NCBI RefSeq assembly: GCF_003665155.1
Contig: NZ_RCFQ01000022.1
Coordinates: 1-47,859 of the forward strand
DNA from: Mariprofundus sp. EBB-1
GTDB taxonomy: Bacteria > Pseudomonadota > Zetaproteobacteria > Mariprofundales > Mariprofundaceae
Direction: 5' to 3'
DNA length: 47,859 nucleotides
Shown: positions 1 through 47,859 of the stretch, one piece after another
Numbering within the stretch: position 1 is the first letter of the stretch
Layout of the letters: every line of letters starts with the position of its first letter
Program-made: the position numbers and the translations under genes
Notes under the pieces: generated by a model
Seen by the model: only the letters and a program-made list of their open reading frames with translations
Databases searched by the model: none
Told to the model about the DNA's origin: nothing

Positions 1-2
1 TA

Positions 3-416
3 CAGGACCTGCTGGTGCGCAGCTGCATGGTGTATGCCTCTGTAGAGCTCACATCCACAGTGCAACGTGATTACCTTGCGCTTGATGCGTCCTTAGCGGG
101 CATGGAGCAGCGCATGTCTTCATTGGGGCAATCGATGCAAGCCAGCAAACATGCCATGTCTGAATTTGCACAGGAGATGCGTGAACTCAAACAGGCTACG
201 CGATTAAGTGAAGATGATGATGAAGTATTTAAAGCGATTGCTGTTCATCGTCATTACGCCAAAGTACTGCGTTATGAGTTAAGTCTTCAAAAACAGTTGG
301 CGAATTTTAAACAGCGCTTGTTGATGGCGATGGGATTTCAGCCAAAGAATAATCAAGATCAGATCGATTCCATGAAGAACAATGCAAGCAAAACAGATCA
401 AAAAACCGAGCTCTGA
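3..416 (+). CDS. C-terminal part of an unknown protein, cut by the window edge
   Basis: The reading frame is open from the first complete codon at base 3, so the gene starts upstream; the GTG at 15 is only the first possible start inside the window. The visible 138 residues are strongly helical and look like coiled coil (repeated Gln/Met/Ala/Ser, a stretch around MEQRMSSLGQSMQASKHAMS, then Lys/Gln-rich C terminus). No transmembrane segment or catalytic motif is visible in this part. It ends 2 bases before the vWA-like membrane protein, so the two are very likely co-transcribed. A MotA/TolQ/ExbB-like channel partner would fit a downstream protein with one N-terminal membrane helix, but nothing seen here proves it. 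Confidence 0.7.
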   Translation, partial: QDLLVRSCMVYASVELTSTVQRDYLALDASLAGMEQRMSSLGQSMQASKHAMSEFAQEMRELKQATRLSEDDDEVFKAIAVHRHYAKVLRYELSLQKQLANFKQRLLMAMGFQPKNNQDQIDSMKNNASKTDQKTEL

Positions 417-418
417 TC

Positions 419-1201
419 ATGCGCACGCGTAATAATCAGGAGACAGGATCGATTTACGAAGTCTTTTCAGATATGGCGTTGTTAATGCTCGCAGCATTTA
501 TCTTTATTCTGGCCATGATTTTGATGGTCTCGAAAATGCAGGGTAATGGCGATTCTGAACTGGACAAAGCAGCCATCGCTTCGCTTGAAGATTCACTGGC
601 GAAGTCTAATGCGCGTAATGTTGAACTGATGCAGGAGATGAACACGCTGGTTGGTGCCGATAGTGAACAGCAGATGAATAAGGTGCTGGCATCGGCAGGA
701 TTTGGTGTTGGTCAGGGCCGCAAAGACTTTGAGTTGATGGTGCAGGGGTTACGTGCCTTGCCGGGTAAAGATCTGCATCTGGTCATTGATGCTACAGGAT
801 CGATGCATGGTGCTACCTCATTTTTGATTCCGATACTGCGCGTGATTGCAATCAGGTCGGGTAAGAAACTGGCTGCAGTAAGCTGGTATGCGGACAAGAA
901 AACCAATACTGCAACAGGCTCCATGGGCGCAATGTTTGATCAACTGATGCAGGAGGCTCCCTTTAGCGGTAGTGATGAGACCATTGGTCATACCTTTGAT
1001 GCGATTGCGCAAAACTCACCTACACCGGGTGCTTATTTGCTCATTGGTGATGAACCACCTACCGATACGGTACATTATCATACCATTCCAGCACCAGTAT
1101 TTACCTTACCATTGGGTAGCAGTGATTCGAGCACCAAAGTGGCATATCAGAAAATCGCTGAAACATCCGGTGGCCGCATGCTAGAGCTAAGGTTCCATTA
1201 A
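419..1201 (+). CDS. Membrane-anchored von Willebrand factor A-like protein
   Basis: The 260-residue protein has a short cytoplasmic start, one hydrophobic helix at about residues 17-37, a helical linker at 45-75, and a C-terminal domain from about 117. That domain opens with LHLVIDATGSM, in which D124-A-T126-G-S128 resembles the MIDAS metal site (DxSxS) of vWA domains, with Thr in the middle position. The single-helix start followed by a linker recalls the topology of MotB/ExbD-like proteins, but I do not see a peptidoglycan-binding OmpA motif. It starts 2 bases after the upstream gene. Role is unknown; a force-transducing or assembly role with the upstream partner is a guess. Confidence 0.75.
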   Translation: MRTRNNQETGSIYEVFSDMALLMLAAFIFILAMILMVSKMQGNGDSELDKAAIASLEDSLAKSNARNVELMQEMNTLVGADSEQQMNKVLASAGFGVGQGRKDFELMVQGLRALPGKDLHLVIDATGSMHGATSFLIPILRVIAIRSGKKLAAVSWYADKKTNTATGSMGAMFDQLMQEAPFSGSDETIGHTFDAIAQNSPTPGAYLLIGDEPPTDTVHYHTIPAPVFTLPLGSSDSSTKVAYQKIAETSGGRMLELRFH

Positions 1202-1225
1202 CAGAGTTTACGCAAGAGATGTCTG

Positions 1226-1285
1226 GAGGGTGAGGCAAACATCCTGTGGTGACATGCGTATGAATCATACGATCGCCCTCTTTTA
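1226..1285. terminator. Possible bidirectional terminator between convergent genes
   Basis: GAGGGTG at 1226-1232 can pair with CGCCCTC at 1274-1280 (seven pairs, one G-U), followed by TTTTA on the plus strand. Inside the loop lies a second perfect hairpin, CGTATGA-A-TCATACG (1256-1270). It sits between the plus-strand vWA-like gene and the minus-strand pgl gene, where a terminator is expected. The long loop and short T tract make it only moderately convincing. Confidence 0.4.
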
Positions 1286-1302
1286 GATAACAGTTGAGCT
1301 TC

Positions 1303-1956
1303 TTAAAGGGTGCTATGCCACTCACTATTGGCAATCATCACCGGAAACGATTCACCTAAACGTATTCGTTCAAACACATCGCGCTTTCCCTCACCTGTCA
1401 CCATGATAATGCGTTCATGTGCAGCATGAAGCGTACTGTAACCCAGTGATACACGTTGAGGAGGTGGCTTTGGTGCATTGAATACAGGCACAACCGGACG
1501 CTCATCAGCGAGAGCGGGATTATCAGGAAAAAGGCTGCAGGTATGTCCATCCTCGCCCATGCCACATAATACCAGATCAAGGCAGGGGATAGCTGCCAAT
1601 TCTTCAGCATACATGGTGGCGGCTTGATCAGGGCCAAGCTCAGCAGCTATGCGGTGGATGTGATGAGACGGGATGTTCACATAGTTTAATAGCGCTTGAT
1701 CAGCCATCAGATCGTTTCGTTCTGCATCACCGACAGGCAGACAGCGTTCATCACCAAACCAGATATGGAGATTGTTCCAGGCGATATCAGCATCACGCAG
1801 CAAGGTATAACAGCAACGTGGCGTTGTTCCACCGGCCAGAGCCAGATGAAATACACCGCGAGCAGCAATGGCTGATGATGCAGCCTCTATGATGCGACCT
1901 GCTACAGCGTGCGCTACAGCATCGTTGTTTTCATGGTGGATGAGATTTTCAAGCAT
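1303..1956 (-). CDS. pgl: 6-phosphogluconolactonase
   Basis: Hydrolyses 6-phosphogluconolactone to 6-phosphogluconate, the second step of the oxidative pentose phosphate pathway, in the cytoplasm. About 217 residues, normal for the DevB/Pgl family. Motifs of the glucosamine-6-phosphate isomerase/Pgl fold are clear: LALAGGTTPR near residue 40, IWFGDERCLP near 66-75, and LVLCGMGEDGHTCSLFP near 128-145. The chosen ATG at 1956 overlaps the end of zwf by 8 bases (ATGCTTGA); a GTG at 1965 in the same frame would add three residues. No strong ribosome site is visible for either, which fits translational coupling to zwf. Last gene of the gnd-zwf-pgl operon. Confidence 0.93.
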   Translation of the reverse strand: MLENLIHHENNDAVAHAVAGRIIEAASSAIAARGVFHLALAGGTTPRCCYTLLRDADIAWNNLHIWFGDERCLPVGDAERNDLMADQALLNYVNIPSHHIHRIAAELGPDQAATMYAEELAAIPCLDLVLCGMGEDGHTCSLFPDNPALADERPVVPVFNAPKPPPQRVSLGYSTLHAAHERIIMVTGEGKRDVFERIRLGESFPVMIANSEWHSTL

Positions 1957-3469
1957 GCTTTGCACTCAAATTACGCCAATCGCCTTCACAATCATGCATA
2001 AGCTCCTGCATGCCATCGATGTCCATAGTACCTGCGGTATATGTTGAAATGGAGGCGTCTTCAGCAGCCCAGGCTTTCATAATCGGCTCAACAATGCGCC
2101 AAGACTCTTCCACTTCGTCAGCACGCGAGAACAGGCCCGCTTCACCAAGTAGTACATCATGAAATAGTGTTTCATAGGCTTCCGGCATACCTGAACCATC
2201 CATGCCATAACTTGCATCGAGTTGAACAGCACGTAAGTCGGTTGAGAGGCCTGGTTGTTTGGCTGTCATACTAAGTAGCATACCTTCATCAGGTTGCAGA
2301 CGGAAAATCAGTTCGTTATTGAGTACATTGCCATCATGCAGGTCAAACAAGGTTTGTGGTGGTGCTTTGAAGCGAATACATATTTCTGACACGCGGTCAG
2401 GTAATGCTTTGCCGGTACGCAATAAAAATGGCACACCCTGCCAGCGCCAGTTATCAACATGGAATTTTACTGCTGCAAATGTTTCAGTATTGGAGTCGGC
2501 AGCAACACCTGCTTCATCACGATAGGCTGGAATATCCACACCACCGGCATTGCCTGCATCATATTGGGCACGCACCGCAATATTCTTGACCTGATCGACA
2601 GATATACGCCGGATAGCGCGTAATACTTTCATTTTTTCATCACGCACATCATCGGCATCCAATGTAAGTGGTGCTTCCATGGCTACCAAGGTTAAGACCT
2701 GTAAGAGATGACTTTGAATCATGTCTTTCAGGGCACCTGATGTTTCATAATAACCGGCGCGATAACCGATCCCCAGTGTTTCAGATACGGAAATTTGTAC
2801 ATGATCGATAAAGTTGCGGTTCCATAACGGCTCTAACACCGAATTGGCAAAGCGGAATACCATCAGGTTTTGCACCGACTCTTTGCCTAGATAATGATCA
2901 ATACGATAGATCTGCGATTCATTAAAATAGTGCTGCAGGCTTTGATTCAGATCCTGAGCGCTCTGCAAATCCATGCCGAATGGTTTTTCAACCACGATGC
3001 GGCGAAAACCATCAGCTTCATCGGCTAAGCCGGCAGCTTTGAGGTTTTTAGCTACACACTCATACCAGGAAGGGGGAATTGCCAGATAGAACAGAGCATT
3101 CTTTTTTCCACCTTGCTCATGTAATGCTTCAGCTAGACGCTGATACATCTCAGGGTCAGCCAGATCACCATTAACCAGGTCAAGTTTGTGTGAAATACGC
3201 TGCCATGAACGTGGATTCAAAATCGCATCAGGGAAATACTGTAACAACTGGTCATGCACATAATTGATCCAGTGCGATTTGGTCCAGTTGTTACGTAAAG
3301 CACCGATGATCCGCGAATGCGGACCAAGCAGATTCCAGCGATGCATATGCGCCAGTGCAGGAAGCAATTTACGTTTACTCAGGTCACCGGATGCACCAAA
3401 GATTACGATGTTGGCAGGTTCAGCCTGCTCACTCCCTATAATGGAAGCAAATTTATCATCGCGCGCCAT
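1949..3469 (-). CDS. zwf: Glucose-6-phosphate 1-dehydrogenase
   Basis: Oxidises glucose-6-phosphate to 6-phosphogluconolactone with NAD(P)+, the entry step of the oxidative pentose phosphate pathway. The 506 residues match the usual length. Visible motifs are the Rossmann turn GASGDL at 25-30, EKPFG at 161-165 and the active-site signature RIDHYLGKE at 189-197. Its ATG overlaps the gnd stop codon by one base (TAATG), so translation is coupled, and its own end overlaps pgl. The neighbours leave little doubt about function; cofactor preference cannot be read from the sequence. Confidence 0.97.
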   Translation of the reverse strand: MARDDKFASIIGSEQAEPANIVIFGASGDLSKRKLLPALAHMHRWNLLGPHSRIIGALRNNWTKSHWINYVHDQLLQYFPDAILNPRSWQRISHKLDLVNGDLADPEMYQRLAEALHEQGGKKNALFYLAIPPSWYECVAKNLKAAGLADEADGFRRIVVEKPFGMDLQSAQDLNQSLQHYFNESQIYRIDHYLGKESVQNLMVFRFANSVLEPLWNRNFIDHVQISVSETLGIGYRAGYYETSGALKDMIQSHLLQVLTLVAMEAPLTLDADDVRDEKMKVLRAIRRISVDQVKNIAVRAQYDAGNAGGVDIPAYRDEAGVAADSNTETFAAVKFHVDNWRWQGVPFLLRTGKALPDRVSEICIRFKAPPQTLFDLHDGNVLNNELIFRLQPDEGMLLSMTAKQPGLSTDLRAVQLDASYGMDGSGMPEAYETLFHDVLLGEAGLFSRADEVEESWRIVEPIMKAWAAEDASISTYTAGTMDIDGMQELMHDCEGDWRNLSAKHA

Positions 3470-4395
3470 TAAGCGTCCGATTTATCTGCTGGCTTAATAG
3501 GGTGGCCTCCAAAACCGGCGCGTTGAGCATTTACGATTTTACCAGCAAACGCATCTTTTTGACGGCTACGGAAACGCATCTGCAAAGCCAGTGTCATGAC
3601 AGGTGTTGGAATACCCAGATCAATGGCTTCATTGGCAGTCCAGCGTCCCTCACCGGAATCATCCATCCAGTCGGATAGAGAAGAGAGATCTCCATCCTGT
3701 TCAAGCGCATCACCGGTAAGATCGAGCAACCATGAACTTACCACTGAACCATGTTGCCAGACACGTGAAATCTGATGCATATCCAGGTCAAACTCTTCTT
3801 TGGCTTTCATCAATTCAAAGCCTTCGGCAAACGCCTGCATCATGCCGTATTCCATGCCGTTATGAACCATCTTCACAAAATGTCCGGAACCAATTGGTCC
3901 CATATGGCCCCAGCCCTGACCATCATTAGAAGCAAGTGTAGTCAACGCAGGTGCAATCAGATCAATAGCATTTTGTTCGCCGCCAATCATTAACGAATAA
4001 CCGTTTTGCAGCCCCCATACACCGCCCGAGGTACCACAGTCGGCAAATAAGATACCTTTTTCAGCCAGCTCAGCACCACGGCGCTGTCCTTCTTTGTAGT
4101 TGGAGTTGCCACCATCAATAATCAGATCACCTGGTTCAAGACCTGCTTTCAATAGGTTTTCAATGCTCGCATCCACAAATTGATGCGGAACCATCACCCA
4201 GAGTACACGCGGGGAAGGGAGCTGTGCGATCACATCCTCTAAACTCTGCGCTGCACTGACAGCATCAAATTCCTGAGCCAGAGCTAAACCGGGTGCCGTA
4301 TCGACATCATAAGCGACCACTTCATGTTCGCCCTGCATCAAACGTTTCACCATATTGCCGCCCATGCGACCTAAACCAATCATTGCCAACTTCAT
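3469..4395 (-). CDS. gnd: 6-phosphogluconate dehydrogenase, decarboxylating, short form
   Basis: Converts 6-phosphogluconate to ribulose-5-phosphate and CO2. At 308 residues it belongs to the short form (YqeC/GndA-like), not the roughly 470-residue E. coli type. N-terminal nucleotide-binding motif GLGRMG at 7-12, substrate-binding IDGGNSN at 93-99, CGTSGG at 120-125, and catalytic Lys in HFVKMVHNG (K175). Many short-form enzymes prefer NAD+, which is family knowledge and not shown here. A good ribosome site (AGGAGT) lies 6 bases before the ATG. It is the first gene of the gnd-zwf-pgl operon; no edd or eda gene (Entner-Doudoroff) is present nearby. Confidence 0.95.
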   Translation of the reverse strand: MKLAMIGLGRMGGNMVKRLMQGEHEVVAYDVDTAPGLALAQEFDAVSAAQSLEDVIAQLPSPRVLWVMVPHQFVDASIENLLKAGLEPGDLIIDGGNSNYKEGQRRGAELAEKGILFADCGTSGGVWGLQNGYSLMIGGEQNAIDLIAPALTTLASNDGQGWGHMGPIGSGHFVKMVHNGMEYGMMQAFAEGFELMKAKEEFDLDMHQISRVWQHGSVVSSWLLDLTGDALEQDGDLSSLSDWMDDSGEGRWTANEAIDLGIPTPVMTLALQMRFRSRQKDAFAGKIVNAQRAGFGGHPIKPADKSDA

Positions 4396-4570
4396 TGCTG
4401 ACTCCTTTTATCACTACAATCATTCTTAAAAGCTCACCATAGTAAGCGGGCGACATCTTACTCTCTCTAGCCGTGAGAAACATCGTTAATCATCGCAGGG
4501 TAAATAATTACGATGCTATTACTGCTCCCAGAGAGGGCTAATGGTGGAGAGATATGCTTCCATGGCATGT

Positions 4571-6262
4571 TCAGGTTTGAAAATATTGATGAAGCGGTGC
4601 GAGCTGGTTCTCATAATGTTGCCAATGCGCTACGGATTTTTGATGCATGGGTTCTCGTACCTGAAGTACGCTTGCCGTGGATACTGGGCCTGTTCCTTGA
4701 TGCGAATTCAGGCACGCATTAGACCATTCAAGGTTGCAGGCTTGCAATATTTTCCGCAGAACGGGTTCAGGCGTGCTTACAAGCTCTTCATACCCTACCT
4801 CAAGCATAACGCCTGCGGGCAGCACTGAACGCCAGTGTTGCATGATGCGTTGATAGCGTGCGTATTGGCGACCCAACTCATCAAGATCAAATGAGTAGTA
4901 CACAGAAGAACTGAAATTTTCCCTGAACATGGAAAGGCAGGTCGCCATTGGTTCGCGTCGAATATGGATAATGCGTGCATGGGGTAGGGCTTTGGCAATG
5001 ACTCCGGCATAGAGGTAGTTGATCAGTCCCTTATCAATGACGCGGCCAGCAGCGCTATATTCATCTGTTAAGCGGCGCTCATATTCATGACCGATAGCCA
5101 GTAATTCACTATTATTTAACGTACTAAGTAGCTCAATCAGTGTGTTATTGCGCACTTTATGATGGCGGCCAATCATTGATTGGGGAATAGCATCAGTCTC
5201 TCCGACTGTTTGAAGTGCCGGATGACGGGATAGTGCTTGCTCAAGCAGGGTAGAACCGCATCTAGGCATGCCAATAATAAATATGGGGGTAGCCTGACTG
5301 GCTTGCGTGGGTATGGCGTCATCGAAACATTCTTTGGGAAAGGCGGCGCTGGCAGCTATATGGAGAGACTCCTGTTCGTTTTCATCGTAATTTATAAAAT
5401 GCCTTCGCCGCTGTTGGTTAGCTTTTCTCCAATAGTCAAAGGCTTGTTCATATTGGCCTGTCTTATCAGCAATATGTCCGAGTATAAATGCGGAGGATAT
5501 GCGCTCATAGCTTCCCGGTTGAGATTGCGCGTAAATGCTTTTTAGTTTTGCGAAATGTGTATTTTCCGTATCTGTTGGGAAGTTTGAAAACAGTAGAAGA
5601 AGCGAATCAATATTATTCGGATTTAAGGCCAGTGCTTCATTCAAGCGTTTCATGGCTTCCTCTTTGTTGCCATGCTGAGATAAATTTATGGCCATATTGT
5701 AGAGAATTTCATCATTGTTCGGGGCTAGGGTATGTGCCTTCTCCATCAATGCCATGGAGGTTTCAGTGTTTATTAGATAGTTGTGAATATGGGCTAATTT
5801 TTGGATGATATCCACATCACGTGGGAAAAGTTGTGATGCTTTTTCATACATTTCAAGAGCGTGCCGAAGCTCTCCCATGAGCTCCAAGGCGGTAGCATAG
5901 CCAAATAGTGCTTCGTATGAGCGAGGAGATTGGGCCAATACTTGCTTATACAGTATGGCAGCATTCTCTTCCTGATTTCCCATTAGCATACTGCCGGCCA
6001 GATTGGTCTTGAATTCAAGTCGTTTAGGGGCAGCCTGGCTGGCACGGGTAAGCCAATCAATAGCCAAGGGAAAATCTGACTTTCTAATGGCGACCAGACC
6101 ACGGACATACATGGTATCAGGAAAGTTTTTATATTCGTCATCGGCCCGGGAGCATAAGCTCTGTGCTGTTTCCAACTGACCTTGAGCGATTGCATTCATG
6201 GCTTGAGCAGAGAGAGCGGCCAGTCGGCGCTTTTTGTTATTGGATATTTTTTTGATCGCCAT
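4571..6262 (-). CDS. TPR-repeat sulfotransferase
   Basis: A 563-residue two-part protein. Residues about 15-225 form tetratricopeptide repeats (for example ALFGYATALELMGELRHALE and EILYNMAINLSQHGNKEEAM). Residues about 325-560 form a PAPS-dependent sulfotransferase domain: the 5'-phosphosulfate loop is GMPRCGSTLLEQ at 331-342 (Cys where Ser is more common), and the 3'-phosphate site is RIIHIRREPMATCLSMF. The C-terminal block TASVLQVREPMHQKS is typical of TPR-sulfotransferases. Substrate unknown; relatives act on proteins or polysaccharides. No PAPS synthesis gene is adjacent. A ribosome site AGAGGTG precedes the ATG. It stands alone between gnd and pepN on the same strand, so it may be its own unit. 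Confidence 0.9.
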   Translation of the reverse strand: MAIKKISNNKKRRLAALSAQAMNAIAQGQLETAQSLCSRADDEYKNFPDTMYVRGLVAIRKSDFPLAIDWLTRASQAAPKRLEFKTNLAGSMLMGNQEENAAILYKQVLAQSPRSYEALFGYATALELMGELRHALEMYEKASQLFPRDVDIIQKLAHIHNYLINTETSMALMEKAHTLAPNNDEILYNMAINLSQHGNKEEAMKRLNEALALNPNNIDSLLLLFSNFPTDTENTHFAKLKSIYAQSQPGSYERISSAFILGHIADKTGQYEQAFDYWRKANQQRRRHFINYDENEQESLHIAASAAFPKECFDDAIPTQASQATPIFIIGMPRCGSTLLEQALSRHPALQTVGETDAIPQSMIGRHHKVRNNTLIELLSTLNNSELLAIGHEYERRLTDEYSAAGRVIDKGLINYLYAGVIAKALPHARIIHIRREPMATCLSMFRENFSSSVYYSFDLDELGRQYARYQRIMQHWRSVLPAGVMLEVGYEELVSTPEPVLRKILQACNLEWSNACLNSHQGTGPVSTASVLQVREPMHQKSVAHWQHYENQLAPLHQYFQT

Positions 6263-6334
6263 AGTTCACCTCTGATGAAAAAAATTTATACCATTAAATG
6301 TTTGGAAATATTATCCCGATAATAGCTCTGCCGA

Positions 6335-8968
6335 TCAGTCTAGGCTTTTCGTGACGATCTCGAACACATCACCAGAGATGCCTGAACTATCGGCAATGCG
6401 TTGCAGCTGATTGCGCATCAATGCACTGCGTTTATGCTCCAGGCGTTTCCATGGCATCAGTGCGCGTACCATGCGCGAGGCCACCTGGGGGTTCAGTTTG
6501 TCCAAAGCCAAGACCTGTTCGGCGATAAACGCATAACCACTACCATCTTCAGCATGGAAGCCGGCCGGGTTGCGCATAGCGAAGCTGCCAATCAGAGCTC
6601 GCACCTTGTTCGGATTATGCAGGTCGAACTTATCATGTGTCATGAGTGATTTTACCTGCGCTAATGTGTTTGGCAATGCGGATGAGGCTTGCACGGAAAA
6701 CCACTTATCCATGACATTGGCATCATCAGTCCAACGCTCTTCAAAGCTGGAAAGGGCAGCTTCCCGTTCCGGGCAATCACAATCAACCAGAGCAGAGAGG
6801 GCGGCATATTGATCGGTCATATTTGAGCTTTCAGTAAACTGTTGATGCATTAGTGAAATGGTTGATGCATCGTTCAATGTCGAGAGATATGACAGGCATA
6901 CATTCTTGAGTTTACGCTGCTGCATGGCCGTATCACTCAGTTCGTCTGATGCCTGAGAGAGTGCGTGATACAGGCGCTCGAATTCACCGCGCAGGTTCGT
7001 GGCAATGAAGTGACGTAAGCTTTCACGTGTTACATGAATCTGGCCGGGGTCAGCAGGCGTGCTAGCTTCGGCAATATCTGACTCTGAAGGTAACATCAGT
7101 GCTTCAGCTTTAAGGGCCGGATCAAGACTTTCATCTTGCAGCAGATGGCGGAAGGCTGTTGTTATACGGGTATCCGGTGTGGTCTTATGATCCAGCATGG
7201 CTTGCATGCTGCTCATGGCTAGCCGTTGTGCTGCCGCCCAGCGATTAAATGCATCGCTATCGTGCTGCATCAAAAAGGCATCGTCATCGGCACTGTATGG
7301 GTAGTCGAGTTGAATGGGAGCCGAGAAGCCGCGTAGCAGCGATGGCAAGGGCTTTTCTGTTACGTTAACAAACCGGAATGATTGCTCGGCTTCAGTGATG
7401 ATGAGTGTGCGTTCAGTGGATGCTGCTGTTTGTTCATCTGCTAGTTGTAAGGCCTGTTCTGAGCCGTCGGGCAGCAGCAGTGCCATGGTTAATGGAATCA
7501 GGTAGGGCTGCTTGTCATGCTGGCCGGGGCTATCCGTACAGTGTTGTGAGCAGTGTAGGGAACAGATTTGTTGCTGCCGATCATATTCCAACCGCACAGT
7601 CAGTGTCGGTGTGCCTGCCTGATCATACCAACGCTGCATTTGTGCAAGATCAGCTATATTAGTATCAGCATTGGCATCATGCATAGCAGCAAGGAAATCT
7701 TCAGTAGTGACAGCCTGACCATCATGGCGCTCAAAATAGAGATCCATGCCCGCTCTGAAGCCTTCAACGCCCAATAGACTCTGATACAGACGTACCACTT
7801 CCGCGCCTTTTTCATAGACGGTGACGGTATAGAAATTATTGATCTCCATATAAGAGGCAGGGCGAATCGGGTGTGCCATGGGGCTAGCGTCTTCGGCAAA
7901 CTGATGGGTGCGCAAGAGGCGCACATCTTCAATGCGTTTGACGGCTCTTGAGTGCATATCGGCGGTGAATTCCTGATCTCTGAATACGGTCAATCCCTCT
8001 TTCAGGCTGAGCTGGAACCAGTCGCGGCAGGTGACACGATTGCCAGTCCAATTATGGAAATATTCATGGCCAATAACCGCCTCAATAGCGATATAATCAT
8101 TGTCGGTAGCTGATTCCGGGCTGGCAAAGACAAGGCGTGAGTTGAATACATTCAGCCCCTTATTTTCCATTGCTCCCATATTAAAATCATCAACGGCTAC
8201 GATCATGAACAGATCAAGATCGTATTCGAGCCCGAAACGTTGCTCATCCCAGCGCATGGCCCGTTTTAATGAGGCCATGGCGTGGCCGCATTGATCAATA
8301 TGATGCGCTTCGGTGAAAATACGCAGGGTGACAGCGCGATTTGAGGCGGTGGTAAAAGAGTCTTCAAAACAGGAGAGATCACCTGCAACGAGGGCAAATA
8401 GGTAACAGGGTTTGGCAAACGGATCATGCCATTCGGCCCAGTGCAGATTGTTTTCCAGTCTTCCCTGACCGGTTGGGTTGCCATTGGAGAGCAGTACAGG
8501 ATTGGTTGTTTTGTCAGCAATGATGGTGACTTTAAAGGGGGCCATTACATCGGGGCGATCCTGATAATAGGTGATGCGGCGGAATCCCTGCGCTTCACAT
8601 TGGCTGCAATAATTACCACCGGAGCGATACAGGCCTTCAAGTGCTGTGTTCTCCTGCGGGTTGATGCGGGTGGTGATCTCCAGTTCAAATGTATCAGGGG
8701 TGTTGGCGATGTTCAGGCCTTGTGCATGCAGATGATAGTCATGTTGATCCAGCGCAAGACCATTCAGTTTGATACCGAGTAGATCCATATCATGACCATC
8801 GAGCTTTAACTCTGTTGCAGTGCTGACTTCAGGATTGCGGCGATATTGAACTGTGGAGACAACCTCTGTGGTTGTGGGTTGCAGGGTGAATGTGAGGCAG
8901 ACCTGATCCACCAGATAGGCTGGTGCAAGATAGTCTTTCAGATATATGGTTTGTCTGTGGGTCATCAT
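6335..8968 (-). CDS. pepN: Aminopeptidase N
   Basis: M1-family zinc metallopeptidase that removes N-terminal residues from peptides in the cytoplasm. The 877 residues match the E. coli PepN size. The exopeptidase motif GAMEN is at 265-269, the zinc motif HEYFH at 301-305 and the third ligand Glu in SLKEGLTVFRDQEF at 324. No signal peptide is seen, consistent with cytoplasmic action. The C-terminal helical domain is intact, ending in a normal stop. It lies between the TPR-sulfotransferase and the hotdog-fold gene on the same strand; gaps on either side (72 and 49 bases) leave the operon state open. Confidence 0.97.
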   Translation of the reverse strand: MMTHRQTIYLKDYLAPAYLVDQVCLTFTLQPTTTEVVSTVQYRRNPEVSTATELKLDGHDMDLLGIKLNGLALDQHDYHLHAQGLNIANTPDTFELEITTRINPQENTALEGLYRSGGNYCSQCEAQGFRRITYYQDRPDVMAPFKVTIIADKTTNPVLLSNGNPTGQGRLENNLHWAEWHDPFAKPCYLFALVAGDLSCFEDSFTTASNRAVTLRIFTEAHHIDQCGHAMASLKRAMRWDEQRFGLEYDLDLFMIVAVDDFNMGAMENKGLNVFNSRLVFASPESATDNDYIAIEAVIGHEYFHNWTGNRVTCRDWFQLSLKEGLTVFRDQEFTADMHSRAVKRIEDVRLLRTHQFAEDASPMAHPIRPASYMEINNFYTVTVYEKGAEVVRLYQSLLGVEGFRAGMDLYFERHDGQAVTTEDFLAAMHDANADTNIADLAQMQRWYDQAGTPTLTVRLEYDRQQQICSLHCSQHCTDSPGQHDKQPYLIPLTMALLLPDGSEQALQLADEQTAASTERTLIITEAEQSFRFVNVTEKPLPSLLRGFSAPIQLDYPYSADDDAFLMQHDSDAFNRWAAAQRLAMSSMQAMLDHKTTPDTRITTAFRHLLQDESLDPALKAEALMLPSESDIAEASTPADPGQIHVTRESLRHFIATNLRGEFERLYHALSQASDELSDTAMQQRKLKNVCLSYLSTLNDASTISLMHQQFTESSNMTDQYAALSALVDCDCPEREAALSSFEERWTDDANVMDKWFSVQASSALPNTLAQVKSLMTHDKFDLHNPNKVRALIGSFAMRNPAGFHAEDGSGYAFIAEQVLALDKLNPQVASRMVRALMPWKRLEHKRSALMRNQLQRIADSSGISGDVFEIVTKSLD

Positions 8969-9017
8969 TCATCCTTGGGGTTACAGTGTTGTGTGTTATG
9001 CGTGTTGCAGTGATGCT

Positions 9018-9440
9018 TTATTGCTTGGGTACTTGTAACCACCAATCAATTTCAGCCGTGGCAATGATTTTATCTTCACACATGACATTGACGGGGATTT
9101 TGAAAATGGTTCTGCTGCGTCGCTTCAATATATCGATACACGTTTGCAGAGCGGCTGGATCTACGATTGCTTTTGCCCTGCATTCTTGCATGGCTGGTCG
9201 TTTATATTGAATGGAAGCCTTTTTAACCAGCACAGTAGATTGTGGGAACAGGGGCAGTAGGTTCAGAATAAGGTAATGACCACTGGCAGCTTCGGCTAAA
9301 GCATGAATCACCGAAGCATGCAGGCTGCCTACATGATTAAGCAGACATGGCTGCTGTTTGAGAAAAACTTCGTCGCCATCCCCGCTAGCATCAATTTGTA
9401 GATCAATATGCTGATTAAATGGAAGTTCGGTGATTTGCAT
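9018..9440 (-). CDS. Hotdog-fold thioesterase-like protein (DUF4442/PaaI-like)
   Basis: The 140-residue protein has the pattern of a single hotdog domain: a central stretch NHVGSLHASVIHALAEAASGHYLIL resembling the helix of PaaI/DUF4442 proteins, followed by beta strands ending in IIATAEIDWWLQV. The family includes acyl-CoA thioesterases, but the substrate here is unknown and catalytic residues cannot be assigned with confidence. It starts 3 bases after the fmt stop and is probably the last gene of the long rnf-def-fmt run. Alternative: a non-catalytic acyl-binding protein. Confidence 0.75.
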   Translation of the reverse strand: MQITELPFNQHIDLQIDASGDGDEVFLKQQPCLLNHVGSLHASVIHALAEAASGHYLILNLLPLFPQSTVLVKKASIQYKRPAMQECRAKAIVDPAALQTCIDILKRRSRTIFKIPVNVMCEDKIIATAEIDWWLQVPKQ

Positions 9441-9443
9441 GGC

Positions 9444-10376
9444 TTAAGCTAGCAAGTCGCCAGCTTTTAACTGCGCTCCTCTGAGGAAGTCTGTTGCCGG
9501 CATCGCCTTTTTGCCCTCGGGTTGTAGTTCCTTGATGCGATAGACAGAGCCTTCAGCGCAGGCGATATCCAAACCTTCAATGTTGCTTACTACTGACCCT
9601 ACTGGAGCCTTGTGTTGGCCGGGGAGTGTTTCACCAGCAATCAACTTTAACCATTTACCATTGTATCGGCTGCGTACTCCAGGGCGTGGAGAGAAGCAGC
9701 GTACCAGGCGGTCAATCTCTGCGGCCGGCTTTGACCAGTCGATGATACGTTCTTCATTGGTGATTTTCTTTGCGTAAGTAATGCCTTCGGCCAATTGAGC
9801 TTGTGGTTGCAGGCCAGCCGCGATTTTCGGTAAGGTTTCAATCAGCAGTTGAGCACCCATGGGTGAAAGATTGAACCACAGTTCAGAACCGGTGGTTTGG
9901 CTTGTGATCGGCAGGTTCTGTTGCGCATAAATACCACCGGTATCGAGCCCTTCTTCCATCTGCATGATGCATACACCTGTTTCACCGTCACCAGCCAACA
10001 GCGATCGTTCGATAGGAGCAGCACCACGCCAGCGTGGTAATAACGAAGCATGTACATTGATTGGTGCGATAGATACCGCATGCAACCATTCAACCGGGAG
10101 GATCATGCCAAAAGCGACGACAATCAGCATATCTGCCTGTTTTTCCTGCAGCCATAGCAATGCTTCATCATTATCGCGTAGTTTTTCTGGTGTAATGACA
10201 TCAATGCCGGCATCCAGTGCCGCCTGTTTTACTGCTGAAGGGGTGAGCTTCATACCGCGTCCGGATTTACGATCCGGTTGTGAAACCACGCCAACTACAT
10301 CTATGTTATCGGCTTTTATTAAAGCGGTCAGACAGGGAACAGAAAAGCCGGGGGTGCCGGCAAATACTACGCGCAT
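9444..10376 (-). CDS. fmt: Methionyl-tRNA formyltransferase
   Basis: Formylates initiator Met-tRNA using 10-formyltetrahydrofolate. The 310 residues match the family. The formyltransferase core is clear: N107 and H109 in INVHASLLPRWRGAAPIERS and D145 in MEEGLDTGG, the catalytic Asn-His-Asp set with E. coli-like spacing. The C-terminal tRNA-binding domain follows from about 205. It lies 56 bases downstream of def, the enzyme that later removes the formyl group, a common pairing. Here the pair follows the rnf genes, which is unusual. Confidence 0.97.
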   Translation of the reverse strand: MRVVFAGTPGFSVPCLTALIKADNIDVVGVVSQPDRKSGRGMKLTPSAVKQAALDAGIDVITPEKLRDNDEALLWLQEKQADMLIVVAFGMILPVEWLHAVSIAPINVHASLLPRWRGAAPIERSLLAGDGETGVCIMQMEEGLDTGGIYAQQNLPITSQTTGSELWFNLSPMGAQLLIETLPKIAAGLQPQAQLAEGITYAKKITNEERIIDWSKPAAEIDRLVRCFSPRPGVRSRYNGKWLKLIAGETLPGQHKAPVGSVVSNIEGLDIACAEGSVYRIKELQPEGKKAMPATDFLRGAQLKAGDLLA

Positions 10377-10432
10377 AATATCTCCATGATGTATTGATTA
10401 GACGGGTGGTGTTGCCTCAACATAAGAGCTGT

Positions 10433-10975
10433 TTATTCTTTAAATAGTTTTTTCATTTTTTTGGTGATCATTCTGCGTTTGAGAGGGGAGATGTGATCGA
10501 TGAACAGTTTTCCGATCAGGTGATCGAATTCGTGTTGCAGGGCAACGGCTTGAAAGTCTTCAAAATCTTGTTCGTGTTCCTGGCCATCCATATCAAACCA
10601 GCGCAGACGTACTGCGGAAGGGCGTGTTACATCGGCATAGGTTTCAGGAATCGAGAGGCAGCCCTCTTCCCAGGTGGCTGACTCATCGCTATACCATGTG
10701 AATTCAGGGTTGATCCATACCTTTAGCTCACGGCGCCCACCGTCTTGATCGGCATCGTGACGCACTTCATCACTGCGCCAGAGTGTGTCGGTGACAGCAA
10801 TTTGTAAGGACACACCAATTTGCGGAGCCGCCAGGCCAACGCCCGGTGCGTCGTACATGGTGTCGGCCATGTCTTCGATAATGGTTTTAACCTCGTCAGA
10901 GAGAGGGAACGACACAGGTTTGGCGATCTCACGCAGGCGATCATCCGGGTGAATGAGAATTTTCTGAACAGCCAT
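10433..10975 (-). CDS. def: Peptide deformylase
   Basis: Removes the formyl group from the N-terminal methionine of new proteins; metal enzyme, cytoplasmic. The 180-residue protein shows all three motifs: GVGLAAPQIG at 45-54, EEGCLSIPE with metal ligand C106, and QHEFDHL with ligands H148 and H152 and catalytic E149. An insert between motifs 1 and 2 (DADQDGGRRE) is slightly longer than in E. coli. Its ATG overlaps the stop of the MIF-like gene (TAATG), so translation is coupled to the rnf run. Confidence 0.97.
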   Translation of the reverse strand: MAVQKILIHPDDRLREIAKPVSFPLSDEVKTIIEDMADTMYDAPGVGLAAPQIGVSLQIAVTDTLWRSDEVRHDADQDGGRRELKVWINPEFTWYSDESATWEEGCLSIPETYADVTRPSAVRLRWFDMDGQEHEQDFEDFQAVALQHEFDHLIGKLFIDHISPLKRRMITKKMKKLFKE

Positions 10976-11313
10976 TAAAATGTACCACCATTGAAACCAA
11001 ACATAGCGCGCTCCGGTGCTGCAAACTCAATATAAATACGAGCGCTATCGATTCCTGTTTCTGCTTCAATCATATTGCATAATGTTGCAGATAGATCAGG
11101 TGTTTGTGCAGTGCTCAGGCCTAGGCTTTTAAGTTCTAAAAATGCCAATGGTGCATCAGACCCGGCAAATACCATGGCTTTGTTATCGGAGAGTTCAACC
11201 ATGACATAGGACTCAGGTTTACCTAGTGCATTTGCCACTGCTGCTGAAGCGCGACGTAGGAAAGCAGCTTTATCCGCTACTTTGATGTTGGTGTGTATCA
11301 ATAAACAGGGCAT
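10975..11313 (-). CDS. MIF-like tautomerase family protein
   Basis: The 112-residue protein aligns with the macrophage migration inhibitory factor/phenylpyruvate tautomerase family: Pro directly after the initiator Met (catalytic Pro in the family), the block ALGKPESYVMVEL at about 29-41, and the C-terminal RIYIEFAAPERAMFGFNGGTF. Bacterial and cyanobacterial relatives have this length. The physiological substrate is unknown. It is translationally coupled on both sides: its ATG overlaps the stop of the small membrane protein and its stop overlaps the def start. Confidence 0.9.
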   Translation of the reverse strand: MPCLLIHTNIKVADKAAFLRRASAAVANALGKPESYVMVELSDNKAMVFAGSDAPLAFLELKSLGLSTAQTPDLSATLCNMIEAETGIDSARIYIEFAAPERAMFGFNGGTF

Positions 11314-11555
11314 TAATGAATATCCTTAGCAGGGGGAATGTGATCTTTCGCTGTTTCTTCTGTTGCTGGAGTGGATGCAACAGAAGATTCGGCAGTTTCG
11401 GCTTGTTGTTGGGCATACAGTTCCAAATTGCGTTTGGCCTGCTCTTCGCGCAAAGCATTTTTTTGCACGCGCATGTCTTTGGTAGCATAAAAACCAGCCC
11501 ACCAGAGCAGCACAAACAATATTGCAATCACTGACCAGAATATAAATCCACTCAT
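11313..11555 (-). CDS. Small single-span membrane protein in the rnf operon
   Basis: Eighty residues. Residues about 4-24 form a hydrophobic helix rich in Trp (FIFWSVIAILFVLLWWAGFY), followed by a charged helix with Lys, Arg, Glu and Gln and a Thr/Ala/Glu-rich tail. I do not recognise a family. Its start overlaps the rnfE stop (ATGA) and its stop overlaps the next start (TAATG), so it is a true gene made together with Rnf. Its length and topology fit a small accessory subunit of a membrane complex, but that is inference from position only. Confidence 0.8.
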   Translation of the reverse strand: MSGFIFWSVIAILFVLLWWAGFYATKDMRVQKNALREEQAKRNLELYAQQQAETAESSVASTPATEETAKDHIPPAKDIH

Positions 11556-12229
11556 GAGCTTACCTCCACGGCAGCAATATCGGCGGCCAGTGCTGCCAGT
11601 GCAATATTGGCTGCATGGGCACGTTCATCTGATCGCTGCTGCATGCGTGCATTGAATATATTCACGCCAGCCAGAATGAACCCCAGAGCAATAAAAGCGC
11701 CCGGCGGCAGAATGAACATCAATACATCAGGATAAGATGCGCCAAAGACTGAAAAGCCAAACAGTTCACCCTGACCCAGTAACTCGCGCACGCCACCAAG
11801 TAGCAATAGCGCGAAGGTGAAACCGGTACCGATGGCAAGCGCATCTACCAGGGAATCAATGACTGAATTTTTACTGGCAAAGGCTTCAGCACGGCCAAGG
11901 ATGGCGCAGTTCACTACAATCAATGGAATAAATAGGCCGAGTACCAGGTACATCTCATGCATCCATGCATTCATGGCCATTTCAACTACGGTTACTAAAG
12001 CCGCAATAATGGTGATGTATGCCGGGATGCGTACGTTTTTGGGGATGATGCCACGAACCAGAGAGACCACTAGATTGGATCCGATCAGCACAATAACCGT
12101 AGCTGCACCCATCCAGAAACCGTTCTCAGCTGATGTTGTAACACCAAGCAGGGGGCACATGCCGAGCAGTTGGGCGAACACAGTATTATTATGCCAAAAG
12201 CCATCGGCAAAGATCTCTGATTTATTCAA
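11552..12229 (-). CDS. rnfE: Ion-translocating oxidoreductase complex subunit E
   Basis: Membrane subunit of the Rnf/Rsx complex, which passes electrons between reduced ferredoxin and NAD+ coupled to ion movement. The 225 residues contain several hydrophobic helices and the family sequences NTVFAQLLGMCPLLGVTTSAENG near the start and NCAILGRAEAFASKNSV in the middle. The start is TTG at 12229, within the end of rnfG, with GGAGG six bases upstream; no ATG is suitably placed. The C-terminal tail is longer and Ala-rich. Sixth rnf gene in order A-B-C-D-G-E. Confidence 0.95.
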   Translation of the reverse strand: MNKSEIFADGFWHNNTVFAQLLGMCPLLGVTTSAENGFWMGAATVIVLIGSNLVVSLVRGIIPKNVRIPAYITIIAALVTVVEMAMNAWMHEMYLVLGLFIPLIVVNCAILGRAEAFASKNSVIDSLVDALAIGTGFTFALLLLGGVRELLGQGELFGFSVFGASYPDVLMFILPPGAFIALGFILAGVNIFNARMQQRSDERAHAANIALAALAADIAAVEVSS

Positions 12230-12852
12230 TGCAAGCCTCCTTTTGTGGTGTTGTTGGCCGGTATTTGCGCAAGCATCACACGCTCAAGAATAAGGTCATG
12301 ATGTACGTGGAAAAACTCCAAAGCACCTTTAACAGCTTTTACTACTGCTCTTGGCGTAATGGTAGCGCCGGTAAATTGATCGAAATCACCACCGTCCTTT
12401 TTTACTTTCCATATTCTGCTGTCGAGTCCATGACCGGTAAAGCTATCTAGCCAGTGGTTGTTTTTGACGATACCGTCACCAAGTCCGGGTGTTTCACGGT
12501 GATAGATAATGCGAATGGCTTGCACCGAAGCATCAGGGCGCAAACCGACCAGAATGCGAATAGAGCCAGAATAACCATCCGGTGCGGTCACTTCCCAAGC
12601 CAAACCAGTGAGTTGACCATTCGCCTTTTTGGCTGGATAGATGGTGGTATCGTTGACGGTAACTTTTTCCGTTTGAGGATCGTTAGCATGCAGAGGCAGT
12701 ACCTGCTGTAGAGCGTTGTGTAGTGCTGCTTTTTGTGCGTTGGCGATAGGTTCACGGGTGAACATATTGGTGAGCCCGGTAACTGCAGCAGCAATCACTG
12801 CCACCACAAACAGGGCGATAACCATACGGATCTGGTCTCTGTCGATTTTCAT
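12226..12852 (-). CDS. rnfG: Ion-translocating oxidoreductase complex subunit G
   Basis: FMN-binding periplasmic-facing subunit of Rnf, anchored by one N-terminal helix (residues about 9-27). The FMN attachment motif for ApbE-type flavinylation is visible as D-F-D-Q-F-TGAT at 156-164, continuing ITPRAVV, so the phosphoester-bound FMN would sit on T164. The 208-residue length is normal. Its ATG overlaps the rnfD stop (TGATG). No apbE gene is in the window, so flavin transferase must be elsewhere. Confidence 0.95.
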   Translation of the reverse strand: MKIDRDQIRMVIALFVVAVIAAAVTGLTNMFTREPIANAQKAALHNALQQVLPLHANDPQTEKVTVNDTTIYPAKKANGQLTGLAWEVTAPDGYSGSIRILVGLRPDASVQAIRIIYHRETPGLGDGIVKNNHWLDSFTGHGLDSRIWKVKKDGGDFDQFTGATITPRAVVKAVKGALEFFHVHHDLILERVMLAQIPANNTTKGGLH

Positions 12853-13946
12853 CAGCTTTTACCCATGTCCTGATCATCCACATGATGGCCATAGACGCGA
12901 GGCCGGAAATAGTGGTCAATCAATGGAACCGCGCAGTTCATCAATAAAACAGAGAACATGGCCCCTTCCGGATAACCACCGAAACTACGAATGCTCCACG
13001 TTATCACACCACATCCGACACCGAATACAATTTGTCCGACAGGGGTGACCGGAGATGAAACCGGGTCGGTAGCCATGAAAAAGGCACACAGGATCAGACC
13101 ACCGGCAAACAGATGGAACATCGGCGTGGCAAACTGATCAGGAGCGACCTGATTAAAGATTGCAGCCAGCAATAGCACCGTGCCGATATATGCAAACGGG
13201 ATATGCCAGGTGATGGAGTGGCGTGCCAACAGAAAGATACCACCAATGAACAGTGCCAGGGCACTGGTCTCACCAATACTGCCAGCTTCAAAACCAAGGA
13301 AGGCGTCGAGATAGCTGTAATCATAGGCTTTCAGGGCATCAGCGATAGGTACACCGAGTGTGGCTTCGGTTTTAATGTGCCCTAATGGCGAGGCCATGGT
13401 GATAGCATCAAGCGAGAGGTGGCTGCTGCTCAGCAATGCATTGGTACCATGGAAAAAGATTGTCGCACAGGTAGAGAAGTCAAATAGATTCAGGGTGGGG
13501 TCTGCAGATGACATCGGCATGATCCAGGTGGTCATGCTTAAGGGGAAAGAGATCAGCAGAATCACGCGTGCAGAAAGTGCCGGATTAAAGATATTGTGGC
13601 CCAGTCCACCATAAACCTGTTTACCGAGTACAATGGCAAATACACTGCCCAACACAGCCATCCACCATGGTGTAGTGGCAGGTAAGGTGAGTGCCAGAAA
13701 CAGACCGGTCAGGGCGGCCGAATTATCCAGCAGTGTAGAGAGTGGACGTTTCATCATTTTCAGACAAACGGCTTCAGTCAGCAGCGCACTGAGCATGCAG
13801 CTAACGATTAACAGGAAGGCCAGCCAGCCGAACAGATAGATACTGACGGCAGCAGCAGGCAACAGTGCCAGCACAACGGTGAACATCATCATGCGAATGG
13901 AATCGCCACCATGGGCGTGTGGGGAACTGAGCATAATCAGAGACAT
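12852..13946 (-). CDS. rnfD: Ion-translocating oxidoreductase complex subunit D
   Basis: Integral membrane subunit of Rnf with about ten hydrophobic helices in 364 residues. Family sequences include KQVYGGLGHNIFNPALSARV at about 109-128 and FMATDPVSSPVTPVGQIVFG near 290. The flavinylation region reads LDAITMASPLGHIK, so the residue at the usual covalent FMN Thr position (pattern DGxTGAT) is Ser (S186), and Met replaces Gly. Whether FMN is still attached is unknown. TAATG overlap with rnfC and TGATG overlap with rnfG show tight coupling. Confidence 0.95.
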   Translation of the reverse strand: MSLIMLSSPHAHGGDSIRMMMFTVVLALLPAAAVSIYLFGWLAFLLIVSCMLSALLTEAVCLKMMKRPLSTLLDNSAALTGLFLALTLPATTPWWMAVLGSVFAIVLGKQVYGGLGHNIFNPALSARVILLISFPLSMTTWIMPMSSADPTLNLFDFSTCATIFFHGTNALLSSSHLSLDAITMASPLGHIKTEATLGVPIADALKAYDYSYLDAFLGFEAGSIGETSALALFIGGIFLLARHSITWHIPFAYIGTVLLLAAIFNQVAPDQFATPMFHLFAGGLILCAFFMATDPVSSPVTPVGQIVFGVGCGVITWSIRSFGGYPEGAMFSVLLMNCAVPLIDHYFRPRVYGHHVDDQDMGKS

Positions 13947-15532
13947 TAGCTCTTCTCCTCGGGGATTGGTTTGGTATCCGGGCGTGTAGTGGAAGCAGTA
14001 TCTGTGGAGGCGACTGCTTCGGTCGTTGGTTCAGCGGCCGGTTTTGGTGCATGGGTTTTGCGTACGCGTGAACGGCGGGCTGCTTTTTCGGCATTTTCCC
14101 GTTCGATGCGCGTATCGCGACCTTCGGAACGCTGCCGCGATGCTTCTGCAAAGACCTGTTCACGCCGCGCCAGCGAAATCTGCCCTTTGCCATAACGGAA
14201 ATAGTGCACCAGCGGAATGTTTGATGGGCAGACATACGAGCAGGCTCCGCATTCGATACAATCAAACAGTTGATAATCTTCAGCTTTTTCAAGTTGATCA
14301 CTGCGGCATAAATCAGCCAGTAGATTGGGTACCAGTGAGGCCGGGCATGCTTCACTGCAGTGGCCACAGCGAATGCATGGATTTTCAACCGTGTGGGCGG
14401 CATTGATGGCTTGCTGGCTTAAAGCCAGAATACCACTGGTGGATTTGACCACAGGAATATCCGGGTGGCGCAGGCGTTCGCCCATCATCGGGCCACCATG
14501 CACTACCTGAATATTACTGAAATCTTCCAGCCCCTGACGTGCAAATAGCGAACGGATGGGGGTGCCGATCCGGGCATTCAGGTTTGCTGGTCTGGGTAGC
14601 GCATCACCACTAATGGTAACAATACGCTCTGTTAGCGTTTGACCCAGTATCACCGCATCACGTAAGGCTTTGGTGGTGCCTACATTCTGGCACAATACGC
14701 CAATATGCATGGGTAGTTTTCCAGCCGGTACTTCACGTCCAGTAAGGGTGTAGATCAACTGTTTTTCGCTGCCTTGCGGGTAGCGTGTTGGTAGCACCTC
14801 TATGTGCACACCATCCATGCCATCTTTATTGGTCAGGGCTTCCTGCATCGCTTCGGCCGCATCGGTTTTATTATCTTCAATGGCAATAATGCCGGCGCTA
14901 CTGCCGACCATGTGCATGATGATTGCCATACCATCAAGAATCTCTGAGGCCTGTTCTACCATCAGACGATGATCAGTGGTCAGATAGGGTTCGCATTCGA
15001 TGCCGTTAAGGATCACTGTTTCAATGGGGAAGCGCCTGTCCTGCACGAGCTTGATAAAGGTGGGAAAGACCGCGCCGCCCAATCCAGCCAGTCCACACAT
15101 GCGGGCGCGTTCACGTAAGATCGTCGGATCAACATTGCGCCAGTCTGTGATCGGCTCAAGCGATTCATCGCGCCTGTCATCACCATCTGCTTCAATAAAA
15201 ATGGATGGCATACCCATGCCGGATGGATGGGCAATGGCGTGTTCTTCAATTTTGACAATACGACCAGAGGTCGAGGCGTGCACCGGCACAGAGAGATAGC
15301 CTTCTGATTTGGCTATCTTTTGACCACGCAACACCTTGTCACCAATCTTCACCATAGATGTGCAGGGCACGCCAATATGCTGTTTCATGGGTAAAATAAG
15401 CACAGGCGAAATGCCGGCATCTTCAATAGGGGCGGCTGCCGACAACTTATGCATGTCCGGATGAATGCCACCGGGAAATGTGTGTGCCATCAGTCCTAAT
15501 TTCTGGGCTAGTGTTCTAAGCATGGCCGGCAT
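13946..15532 (-). CDS. rnfC: Electron transport complex subunit C
   Basis: Peripheral NADH/ferredoxin-side subunit of Rnf. I chose the ATG at 15532 (MPAMLRTLAQ, 528 residues) because AAAGGCGG lies just upstream and the overlap with rnfB is then 17 bases; the frame is open to 15601. It has the N-terminal HPDMHK motif, the nucleotide-binding GLAGLGGAVFPTF region near 143, and two [4Fe-4S] clusters (C386, C389, C392, C396; C425, C428, C431, C435). The C-terminal tail after residue 460 is charged and Ala/Thr/Pro-rich and lacks the long repeats of enterobacterial RsxC. Confidence 0.95.
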   Translation of the reverse strand: MPAMLRTLAQKLGLMAHTFPGGIHPDMHKLSAAAPIEDAGISPVLILPMKQHIGVPCTSMVKIGDKVLRGQKIAKSEGYLSVPVHASTSGRIVKIEEHAIAHPSGMGMPSIFIEADGDDRRDESLEPITDWRNVDPTILRERARMCGLAGLGGAVFPTFIKLVQDRRFPIETVILNGIECEPYLTTDHRLMVEQASEILDGMAIIMHMVGSSAGIIAIEDNKTDAAEAMQEALTNKDGMDGVHIEVLPTRYPQGSEKQLIYTLTGREVPAGKLPMHIGVLCQNVGTTKALRDAVILGQTLTERIVTISGDALPRPANLNARIGTPIRSLFARQGLEDFSNIQVVHGGPMMGERLRHPDIPVVKSTSGILALSQQAINAAHTVENPCIRCGHCSEACPASLVPNLLADLCRSDQLEKAEDYQLFDCIECGACSYVCPSNIPLVHYFRYGKGQISLARREQVFAEASRQRSEGRDTRIERENAEKAARRSRVRKTHAPKPAAEPTTEAVASTDTASTTRPDTKPIPEEKS

Positions 15533-16115
15533 GTTGTTCCCGCCTTTCGTGACCCAGTTGCGAACGTTTGGTGTCTGGCAATGGCCAGGCCCAATGTTCA
15601 ATGAGTTCAGGTTTTACCAGCATATCGATGCAATCTACCGGGCACGGTTCCACACAAAGTGTGCAGCCAGTGCAGTGATCCGCGATAATAGTATGGTATT
15701 GTTTGGGTGCACCGATAATGGCATCTACAGGGCAGGCTTTGATGCATAGCGTGCAACCGATGCATTCATCTTCACGCACAAATGCGAGCATTGGTGCGCT
15801 GGCTTCTTGTTCCAGTTCCTTGGGTTCTACACCCATCAGATCGGCAATCTGCAGCATGGTGCGCTCACCACCTGGCACGCAGTGGTTCACTTCTGCCTCT
15901 CCACTGGCTACAGCCGTAGCATACGGTTTACAGCCCGGATATCCGCACTGACCACACTGGGTTTGTGGCAGCAGGGCATCGACATTGTCGATCATCGGGT
16001 CGCCTTCAATATGAAATATTTTTTGCGCAATAGCCAGCACAATACCTGCACAAAATGCAAAAGCGCCGAGGCTGGCCAGGGCGTAAATCAGGCCGTTCAT
16101 GGATTCCATTAGCAT
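15516..16115 (-). CDS. rnfB: Electron transport complex subunit B (polyferredoxin)
   Basis: Iron-sulfur subunit of Rnf that takes electrons from ferredoxin. 199 residues: N-terminal membrane helix (about 8-30), then the 4Fe-S motif CGQCGYPGC with C54, C57, C62 and C79, then two ferredoxin-type clusters (C118, C121, C124, C128 and C148, C151, C154, C158). Start codons at 16115, 16109 and 16100 are all in frame; the first is reported, but the third would still keep the membrane helix. It begins 6 bases after rnfA and overlaps rnfC. Confidence 0.96.
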   Translation of the reverse strand: MLMESMNGLIYALASLGAFAFCAGIVLAIAQKIFHIEGDPMIDNVDALLPQTQCGQCGYPGCKPYATAVASGEAEVNHCVPGGERTMLQIADLMGVEPKELEQEASAPMLAFVREDECIGCTLCIKACPVDAIIGAPKQYHTIIADHCTGCTLCVEPCPVDCIDMLVKPELIEHWAWPLPDTKRSQLGHERREQHAGHA

Positions 16116-16121
16116 CGGTTG

Positions 16122-16703
16122 TTAAACTTTGACTAGGCCGGAGAAGCCCATAAATGCCAGACTCATCATACCCGCAGTGATCAAGGCTAACGGTGAGCCC
16201 TTAAATGCAGTCGGTACAGGAGAGACATCAATACGTTCACGAATACCGGCAAACAGAATCAGTACCAAGGCAAAACCAATGGCTGCACCGCCACCGTAGA
16301 GTGCTGAGGTTAAAAAGGTCTGTTTCTGTTGTACATTGAGAATCGCTACACCGAGCACGGCACAGTTGGTGGTGATCAACGGTAAGAATATGCCTAATGC
16401 CTGATATAGAACCGGGCTGGTTTTATGAATCATCATTTCAATGAGCTGCACCAGCGATGCAATAATAAGGATAAAGAAAATAGTTTGTAGATACTGTAAA
16501 TCCAGCGGAATCAGTACATATTGTTGCACCAGCCACGATGCAGTTGAGGCCAAAGTCATCACAAACATGACGGCGAAGGACATGCCAATAGCGGTTTCCA
16601 CTTTGCTGGAAGTACCTAAAAATGGACAAATTCCAAGGAATTTAGTCAATACATAGTTGTTCACCAGCACCGCGGAAAGCAAAATTAAAGCGAATTCAGT
16701 CAT
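16122..16703 (-). CDS. rnfA: Ion-translocating oxidoreductase complex subunit A
   Basis: Integral membrane subunit of Rnf, 193 residues, about six helices. Diagnostic family sequences are [20 protein letters not shown] at 15-34 and [15 protein letters not shown] near 111-125. First of the rnf genes. The 65 bases upstream separate it from the DUF547 gene on the same strand and include a possible -10 box (TATACT on the minus strand near 16710), so it may have its own promoter. No rnfH is seen. Confidence 0.97.
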
Positions 16704-16768
16704 GGTGCGGGAGTATAGGGCGCTCTCTTATCATCGTACACTGCTGAAAACCCACACTTTTTTGTTTG

Positions 16769-17536
16769 TTAGAGAGTTTTCACTGATGATTGTCCATTTA
16801 GTGCCCAGTTGTAATCCAGATATGAGCCAGCTTTTGAATCAGACGCAATATCTTCACGGTATGTTCGTATAAAAGAAATCACACCACCGCGCGTTTTGAA
16901 GTCACCTTCAAACCAGTCAAATATTTTTGATGTATGTATGCTGTTGCCTTGTACGCGAACACCCTTGTCGGGATGATTGATAAATGCTTGTGCTTGTTGA
17001 TCAAGTTGATTGTTTAAGTCAGCGGCCGTGTAGGCTGAGTTTTTCAGATCGGGACAGCTCACAGAAGCGCAGACAATGGCAAAGTGAATGCGTGGCTCTC
17101 CCATGGGACGCAAAATCTGATGTTCAATTTGATACAGAGTACGCATCTTTCCTGCCACTATGGCAGCGGGTTTTTTCCACACGGGTGAGAATAGTCCGCC
17201 GGCATCACGAATCGAATCCAGCGGCCAATGATCGAGCACGACTTGGATTGCCAGAATATTGTAGGCATTGATCCAGAAGGCGAGTTTTTCTTTGTCTGAG
17301 ACGAGCAATGTCACATCAAATGTTGCCAGCTGATTTAACACCTTTGGCCAGCGTGGATCACGGGCCATGTTTTGATAATCGACAAGATTTAATGCGATGT
17401 TCTGTTTGTTGCCCGGGCCAACATGCGCCTGTAACAGTTGTGTGTAAGTTGACCAGTCAGGCTCAGCGGCAAGCGCTTGAGTCGGTAGTAGAAGGAAAAT
17501 TCCAATGCATAGTTTGAGTAGGGTATGTTTTATCAT
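16769..17536 (-). CDS. Exported DUF547 protein
   Basis: The 255-residue protein starts with a clear Sec signal peptide (KLCIGIFLLLPTQALAAEPDW, cleavage probably after Ala-Leu-Ala). The mature part matches the DUF547 family: KLAFWINAYNILAIQ, an HFAIVCASVSCPDLKNSAY block and a late DYNWALN motif. The conserved Cys, His and Asn in these blocks are family hallmarks; the function of DUF547 is not established. It lies 65 bases upstream of rnfA on the same strand and could share a transcript with it. Confidence 0.9.
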   Translation of the reverse strand: MIKHTLLKLCIGIFLLLPTQALAAEPDWSTYTQLLQAHVGPGNKQNIALNLVDYQNMARDPRWPKVLNQLATFDVTLLVSDKEKLAFWINAYNILAIQVVLDHWPLDSIRDAGGLFSPVWKKPAAIVAGKMRTLYQIEHQILRPMGEPRIHFAIVCASVSCPDLKNSAYTAADLNNQLDQQAQAFINHPDKGVRVQGNSIHTSKIFDWFEGDFKTRGGVISFIRTYREDIASDSKAGSYLDYNWALNGQSSVKTL

Positions 17537-17695
17537 GAGCTAGCAGTCGAAGTATCGTGCGGAAGCTTACAATTTAATGGCCATTGTAAAATAAACGCCG
17601 GATTGACAGGCATGCAATGAAACAAAAACAGCCGCAGAGCCAGGGTTGGATTTTATATGAACTGTCCCTAAGATGCCGCAGGTCGGAGGGACAAT

Positions 17696-18421
17696 ATGTC
17701 TAAAGCATTTAAAGATCGTATTATTATGGTGACAGGTGCATCTGATGGCATTGGTTCCCATGTTGCCGCAGCCCTTGGGGCCGCCGGAGCATCTGTTATC
17801 GCTACTGGCCGCAATGAAGATGGTTTGCAGGAAACACTTGAACGTATTGAAGAGCTTGGTGGTCGCTGCCTCTGTGTTCCCTTTGATCTGACCGATTTCG
17901 AAAGCTATGGTAAATTGTTCCTGAGTTTGAAAGATCAGATTCCGCATCTTGATGGTCTGGTGCATTGTGCAGCATCGATTGATCGCTGTACTCCGATGCA
18001 ATATATCAAAACTGAAGCTTTCAGGGAGTCGCTTGATATCAACCTGACGGCTCCGAACATGCTCACTCAGATGATGTTGCCATTGTTAAAGAGAGCCGAA
18101 TCCGCCTCTGTTATTTTCACCAGCTGCGATATGGTTGACGAAGATCAGACCAACTGGCATGCCTACGGTATGGCGAAGCGGGCTTTGGCCTATGCCGCCG
18201 CCATGTGGCAAAGTGAACATGAGGATAAACCGTATCGTTTCAATACATTGAACCCGGGTAAGGTGCGCACCGCCTTATTCAAACGTACTTATGGTGGTAT
18301 GCACCCTAAAGAGGTGCCCGCTCCGGGTAGCGTTGTGCCTGCATATCTTTACCTGCTATCAGATGCGTCAAAAGAGCTGCGTGGTCAGAGCTTGCACGCG
18401 CGTGATCTGATCAAAAAATAG
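17696..18421 (+). CDS. Short-chain dehydrogenase/reductase (YciK-like)
   Basis: A classical SDR of 241 residues: cofactor motif TGASDGIG at 13-20, structural N116 in DINLTAPN, catalytic S143 in FTSCD, Y157 and K161 in YGMAK. The order and the C-terminal PGKVRTALF segment resemble YciK-like SDRs. The nicotinamide cofactor is not obvious; R39 after the second strand (ATGRN) would fit NADP(H). Substrate unknown. A strong ribosome site, GGAGGG, precedes the ATG. It is divergent from the DUF547 gene and convergent with the HDOD gene. Confidence 0.92.
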   Translation: MSKAFKDRIIMVTGASDGIGSHVAAALGAAGASVIATGRNEDGLQETLERIEELGGRCLCVPFDLTDFESYGKLFLSLKDQIPHLDGLVHCAASIDRCTPMQYIKTEAFRESLDINLTAPNMLTQMMLPLLKRAESASVIFTSCDMVDEDQTNWHAYGMAKRALAYAAAMWQSEHEDKPYRFNTLNPGKVRTALFKRTYGGMHPKEVPAPGSVVPAYLYLLSDASKELRGQSLHARDLIKK

Positions 18422-18492
18422 ATTATCTGGATTATTGTTTGCCTGCATTCATATGATTTTAGTACCCTGTCGGATAAACAGGAATCGAAGTA

Positions 18493-18750
18493 GTGAGCAA
18501 GGTAGGCAAGCGCGTTAAAAAGTAGTTTGGGCTTTCGGAGCATGGTGAACTCTCTGCTGGTAATGAAGATGTTCTGGACTTCTATCCAAATCGTATGGCT
18601 GATGTTGACATCGGTGCTGTCAAAAGTGTCACTATTCTGATGATAGAGCGTAAATATCTGGAAAGTTTAATTGGATACGTTTCACTTGATGCTCTAACTG
18701 CGTTAGCAGGGAGGTGCTCTCCAGAGGCAATTCAAGTTCATTTTTTATAA
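18493..18750 (+). pseudogene. Possible gene remnant interrupted by an amber codon
   Basis: From a GTG at 18493 the frame reads 10 codons, hits TAG at 18523-18525, then runs open for 74 codons to TAA at 18748. The part just after the stop (FGLSEHGELSAGNEDVLDFY) has a protein-like composition, but I recognise no family. The second half overlaps the antisense 3' end of the HDOD gene, so its openness there may be a by-product. It could be a decayed fragment or chance. The first codons coincide with a repeat-like sequence at 18505-18520. Confidence 0.2.
18505..18520 (+). repeat. Possible lone end of the korB-downstream repeat element
   Basis: GGCAAGCGCGTTAAAA here differs by one base from GGCAAGCGCATTAAAA at 22627-22642, which is the left end of the inverted-repeat element after korB. 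No matching right end is seen nearby. It lies in the gap after the SDR gene. A match of 15/16 in two short intergenic regions is suggestive, not proof. Confidence 0.35.
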
Positions 18751-19747
18751 ATAGATCTGGCCTTCCGATAAAGCTAAGCTGATCCTGTTGCCATATGCCT
18801 CTGTGATTTGAAATGGTATCATCATGATTAGCCAGACAGTGTTGTAAAATCATATGGGCTAAATTGAGCATCATCATAGGGTGCTGAAGGTTATCCGGTA
18901 TATCATCTAAGGGCAGATGGGATGCATGATGGTGGTGGGCGATAAAATGTTGTATCTGATTGGGTAATTTCCAGCGTAGTGCCAGCATCATGCCTGCATC
19001 AATGTGGGTGTAGCCGAGATGTTGATATTCGGCCTCAAGCGCAGGTAAACCCTTTATTATACTTGCCATGAGTTCATTGAGAACGCTCTGCTTCTCGATA
19101 TGTAAAATAACCAGCTTCCCAATGTCGTGTAACATACCGATCAGGCTGGCTTCATTGTGAGAGATTTTACTACAAGGTTCGGCAAGTGATCGCATTAACA
19201 TGGACATAGCCTGGCTGTGCATCCAGATGTGATGGGACTGTAACTTCTTCTCAGCACTGGCATCAGCCAGTTGGGGGGCCAGCGTGTGAAAAATGATATG
19301 ACTGGTTTCATCCAGTCCCAAGCGGGTGACGGCTAGAGGTATGTTGCTAATGCTGGCACTGGTTGAAGTAGTATAGGCCGCTGAATTGCATGTCTGCAGC
19401 ACTTTCGCTGTAAGGATGGGATCATCGGCAATAATAATACCCAGATCATGGGCTGATGCATCCGGTTGCTGCAGTGCACGTTGAATCCTATGCCACGTTT
19501 CAGGCATCGGGGGAATGGTATTGACATGGTGGCGAAGTCTGCCAAGCACTTCGGTATCCAGGCAGGGGGGATGATTGAGATCGTAACTCATCTTTGCGGC
19601 TGCGCAGGCATTTAGGTTCAGTAATGCTGCAATTGTCAAACCGGTATCTTCAACAGGCCGTTCATGGCAGGGAGTGTGGTGTATTTGAGAGGGTTTACTT
19701 TGTGGTGCATCTGCATGGCCGGAAAACAGTTTATTCAACAGGGACAT
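18632..19747 (-). CDS. HDOD-domain regulatory protein
   Basis: About 371 residues with a central HDOD domain: PPMPETWHRIQRALQQPDAS at its start, then ILTAKVLQTCNSAAY and ALRWKLPNQIQHFIAHHHHA, and an HD-like LIGMLHDIGKLVILHIE segment. HDOD proteins are signalling adaptors in motility, biofilm and stress control; no output domain is fused. I chose the ATG at 19747 (MSLLNKLFSG) because TGGAGG lies 6 bases upstream; the frame extends to 19807 without a ribosome site. It is convergent with the SDR gene and divergent from korA. Confidence 0.88.
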   Translation of the reverse strand: MSLLNKLFSGHADAPQSKPSQIHHTPCHERPVEDTGLTIAALLNLNACAAAKMSYDLNHPPCLDTEVLGRLRHHVNTIPPMPETWHRIQRALQQPDASAHDLGIIIADDPILTAKVLQTCNSAAYTTSTSASISNIPLAVTRLGLDETSHIIFHTLAPQLADASAEKKLQSHHIWMHSQAMSMLMRSLAEPCSKISHNEASLIGMLHDIGKLVILHIEKQSVLNELMASIIKGLPALEAEYQHLGYTHIDAGMMLALRWKLPNQIQHFIAHHHHASHLPLDDIPDNLQHPMMMLNLAHMILQHCLANHDDTISNHRGIWQQDQLSFIGRPDLFIKNELELPLESTSLLTQLEHQVKRIQLNFPDIYALSSE

Positions 19748-19890
19748 GTTGGCCTCCAGGGTATTCTTTGCAGCGTCAGATGGTGTGAAAGTGTTATGTT
19801 TAAACATGTACTTTTTTATGCCAGCGAGTAGTGGGAATAGGCAGCAAATTCAGTGCCACTTTGATAATTTTTCCTTATAGAGAGGCAATG

Positions 19891-19978
19891 CGTCAAATCT
19901 ACGAAATAATAGGAACTGTTCAGGGTATAGAAGAGAGGATCGATTACGTTTTTTGCTGCAAACGAATTATATTTGACG
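19891..19978. promoter_or_regulatory. Inverted repeat in the HDOD-korA promoter region
   Basis: CGTCAAAT at 19891-19898 is the reverse complement of ATTTGACG at 19971-19978, about 70 bases apart, in the 280-base gap between the divergent HDOD and korA genes. Such paired sites may be bound by one regulator, but eight bases is short and chance is possible. No convincing -35/-10 pair could be assigned here. Confidence 0.25.
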
Positions 19979-20026
19979 TAGTGTTATCATAGCTTCGAAC
20001 TTGGTAGAGGGAGAGCGATAGACGAT

Positions 20027-21742
20027 ATGTCAAAGCATGACCTGATTTTTCGCATTGCCGGAGACGGAGGAGAGGGTGTTATCTCCTGCGGAGACCTTAT
20101 TGCCGCAGCCTGTGCGCGTGCAGGCTTTGGAATATTCACATTCAAAACATTTCCTGCTGAGGTGCGTGGTGGATATGCGATGTATCAGGTGCGTAGCGGC
20201 AGTGAAGCATTGCATAATCAGGGTGATGGCTTCGATATATTCTGTGCGCTGAATAGTGAAGCCTATGAGATCAATAAAGTTCATTTGTCGCCCGGCACTG
20301 CTTTTGTCTATGACGATACCTTTTCTCCGGATGTTCCAGAAGGAGTGAGCGCCTTCCCCATTCCAATGACACAGCTATCCAGGCAGCTCGGTTTCAAAAA
20401 AGCCAAAAATATGGTGGCGCTCGGAGCATTGTCCCGGCTGTTTAATATTGCGGCTAACCATTTGAAAGAGCTGCTGGTCGATAGGTTTGGAAACAAGGGT
20501 GAGAAGGTTGTGCAGGCTAATCTCGAGGCTTTTGATCAAGGCTATGGGTATGCAGCTGCCTTTGAACTGAGGCAGGATTTACAATTACCCGCAGCTGGAA
20601 AAGCGACGGATGTTATTATGCTGTCGGGAAATGAGGCGATTGGTCTGGGTGCACTGATTGCAGGGCTGGATTTCTATTCGGCTTATCCCATCACCCCAGC
20701 CACTGAGGTTGCCAAATATCTTGCCCTGCATCTGCCGAAGAGAGGTGGGACAATGATTCAGGCTGAAGATGAAATTGCATCGATTTCGCAGGTGGTTGGA
20801 GCCTCATTCGGAGGAAAAAAGGCCATGACTGCCACCAGTGGCCCCGGCCTGTCACTGATGAGCGAGATGTTGGGTTTTGCCTTCATGAGTGAGACACCGG
20901 CAGTGGTGGTGGATGTACAACGTGGAGGCCCATCTACGGGGCTTCCGACCAAACATGAGCAGTCCGATCTGCTGGCTGCTGTGTATGGCAGTCACGGTGA
21001 TGCAATACGTATTGTGCTGTCGGTTGAGAATGTGGCGGATTGTATTCATATCACCGTGGATGCTCTCAATCTTGCTCAGACCTATCAGAGTCCTGTGATT
21101 TTGCTCTCAGACAGTTCGTTAGCTTTTTCGACTCAGACTGTCGCTGTACCTGATCTTGATGCGATTGAAGTGGTCGAACGAAAACGCTGGACGGGTGAGG
21201 GTGAATATCAACGCTATGAGATGACCGGAGATTGTATCTCTCCAATGGCTGATCCCGGGACGCCCTGTGCGATGCATATCGCGACGGGATTGGAACACAA
21301 ACAGGATGGCCGGGCTGCATTTACACCGGATAATCATCAGGCGATGTCTGCCAAACGTTTTGATAAACTGAAATCGTTACCTTTACTTTATAAAGCGGCA
21401 GAAGTGGATGCTGATGGTGATGCAGATACGGAGGCAGATATTGGTGTAATTGCCTGGGGTAGCACGATCGGTGTGGTGCGCGAGGCCATTGCACGCCTTA
21501 GAACTGAAGGCATCAGCGTGAAGGGTTTGTACCCTAAATTGATCTGGCCGATGCAGGTTGAGCAATACGAAGCGTTTGCTGAGGGTTGCGGCCAGATTCT
21601 CGTTGCTGAAGTGAATCAGCAGGGGCAGTTGGCCCATCTGATCAGAGCAGAAACTTCTCTGCATCCCGTCTCTTATACCTTATGCGGAGGATTGCCGTTC
21701 TCCCCTGACATGATCGCAAGCAGAGTCAGGGAGCTGTTATGA
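20027..21742 (+). CDS. korA: 2-oxoacid:ferredoxin oxidoreductase, fused gamma-alpha subunit
   Basis: Part of an enzyme that couples oxidative decarboxylation of a 2-oxoacid (probably 2-oxoglutarate) to ferredoxin reduction, reversible in CO2-fixing cycles. The 571 residues contain the gamma domain at 1-185 (GDGGEGVISCGDL at 12-24, TFPAEVRGGYAMYQVR) fused to the alpha domain from about 197 (LSGNEAIGLGALIAGLDFYS, YPITPATE, TSGPGLSLMSE). Substrate choice between 2-oxoglutarate and other oxoacids is inferred from the two-subunit, gamma-alpha plus beta layout. korB follows after 9 bases. Neighbouring fused Nfn-like flavoprotein and Rnf also handle ferredoxin. Confidence 0.93.
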   Translation: MSKHDLIFRIAGDGGEGVISCGDLIAAACARAGFGIFTFKTFPAEVRGGYAMYQVRSGSEALHNQGDGFDIFCALNSEAYEINKVHLSPGTAFVYDDTFSPDVPEGVSAFPIPMTQLSRQLGFKKAKNMVALGALSRLFNIAANHLKELLVDRFGNKGEKVVQANLEAFDQGYGYAAAFELRQDLQLPAAGKATDVIMLSGNEAIGLGALIAGLDFYSAYPITPATEVAKYLALHLPKRGGTMIQAEDEIASISQVVGASFGGKKAMTATSGPGLSLMSEMLGFAFMSETPAVVVDVQRGGPSTGLPTKHEQSDLLAAVYGSHGDAIRIVLSVENVADCIHITVDALNLAQTYQSPVILLSDSSLAFSTQTVAVPDLDAIEVVERKRWTGEGEYQRYEMTGDCISPMADPGTPCAMHIATGLEHKQDGRAAFTPDNHQAMSAKRFDKLKSLPLLYKAAEVDADGDADTEADIGVIAWGSTIGVVREAIARLRTEGISVKGLYPKLIWPMQVEQYEAFAEGCGQILVAEVNQQGQLAHLIRAETSLHPVSYTLCGGLPFSPDMIASRVRELL

Positions 21743-21751
21743 GGGTTTATT

Positions 21752-22609
21752 ATGCGTGAACGGATGAAGCCTAAAGATTATAAATCAGGCATCCCGCCGG
21801 TCTGGTGCGCGGGCTGTGGCAATTATGGCGCACTTTCGGCTATCTATCGTGCCCTGGCCGCATTACAGATTGATCCCGCCAACCTGGTCAATGTATCAGG
21901 CATTGGTTGTTCTTCTCGCATGCCTTATTTTCTTAAAGCTTATAAAATGCATACCCTGCATGGGCGGGCGGGGCCTATCGCGACGGGTTTGCAACTGGCG
22001 CGCCCTGATTTGAAGGTACTGGTAACCGGCGGTGATGGCGATGGGTTCTCTATTGGTGGTGGGCACATGCCGCATTTGGGGCGCAGCAATGTAAACCTGA
22101 CTTATGTGCTGATGGATAATCATATCTATGGTCTGACCAAGGGGCAGTTTTCCCCCACATCCAGACGTGAGATGAAAAGTTATACCACGCCCTATGGTGG
22201 TATTGAGGAACCAATGCGCCCGCTGTTATATATGCTTACTTACGGGGCTAGTTATGTTGCACAGGCTTATGCCGGTAATGCCATCATGAGTGCTGAACTG
22301 ATCAAAGGTGGTTTAGAGCACCAGGGCATGGCGTATATCCATCTGCTTAGTCAGTGCCCGACCTTCAATAAGATGGATACTGCTGATTATTTCAAGAGTA
22401 TCATTAAAGAGATTCCGGCCTCACACGATACGAGTGATTTGCGCAAGGCCATGCGTCTGATCTATAAATTTAAGGATAAAGAACCGGTAGGCTTGCTCTA
22501 TCAAACCCGTCGGCCGACACTGGATGAGTGCATGGCCGGTCTGGTTGAGCAGGCTGGTGGTTCAAAAGAGTACGATATCCATAAAATCATTGACCTTGCA
22601 CGGCCATAG
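21752..22609 (+). CDS. korB: 2-oxoacid:ferredoxin oxidoreductase, beta subunit
   Basis: Thiamine-diphosphate and [4Fe-4S] subunit, 285 residues. The TPP motif is GDGDGFSIGGGH at 94-105 with DNHIYGLTKGQ following. Likely cluster ligands are C19 and C22 in VWCAGCGNYG, C53 in GIGCSS and C202 in SQCPTFN. No separate delta ferredoxin subunit is present, as in other two-subunit enzymes. A ribosome site GAGGG sits 6 bases before the ATG at 21752. The thiC gene about 5 kb away supplies a precursor of its cofactor, though no direct link is implied. Confidence 0.94.
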   Translation: MRERMKPKDYKSGIPPVWCAGCGNYGALSAIYRALAALQIDPANLVNVSGIGCSSRMPYFLKAYKMHTLHGRAGPIATGLQLARPDLKVLVTGGDGDGFSIGGGHMPHLGRSNVNLTYVLMDNHIYGLTKGQFSPTSRREMKSYTTPYGGIEEPMRPLLYMLTYGASYVAQAYAGNAIMSAELIKGGLEHQGMAYIHLLSQCPTFNKMDTADYFKSIIKEIPASHDTSDLRKAMRLIYKFKDKEPVGLLYQTRRPTLDECMAGLVEQAGGSKEYDIHKIIDLARP

Positions 22610-22627
22610 GTTTGATGGATCCCAAAG

Positions 22628-22856
22628 GCAAGCGCATTAAAATTTAAAAGCATTTACCGCAGTCCCCCAGGGGAGTTTCTCTTGTGTAAACACATTCACC
22701 TTTAGGACGCAGAGTGCGCAGAGAAACCCGGTATAATAATGAACAAAATGCTAACCAGAGAGTAATATATGAGGATTGCATCCGCTTTGCTTTTACTCTG
22801 CGTCCTCTGCGCCTCCGCGGTGAACGGTTTTATCTGCTTTAATGCGATTGCTCTGA
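22628..22856. repeat. Inverted-repeat element with terminal repeats, after korB (copy A)
   Basis: The ends GCAAGCGCATTAAA (22628-22641) and TTTAATGCGATTGC (22838-22851) are inverted copies matching at 13 of 14 positions. Inside are further inverted pieces: TTAGGACGCAGAG (22702-22714) against CTCTGCGTCCT (22797-22807), and a block whose minus strand reads CACAAGAGAA, six bases, CTGGGG (22665-22686). The right end and the internal block recur after thiC. No transposase is encoded. It fits a non-autonomous MITE-like or REP-like element lying between the convergent korB and flavoprotein genes, possibly also acting as a terminator through its hairpins. Confidence 0.6.
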
Positions 22857-22865
22857 CAAGATACG

Positions 22866-25800
22866 TTACTGGCGCAAACCAAGCTGACGCAGAGAGCGGT
22901 CAATCCATTGTCTGGTCAGTTTTTCCTGTACGGATTGTTGCCCAAGACGTTGCATTAAGGCTTGGAAATCCACCTCGTCAAGCAACTGATCCTGATTAAA
23001 GCAGGAGAACACTACACCATTCTCTTTACCCGTTTTGGCGTCTTTGTGCGGTTGCAGGCATTGGCCACAGATCTTTTTCATCATACACTGCATCGGTGAG
23101 TTGATCGACCCAATGCCGATATGATCCGGTTTTAGATAGGGCTTGAGCAGACCATGGCGAGCATCGGAAATTACACGCATCAGTCCTGCTGAGCCAATAA
23201 CAATGATGCGATCAATGCTATCCAATGGCATCTCCGTTTCTCCCAATTCACCTTTGCCGTAAGCCTCCAGCGCTTCCAGCATATTGCCGGTAAATGTTAT
23301 ATCCTGTTCTCTACCCGGTTCAAAGCCGGGAAATTCATCACAAACCCAGACAATCTGATCAGATGCCGCTTCAATTTCCGGCACTTTAAAGCGGTCAATC
23401 AGATGTTTGTAACCGGCAAAGTAGAGTACCTTGGAGCCAGACTTTTTAAACGCACTGCCAATCGAGAAGAGCACTGCATTGCCAAGACCACCTCCGATTA
23501 AGAGCACATTTTCATTGCTTGTAATTTCACTGGGGCAGCCTGTTGGTCCCATCAGCACAACCGGTTCACCCGGTTCAAGATGGGCACACAGGTCAGATGA
23601 GCCTCCCATCTCCAGCAGGATCAGCGAAATCAGTCCTTCCTCCACATCCACTTCTGCACCGGTAAGCGCCACGCCTTCCATGGCCAGCACAGTGCCATCT
23701 ACGCGCCTGGCGTTGACCTCATAATTTTGCAGACGATAGAACTGGCCGGGTTGAAAGTTCCGTGCGGCCCTTGGTGCGCGCACAATCACTTCCACAATGT
23801 TCGGGGTCATGCGATGCACTGCATGCACGTGTGCCTGCAGTTCATGGTTTAATAGTTCCATGATCTCGCTTGCCAAGGCAGGGGTAGGAGCTCTTTTTTT
23901 CAACATGCGATTGATACTTGTATAACCCTGCGTTGCACTGGCCATGGCTTTGACCACATTGCCGGCGAAAGAGGGGTGCAGATCACCGAAGAAGCTGATG
24001 GCGCGATTATCCTGCCGGATATGGGTGAACATCTGAGCTTGTTCAGGCTTTGCACTGCGCTCTGGTGTTACGGGTTGCCCATTATGATCGACGGCCTGAA
24101 AATATTTGCCGTCCATATTAAATTGATCGGGATATTCCTGCGCCAGGACAGTGTTCGGTTTGGTACCTGCAGCCACGAGGATGGATCGCGCTGGCAGACA
24201 TACAGATTCATTTGACGTTTCCAGTTTGCCATCTTCATTGAGGTGGGTACGCTGTAATATGATCGCTTTGCTATGGCCGTATTGATCGATATCAATTGAC
24301 GTTGGAGAGAGCAGTTCGCAGAAACGGATGCCTTCCTGCATGGCTTTGTTAATCTCTTCGTGATTCAGGATATAACTTGGTGCATCAATCAAGCGCCTGC
24401 GATAGGCAATGGTTGAACCACCCCAGCTATTGAGCAGTTTCAGTATATCCGGTTCACGTGCTTCAGCCGATGCTTTTTGATGCTCGGAGCGGATGGCACG
24501 AGCATGCTCCAGATATTCATCGGCAATGATGCGTTCTTCTTCTCCCCAAGCTGCACGTACATGTTTTTCAGAGGACTCTGATACCAGCGTTTCGTAGCGG
24601 CTAAGAAATTTCTCTACCTGTACAGGGTAGTAGGCCAGAGCCTCAGTTGCGGTATCAATGGCAGTTAGCCCGCCGCCGATTACAACAATGGGTAGCCTGA
24701 TTTGCAGATTGGCAATCGAACTGGCCTTGGCTGCACCTGTTAGCTGCAGCGCCATCAGAAAATCAGATGCCTGACGCACGCCGCGTGCCATGCCATTGGG
24801 AATAGAGATGACCGTCGGTGCACCGGCACCCAGACATAAGGCGATATGATCAAAGCCCATATCAAAGGCTTCATCAAACGTGATTGTGCTGCCGAGGCGT
24901 ACGCCGCCGTACATGGCAAACTGATCGCGGCGCTCCAGCAAAAGCCGAATGATTTTGAGATAATTCTTATCCCAGCGTACGGTGATGCCGTATTCTGTAA
25001 CGCCACCAAAACCAGCCATGATGCGGTCATCCAGTGATTCATTGAGGTCGGAGATGTTTCGTATGGGTTTAAAGTTGATGCGTTGTTCTGCTTTTCTGCT
25101 ACCTGCTATTTCAACAGGTAAGGGCTCAATTTTCAGGCCGTCAACGGCAACAATTCCATGGCCTTCATTCATCAAATGATGGGCCAAGGTGAAACCGGCA
25201 GGACCAAGACCGGCAATAAGCACTTTATAACCGGATGCCGCTTTTGGCAGGGGGCGCCTCAAATTCAACGGATTCCAGCGCGTTAACAGGCTATAGATTT
25301 CAAAGCCCCAAGGCAGATTCAATACCTCTTTGAGCATACGTGATTCAATATGAGGAATATTCACCGGCTCCTGTTTTTGATAGATGCAGGATTTGATACA
25401 GTCATTGCATATACGGTGACCGGTGGCAGCTACGATGGGGTTATCGACACATGCCATAGCCAGTGCCCCCAGACTTTGTCCGTTTGATGCGAGCAGATTC
25501 ATCTCAGAAATTTTTTCCTGTAAAGGACATCCGGCCAAAGGCACATCAAAAGGACTATTTTTAAATTGATCGCTTTTTTTGTCTTTCAGACCTGTGGAAC
25601 AGGAGTCCCGGCCCTGCTTGTGACACCAGATACAATAATTAGACTGATCAAGGGCTTTGTTCAGATCCGCTCCGTGATCGGTGAGTTTAAATCCTTCACG
25701 TAAACGCAGTGTTTCATCTAGCCCTTGCATGGTATCCGTCGCATTGATTTCTGAATGTTGAACGGGAACCAAGTCTAGAGGGTTCACTGATTTTGCCGGC

Positions 25801-26357
25801 TTAAATAACACTCCATCGCGATGTTCTTTTTGTCCTGTTGAGCTTTGAACAGCCCAGCGGGCATATGCAGCTGCTTTATTCAGTGCTTTTGTATTGTTGT
25901 CTTTATCCGGCAGCCAGCCCATGACATGCGTGGCAAAAGCCAGCTCAGTAAATGTCTCGGCAAACATGGCGCTGAGTTCATCGGCAATCTGGGCTGCTTG
26001 CTTATCATCAATGATATCGTCATCGGTCTGTTTGTTCAGGCGCTGTACGAACTGTTTTTTGCACTGATATAGTGGAGACAATTGTCGTTGTTTCTCAGCC
26101 ATTTGTTTGATGTCGCTATCAATATTAAACAGTGCTGCGATAAAGGTCTCAAGCTGTGGAGCCAGTTCAATCAACAGGGCAGATTCACTTTTCTTATCAA
26201 GAGAAGAAGGATTGGATCGGGCGGCAAAGAAACGATTCGCAAGATCTGAATGTTGAGTCTTAAGCAGCTCGATAAACAGCGCATCAATACGGTTCAAGCC
26301 TTTGCTATGATACAGGTCCATAAAATCCAGATCGTGTTTCAGATGCAGTTCATGCAA
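22866..26357 (-). CDS. Large fused flavoprotein: Cys-rich domain, GltD/NfnB-like, FNR/NfnA-like
   Basis: 1163 residues in three parts. Residues 1-240 are helical and unrecognised. A Cys-rich segment (C242, C245, C253, C277, C303, C317, C320, C324) precedes a GltD/NfnB-like domain with FAD motif GLGPAG at 383-388 and NAD(P) motif GGGLTA at 561-566. From about 840 comes a ferredoxin-reductase domain (FQPGQFYRL, GGGLGNAVLFS) ending in a [2Fe-2S] set C1091, C1097, C1100, C1119 as in NfnA. It is therefore an NfnB-NfnA-like fusion that may exchange electrons between ferredoxin and NAD(P)H, and it faces korAB. CIWCH at 242-246 resembles a heme c site but no export signal exists. Confidence 0.85.
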   Translation of the reverse strand: MHELHLKHDLDFMDLYHSKGLNRIDALFIELLKTQHSDLANRFFAARSNPSSLDKKSESALLIELAPQLETFIAALFNIDSDIKQMAEKQRQLSPLYQCKKQFVQRLNKQTDDDIIDDKQAAQIADELSAMFAETFTELAFATHVMGWLPDKDNNTKALNKAAAYARWAVQSSTGQKEHRDGVLFKPAKSVNPLDLVPVQHSEINATDTMQGLDETLRLREGFKLTDHGADLNKALDQSNYCIWCHKQGRDSCSTGLKDKKSDQFKNSPFDVPLAGCPLQEKISEMNLLASNGQSLGALAMACVDNPIVAATGHRICNDCIKSCIYQKQEPVNIPHIESRMLKEVLNLPWGFEIYSLLTRWNPLNLRRPLPKAASGYKVLIAGLGPAGFTLAHHLMNEGHGIVAVDGLKIEPLPVEIAGSRKAEQRINFKPIRNISDLNESLDDRIMAGFGGVTEYGITVRWDKNYLKIIRLLLERRDQFAMYGGVRLGSTITFDEAFDMGFDHIALCLGAGAPTVISIPNGMARGVRQASDFLMALQLTGAAKASSIANLQIRLPIVVIGGGLTAIDTATEALAYYPVQVEKFLSRYETLVSESSEKHVRAAWGEEERIIADEYLEHARAIRSEHQKASAEAREPDILKLLNSWGGSTIAYRRRLIDAPSYILNHEEINKAMQEGIRFCELLSPTSIDIDQYGHSKAIILQRTHLNEDGKLETSNESVCLPARSILVAAGTKPNTVLAQEYPDQFNMDGKYFQAVDHNGQPVTPERSAKPEQAQMFTHIRQDNRAISFFGDLHPSFAGNVVKAMASATQGYTSINRMLKKRAPTPALASEIMELLNHELQAHVHAVHRMTPNIVEVIVRAPRAARNFQPGQFYRLQNYEVNARRVDGTVLAMEGVALTGAEVDVEEGLISLILLEMGGSSDLCAHLEPGEPVVLMGPTGCPSEITSNENVLLIGGGLGNAVLFSIGSAFKKSGSKVLYFAGYKHLIDRFKVPEIEAASDQIVWVCDEFPGFEPGREQDITFTGNMLEALEAYGKGELGETEMPLDSIDRIIVIGSAGLMRVISDARHGLLKPYLKPDHIGIGSINSPMQCMMKKICGQCLQPHKDAKTGKENGVVFSCFNQDQLLDEVDFQALMQRLGQQSVQEKLTRQWIDRSLRQLGLRQ

Positions 26358-26678
26358 ATCAGCCTCCCGAAGTGTCCGCGTTCAGCATAGAATAATCTTT
26401 TTCTCATCCAAATTACAGTAGGTGAACAACGCCAAACGTAATCGCTTTTTTGAAATGTGATGCTATTGATGCATGGAGTGGTAAATATTGTTGAATGCAT
26501 CATGTTTTATCACATGTGCGTTGCTGAGAGGGGGGGGCTGATCAGTCACATTGGCTTCTGTATAATTGTGGTCGCTAGATGGATGTGATCAGGCCATACT
26601 GCGCGGATTATTGATAAGCTTGAATGACCACCTTGGTATATCCCAATATGTCTTGCTCAATAATTAAGCGAGGATGCT
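26358..26678. other. Intergenic region of 321 bases
   Basis: Divergent promoter region between the fused flavoprotein and the DUF6172 gene. It holds an inverted repeat TGATGCAT (26467-26474) / ATGCATCA (26495-26502), a G-rich run at 26529-26537, the palindrome CTGATCAG and a good -10 box TATAAT at 26561-26566. I see no coding frame, RNA gene or clear terminator in it. Confidence 0.7.
26539..26566 (+). promoter_or_regulatory. Candidate promoter of the DUF6172 gene
   Basis: A perfect -10 hexamer TATAAT at 26561-26566 lies about 16 bases after TGATCA (26539-26544 region), a weak -35 match embedded in the palindrome CTGATCAG. The palindrome overlapping the -35 could be a regulator site. The transcript would have a leader of roughly 110 bases. 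Confidence 0.4.
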
Positions 26679-26969
26679 ATGAAAAAAACGTTCCAATTAA
26701 GTCACCCGAAAAAAAAGGTCGCAAGGCTGGTGGACGCAGTACGGTGCGATGTGAAAAAATATTTGAAAAGAGAGCGTAAAAAAGATTTATCTGAAGGTGT
26801 GGACTATTGGGACTTTGATTGCAAGTTCGGACCCAGTGCTGAACTGGCTGAAGTGATTGAAGTGGCGGATATTGGAAAAGCTATTGATGAGGCCGAAAAA
26901 CAGCAGTTTGAGACAATATATGTGGAAATTCTGGCCAAACCGGGTCACAGAGCAGAACGGGATAATTGA
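26679..26969 (+). CDS. Small conserved protein, DUF6172 family
   Basis: The 96-residue protein matches my recollection of the DUF6172 family, with the sequence KKTFQLSHPKKKVARLVDAV at the start, KYLKRERKKDL, and VDYWDFDCKFG in the middle. It is highly charged, has no membrane segment and no known function. A GAGGATG stretch just before the ATG supplies a ribosome site. It is followed 120 bases later by thiC on the same strand. Confidence 0.8.
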   Translation: MKKTFQLSHPKKKVARLVDAVRCDVKKYLKRERKKDLSEGVDYWDFDCKFGPSAELAEVIEVADIGKAIDEAEKQQFETIYVEILAKPGHRAERDN

Positions 26970-27005
26970 AGGCTCAGCATAAGTCTGCTTAAGCATAATC
27001 GTTGA

Positions 27006-28955
<1,950 letters not shown>

Positions 28956-28969
28956 TTACCAAATTAGTC

Positions 28970-29078
28970 AGCATTTTCCACCGCAAAGGACGCAGAAGGT
29001 GACAACGCTTGCACAAGAGAAGGCACCCTGGGGTGAATTTTGCGTATTCTGCGGTGAGTTTTAATGTGATTGCTCTGA
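28970..29078. repeat. Shorter relative of the korB-downstream element, after thiC (copy B)
   Basis: It shares with copy A the right end TTTAATGTGATTGCTCTGA (29060-29078; 18 of 19 bases), the left-side AGCATTTtCCaCCGCA (28970-28985) and the block CACAAGAGAA, six bases, CTGGGG (29012-29033), here in the opposite orientation to copy A. CACCGCA and TGCGGTG (29049-29056) form its own inverted arms. It lacks the left terminal repeat of copy A, so it looks truncated or diverged. Non-coding, in the 219-base gap before the CBS-domain gene. Confidence 0.55.
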
Positions 29079-29174
29079 GTAAACATAGTGATGGATTTAC
29101 GCTGTGTGATTTTACTGTATAATGGATGATAGTCGGTTGTTAATGCTGCCGCTTTGATTCACAGGAGGACTGTT

Positions 29175-29642
29175 ATGGCATATTCCAAGGTTTTTGCGCG
29201 TGATATTATGAATGCTTCTCCGCCGCATTGTCATATGGATCTATCAGTGGAAGCGGTCGCTAAACGATTTGCTGATGAAGATATCACAGGCATGTTGGTG
29301 GTGGATGATGACAAGCGTCTGTTGGGAGTGATCACCGAAAGTAATTTGGTCGATCAGCAGCGAAACCTGCATCTGCCGACTGCGATTGCATTGTTTGATA
29401 TGGTTATCCCCATGGGGGCTGCGAAATTTGAGCAAGAACTTAAGCAAATGCAGGCCATGACGGTAGGTGATTTGGTGGAAGATGATGTGGTATCTGTAAA
29501 GGATAGCGCGGATTTGAACGAAGTATCCAGTATCATGAGTGATCATCGTATTAATCATTTACCGGTGTTGGATGAATCTGGCGATGTGGTAGTTGGTATG
29601 ATTTGTAAACACGATGTGATCAAAGCATTGGTCGCTCACTGA
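29175..29642 (+). CDS. CBS-domain pair protein
   Basis: About 155 residues forming two CBS repeats: the first holds ARDIMNASPPHCHMDLSVEA and ADEDITGMLVVDDDKRLLGV, the second holds VGDLVEDDVVSVKDSADLNE and HRINHLPVLDESGDVVVGM. Such pairs bind adenine nucleotides and act as energy or ligand sensors. I chose ATG 29175 because AGGAGG is 6 bases upstream; an upstream start at 29154 has none. tsaE follows after 6 bases, so they are probably co-transcribed. Confidence 0.9.
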   Translation: MAYSKVFARDIMNASPPHCHMDLSVEAVAKRFADEDITGMLVVDDDKRLLGVITESNLVDQQRNLHLPTAIALFDMVIPMGAAKFEQELKQMQAMTVGDLVEDDVVSVKDSADLNEVSSIMSDHRINHLPVLDESGDVVVGMICKHDVIKALVAH

Positions 29643-29648
29643 ATTAGC

Positions 29649-30086
29649 TTGAACTTTTTATCCCGTAACGAAACAGACACGATAGGTATCGCCAATGATT
29701 TTGCTGCATCACTTCAAGCGGGTGATGTGGTGGCTTTGTCCGGTGAACTTGGGGTCGGAAAAAGTGTTTTTTGTCGTGCCCTGATGCGCTCTTTGGGCGT
29801 TCAGGATGAGGCTCTTCCCAGTCCAACCTTTGCTATTATTCAGGAGTATGATGGCGCCATTTGTAAATTGGCACATATGGACTGGTATAGGCTCGAGGAT
29901 GCGGATGAAATTGAAATGCTCGGCGTACGCGATTATTTTCAACCACCATGGATCTGTTTGATTGAGTGGGCAGAGCGAGCAGATAGGCTGCTTTCTGATC
30001 GCGTTATTCATGTTGAAATACGCTGTGTAGAGCATGATCTGGATGCTCGCGCGATTAATATTATGGGGTCAACGTCTAGGCCGTAA
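29649..30086 (+). CDS. tsaE: tRNA threonylcarbamoyladenosine ATPase TsaE
   Basis: ATPase that works with TsaB and TsaD in making t6A37 of tRNA. 145 residues with Walker A GELGVGKS at 32-39, the SPTFAIIQEY motif, HMDWYRLEDADEIEMLG and the WICLIEWAERAD block, all typical of TsaE. The start is a TTG at 29649, six bases after the CBS gene, without a clear ribosome site; no ATG lies closer to the family start. Convergent with the carbonic anhydrase gene. Confidence 0.93.
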   Translation: MNFLSRNETDTIGIANDFAASLQAGDVVALSGELGVGKSVFCRALMRSLGVQDEALPSPTFAIIQEYDGAICKLAHMDWYRLEDADEIEMLGVRDYFQPPWICLIEWAERADRLLSDRVIHVEIRCVEHDLDARAINIMGSTSRP

Positions 30087-30120
30087 GTGTATCGGTGGGA
30101 TCTTTAAGTATTTGTCTTGA

Positions 30121-30756
30121 TTAGTCGGAAAATGATTCACCATAACAGGCTTCCCACTCTTTCTGGCTGCGAAACTCAAGCCCTAGTTGTTTGAGATGAC
30201 CATCGTGAATATCGAAAATGAGACCGATCACACTCACATGCTGTCCCCGTTTCCACGCTTCACGCACAATGGTGTTGCGGCAAATATTGTGTACCTGTGC
30301 TTCTACATTGAGTTCAGCCAAACGGTCAGAACGTTCCTTAGGAGGGAGTTTTTTTAATTCCGAAGCATGTCTATTGTAAACAAAACGTACCTGATCCAGC
30401 CAGAGATCTACTGGCTGTACGCCGCTGTGTTCGAGTGCCGCATGAATACCACCACAGTCATAATGGCCGCATACGATGATGTTGGGTATTTTGAGTTCAT
30501 CAATGGCATATTCGAGCACTGCCAACGAGTTTAAATCATTGGTGGCAAAGATATTTGCAACATTGCGATGCACAAATACAGAACCTATTGGCAACCCTGC
30601 CAGTTTGTCTGGACCGACACGCGCATCTGAACAGCCTATCCACAGGGTTTCCGGGCTCTGGGTTTGTGAGATGCTTTTGAAGAAATCAGGAGTGTCCCGT
30701 ATGACCTGGTCAGCCCATGAGTGATTGTAAGCAAGCATTTTGTCGAGAAATGGCAT
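30121..30756 (-). CDS. can: Carbonic anhydrase, beta class
   Basis: Zinc enzyme interconverting CO2 and bicarbonate in the cytoplasm. The 211 residues carry IGCSDARVGPD (ligand C42, D44, R46) and VCGHYDCGG (ligands H98 and C101), the same positions as E. coli Can. Body sequences RNVANIF and LEYAIDEL fit the family. No signal peptide. It may support carboxylation or a reverse-running 2-oxoacid synthase, but position gives no evidence. Convergent with tsaE; pilU lies upstream on the same strand, 74 bases away. Confidence 0.97.
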   Translation of the reverse strand: MPFLDKMLAYNHSWADQVIRDTPDFFKSISQTQSPETLWIGCSDARVGPDKLAGLPIGSVFVHRNVANIFATNDLNSLAVLEYAIDELKIPNIIVCGHYDCGGIHAALEHSGVQPVDLWLDQVRFVYNRHASELKKLPPKERSDRLAELNVEAQVHNICRNTIVREAWKRGQHVSVIGLIFDIHDGHLKQLGLEFRSQKEWEACYGESFSD

Positions 30757-30830
30757 AATGGTGGATAAGACTAGACAGGTGGATCAGCAGGGGGAAGTAA
30801 AATCGATGATATGGTGTATTGATAGGTTCG

Positions 30831-31979
30831 CTAAATGGATAACTCCAGACCATCACTATCTTCACCTTTAATGCTATCTGTTTTGGGGGTGTTCGACGTT
30901 GAATCCAAATTAGCCATTTTCATTTTCAAACGCAGATTATTGGCTGAATCGGCATTTCTAAGCGCTTCCACTTCTGTGATTTTACCATCTTTCCAAAGCT
31001 CAAAAAGGGCTTGATCAAATGTACGCATGCCATATTGGGCACTCTCTTCCATGGTTTCTTTGATGGCGCTGACATCGCCTTTAAGAATCAGGTCGGATAA
31101 GCGGGGGGTGTTGATCATGATTTCGATGGCGGCAGCGCGTTTGCCATCGACTGTCTTGACCAGACGTTGTGATAAAATGGCGCGCAGATTCAAAGCTAGA
31201 TTCATATATACCTGTTGATGCTGTTCTTCTGGGAAGAAATTAATGATGCGATCAAGAGCCTGATTGGCGTTATTGGCATGTAGCGTAGCCATCGCCAAGT
31301 GACCCGTTTCGGCAAATGAGATGGCATGTTCCATGGTTTCTCTTTCGCGAATTTCACCGAGCAGAATAACATCGGGAGCTTGTCGGAGGGTGTTTTTCAG
31401 CGCAGCGCGAAAGGATGCTGTATCAGAGCCGACTTCACGCTGAGAAACAAAACACTTCTTATGGGTGTGCATAAACTCAACAGGATCTTCAATGGTAATG
31501 ATGTGGCCAGCCTGATTGGCATTGCGCCAGTCTACCAGCGCCGCCAGTGACGTCGATTTACCTGAACCGGTCGCGCCGACCATTAGTACAAGCCCGCGTT
31601 TACTCATGGCGATGTCTTTAAAAATATCTGGTAAATGTAGTTCATCAAGCGAGGGTATTTCTGTCGTGATTTGACGAATGACCATGCCGACTGAACCACG
31701 CTGGCGATAGACATTGACGCGGAATCGCCCCAGAGAAGGTACGGCGACAGAGAGATTCATTTCCATTTCAACAGCAAATTCAGCTTTTTGTTTTTCGCTC
31801 ATCAGGCTGTTGGCCAGTTTTTCAATAATGGCCGGATTGATAGCGGTTTCTCCCAAGCGCAGAATAACGCCGTTAATGCGATAGCCTGGAGGTGCTCCAG
31901 CCATCAAATATAGATCAGATGCATCTTTTTCTACCATGACCTTTAATAACTGTTTGATCGAAATCTCATCGTTCATCAT
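30831..31979 (-). CDS. pilU: Type IV pilus retraction ATPase, PilU type
   Basis: Hexameric ATPase helping retract type IV pili at the cytoplasmic membrane. 382 residues with Walker A GATGSGKST at 135-143, Asp/His boxes (TIEDPVEF, LGEIRERETMEHA, ATLHANNANQALDRI) and a C-terminal IKETMEESAQYGMRTFDQAL segment. The C-terminal ADSANNLRLKMKM and an acidic tail fit PilU better than PilT (about 345 residues). No pilT or pilus structural gene is adjacent, which is somewhat unusual since pilU often follows pilT. Confidence 0.9.
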   Translation of the reverse strand: MMNDEISIKQLLKVMVEKDASDLYLMAGAPPGYRINGVILRLGETAINPAIIEKLANSLMSEKQKAEFAVEMEMNLSVAVPSLGRFRVNVYRQRGSVGMVIRQITTEIPSLDELHLPDIFKDIAMSKRGLVLMVGATGSGKSTSLAALVDWRNANQAGHIITIEDPVEFMHTHKKCFVSQREVGSDTASFRAALKNTLRQAPDVILLGEIRERETMEHAISFAETGHLAMATLHANNANQALDRIINFFPEEQHQQVYMNLALNLRAILSQRLVKTVDGKRAAAIEIMINTPRLSDLILKGDVSAIKETMEESAQYGMRTFDQALFELWKDGKITEVEALRNADSANNLRLKMKMANLDSTSNTPKTDSIKGEDSDGLELSI

Positions 31980-32119
31980 CTGCTCCGTTGATGTGTGTAC
32001 GCATCATCAAGATGTAAGAAGCAAAACACATACCAACTAGCCAGACCTGTATTGATCCTGAATCAGACTGGTTGTTGTCAAGGCTATCAGCGCGCGTTTG
32101 GTGCGCCTCTGTGAGGCTG

Positions 32120-34243
32120 TCAGGATGTGCTGTTGAAGCAGTTGGATACTACCTCTTGAAAGTGATCGATGAGATATGGTTTCTGAATAAAACCGGTCAG
32201 TCCCTTGCCTTTAAAGCGCGCAGTAGCATCTTCGGCGCTGTAGCCGGATGAGAGAATCACCCTGATGTCCGGTTTTATGTTGTGCAACGCGTTGTAACAC
32301 TCTTCACCATTCATATGCGGCATGGTCATATCAAGCAGTACACCGGTGATACGGTGTTGGTGCTGGCGAAAACATGCAACACCATCCCGACCATCGACAG
32401 CGGTGATCACTTCAAAGCCCATCTCTTCGAGTATCATGCTGGCCAGTTCACGGATGGTTTCTTCATCATCAATAACAAGGATCAGACCAGAGGATGAGAC
32501 TATCTGAGCTTTGCTGGTCGGTTCACTCTGCTTGGGTGATTCGGTTATGGGTAAGGCGATTTTAAATGTTGTGCCCTTGTCGGGTTCAGAATAGAGCTTG
32601 AGCAAGCCGTGATGACCATGCACGATGCCCAGTACTGCGCTCATACCCAAGCCTCGACCTGTAAATTTGGTGGTGAAAAAAGGATCAAAGATTTTCTTTT
32701 TGGTGTCGGCATCCATGCCGCAGCCGGAATCAGACACTTCCAGATAGACAAAACGGCCAGTAGAAATGTCCGGTTTATGGATTGAGCTGTTTAGACAGAG
32801 CTCATCAACCTGCATAATCCCCGTTGCTACCACGATGACACCACTCTGTTTGAGCATGGCTTCAGAGGCATTGATGACCAGATTCATGAGCACTTGCTGT
32901 ATCTGGGTGATATCAGCGTCAACCATTGGCAGTGTTGTAGAGAGATCACATTTCAATATCACGCTTTTGTCGATGGAGACTTCCAGCAGGGAGTGCATCT
33001 CTTCAACAAGCGTGGAAAGGTTGACCGGCTTAATAATAAAATCGCCTTTACCTGAATATGCTAGCATTTGCTTGCACAGGTTGGCGGCTTGAAGGCTGGA
33101 TTGCTCGATTCTCTGCAGGTATTCCTGTCCGGGTGAATAAGTGTCTATTTTGCGCTTGGCTATGCCGGTATTGCCAATGATAGCGGTAAGGATGTTGTTG
33201 AAATCATGCGCGATGCCACCGGCCAATACTCCCATGGATTCCAGTCTGTCCACATGCTCCATCTGTTGTTGTAAGGCGATTTCCCGACGCAGGTCTCGTG
33301 CAATAACAGCTAGACGGTTCGGGTTTCCATGCGTGTCGGGTAACGACATGAATGTGCAGGCGGCGGGAATACTATTGCTTTGCTGATCGATGAATTCACA
33401 TGCGGATTCATAAACGCCCTGTTTGATGGTTTGTGGAAAAATACGTTCTTGCAGCAGTTGATATGTTTCAGGGCTATGGAATGCATCGACTGTCATGTCA
33501 TCCACTGCCTGCTCCTGATCCAGACCTGTCATGTTTCTGCCTGCCGGGTTGATGTAGAGCACATGCCCCTGCAAGTCAGCGATGCCTACAAAATTCAGCG
33601 TGGCTTCAATGATTGAGGCCAGGTCCCTGACTTCACCAGTGCGTGCTTCTACCAGATCTTCCAGATCGGCATGCGATTTCCGCAAGGCTTGCTCGGCAGC
33701 TTTGCGCTCGCTTATATCGCGCAGAACCATGGCATAGGCCAGCGTGTCCCCCTGTTGTACGACCGAACCGACAAACTCGACAGGGAGCTCTGTGCCATCT
33801 TTGCATTGCGCAAGGCCTTCAACCCTCTGGTTCATTAAGGCACCACGGCCGCGTGCTAAATGACGATGAAAATAATTCAGGCTGGTGGCATGTAGATGTT
33901 TGGGGATGAGGATGTCTTCAAGCCGTTGATCGATGACTTCCTGCTCACTGAAGCCAAACATTTGCTCAGCCATAGGGTTCCATGATTTGATATATCCATC
34001 ATGATCCAGGCGAATGATGGCATCCATAGCATTTTGAACAATCAGTTCAAACCAGTTTTCAGCTTTTTCCAGTGCTTTGGATTTTTCTGCAATGCGCTGC
34101 TGGTAGGATTGCAGTTGTTTCTGGAACGGCAGTTGAGACGCATTGCTTTCCAACTGGCGCATGCGTTTGCTTAATGCTTTGATGGTTTCCTGTGCCGCAT
34201 CCAACTGTTTTTGCAATGTATCGGCTGTAGGTTTGTCGCTCAT
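32120..34243 (-). CDS. PAS-domain histidine kinase with C-terminal receiver
   Basis: A soluble 707-residue hybrid kinase. After a coiled-coil start (10-60) come a PAS domain at about 65-180 (NAMDAIIRLDHDGYIKSWNP), a second PAS at about 205-315, the phospho-acceptor H346 in GGIAHDFNNIL, a HATPase domain, and a receiver with D638 in LLDMTMP and K688 in IQKPY. The HDFNN type of H-box is typical of NtrB-like/HATPase_c hybrid kinases. I chose ATG 34243 because it overlaps the FIST stop (ATGA), so the pair is translationally coupled. The FIST protein probably supplies the signal. No DNA-binding output is adjacent. Confidence 0.9.
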   Translation of the reverse strand: MSDKPTADTLQKQLDAAQETIKALSKRMRQLESNASQLPFQKQLQSYQQRIAEKSKALEKAENWFELIVQNAMDAIIRLDHDGYIKSWNPMAEQMFGFSEQEVIDQRLEDILIPKHLHATSLNYFHRHLARGRGALMNQRVEGLAQCKDGTELPVEFVGSVVQQGDTLAYAMVLRDISERKAAEQALRKSHADLEDLVEARTGEVRDLASIIEATLNFVGIADLQGHVLYINPAGRNMTGLDQEQAVDDMTVDAFHSPETYQLLQERIFPQTIKQGVYESACEFIDQQSNSIPAACTFMSLPDTHGNPNRLAVIARDLRREIALQQQMEHVDRLESMGVLAGGIAHDFNNILTAIIGNTGIAKRKIDTYSPGQEYLQRIEQSSLQAANLCKQMLAYSGKGDFIIKPVNLSTLVEEMHSLLEVSIDKSVILKCDLSTTLPMVDADITQIQQVLMNLVINASEAMLKQSGVIVVATGIMQVDELCLNSSIHKPDISTGRFVYLEVSDSGCGMDADTKKKIFDPFFTTKFTGRGLGMSAVLGIVHGHHGLLKLYSEPDKGTTFKIALPITESPKQSEPTSKAQIVSSSGLILVIDDEETIRELASMILEEMGFEVITAVDGRDGVACFRQHQHRITGVLLDMTMPHMNGEECYNALHNIKPDIRVILSSGYSAEDATARFKGKGLTGFIQKPYLIDHFQEVVSNCFNSTS

Positions 34244-35376
34244 GCTGAACCCAACGCCAATGCGACCAGTGTCTGATTCACATGCAAGCCTTGCCATTGT
34301 TCGCCATAGGTATCAAAACCGATCACATGATTGCTTATGCTCATGGTTTTGTCTGCCAATAGTTGATTTATATTGGCATTACTACCTTCCAGTGCGCGGT
34401 AAATACAGTTACAGACCAAAAGCAGCTCTGCTTTACCTGCCTGTTGCTTAATCTCTGCGATGAACGTGTTGTATTCGTCAAGCATGTTCTGGTGTTTGCA
34501 CAAATTCAGCACCATGCCTTCTTCGATAGCGCAGCCGAATTTAAGTGCGTTATCTTCGCAAACTTGCCTGAGCGCACGCACATAACATTCATCGCCATAA
34601 GGGTAGGTCAGTGGATTGTCTGAAAATATCTGTGCGGTCAGATCATTTATTTCAAGGCCGAGTAATTGGGCATAACGCTCGGCGGCGGGTATTCCATCAA
34701 GTCGATATACCAGCCGTTTATCGACATCCGCTTTGGTAATCACCACATCCATGTCACCGGGCATATAATGCTGATGTTTGATGGCGTGAAATGGAACCCT
34801 GCTCTCTGCCAGAATAAACAGTGCTGCATGCTGATACGCTTTGCCATTGGCAATCACAAAGGCGTGCTCAAATTTGAGATCATCGCCGGCTGAGCCACCG
34901 AGCAAAGGAATATCTCCCAATTCATTGGCCATGGCTGCGATCACAGGCTCTTCGCGCGTACTCAGTCCATCGAAGATACTCAGACAAAAAAAGCGTTCGG
35001 GGTTGAGTTCACTCCATGCGATATCCAGCTGGGTTAACATCGTGTTGCATGCTGATTTAGCACTCTCGTCAGCAGAATCGTTGAGGTTCTCAATCACTGC
35101 ACTAGCCCAGCGAATATCAGGTGTTGAGACGCCTGAGAGTACCAGTGAACTGTTTTTATGTTGACCACTTATCCATTCCCCGGCTGTTGTGCCGCCGACG
35201 ATTAATGTGTTCGGGAAGCGTGTGTGAAGTGCTGCAGCAACGTCGGGTGAATGCTGGGTTGAAGAGTGAAACACAAACAGGATGTCGGGCGACACAGCAT
35301 CAGCCCAGTGCCCTGTCGCTTCAACAATAGCATCGAATGCATCCGGATTACTTGAAGAACCTTCAACGATTTGCAT
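34240..35376 (-). CDS. FIST sensor-domain protein
   Basis: The 378-residue protein consists of FIST N (about 25-220, with FPNTLIVGGTTAGEWISG and LGDIPLLGGSAGDD) and FIST C (about 220-360, with LTYPYGDECYVRAL and ELLLVCNCIYRAL). FIST domains are proposed small-ligand sensors, possibly for amino acids, and are usually linked to signalling proteins. Here the coupling is to a downstream hybrid kinase by an ATGA overlap. No membrane segment is present, so it acts in the cytoplasm. The GVST and CIYR parts are intact. Confidence 0.92.
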   Translation of the reverse strand: MQIVEGSSSNPDAFDAIVEATGHWADAVSPDILFVFHSSTQHSPDVAAALHTRFPNTLIVGGTTAGEWISGQHKNSSLVLSGVSTPDIRWASAVIENLNDSADESAKSACNTMLTQLDIAWSELNPERFFCLSIFDGLSTREEPVIAAMANELGDIPLLGGSAGDDLKFEHAFVIANGKAYQHAALFILAESRVPFHAIKHQHYMPGDMDVVITKADVDKRLVYRLDGIPAAERYAQLLGLEINDLTAQIFSDNPLTYPYGDECYVRALRQVCEDNALKFGCAIEEGMVLNLCKHQNMLDEYNTFIAEIKQQAGKAELLLVCNCIYRALEGSNANINQLLADKTMSISNHVIGFDTYGEQWQGLHVNQTLVALALGSA

Positions 35377-35575
35377 GCTTTAATCCTCCACCCGCATTGA
35401 TGAGTTTAGCATACGGTAGCGTCTGTTGTAACAGAAATAAATCAGCATCCCCCTGCATAAGGCCATAAAAAAGCTGATGGGGTTTGAATGATGTAGTAGG
35501 AATCAATGCCTTATTTAAACGATTATAGGGAATTGATGGTTGATCTATAACGCTGCGTTGTGGTGTTGGTAAATG

Positions 35576-35821
35576 CTAGGTCATTATACGCAGTGCGAAG
35601 TAGGGAACAATATTGAAGACAATGACGGCAATCTTGAATTGCGCCAGGTATTGAAAATATGCTTGTGACAGGTCTGATTCTGCCATGCTGAACATACTGG
35701 CGTGCATGCGTGCAATGGGTTGGCGAAATAGCATGATACATATCGCTGAGATTCCTAAAACCCCAATATTGATGACACTACACCAGCCAAAAAATACTCT
35801 TAACATATCGAGAGTGATCAC
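35576..35821 (-). CDS. Small membrane protein, DUF6868-like
   Basis: The 81-residue protein has two hydrophobic helices: about 15-33 (VINIGVLGISAICIMLF) and 61-78 (KIAVIVFNIVPYFALRIM). The pattern of a short polar start with FFGWC, a middle MHASMFSMAESDLSQAYFQYL, and a final NIVPYxALxI matches what I recall of DUF6868 proteins. Function is unknown. It sits 7 bases after the VF530 gene and probably shares its transcript. Confidence 0.75.
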   Translation of the reverse strand: MITLDMLRVFFGWCSVINIGVLGISAICIMLFRQPIARMHASMFSMAESDLSQAYFQYLAQFKIAVIVFNIVPYFALRIMT

Positions 35822-35828
35822 GGGGCTG

Positions 35829-36098
35829 TTAATCTCTGTTTGGCCAAGGCGATTTTTTTTCGGAGGGCTCTTTCTCTCTTAGCATTTCGAGGTATAAATT
35901 TTCTACCTTTGTTCTGGCCCAAGGGGTTTTGCGTAGAAACTTCAGACTGGATTTCACTGATGGATCACTATTGAAACAGCGGATCCTGACGTAGATACCC
36001 AGCTCGCCCCAGCCATAATGCTCAACCAGGTCGGTGATCATTTTTTCAAGAGTAATGCCATGCAGAGGATTGTTGATTTGCGTTTGTTTGTCAGACAT
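35829..36098 (-). CDS. VF530 family protein (DUF2132)
   Basis: An 89-residue protein matching the VF530/DUF2132 family: [20 protein letters not shown] near the start, then [25 protein letters not shown]. The family is small, widespread in gammaproteobacteria, and has been proposed to bind DNA; the function is not established. The C-terminal tail is Lys/Glu-rich. Followed by the DUF6868-like gene after 7 bases. Confidence 0.9.
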
Positions 36099-36158
36099 GG
36101 GGCAAACCTATGCAAGGCTTAACAAATAGTAAAAGGAGAGAGGTGAATATGAACGTCT

Positions 36159-38876
36159 TCATGTTTCATGGTCATCAGGCAAGGTGATGGCGTTCAAGTC
36201 AGCCAGAGCCGCATCAAAATCATAAGCGGCGAGATGCTGGCGTAAGCATGATATATGCTGCGTATTGCTATCCCCAAGTGCTACGCTGAGCTCATCCAGT
36301 AGATCCACCGCATCGCCATCATAATCTTCTAATAACAGACGCATCTGATCGATAAGGTTGTTGACTGTATAACGATCCACACTCTTCTCGTGTCTTTGAT
36401 CTTCTGGTGCTACCGTCGCACATAGGCCACTTAAACTTTCAGTAATCGTTGAAAGTTGCATTTCAGCCGTTGCCCAGATGTTGTCATCAATGGGTTCCCC
36501 TGTTGATAAGGCCGACTCCAGCGTTGCGATCTGTTGCATCAGTACTTTGGCGCCTATATTGCCTGCAAGTCCTTTCAGTATATGTGCAATGGACCCTGCC
36601 GAGGCATAATCATCAGCTGCCACAGCAACTTGCATGCGTTGTATGCTATCGCCTTGTGAATCACGGAAGCTGCACAATATTTGTCGATATAGTTGTTTGT
36701 CGTCTGCCAGTCGCTGTAAACCATCATCAATATCTATGCCCTGCAGAGCAGAAAAATCAATATCGTCAGGCTGCGTGTTGCTGGCAGCAGAGGCTGAGAG
36801 ATCAATTTCATTCGACGATGAATGCGTGATCCATCGCGCTAATGTGTTGTACAATATGCCCGGGTCAATGGGTTTGGATATGTGATCATTCATGCCTGCA
36901 TCAATACATGCTTGTTGATCAGCACTCATGGCATTGGCTGTCATGGCAATGATTGGTAGTTGAGCAAAAGCACTATCTGCACGAATCAGGCGCGTAGCTG
37001 TCAGGCCATCCATGACCGGCATCTGCATATCCATTAACACAGCATCAAATGCTTTGGCTTTGACTGCGCCCACGGCCTGTTTGCCATTATGAACGATGTG
37101 CAGATTCACACCGGCCTTACTTAATAGTCCATCGGCAACTTGTTGGTTGATCTCATTGTCTTCCACCAGCAACACATGCGCACCTTGTAGTGCTTGCATG
37201 TTGTTTGATGGAGTGCTGTTGCCAGCGGTGAATAGTGCTCTGGCATTGGCATCACCGAGCCCAAAGTGAATATCAAACTGGAAACTACTGCCTTGATCAG
37301 GGGCGCTTTCTACAGTGAACTCTCCCTGCATTAAGTTTACCATCTGCTTGCAAATAGCCAGCCCTAAACCTGTTCCACCATAATTGCGTGTGGTTGATGC
37401 ATCGGCTTGTCTGAAGGCTTCAAACAGATGTGCCATCTGCTCTTCAGACATACCAATACCGGAGTCTGAAATGTTGAAGCGGAGGTCGATGCCCGTATCA
37501 TTTTGTTGGATCGGCGATATTTTTATTTGTACATATCCTGTTTGCGTGAATTTTACGGCGTTGCTGACCAGGTTGAGCAGCACTTGACCCAGCCTCAGGG
37601 AATCACCATGCAGCATGGGGATATCAGCCGGCACATCCACGATAAACTCAAGTCCTTTTTGGTGAGCCTGTATTGCGGCCACGCTATCGACATGATCCAG
37701 CGTCTCCTGCAGATAAAAATCGGCCGGATCCAACTCCATTTTTCCTGCTTCGACCTTGGAGAAATCGAGAATATCGTTGATGATTTGCAATAGGTTTTCT
37801 GAAGCGGTGAGTATTTTATCAAGATATTGGCGTTGTGAACTGTCTGTGGCGCCATCTCTGGCCAGATGCGTCATGCCGATCACAGCATTCATAGGGGTGC
37901 GGATTTCATGGCTCATATTGGCCAGGAAATCACTTTTTGTGCGTGTCGCCGCCAGCGCTTTGTCGCGCGCTTCGGCTAGCTCACGGGTGCGTTTTTCAAC
38001 TTTATCTTCCAGTGTGTGGCTGTGCTCTTCGAGTTGTGCATAAGAGTGTTTGAGTGACTCGGCCATGTCTTCAAGGGATGCTGCCAGCAGGCCAATTTCA
38101 TCATCGTTACGGCTGCTGATATGGGCGGTAGCGGAAAAGTCACCATTGGCCAGTTTGTGCGAAAAATGGACGAGCTTTTGAATAGGGTCTGTCCATCGGC
38201 GGGCAAAATAATATACTCCGAAGGCTCCTAAAATAAGAAACAATAATGATGTCACAGAGGCTCTGGTTAAAGCTGCTGCAATGGCAGCATGATTGCGTAA
38301 ACGGGATGTAGCCAGGTTTTCATTTAACTCATCGACAGAGAACCCCAGACGAACGACGCCCCATTGTTTCTGATTAACCATAATGGGAACAACGCTTTCC
38401 ATAAAAGCATGATTACCAACTGTGAAGTCATGATGCATGGTCTCTGTTTGCATGGCGGCAAAGGCTGATATCTCACCTGAGAGGATGTATTCACGAAGAG
38501 CAGAATCAACCAGGTCACTGCCGATGGCTGATTTGGCTTTTTCACCCTCTACCAGGATAACATATTTCAGGTCATCAATGTCCTTAATAACATTGTTAAT
38601 GTATGTATCAGTAAGACGAATACGGTAGGTTGAAACGAGTCTTTCGATCTGAAGTGACATTTTCTTACTGGCTTTACTCGCTTTCTTATGCACCTGCTCT
38701 TGCAAGAAAGAGCTATGTGCAGCCAGTGCATTGTTAAGGCTGTCTTTTTGTGCAGAGACTTGCAGGACGGTCAACATTACAATCATGGCCATAATAATCC
38801 CGACCATGGCCACCATCATGTGCCAGCGCATGCCGCGCTTTATGCTTAGCTGAGGTACAATTTCCTTATCGGGCAT
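36159..38876 (-). CDS. BarA-type hybrid histidine kinase (HAMP, kinase, receiver, HPt)
   Basis: A 905-residue inner-membrane sensor. Membrane helices lie at about 20-42 and 207-225, enclosing a 165-residue periplasmic sensor region. After it come HAMP (about 226-280), a coiled linker, the phospho-acceptor H323 in NMSHEIRTPM, HATPase with GGTGLGLAI, a receiver (VLLVEDNEIN, MDMQMPVMDG, ISKPID) and an HPt with H765 in AHILKGLAG. A helical tail of about 140 residues follows. The layout is BarA/ArcB-like, expecting an unlinked response regulator. It starts 39 bases after the TPR gene, so it may belong to the upstream cluster. Confidence 0.93.
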   Translation of the reverse strand: MPDKEIVPQLSIKRGMRWHMMVAMVGIIMAMIVMLTVLQVSAQKDSLNNALAAHSSFLQEQVHKKASKASKKMSLQIERLVSTYRIRLTDTYINNVIKDIDDLKYVILVEGEKAKSAIGSDLVDSALREYILSGEISAFAAMQTETMHHDFTVGNHAFMESVVPIMVNQKQWGVVRLGFSVDELNENLATSRLRNHAAIAAALTRASVTSLLFLILGAFGVYYFARRWTDPIQKLVHFSHKLANGDFSATAHISSRNDDEIGLLAASLEDMAESLKHSYAQLEEHSHTLEDKVEKRTRELAEARDKALAATRTKSDFLANMSHEIRTPMNAVIGMTHLARDGATDSSQRQYLDKILTASENLLQIINDILDFSKVEAGKMELDPADFYLQETLDHVDSVAAIQAHQKGLEFIVDVPADIPMLHGDSLRLGQVLLNLVSNAVKFTQTGYVQIKISPIQQNDTGIDLRFNISDSGIGMSEEQMAHLFEAFRQADASTTRNYGGTGLGLAICKQMVNLMQGEFTVESAPDQGSSFQFDIHFGLGDANARALFTAGNSTPSNNMQALQGAHVLLVEDNEINQQVADGLLSKAGVNLHIVHNGKQAVGAVKAKAFDAVLMDMQMPVMDGLTATRLIRADSAFAQLPIIAMTANAMSADQQACIDAGMNDHISKPIDPGILYNTLARWITHSSSNEIDLSASAASNTQPDDIDFSALQGIDIDDGLQRLADDKQLYRQILCSFRDSQGDSIQRMQVAVAADDYASAGSIAHILKGLAGNIGAKVLMQQIATLESALSTGEPIDDNIWATAEMQLSTITESLSGLCATVAPEDQRHEKSVDRYTVNNLIDQMRLLLEDYDGDAVDLLDELSVALGDSNTQHISCLRQHLAAYDFDAALADLNAITLPDDHET

Positions 38877-38915
38877 ATAGAATTCGCAATCCTTGTTTTA
38901 GTTAGCGATAGTATA

Positions 38916-39536
38916 TTACGATTTTAAATAACGGATAGCTTCAAGATTTTCGGGGTATCGTACAAGTACGCGTTTATAGGCTTCCTGGGCCTCTATCTTT
39001 TTGCCTTGCCAGGCATAAGCTCGGGCTAGATACACAATTGCTGTGGCGTCAGTAGGATAGTTAGCACTGACTTCTTTGGCGTGTTTCTCAAGTGTTTCCC
39101 AGTTACGCAAACCCTCTTCACACACCATTAAACGCACATGGGCGGTGTAATTTAGGGGGGAGAGCCCGATAATCTGTTTCAGATAATTCATCGCACTGCT
39201 CCAGCGTCGTTGTGCCATCAGCGGCAAGGCGATACCTAAGCGTGCATCTATTGAGCGATTGTTTCTATCCAGTGCGCGCTGGTACGATTGAATGGAGTCA
39301 TTGAAATTGCCTTGCAGATAATTGAGCCAGCCATACCGAATCAGTGCAAATTCATTTTCATCGCTATTGTCGGTAAATGGATAGATGACTGAAGCGGCTT
39401 TTTCATACTCACCATTTGCCTCCAGTGTGTAGGAGGTGCTCCATGGGCTTTTTGTTTCAGCGCCGTTAACGACGGATGTAAAACCGATTAGTGCAAACAT
39501 CATCGATGTGATTGGAAGCCATTTATTCTTTAACAT
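38916..39536 (-). CDS. Secreted TPR-repeat protein
   Basis: About 206 residues from the ATG at 39536, chosen because AAGGAGAG lies 5 bases upstream; the open frame goes back to 39566. It starts with a signal peptide (PITSMMFALIGFTSVVNGAE). The mature part is mostly TPR repeats (GWLNYLQGNFNDSIQSYQRA, YLARAYAWQGKKIEAQEAYK) and ends ENLEAIRYLKS. A periplasmic adaptor next to an outer-membrane barrel and a transporter fits an envelope role, but no substrate is known. No lipobox Cys is visible at the cleavage site. Confidence 0.88.
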   Translation of the reverse strand: MLKNKWLPITSMMFALIGFTSVVNGAETKSPWSTSYTLEANGEYEKAASVIYPFTDNSDENEFALIRYGWLNYLQGNFNDSIQSYQRALDRNNRSIDARLGIALPLMAQRRWSSAMNYLKQIIGLSPLNYTAHVRLMVCEEGLRNWETLEKHAKEVSANYPTDATAIVYLARAYAWQGKKIEAQEAYKRVLVRYPENLEAIRYLKS

Positions 39537-39559
39537 GATACTCTCCTTTAAATTCAATC

Positions 39560-40462
39560 TTACCATTGGCTGGATAGATTCAAATATCCATAACGATTAT
39601 TGTAAGAATCAGCAGTTGTATTATTTAAATAATTTTCATTACCAGCCATGAGCATCAAACTTACTGCTTGCGTTAACTTCCATTGTAAAGCCAGAGAAAC
39701 AGAACCTCGCTGGACATCCGTCAGGTTGTACACGGTGGCAGCGTCGTTATCGACAGCGTAAATGCGTTCACCTACAAGCCCGGATATTTTTATATTATTC
39801 AGCTTATGCCAGGCATCTGGAGCAAACCAATGCGTCCATTGGGCTTCTAAGGCGCTGGTGCTGCTTTTGTTTTGTGCGCGTAAAGCATTGGAGGGGGCTA
39901 TAACGTAGCCACGCAGACGAACCCAGTCGGCTGAATCGTTGAAGCCAAAACCAAGTGTTGGTGTGAACTGGTGTATTTTGAGGTTATTCTGATATATGGA
40001 ATAGGCATAACCGAAATCAGCATAAAAGGTTTTATTATAATTTAAAAATGAGAGTTGTGGCGCGACAACCCGAACATTATCTGTATTACCGCTGGTATCA
40101 TTATTGTTGATAGCGTGTCCATCCAGACGCAGTGTTATTGGCCCAGGTAAAACATCGAGATAGAGATTGTAGTGCAGGCTAGCGTAGTACGATTGTTGAT
40201 TGATGTCGGTGGTACCATTTCTAAATGCGAGTTTGGTATAACTGCTACCTAATGCAAAACCTCCCAGCTCAAGGTAATCTGCACTTAATATCAGACCGCC
40301 ACTGGCGATGGATTTCCGGGATAGGGCGCCGCTATAGCTACCATAGAGAGCTTGAAGGTCTGCTTTGGCTGACCAGTCACTTTCAGCAGCCAGTACAATG
40401 TGCTGAGCACATATCAGGCTGGCGATGAAAGCCATTACTCTTACGTTTCGCTGTATATGCAT
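39560..40462 (-). CDS. Outer-membrane beta-barrel protein
   Basis: A 300-residue protein with a signal peptide (RVMAFIASLICAQHIVLAAE) and alternating hydrophobic/polar strands with many Tyr, Asn and Gly. It ends in a C-terminal Trp (YLNLSSQW), the usual barrel signature. I do not recognise a family. It lies 63 bases after the transporter-peptidase gene and 23 bases before the TPR gene. It could let the cluster's product or substrate cross the outer membrane; that is inference from position. Confidence 0.82.
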   Translation of the reverse strand: MHIQRNVRVMAFIASLICAQHIVLAAESDWSAKADLQALYGSYSGALSRKSIASGGLILSADYLELGGFALGSSYTKLAFRNGTTDINQQSYYASLHYNLYLDVLPGPITLRLDGHAINNNDTSGNTDNVRVVAPQLSFLNYNKTFYADFGYAYSIYQNNLKIHQFTPTLGFGFNDSADWVRLRGYVIAPSNALRAQNKSSTSALEAQWTHWFAPDAWHKLNNIKISGLVGERIYAVDNDAATVYNLTDVQRGSVSLALQWKLTQAVSLMLMAGNENYLNNTTADSYNNRYGYLNLSSQW

Positions 40463-40525
40463 ATTATTCTCCTGTTCCTAAAACTGTTGAATGAGTAGTG
40501 ACCGATCCATAGTTGATTCCATCAC

Positions 40526-42697
40526 TCATGCTTTGATTTTCCAGGCCGGAATACCTGCATCTGCTTTTTGACCGACCTCCAGCAGTGTTGCCTGCAAGGT
40601 ACCTGTGTCACTTTTTATGCTAATACTTCTGCAGCCTATGCGCGGTTCAATAGTCACTATGGATTCAGCATGAATCTGCATCCCGAAAGCGAAGTTTAAA
40701 CGATGCTGACCGGATTGCTGCCAGAATTCACCATCCCATTGGCGTAAATATCGACTGTCGATACCAGTGCCCAAAGGGAATAGGCACTTGCCTACCCAGC
40801 GCTGCTTTGCAGTCATCGGTAATAGCTGCATTGAAGGTTGATCATGCCAAGATAGTTCACCATCTGTTAAGGGCATCAAACCCAGAGCTAAAAGCCATGC
40901 GTCTAAGAATGCATCGGCAGGCCCGGTTCGGTCATAAAATGCCAATAGATGATCTTGTGCAGTAAATGCTGCGCTGGCTCCGGAATCAGATGTTAAACGC
41001 AATTGCCCTGTCAGATTGAGTGTTACCGATAAACTCCTGTTGGCCGATTTGTTGTTGTGAATGACCTGATAACTGAATTCCCTGCCTACATTTAAGCGCA
41101 AACTTTCGACCAGTATCGGATCCATCTTGGGCATGGTTATGCGATCGCCTTCAACAGGGCGAGAAAAGAGCTTAAAGCGTGCTTGTTTGGGGGATGTGGC
41201 GTGCGGGTCATTGGATTGATGCAGTACAGTGGTCAGGTGGAATGGGTGAGTGGCTAAACCAAGTGTTTCCCCCCATTGTACATGCAAGTGTAAATGCGGT
41301 TGTGGCGAGCGGCCAGAGCTACCACATTCAGCCATCGGCTGACCGGCATAGAGATAAGCTCCGGCTTTCACACCGATGCTGCCTTGTTTGAGATGTGCAA
41401 CCAGAGCGCAGAGGCCATTGGACATGCGGATCAGCACATGATTACCCCAGTTGTTCTCCAGATCGACCTGGCCGGGGGCATTGTCCGGCAGGCTATCCAG
41501 CGTTTTTACAACATAACCAGCAACTGGAGAAAGCACGGGCAGTCCGAAACAGAAGTAGTCATTCAAACTGGCGCCATCGGTATGATAACTTTGTCCATTT
41601 TCGACAATATAAAAATCCAGTGCGTGTTGCCATGGTGCTTGATGGGTATGGGCACCATCAAAGCCCTGATAAACCTGCCAGCGCCCATAAAAAGGAGCTA
41701 ATACGGGTACACTGTTAAATTCACCGTGTCTTGCCATAGCTAGTCTGGCTCGCTCAGCGCTTTTTTCAGGCAGGGCAGGCGCATCAAGAATCAGTTGCAA
41801 GCTGTCGGAAGCGGGCCTGTGTGTAAGGGCGAGCAGAATCGTGAGTGTGGTGATGAGAAAGGGCAGTGCCATCACTGGCAAACCATAGACCAGCATGAAG
41901 GTTTCAGATGCAGAGGTGACAAGTGCTGCAATAACGGCTCCAACCATAGCCAATGCAAAACTTTGCAAACTTGGCACAGTGAAGACTCCACCGAGTGCTA
42001 TGGCGACAAGAATGAAATTAAATCCATTCCAGGCCACCAGATCAGGGTGTGGGCTACCTGATAGAAATGCATAGACAGAAAATCCGCATAAAAACCCTGC
42101 TATCGCCAGCACCGCCAGGTAGCGGGATGTGATGAGCAATCCTAAGAATAGTAATAGGCCGGCCACTGGGTGAGGGGTGAAGAAGGCCGATCCAAGGGCG
42201 GTGAGGAATTGATCAATAAAGGGTGAAATTAAACCGTCATTGGGTGCCAATGGAAGCAGGTAACGGCTCAAGGTGCCATAGCTGTGTGCGGCCAATGTCA
42301 CTGTCAGAGCAACAATGACAAAGGGTAGGCTTAATATGGGTAATCTGCCCAAACGCCACGCAATATCAGCCATGGCGACGGTGGCAAATACCGCCAATAC
42401 TGCCCCTAACGCAATCAACACAGCCAGGTGTAGGTCGAGCATGTAATATGCCCCCAGTGACAAACCAACTAGTAGGCTATTGTATACATGCAGGCCACTT
42501 TCAAGGTTTCTGAACTTGAGTAGTTTTGCCGTCATCATGCCTGTCATTGCAGCTAATAAACCGGAAAAGCCGGCATTGGGAAACCAGAATGTGGCGAGCA
42601 CAAACAGTGCCCCAATCCAGGGCCTAGGTGCAAAAAGAATTGCTCCGTAAGCCCTGAAAAGGCCTGCCAGTGTTTCTTTTAACGGGGTGAGAAACAA
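40526..42697 (-). CDS. Urea-transporter-like protein fused to an M23 peptidase domain
   Basis: 723 residues. Residues about 1-290 look like a urea-transporter (UT/SLC14-like) fold: SGLHVYNSLLVGLSLGAYYM at 67-86 and WNGFNFILVAIALGGVF at 223-239, plus other membrane helices. Residues about 325-490 are M23/LytM-like: H358-A-L-D361, VAHL with H435, and PHLHLHV with H468, H470 and H472. Residues about 495-723 are an unrecognised C-terminal domain. The start is a TTG 3 bases after the decarboxylase stop. Urea itself is not proven as substrate; no urease or arginase is nearby. Confidence 0.85.
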   Translation of the reverse strand: MFLTPLKETLAGLFRAYGAILFAPRPWIGALFVLATFWFPNAGFSGLLAAMTGMMTAKLLKFRNLESGLHVYNSLLVGLSLGAYYMLDLHLAVLIALGAVLAVFATVAMADIAWRLGRLPILSLPFVIVALTVTLAAHSYGTLSRYLLPLAPNDGLISPFIDQFLTALGSAFFTPHPVAGLLLFLGLLITSRYLAVLAIAGFLCGFSVYAFLSGSPHPDLVAWNGFNFILVAIALGGVFTVPSLQSFALAMVGAVIAALVTSASETFMLVYGLPVMALPFLITTLTILLALTHRPASDSLQLILDAPALPEKSAERARLAMARHGEFNSVPVLAPFYGRWQVYQGFDGAHTHQAPWQHALDFYIVENGQSYHTDGASLNDYFCFGLPVLSPVAGYVVKTLDSLPDNAPGQVDLENNWGNHVLIRMSNGLCALVAHLKQGSIGVKAGAYLYAGQPMAECGSSGRSPQPHLHLHVQWGETLGLATHPFHLTTVLHQSNDPHATSPKQARFKLFSRPVEGDRITMPKMDPILVESLRLNVGREFSYQVIHNNKSANRSLSVTLNLTGQLRLTSDSGASAAFTAQDHLLAFYDRTGPADAFLDAWLLALGLMPLTDGELSWHDQPSMQLLPMTAKQRWVGKCLFPLGTGIDSRYLRQWDGEFWQQSGQHRLNFAFGMQIHAESIVTIEPRIGCRSISIKSDTGTLQATLLEVGQKADAGIPAWKIKA

Positions 42698-42700
42698 GGC

Positions 42701-44119
42701 TTAAATATCCTGTTGTGTTTCAAGTGAGCAGAGGTGGGCAGGAATACTTTCCTGCGCGGTCATGACATGCAGATCTTCTGCTGCACGTACTATCGAAACT
42801 TGCTTGTCGGAATGTATCATGACCACATTGGGGCGGTACTCAATAAATTGCATCCACTGGGTATTATTATATGCACCGACATTACTGAAGATCATGGAGT
42901 CACCGACGTTCAATGGTGGTAGCAGTACCGATGCACGCATAATGTCGATATTCATACATAAAGGACCGTAGAGCACCGTGTCTTCTGCCACACCTTCGAG
43001 CTGGCGGGTTGGCGTAACCTGATGATTGTACCAGAAACCGGTGAACAGCAAATTGACACCTGCATCAATGACTACAGAGCGTCTGCCATCTGGCATGCGT
43101 TTGTTGGCCACAACCGATGAGACAAGAATTTCGGCATCATCAACCACCGCTCTACCACTTTCGATAATCAGACGTGGTCTGCCGCGCCCTTGCATATCAC
43201 GTTCTCTGGTTGCGTCATTCAAAGCTGTGCAAATAGCTTCTGCATATTGATCCATGCTTGGAACGACCTGTTCAGGTGGTAAATAAGTGCCCTGCAACGC
43301 ATTCATCGAGGCGAAACCACCGCCAATATCAATGCTTTCAATTTCACATCCTGTTTGCAGTTCTATCTTATCCATAAAAGCGCACATGATTCTAATCTGT
43401 GCACCATAGGCGCGTGGATCAAGAATGAATGTGCCCAGATGGCTATGCAAGCCACACAGATTCAAGTGTTTACTGTCCCCCAGGATACGTGCGGCATCAA
43501 GTGCTTGCCCTGACTCGATGTTAAAGCCAAAACGACTCCAGGGTTCTGTGAAACCGGTGTCGAAATTGAGCCGCATGGTAACGTCAACCTGCTTGCCTGC
43601 TTCTTTGGCAACGTCTTCTAACAGGTACAATTCATCAAGATGATCAATATGAATGCGTCCACCCTCAGCCACAACGCGCTCAAGAATAGGACGTTCTTTG
43701 TGAGGCCCATTGAAGAGAATTTTTTCTGCAGGCATGCCAAGCTGGCGTGCTTTTTCATATTCGAATGCTGAGACCACTTCCGCCCATGCACCTTCCTGAT
43801 GTAAGGTGTTGCAAACAGCGGCCAGATAATTGGTTTTATACGACCAGCTGTAGGTGACATTGGCATAACGTGTTTCAAAGGCTCTTAATAATTTACGTAC
43901 ATTGTTACGCAATCGTTGTTCTGACAGAACGAACAGCGGGGAACCATACTCTTCTATGAGAGATGCAATGGAAATAGCTTCAAAACTGTCCTGATAATGT
44001 CCTCCGCTCACACTGCCAAACTTATTCAGCGAACCGATACGGTGGGGGGTTAATGTCGGTTTATGCCACCTTTTTTTTGCGCTAGTGTCATCTGTAGGTT
44101 TTGTTTCATTGTTCATCAT
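42701..44119 (-). CDS. PLP-dependent decarboxylase, fold type III (Orn/DAP/Arg family)
   Basis: A 472-residue enzyme of the alanine-racemase/ornithine-diaminopimelate-arginine decarboxylase type. PLP Lys is K95 in WSYKTNY; LHSHLGT at 224-230, DIGGGFA at 264-270, and active-site GPLCMNID with C389 and D393 fit decarboxylases rather than racemases. An unusual 40-residue N-terminal extension precedes the barrel. The substrate cannot be told from sequence. Its start overlaps the ATP-grasp gene by 14 bases, so the two are translationally coupled. It may decarboxylate an amino acid before or after ligation. Confidence 0.9.
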   Translation of the reverse strand: MMNNETKPTDDTSAKKRWHKPTLTPHRIGSLNKFGSVSGGHYQDSFEAISIASLIEEYGSPLFVLSEQRLRNNVRKLLRAFETRYANVTYSWSYKTNYLAAVCNTLHQEGAWAEVVSAFEYEKARQLGMPAEKILFNGPHKERPILERVVAEGGRIHIDHLDELYLLEDVAKEAGKQVDVTMRLNFDTGFTEPWSRFGFNIESGQALDAARILGDSKHLNLCGLHSHLGTFILDPRAYGAQIRIMCAFMDKIELQTGCEIESIDIGGGFASMNALQGTYLPPEQVVPSMDQYAEAICTALNDATRERDMQGRGRPRLIIESGRAVVDDAEILVSSVVANKRMPDGRRSVVIDAGVNLLFTGFWYNHQVTPTRQLEGVAEDTVLYGPLCMNIDIMRASVLLPPLNVGDSMIFSNVGAYNNTQWMQFIEYRPNVVMIHSDKQVSIVRAAEDLHVMTAQESIPAHLCSLETQQDI

Positions 44120-45215
44120 TCAGCTCCTGCCCACGCTTCTGTTTAACATCTGCGGTATAACAACCATGCATTGCCATCGCTTCGAATGTATTCAAATCAA
44201 TGACGGTCTCTTTCGCATAACGAATCATCATCATGCCTGTTTTAGGTTTCTTGAATTCGGTTTTTTTAGCCATGACCAGATCCACTAAACCGGCTGGAAG
44301 GTTGCTGCCTGCTTCTGCAGCCAGGTAAATCCAGGCAGGAAATCGGGGATTGATTTCAATGAGCAGGTATTGTCCATCGCTCTCTTTGAGCATTTCCACT
44401 TCCAGTGGCCCAGCCCATTGCAGTGCCTGCACCAGTTTTAGTGCGTCATGTTCTAATTGTCTGTCTTCGATGGTGATGCAAGACCATGCTTTACCTTTAT
44501 CGGTAACGGCTTGTTTGCGCATCATGACAGCTCCGAGCAGTTCGCCTTTACCATCACCAACTGCAGTCAGATTAACTTCATGGCCTTCAACATAGCGTTG
44601 CACTAGCACTGGATAACCCCAGCTTGCAGCAACTTGTCTGAATGCAGCAGCCCCTTCATCAGCATTATTCACAATTGTGGCATCATAAAAAATGCCTTTC
44701 ACCACCATGGGGTAGGTCCAGTTATCATCATGGCAACGATAGAAAAAATCGGCGCTGGTGATGTTTTTTGTTTCCGGATAACGAATGCCTGCATTGCGTG
44801 CCAATTCACCCAGTCTGTCTTTATTGCGATCACGTAACTGGGCGACATCAGGAATGAGCATGCGAATACCCAGGTGTTCAAATTCTAGATGCAAACGACT
44901 AAAGCTTAATAATTCAGCATCCAGACATGGAATGAGTACATCAATAGTCTCTTGCTGCTGAATATAGTGCATACGATCCATCAGTTCCTGCTCACCAGCC
45001 GATGGGTAAGGCAACAAATAGGCTGCATCACAGAGTTCTTTCAGATAGAGGCCTGCATCAAGGACGTCGTAACCCAGCCCAATGATGCGCACATTATCCC
45101 CATGCGCTAAACGCAAACAGCGTGCTACAGCCAGTCCCGGCCCCGGGTTATCCGGCTTGGCATTCATACCTGTGACGGCGATGGTTATTTTATGGTTTGG
45201 GTTTGTTTGATTCAT
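44106..45215 (-). CDS. ATP-grasp ligase
   Basis: A 369-residue protein with a biotin-carboxylase/carbamoyl-phosphate-synthase-like ATP-grasp fold: preATP-grasp domain at 1-120 (AVTGMNAKPDNPGPGLAVAR), then K173 in VVKG, the adenine region VQRYVEGHEVN at 205-215, and the metal-binding EINPR at 287-291. Such enzymes activate a carboxylate with ATP and join it to an amine. Substrates are unknown; it is not a housekeeping carB or purK by length and context. ATGA overlap with the TetR-PqqD gene and 14-base overlap with the decarboxylase argue that all three act together. Confidence 0.88.
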   Translation of the reverse strand: MNQTNPNHKITIAVTGMNAKPDNPGPGLAVARCLRLAHGDNVRIIGLGYDVLDAGLYLKELCDAAYLLPYPSAGEQELMDRMHYIQQQETIDVLIPCLDAELLSFSRLHLEFEHLGIRMLIPDVAQLRDRNKDRLGELARNAGIRYPETKNITSADFFYRCHDDNWTYPMVVKGIFYDATIVNNADEGAAAFRQVAASWGYPVLVQRYVEGHEVNLTAVGDGKGELLGAVMMRKQAVTDKGKAWSCITIEDRQLEHDALKLVQALQWAGPLEVEMLKESDGQYLLIEINPRFPAWIYLAAEAGSNLPAGLVDLVMAKKTEFKKPKTGMMMIRYAKETVIDLNTFEAMAMHGCYTADVKQKRGQELNDEQ

Positions 45216-46003
45216 TGGAGAAATTTACGCAACTGGCTGGAGAATTCGGTGATATCACGTGCCGCATCGGATTGACTGACTTCAAAGTCACGTGAAATCG
45301 CTACGAGCAGGGCTTCTGCATCATTGCTGTGTTGCAGAAAGCGCAAGGCATAAATGCATGTTTCATTGGCGGTGAAGCTTTTTCCATTGACCGGATCAAA
45401 GACAAAGCCACTGTCATTCAAGGCTAGTCTCTGCATCACTTCAGGCGCTGGAAAGGTGGTATCGTTTGGTTTGTTCTTTTCCCATGGTAATTGACTCATA
45501 AGACGCTCCTTTTGCCTGTCCCGATCATTGTTGTCGGGATTCCAGGCACGATAAATCGATTGCATCAAATGATCGGTAAGTACATCTGATGTAATTCCTA
45601 TGGGTGTTGAACTCATCAATTCAATTCTAGTTTGTACGACGTTGACGAATTGAAGCCGACTTGCATCCAAAGCCTGACGCAAATATGGCGTATCCATTGG
45701 CTGGCAACACAAGAAACTTAACAGGGGATCCTGTTGAAGCAGTTGTTGTTGCAGATAGATCAGTCCACCTCGGCCGGCAGGCATTGCATCGAGTAATAGG
45801 CGTAATTGCTCTGCTCGTGTCTCTATCCAGGCCGTCAGCATGGCTTCTTTAGAAGAGAAGTGACGAAACAATACACCATCGGATATACCGGACTGCTGTG
45901 ATATCCGCTGCGTGGTTAAAAACGCCAGTTGATCCTTGGCTGCGATTACATCGATAGCCCTGAGCACCTGTTTCCAACGCGTTTGTGCGGTCTTTGTTTT
46001 CAC
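45212..46003 (-). CDS. TetR-family regulator fused to a PqqD-like domain
   Basis: The 263-residue protein has a TetR-type DNA-binding head at about 10-58 (LTTQRISQQSGISDGVLFRHF), a helical region to about 165, and a C-terminal PqqD/RRE-like domain at about 188-263 (GFVFDPVNGKSFTANETCIY, then helices with DFEVSQSDAARDITEF). PqqD domains are RiPP-recognition elements that bind peptides. TetR regulators usually bind a ligand with their middle domain; here a peptide-binding tail may be the sensor, or the RRE may recruit a partner. The gene is first in its operon and faces a perfect palindrome at 46074-46087. Confidence 0.85.
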   Translation of the reverse strand: MKTKTAQTRWKQVLRAIDVIAAKDQLAFLTTQRISQQSGISDGVLFRHFSSKEAMLTAWIETRAEQLRLLLDAMPAGRGGLIYLQQQLLQQDPLLSFLCCQPMDTPYLRQALDASRLQFVNVVQTRIELMSSTPIGITSDVLTDHLMQSIYRAWNPDNNDRDRQKERLMSQLPWEKNKPNDTTFPAPEVMQRLALNDSGFVFDPVNGKSFTANETCIYALRFLQHSNDAEALLVAISRDFEVSQSDAARDITEFSSQLRKFLQ

Positions 46004-46073
46004 TTTTGATCACCCATGGGGCGAATAAAAAATGAGAGTGTTTACTTTCACAAGCATTATTTGCACCTTTTTT

Positions 46074-46087
46074 TTCGATTCATCGAA
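46074..46087. promoter_or_regulatory. 6-2-6 palindrome, candidate TetR operator
   Basis: TTCGAT-TC-ATCGAA is a perfect inverted repeat in the 147-base gap between the divergent TetR-PqqD and pyrD genes, 71 bases upstream of the TetR-PqqD start. TetR regulators commonly bind palindromes in their own promoter region. A TTTTTTTT tract lies just upstream (46068-46075). Confidence 0.45.
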
Positions 46088-46150
46088 GAGCTTAAGGCTT
46101 TGGCAAAAAACATCATAGGCTGAATCTATATTCGGCGCTATGCTTGGGCT

Positions 46151-47092
46151 ATGACACTACATACAGATCTCTCCGTTTCTTTTGCAGGCCTTCAACTGCA
46201 AACACCCTTGGTGCTATTATCCGGCTGTGTCGGTTTTGGTGAGGAATACACCCATATTGAAGGCTGGAATAACTGTGATATTGGTGCGGTGATTCTTAAA
46301 GGTACGACGCTGGAGCCACGCATGGGTAATGCGCCGCGTCGGTTGTATGAAACACCATCGGGTATGCTCAATGCCATTGGTTTGCAGAATCCCGGTGCGC
46401 GTTATGTGATTGATGAAATTCTGCCACATTTGCCACATGACCAAACACAGTTCTGGGCCAATGCCAATGGCACCAGCCCTGAAGAGTATGCTGAAATGGC
46501 GCGTATCTTTGATGATTCGCCGGTGACAGCGATTGAGATCAATATCTCCTGCCCGAATGTAAAAGAGGGTGGCGTGCATTTTGGAAATAATCCGGCCATG
46601 GCAGCACGTGTGGTAGAAGCGATGCGTCCGATGACGAAAAAACCGTTGATTACCAAGCTCTCACCGAATAATGCTGATATTGCTGAAACAGCCCGTGCAG
46701 TGATTGAGGCGGGTAGTGATGGTCTCTCTGTGATTAATACCTTGGTGGGTATGGCCGTGGATGTTCATAGTCGCAAGCCGATCATTGATAATGTATCCGG
46801 CGGTCTGTCCGGTCCTGCGATTAAACCGGTAGCGCTATGGAAAATTCATCAGACACGCGCTGTAGCTGCCAAACATGGCATCCCTATTCTGGGACAGGGT
46901 GGTATTTCCAATGCCAAAGATGCGATTGAATTTGCCATTGTGGGTGCGGATGCGATAGGTGTTGGCACTGGCCTGTTTTATGATCCGTTGATGTGCAAGA
47001 AGTTACTCGATGGTATGTCTGAATATCTCGAGCAGCATGATATGAATACTTACACTGATCTCGTAGGATCTCTTGTTACGCAACCTGCTTAG
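46151..47092 (+). CDS. pyrD: Dihydroorotate dehydrogenase, class 1B type
   Basis: FMN enzyme converting dihydroorotate to orotate in pyrimidine synthesis. The 313 residues show K50 in VILKGTT, N80 in GLQNPG and catalytic C134 in NISCPNVKEGG, where Cys (not Ser) marks class 1. The closely similar preQ-type dihydropyrimidine dehydrogenase subunit is an alternative, but the IGLQNPG and ISCPNVK context favours PyrD. Class 1B normally needs the PyrK electron-transfer subunit, which is not in the window. No strong ribosome site is seen. It overlaps the thermonuclease gene by 20 bases. Confidence 0.92.
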   Translation: MTLHTDLSVSFAGLQLQTPLVLLSGCVGFGEEYTHIEGWNNCDIGAVILKGTTLEPRMGNAPRRLYETPSGMLNAIGLQNPGARYVIDEILPHLPHDQTQFWANANGTSPEEYAEMARIFDDSPVTAIEINISCPNVKEGGVHFGNNPAMAARVVEAMRPMTKKPLITKLSPNNADIAETARAVIEAGSDGLSVINTLVGMAVDVHSRKPIIDNVSGGLSGPAIKPVALWKIHQTRAVAAKHGIPILGQGGISNAKDAIEFAIVGADAIGVGTGLFYDPLMCKKLLDGMSEYLEQHDMNTYTDLVGSLVTQPA

Positions 47093-47825
47093 GCTCTTAT
47101 GCGTAGGGCTGTTGTGTTTTCACGCAGCCGCTGTGCAGGCAGGTACACTCTCAGTTGTTGGTCAATCGCGTTGGGTGCAGGTGGCATACGTGTTTGATGG
47201 CGATACCTTTCGTACCCGTGGCGGTGAAAAGGTGCGTCTGTTGGGCATCAATAGCCCGGAAATTGCACATGGAAAACAAGCTGCACAGCTTTATAGTGAA
47301 CAGGCAAAACGGCAACTGAAGGCATTGCTTTCTAATCAATTGGTGCAATTGCGTTTGGACAGAGAAAAGCGTGATAAATATGGTCGTACATTGGCGCAAG
47401 TCTATTTGCGTGATGGTCGCTGGGTGAATGAGATCATGGTGCGAGAAGGTTTGGCGCATGTATATACCTTTGCACCTAATTTCTATTGGACGGATGCACT
47501 GTTAAAGAGTGAGTTGGCTGCCAGAAATGAGATGCGTGGCATGTGGAAATCGACCCGATGGCGTGTACTCGATGCCTCTGATGTTAAGAACCATCACATT
47601 GGCCAGTTCCATCTGGTGCGTGGTTATGTAGATGGCGTTCGGCCATGGCGTTTTAGACTGGGAAAACTCTCGATCAGTGTACCGCGCGTTGCACGACAAT
47701 GGTTTGTACCCTCCGATCTTCCCAAGGCCGGGCAGAAGGTGACCATTGCAGGGGTGATTCGCATGTCATCCATGGGTAATCTATATTTGAGTTTACACTC
47801 CCCTTATGACCTGCGCCCGAAATGA
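47073..47825 (+). CDS. Secreted thermonuclease-family nuclease
   Basis: A 250-residue protein with a signal peptide (LLRLLCVGLLCFHAAAVQAG) and an SNase-like domain: D42 and D44 in FDGDTF, R55 and E63 in VRLLGINSPEI, and R105 in KYGRTLAQV, matching the Ca2+ and catalytic pattern of staphylococcal nuclease. A C-terminal OB-like region of about 80 residues (RGYVDGVRPWRFRLG) follows. The TTG start at 47073 overlaps pyrD by 20 bases, with AGGATC just upstream. The signal peptide requires a start near this codon. Substrate DNA or RNA outside the cytoplasm is inferred. Confidence 0.9.
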   Translation: MLRNLLRLLCVGLLCFHAAAVQAGTLSVVGQSRWVQVAYVFDGDTFRTRGGEKVRLLGINSPEIAHGKQAAQLYSEQAKRQLKALLSNQLVQLRLDREKRDKYGRTLAQVYLRDGRWVNEIMVREGLAHVYTFAPNFYWTDALLKSELAARNEMRGMWKSTRWRVLDASDVKNHHIGQFHLVRGYVDGVRPWRFRLGKLSISVPRVARQWFVPSDLPKAGQKVTIAGVIRMSSMGNLYLSLHSPYDLRPK

Positions 47826-47859
47826 AAGCAGGCTAATCGTATTAAGATTGGTTGAAAAT

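Follow-up and report, generated by a model that had tools for sequence, protein, structure and literature searches.

We analysed a stretch of 47,859 nucleotides from the genome of Mariprofundus sp. EBB-1 (contig NZ_RCFQ01000022.1; hereafter the window), in which one open reading frame on the reverse strand (40526..42697, stop included; TTG start, 723 aa) encodes a urea-transporter-like (UT) domain and an M23 metallopeptidase domain. The preliminary description of this DNA had proposed that UT-like motifs and an M23 metal site share one frame, and this is confirmed: Pfam, an AlphaFold2 model and conservation in 61 aligned relatives together identify a full UT domain and a complete M23 metal site. 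The pore domain, which has the urea-channel fold, covers residues 13-291 (41825..42661, reverse strand; Pfam PF03253 and VIA-align) and matches its family with an E-value of 7.5e-51 (173.5 bits against a cut-off of 25). The M23 domain (PF01551, conservation and VIA-align) extends structurally over approximately residues 330-492 (41222..41710, reverse strand), with a Pfam core at residues 385-476 (41270-41545, reverse strand; E 6.6e-11, 42.7 bits against a cut-off of 28.7). Residues ~500-723 (40529..41200, reverse strand) form a third, beta-rich region that is seen in the model (pLDDT ~75-95), can be aligned in distant relatives and has no Pfam match at E 1. Since UT-M23 is unbroken across many other genomes, it is neither a chance product nor an assembly join, both of which were ruled out by its recurrence in 61 proteins.

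The model of UT-M23 was built from the 15 sequences of alignment A1 (mean pLDDT 76, pTM 0.62), and the whole chain, C-terminal region included, served as query in structure searches. The UT half shows six helices per half, repeated, as in known UTs, and resembles dvUT (Foldseek E 1.1e-13, TM by target 0.83; VIA-align Z 33.2) as well as human UT-B, which is its best match among solved urea channels (VIA-align Z 34.2). By the same method the M23 half is closest to the LytM domain of DipM (Z 13.8, rmsd 6.0 over 138), followed by lysostaphin (Z 13.4) and LasA (Z 12.9). Against TIGR03441, the NCBIfam model of bacterial urea transporters, UT-M23 scores 108.2, far below the cut-off of 274.6, an early sign of a UT-fold protein other than a standard urea transporter.

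UT-M23 stands fourth in a row of six genes, all on the reverse strand, which overlap or are separated by no more than 63 bp. Upstream of it are genes for a TetR-type regulator that carries a PqqD domain at its C-terminus (45212..46003, 263 aa; Pfam TetR_N and PqqD), a CarB/PylC-like ATP-grasp ligase (44106..45215, 369 aa; Pfam ATPgrasp_Ter and ATP-grasp_3, over cut-off) and a FigC/LysA-like, PLP-dependent group IV decarboxylase (42701..44119, 472 aa; Pfam Orn_Arg_deC_N and Orn_DAP_Arg_deC). Downstream follow an OmpG-like outer-membrane beta-barrel (39560..40462, 300 aa), assigned with AlphaFold2 and Foldseek, and a TPR protein with a hydrophobic N-terminal segment (38916..39566, 216 aa; Pfam TPR families). 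In the AlphaFold2 model of the barrel (mean pLDDT 88.7), a signal-like helix precedes 14 predicted strands, and its best Foldseek matches are OmpG structures (E 5.7e-8, 11-12% identity). For the decarboxylase, the best PDB match is the N-citrylornithine decarboxylase FigC (7kh2, E 4.7e-51) and the best NCBIfam match is FslC (NF041039; 210.9 bits, below the cut-off of 500), while its score against LysA (TIGR01048) is 209.9 bits, below the cut-off of 297.9; it is 29% identical to the other LysA-like protein of the same genome. Next to the operon we noticed no gene for a carrier protein, for polyketide synthesis or for an NIS synthetase. Two hybrid/PAS-type sensor kinases and a FIST-like sensor reading frame adjoin it (32120-38876, reverse strand; PAS and FIST recognized by eye), and a kinase at that flank is conserved in the nearest relative, L032, though not in most others. 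Elsewhere in the window, a 1163-aa reading frame (22866-26357, reverse strand) appears by eye to be a fused flavin/NAD-dependent oxidoreductase.

Distribution and gene linkage

Among 78 genomes of the class, the window's own and 15 more carry full-length relatives (54-83% identity). Contig ends in G060, G012 and G031 yielded fragments, and G011 has a distant copy. The G011 copy (L050, on G011:C298) lies in a Mariprofundaceae bin and its start is identical to the Sulfurimonas record L087; it is probably stray contamination. A scan of genome contigs returned 52 loci, one of which, L103 from Bacillus, matches in the M23 part only; the 61 aligned proteins come from Pseudomonadota and Campylobacterota. 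The holders include Mariprofundaceae, Ghiorsea, Magnetococcales, Methylococcales, other Gammaproteobacteria and Candidatus Endoriftia, and in Campylobacterota Sulfurimonas, Sulfurovum and others. Of 398 genomes sampled across the phylum, 55 match UT; seven further families contain long UT frames.

In a tree computed from UT-domain columns only, by a quick search and with several long branches, a single branch (SH-aLRT 99) separates the 61 fused proteins from 16 stand-alone UTs; given this split, the simplest reading is that the fusion arose once. Partial or duplicate records (L069, L074, L077, L173, L090), the partial L101, the M23-only L103, fragments L047-L049 and L051, L052-L063 and L064, which are copies of records under G handles, and G108 (a 789-aa frame) lie outside the set of 61. 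It retains the truncated L091, L093 and L095 and the near-copies L066/L067, L098/L099, L143/L174 and L038/L042, so that our counts are of sequences and not of independent events. L040 and L042 belong to the 61 but not to the 15 rows of A1, whereas L050 is a row of A1 outside the 61.

Linkage was counted over 60 fused-UT loci, the window excluded. In 58 of these a decarboxylase gene directly precedes UT-M23 on the same strand, with a median gap of 37 bp between the matched stretches, and an ATP-grasp orthologue adjoins UT-M23 upstream in 54; four of the six loci without one end within 1.5 kb on that side. PqqD was found upstream by tblastn in 49/60 loci, and downstream the barrel is present in 46 and the TPR gene in 48. 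Where a locus has at least 3 kb upstream and at least 2.5 kb downstream, both enzymes and PqqD occur together in 38 of 40 cases. Seen from the ligase, 19 of the 78 class genomes carry the ATP-grasp orthologue, and in 18 of them UT-M23 follows in conserved order; in the nineteenth (G017), the contig ends inside the decarboxylase gene.

Two loci are real exceptions to the enzyme linkage, L146:6413-8527 and L147:6528-8615 (G119 and G140), in which UT-M23 and TPR genes have neither ATP-grasp nor decarboxylase genes nearby. Conversely, three loci (L175:592-3386, L176:3083-5644 and L177:7145-9939, in G131, G179 and G209) hold ATP-grasp and decarboxylase genes with no UT-M23 beside them, and tblastn detects PqqD in all three. 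Since each set is found without the other, the parts are separable, and the pattern of linkage suggests that the biosynthetic core is PqqD, ATP-grasp and decarboxylase, with UT-M23 as its usual partner. Pfam identifies a PqqD-like domain in the operons of L072 and L097 as well as in that of the window. It forms a separate protein of 86 aa in the first two and is joined to a TetR-type half in the third, which implies that the PqqD part matters to the pathway in its own right.

Several loci depart from this layout in other ways. The barrel and TPR genes of L151 and L153 lie upstream of the core instead, and in L143 (153-1839 and 6894-8812) and L144 two barrel/TPR sets flank the operon, one facing the opposite way. 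An asparagine-synthase-like gene is also part of the operon in L148 (5072-8329, reverse strand), L150 and L152, lineages that may represent an amide-forming variant of the pathway. L148 and L152 further encode a protein in which half a UT domain precedes TPR repeats and an additional hydrophobic region at the C-terminus.

The preliminary description had called the pairing of channel and peptidase unusual, and our literature search, which found no paper on a UT joined with M23, ATP-grasp or PqqD, agrees with it. In titles and the starts of abstracts we found no description of an operon of PqqD, ATP-grasp and decarboxylase either. As far as these searches show, the UT-M23 operon is a compact, conserved and undescribed marker.

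Pore residues and the question of urea

Filter positions were paired through a phmmer alignment of the window's UT domain to dvUT, in which we take Gln24 to be a urea filter site. The filter residues Glu187, Thr130 and Thr294 of dvUT were taken from PMC4357013, which also lists Q67 of UT-A2, a position with which dvUT Gln24 agrees. None of the four polar and Thr residues is retained in the window protein (Gln24 is replaced by A19, Glu187 by S170, Thr130 by S123 and Thr294 by A277) and Phe80 is replaced by Y72, whereas Phe27 (F22), Phe190 (F173), Leu84 (L76) and Leu247 (L230) are kept. At the Gln24 site the 61 fused proteins have A (21), S (28), T (6), N (3), W (2) or E (1) and never Gln, which is present in 16/16 stand-alone UTs. 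Glu or Gln occupies the Glu187 site in 4/61 fused proteins versus 15/16 stand-alone UTs; the Thr130 site is Ser in 61/61 versus Thr in 13/16, and the Thr294 site is divided among A (26), T (28) and S (7) versus T in 15/16. By contrast, the Leu84 site is Leu in all 61 fused proteins and the Phe190 site is Phe in 56. With the polar and Thr sites replaced and the hydrophobic and aromatic sites kept, the greasy slot of the channel is retained but not its hydrogen-bonding rim.

Gene content points the same way. Urease_alpha is encoded in 4/41 genomes with a fused UT, in each case on another contig (G099, G119, G140 and G149, the second and third being the genomes of the exceptional loci L146 and L147), versus 18/18 genomes with a stand-alone UT (Fisher p 1.4e-10, kinship ignored). 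The 41 include G011, the genome of L050, and the stand-alone UTs number 16 proteins versus 18 genomes because those of G293 and G351 were left unaligned, as was the partial UT of G269, a genome in which no Urease_alpha was found. The window's own genome (G000) has no urease alpha-subunit gene anywhere, which bears out one part of the earlier remark that urease, arginase and agmatinase are missing nearby; the other part does not extend to the genome, as an arginase/agmatinase-family gene lies on another contig (G000:C8:60202-60978). On that contig there is also a 640-aa frame (C8:46806-47216) weakly similar to the decarboxylase, possibly an arginine decarboxylase.

Because an agmatinase-family gene is present and urease absent, urea may form in this organism yet go unused, and UT-M23 could in principle be an ordinary channel for urea or waste urea, for example one that releases the urea made by agmatinase, with an incidental M23 tail. 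The Pfam match to UT is compatible with such a role. However, we consider it improbable, since the filter residues are altered, the gene sits in a tight operon with ATP-grasp and decarboxylase genes, and agmatinase-family genes occur in 3/20 class genomes with a UT-M23 match versus 23/58 without, the opposite of the link expected for a waste-urea channel. As a general role, release of agmatinase-derived urea was rejected on this lack of positive co-occurrence across the class. The doubt already voiced about urea as the substrate is therefore strengthened, and the urea-channel-like pore is probably no urea transporter.

The metal site and location of the M23 domain

H352, D361, H435, H468 and H470 are each kept in all 61 fused proteins of the alignment. 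From comparison with LytM-type enzymes, we assume that the zinc ligands would be H352, D361 and H470 and the catalytic residues H435 and H468. The preliminary description had singled out H470/H472 for mutation; H470 stands, but the HxH motif is H468-x-H470, and position 472 is His in 32 and Gln in 29 of the 61. The first metal pair is H352...D361, the adjoining H358 being ruled out as the first ligand as it varies (H 27, Y 32, F 2). Loss of the ligands in homologues, which would have spoken against a working site, was not seen. Relative to L032, the UT domain has a dN/dS of 0.04, M23 one of 0.057 and the C-terminal region one of 0.09; these ratios are only rough because dS is high (1.6-2.2; other pairs are saturated). 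Together with the invariant residues, these values show that the M23 domain is under constraint.

The fusion always holds M23 beside the inner face of the pore, and the best structural matches include EnvC and SpoIIQ, M23 relatives that do not cut. The domain could be a zinc-binding gate or scaffold, a regulated plug or a docking platform for PqqD, ATP-grasp and decarboxylase, in place of a peptidase. Non-cutting relatives usually lack some catalytic or metal residues, however, and in UT-M23 both catalytic His and all metal ligands are kept in 61/61 proteins, so that we regard this explanation as unlikely.

On which side of the membrane the M23 domain lies was assessed from loop charges, counted on the N-in/C-in layout of known UTs, both termini of which are cytoplasmic. 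Across the 61 fused proteins, the inner loops hold a mean of 7.90 Lys/Arg over 66 residues and the outer loops 1.08 over 56; the inner count exceeds the outer in every protein, also when both terminal segments are omitted, and the 16 stand-alone UTs have a similar pattern (8.75 versus 0.62). No membrane-spanning segment was found between residue 295 and residue 345 or the M23 core, where the highest 17-residue mean hydropathy is 1.32, in L146. Since an N-in/C-in UT is followed by no further membrane segment, the peptidase domain is most likely cytoplasmic, as predicted from the positive-inside rule and homology.

This placement bears on the earlier suggestion that M23 acts on the cell wall near the pore. 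Characterized M23 enzymes are mostly secreted peptidoglycan hydrolases, as are the best solved matches of this domain, which would favour a periplasmic hydrolase of the cell wall with the channel-like domain as its membrane anchor. Yet the extracytoplasmic location usual for such enzymes is contradicted by the charge pattern, from which the C-terminus is predicted to lie inside in 61/61 proteins, and a periplasmic M23 domain was rejected on those grounds, the stretch between residue 295 and the M23 core offering no membrane segment that could carry it across. Topology prediction, proposed earlier as a check, thus speaks against a cell-wall role, which we hold to be very improbable.

A possible make-and-export pathway and its relatives

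Our preferred reading, which is tentative, is that a UT-fold pore that has departed from urea transport and a cytoplasmic zinc M23 domain together form the inner-membrane part of an operon that makes and exports a small molecule. In such a pathway, the ATP-grasp ligase would couple a diamino acid, for instance ornithine, lysine or diaminopimelate, with a carboxylate, either an amino acid or a peptide that PqqD presents, and the FigC/LysA-like PLP enzyme would decarboxylate the conjugate to give an amine bearing an amide. M23 at the inner mouth of the pore would next remove the joined group or carrier peptide, whereupon the freed small molecule would cross the altered UT pore and be moved over the outer membrane by the OmpG-like barrel and TPR protein. 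From what we observed (the component genes and how they are linked, a metal site that is conserved and a filter that is altered) and from the predicted location of M23, we infer the step order, direction of export, cleavage and product. The earlier idea that M23 acts on the cluster's product, although putative, fits the operon.

Precedent for conjugation ahead of decarboxylation exists. FigC acts on the conjugate N-citrylornithine and not on ornithine (PMC7857480), and in the synthesis of vicenistatin and butirosin an aminoacyl protecting group is added and later removed by an amidohydrolase (PMC11284099). Since the decarboxylase is paired with a ligase, a rule of conjugating first and decarboxylating next fits the operon, even though the enzyme is not FigC by score. 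By analogy, an M23 peptidase on the cytoplasmic side of the pore would bring the removal of the protecting group to the exit. A stricter form of this idea, which we consider doubtful, is a deprotect-and-release exporter, in which the decarboxylated product would keep its ATP-grasp cap, or a carrier peptide presented by PqqD, until M23 removes it at the mouth of the channel.

Several observations weigh against make-and-export. The enzyme set and UT-M23 can be found apart, as in G131, G179, G209, G119 and G140, and the barrel and TPR genes accompany only part of the 60 loci. Judged from gap lengths only, the window operon leaves no room for a precursor-peptide gene between its members, as its intergenic gaps reach 63 bp at most and the upstream gap is 147 bp, although such a gene may lie farther away. 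To our knowledge, UT pores described so far pass only molecules about the size of urea, so either the product is small or the pore is wider.

Given that the UT fold is a passive channel, direction would be set by the gradient, and the same parts could serve uptake: the barrel, which is of porin type, and UT would import a small peptide-like or amide compound, the inner-side M23 could act as receiving enzyme, and ATP-grasp and decarboxylase would complete the processing inside. We think this an unlikely explanation, as the ATP-grasp ligase and a second, dedicated enzyme of LysA type, 29% identical to the first, look biosynthetic, and an intact peptide is, from general knowledge of UT channels, too large for the pore.

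If the make-and-export reading is correct, the UT fold, so far associated with urea and its close analogues only, has been turned to other cargo, with an M23 peptidase active at the cytoplasmic mouth of a channel. Were uncapping confined to the exit, the free product would never be present in the cell, and this would be a new coupling of transporter and enzyme as well as a new family of small molecules made by microaerophilic chemolithotrophs. As the operon occurs in Mariprofundaceae, which oxidize iron, and in Magnetococcales, Methylococcales, other Gammaproteobacteria (the tubeworm symbiont Endoriftia among them) and Sulfurimonas/Sulfurovum, what it makes may be important to low-oxygen communities of vents and sediments. 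Whatever the cargo, the filter residues provide a simple rule against annotating UT-M23 proteins as urea transporters.

Compared with the UT family (PF03253; dvUT, UT-A and UT-B), UT-M23 is alike in its whole-domain HMM match, its fold (Z 33-34) and the conserved hydrophobic and aromatic pore positions, but differs at the Gln24, Glu187 and Thr130 sites, in the missing link to urease and in 430 extra C-terminal residues that include M23. It resembles M23 peptidases (DipM/LytM/lysostaphin, LasA and beta-lytic protease) by HMM match and in fold (Z 12-14), and it has their metal ligands and their two catalytic His. It differs from them in its predicted cytoplasmic location, its fusion to a pore and the spacing of the first His and Asp, which are usually 4 residues apart and here 9 (H352 and D361), although LasA also has a wider spacing. 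The decarboxylase belongs to the fold family of FigC/FslC and LysA, among which are its best PDB and NCBIfam matches, but scores under both family cut-offs, so that neither function can be assigned to it. Pathways that conjugate, decarboxylate and deprotect offer a further comparison. One makes the butirosin side chain, with roles for BtrJ and BtrK, on which our literature search found no paper; PMC7857480 and PMC11284099 mention butirosin only in passing. In that pathway, as in those of vicenistatin and Francisella rhizoferrin, a ligase loads a group and a PLP enzyme decarboxylates the conjugate, and the operon appears to be built alike. In butirosin and vicenistatin synthesis an amidohydrolase later takes off the protecting group; what sets the UT-M23 operon apart from these pathways is that its putative cutting domain belongs to the pore.
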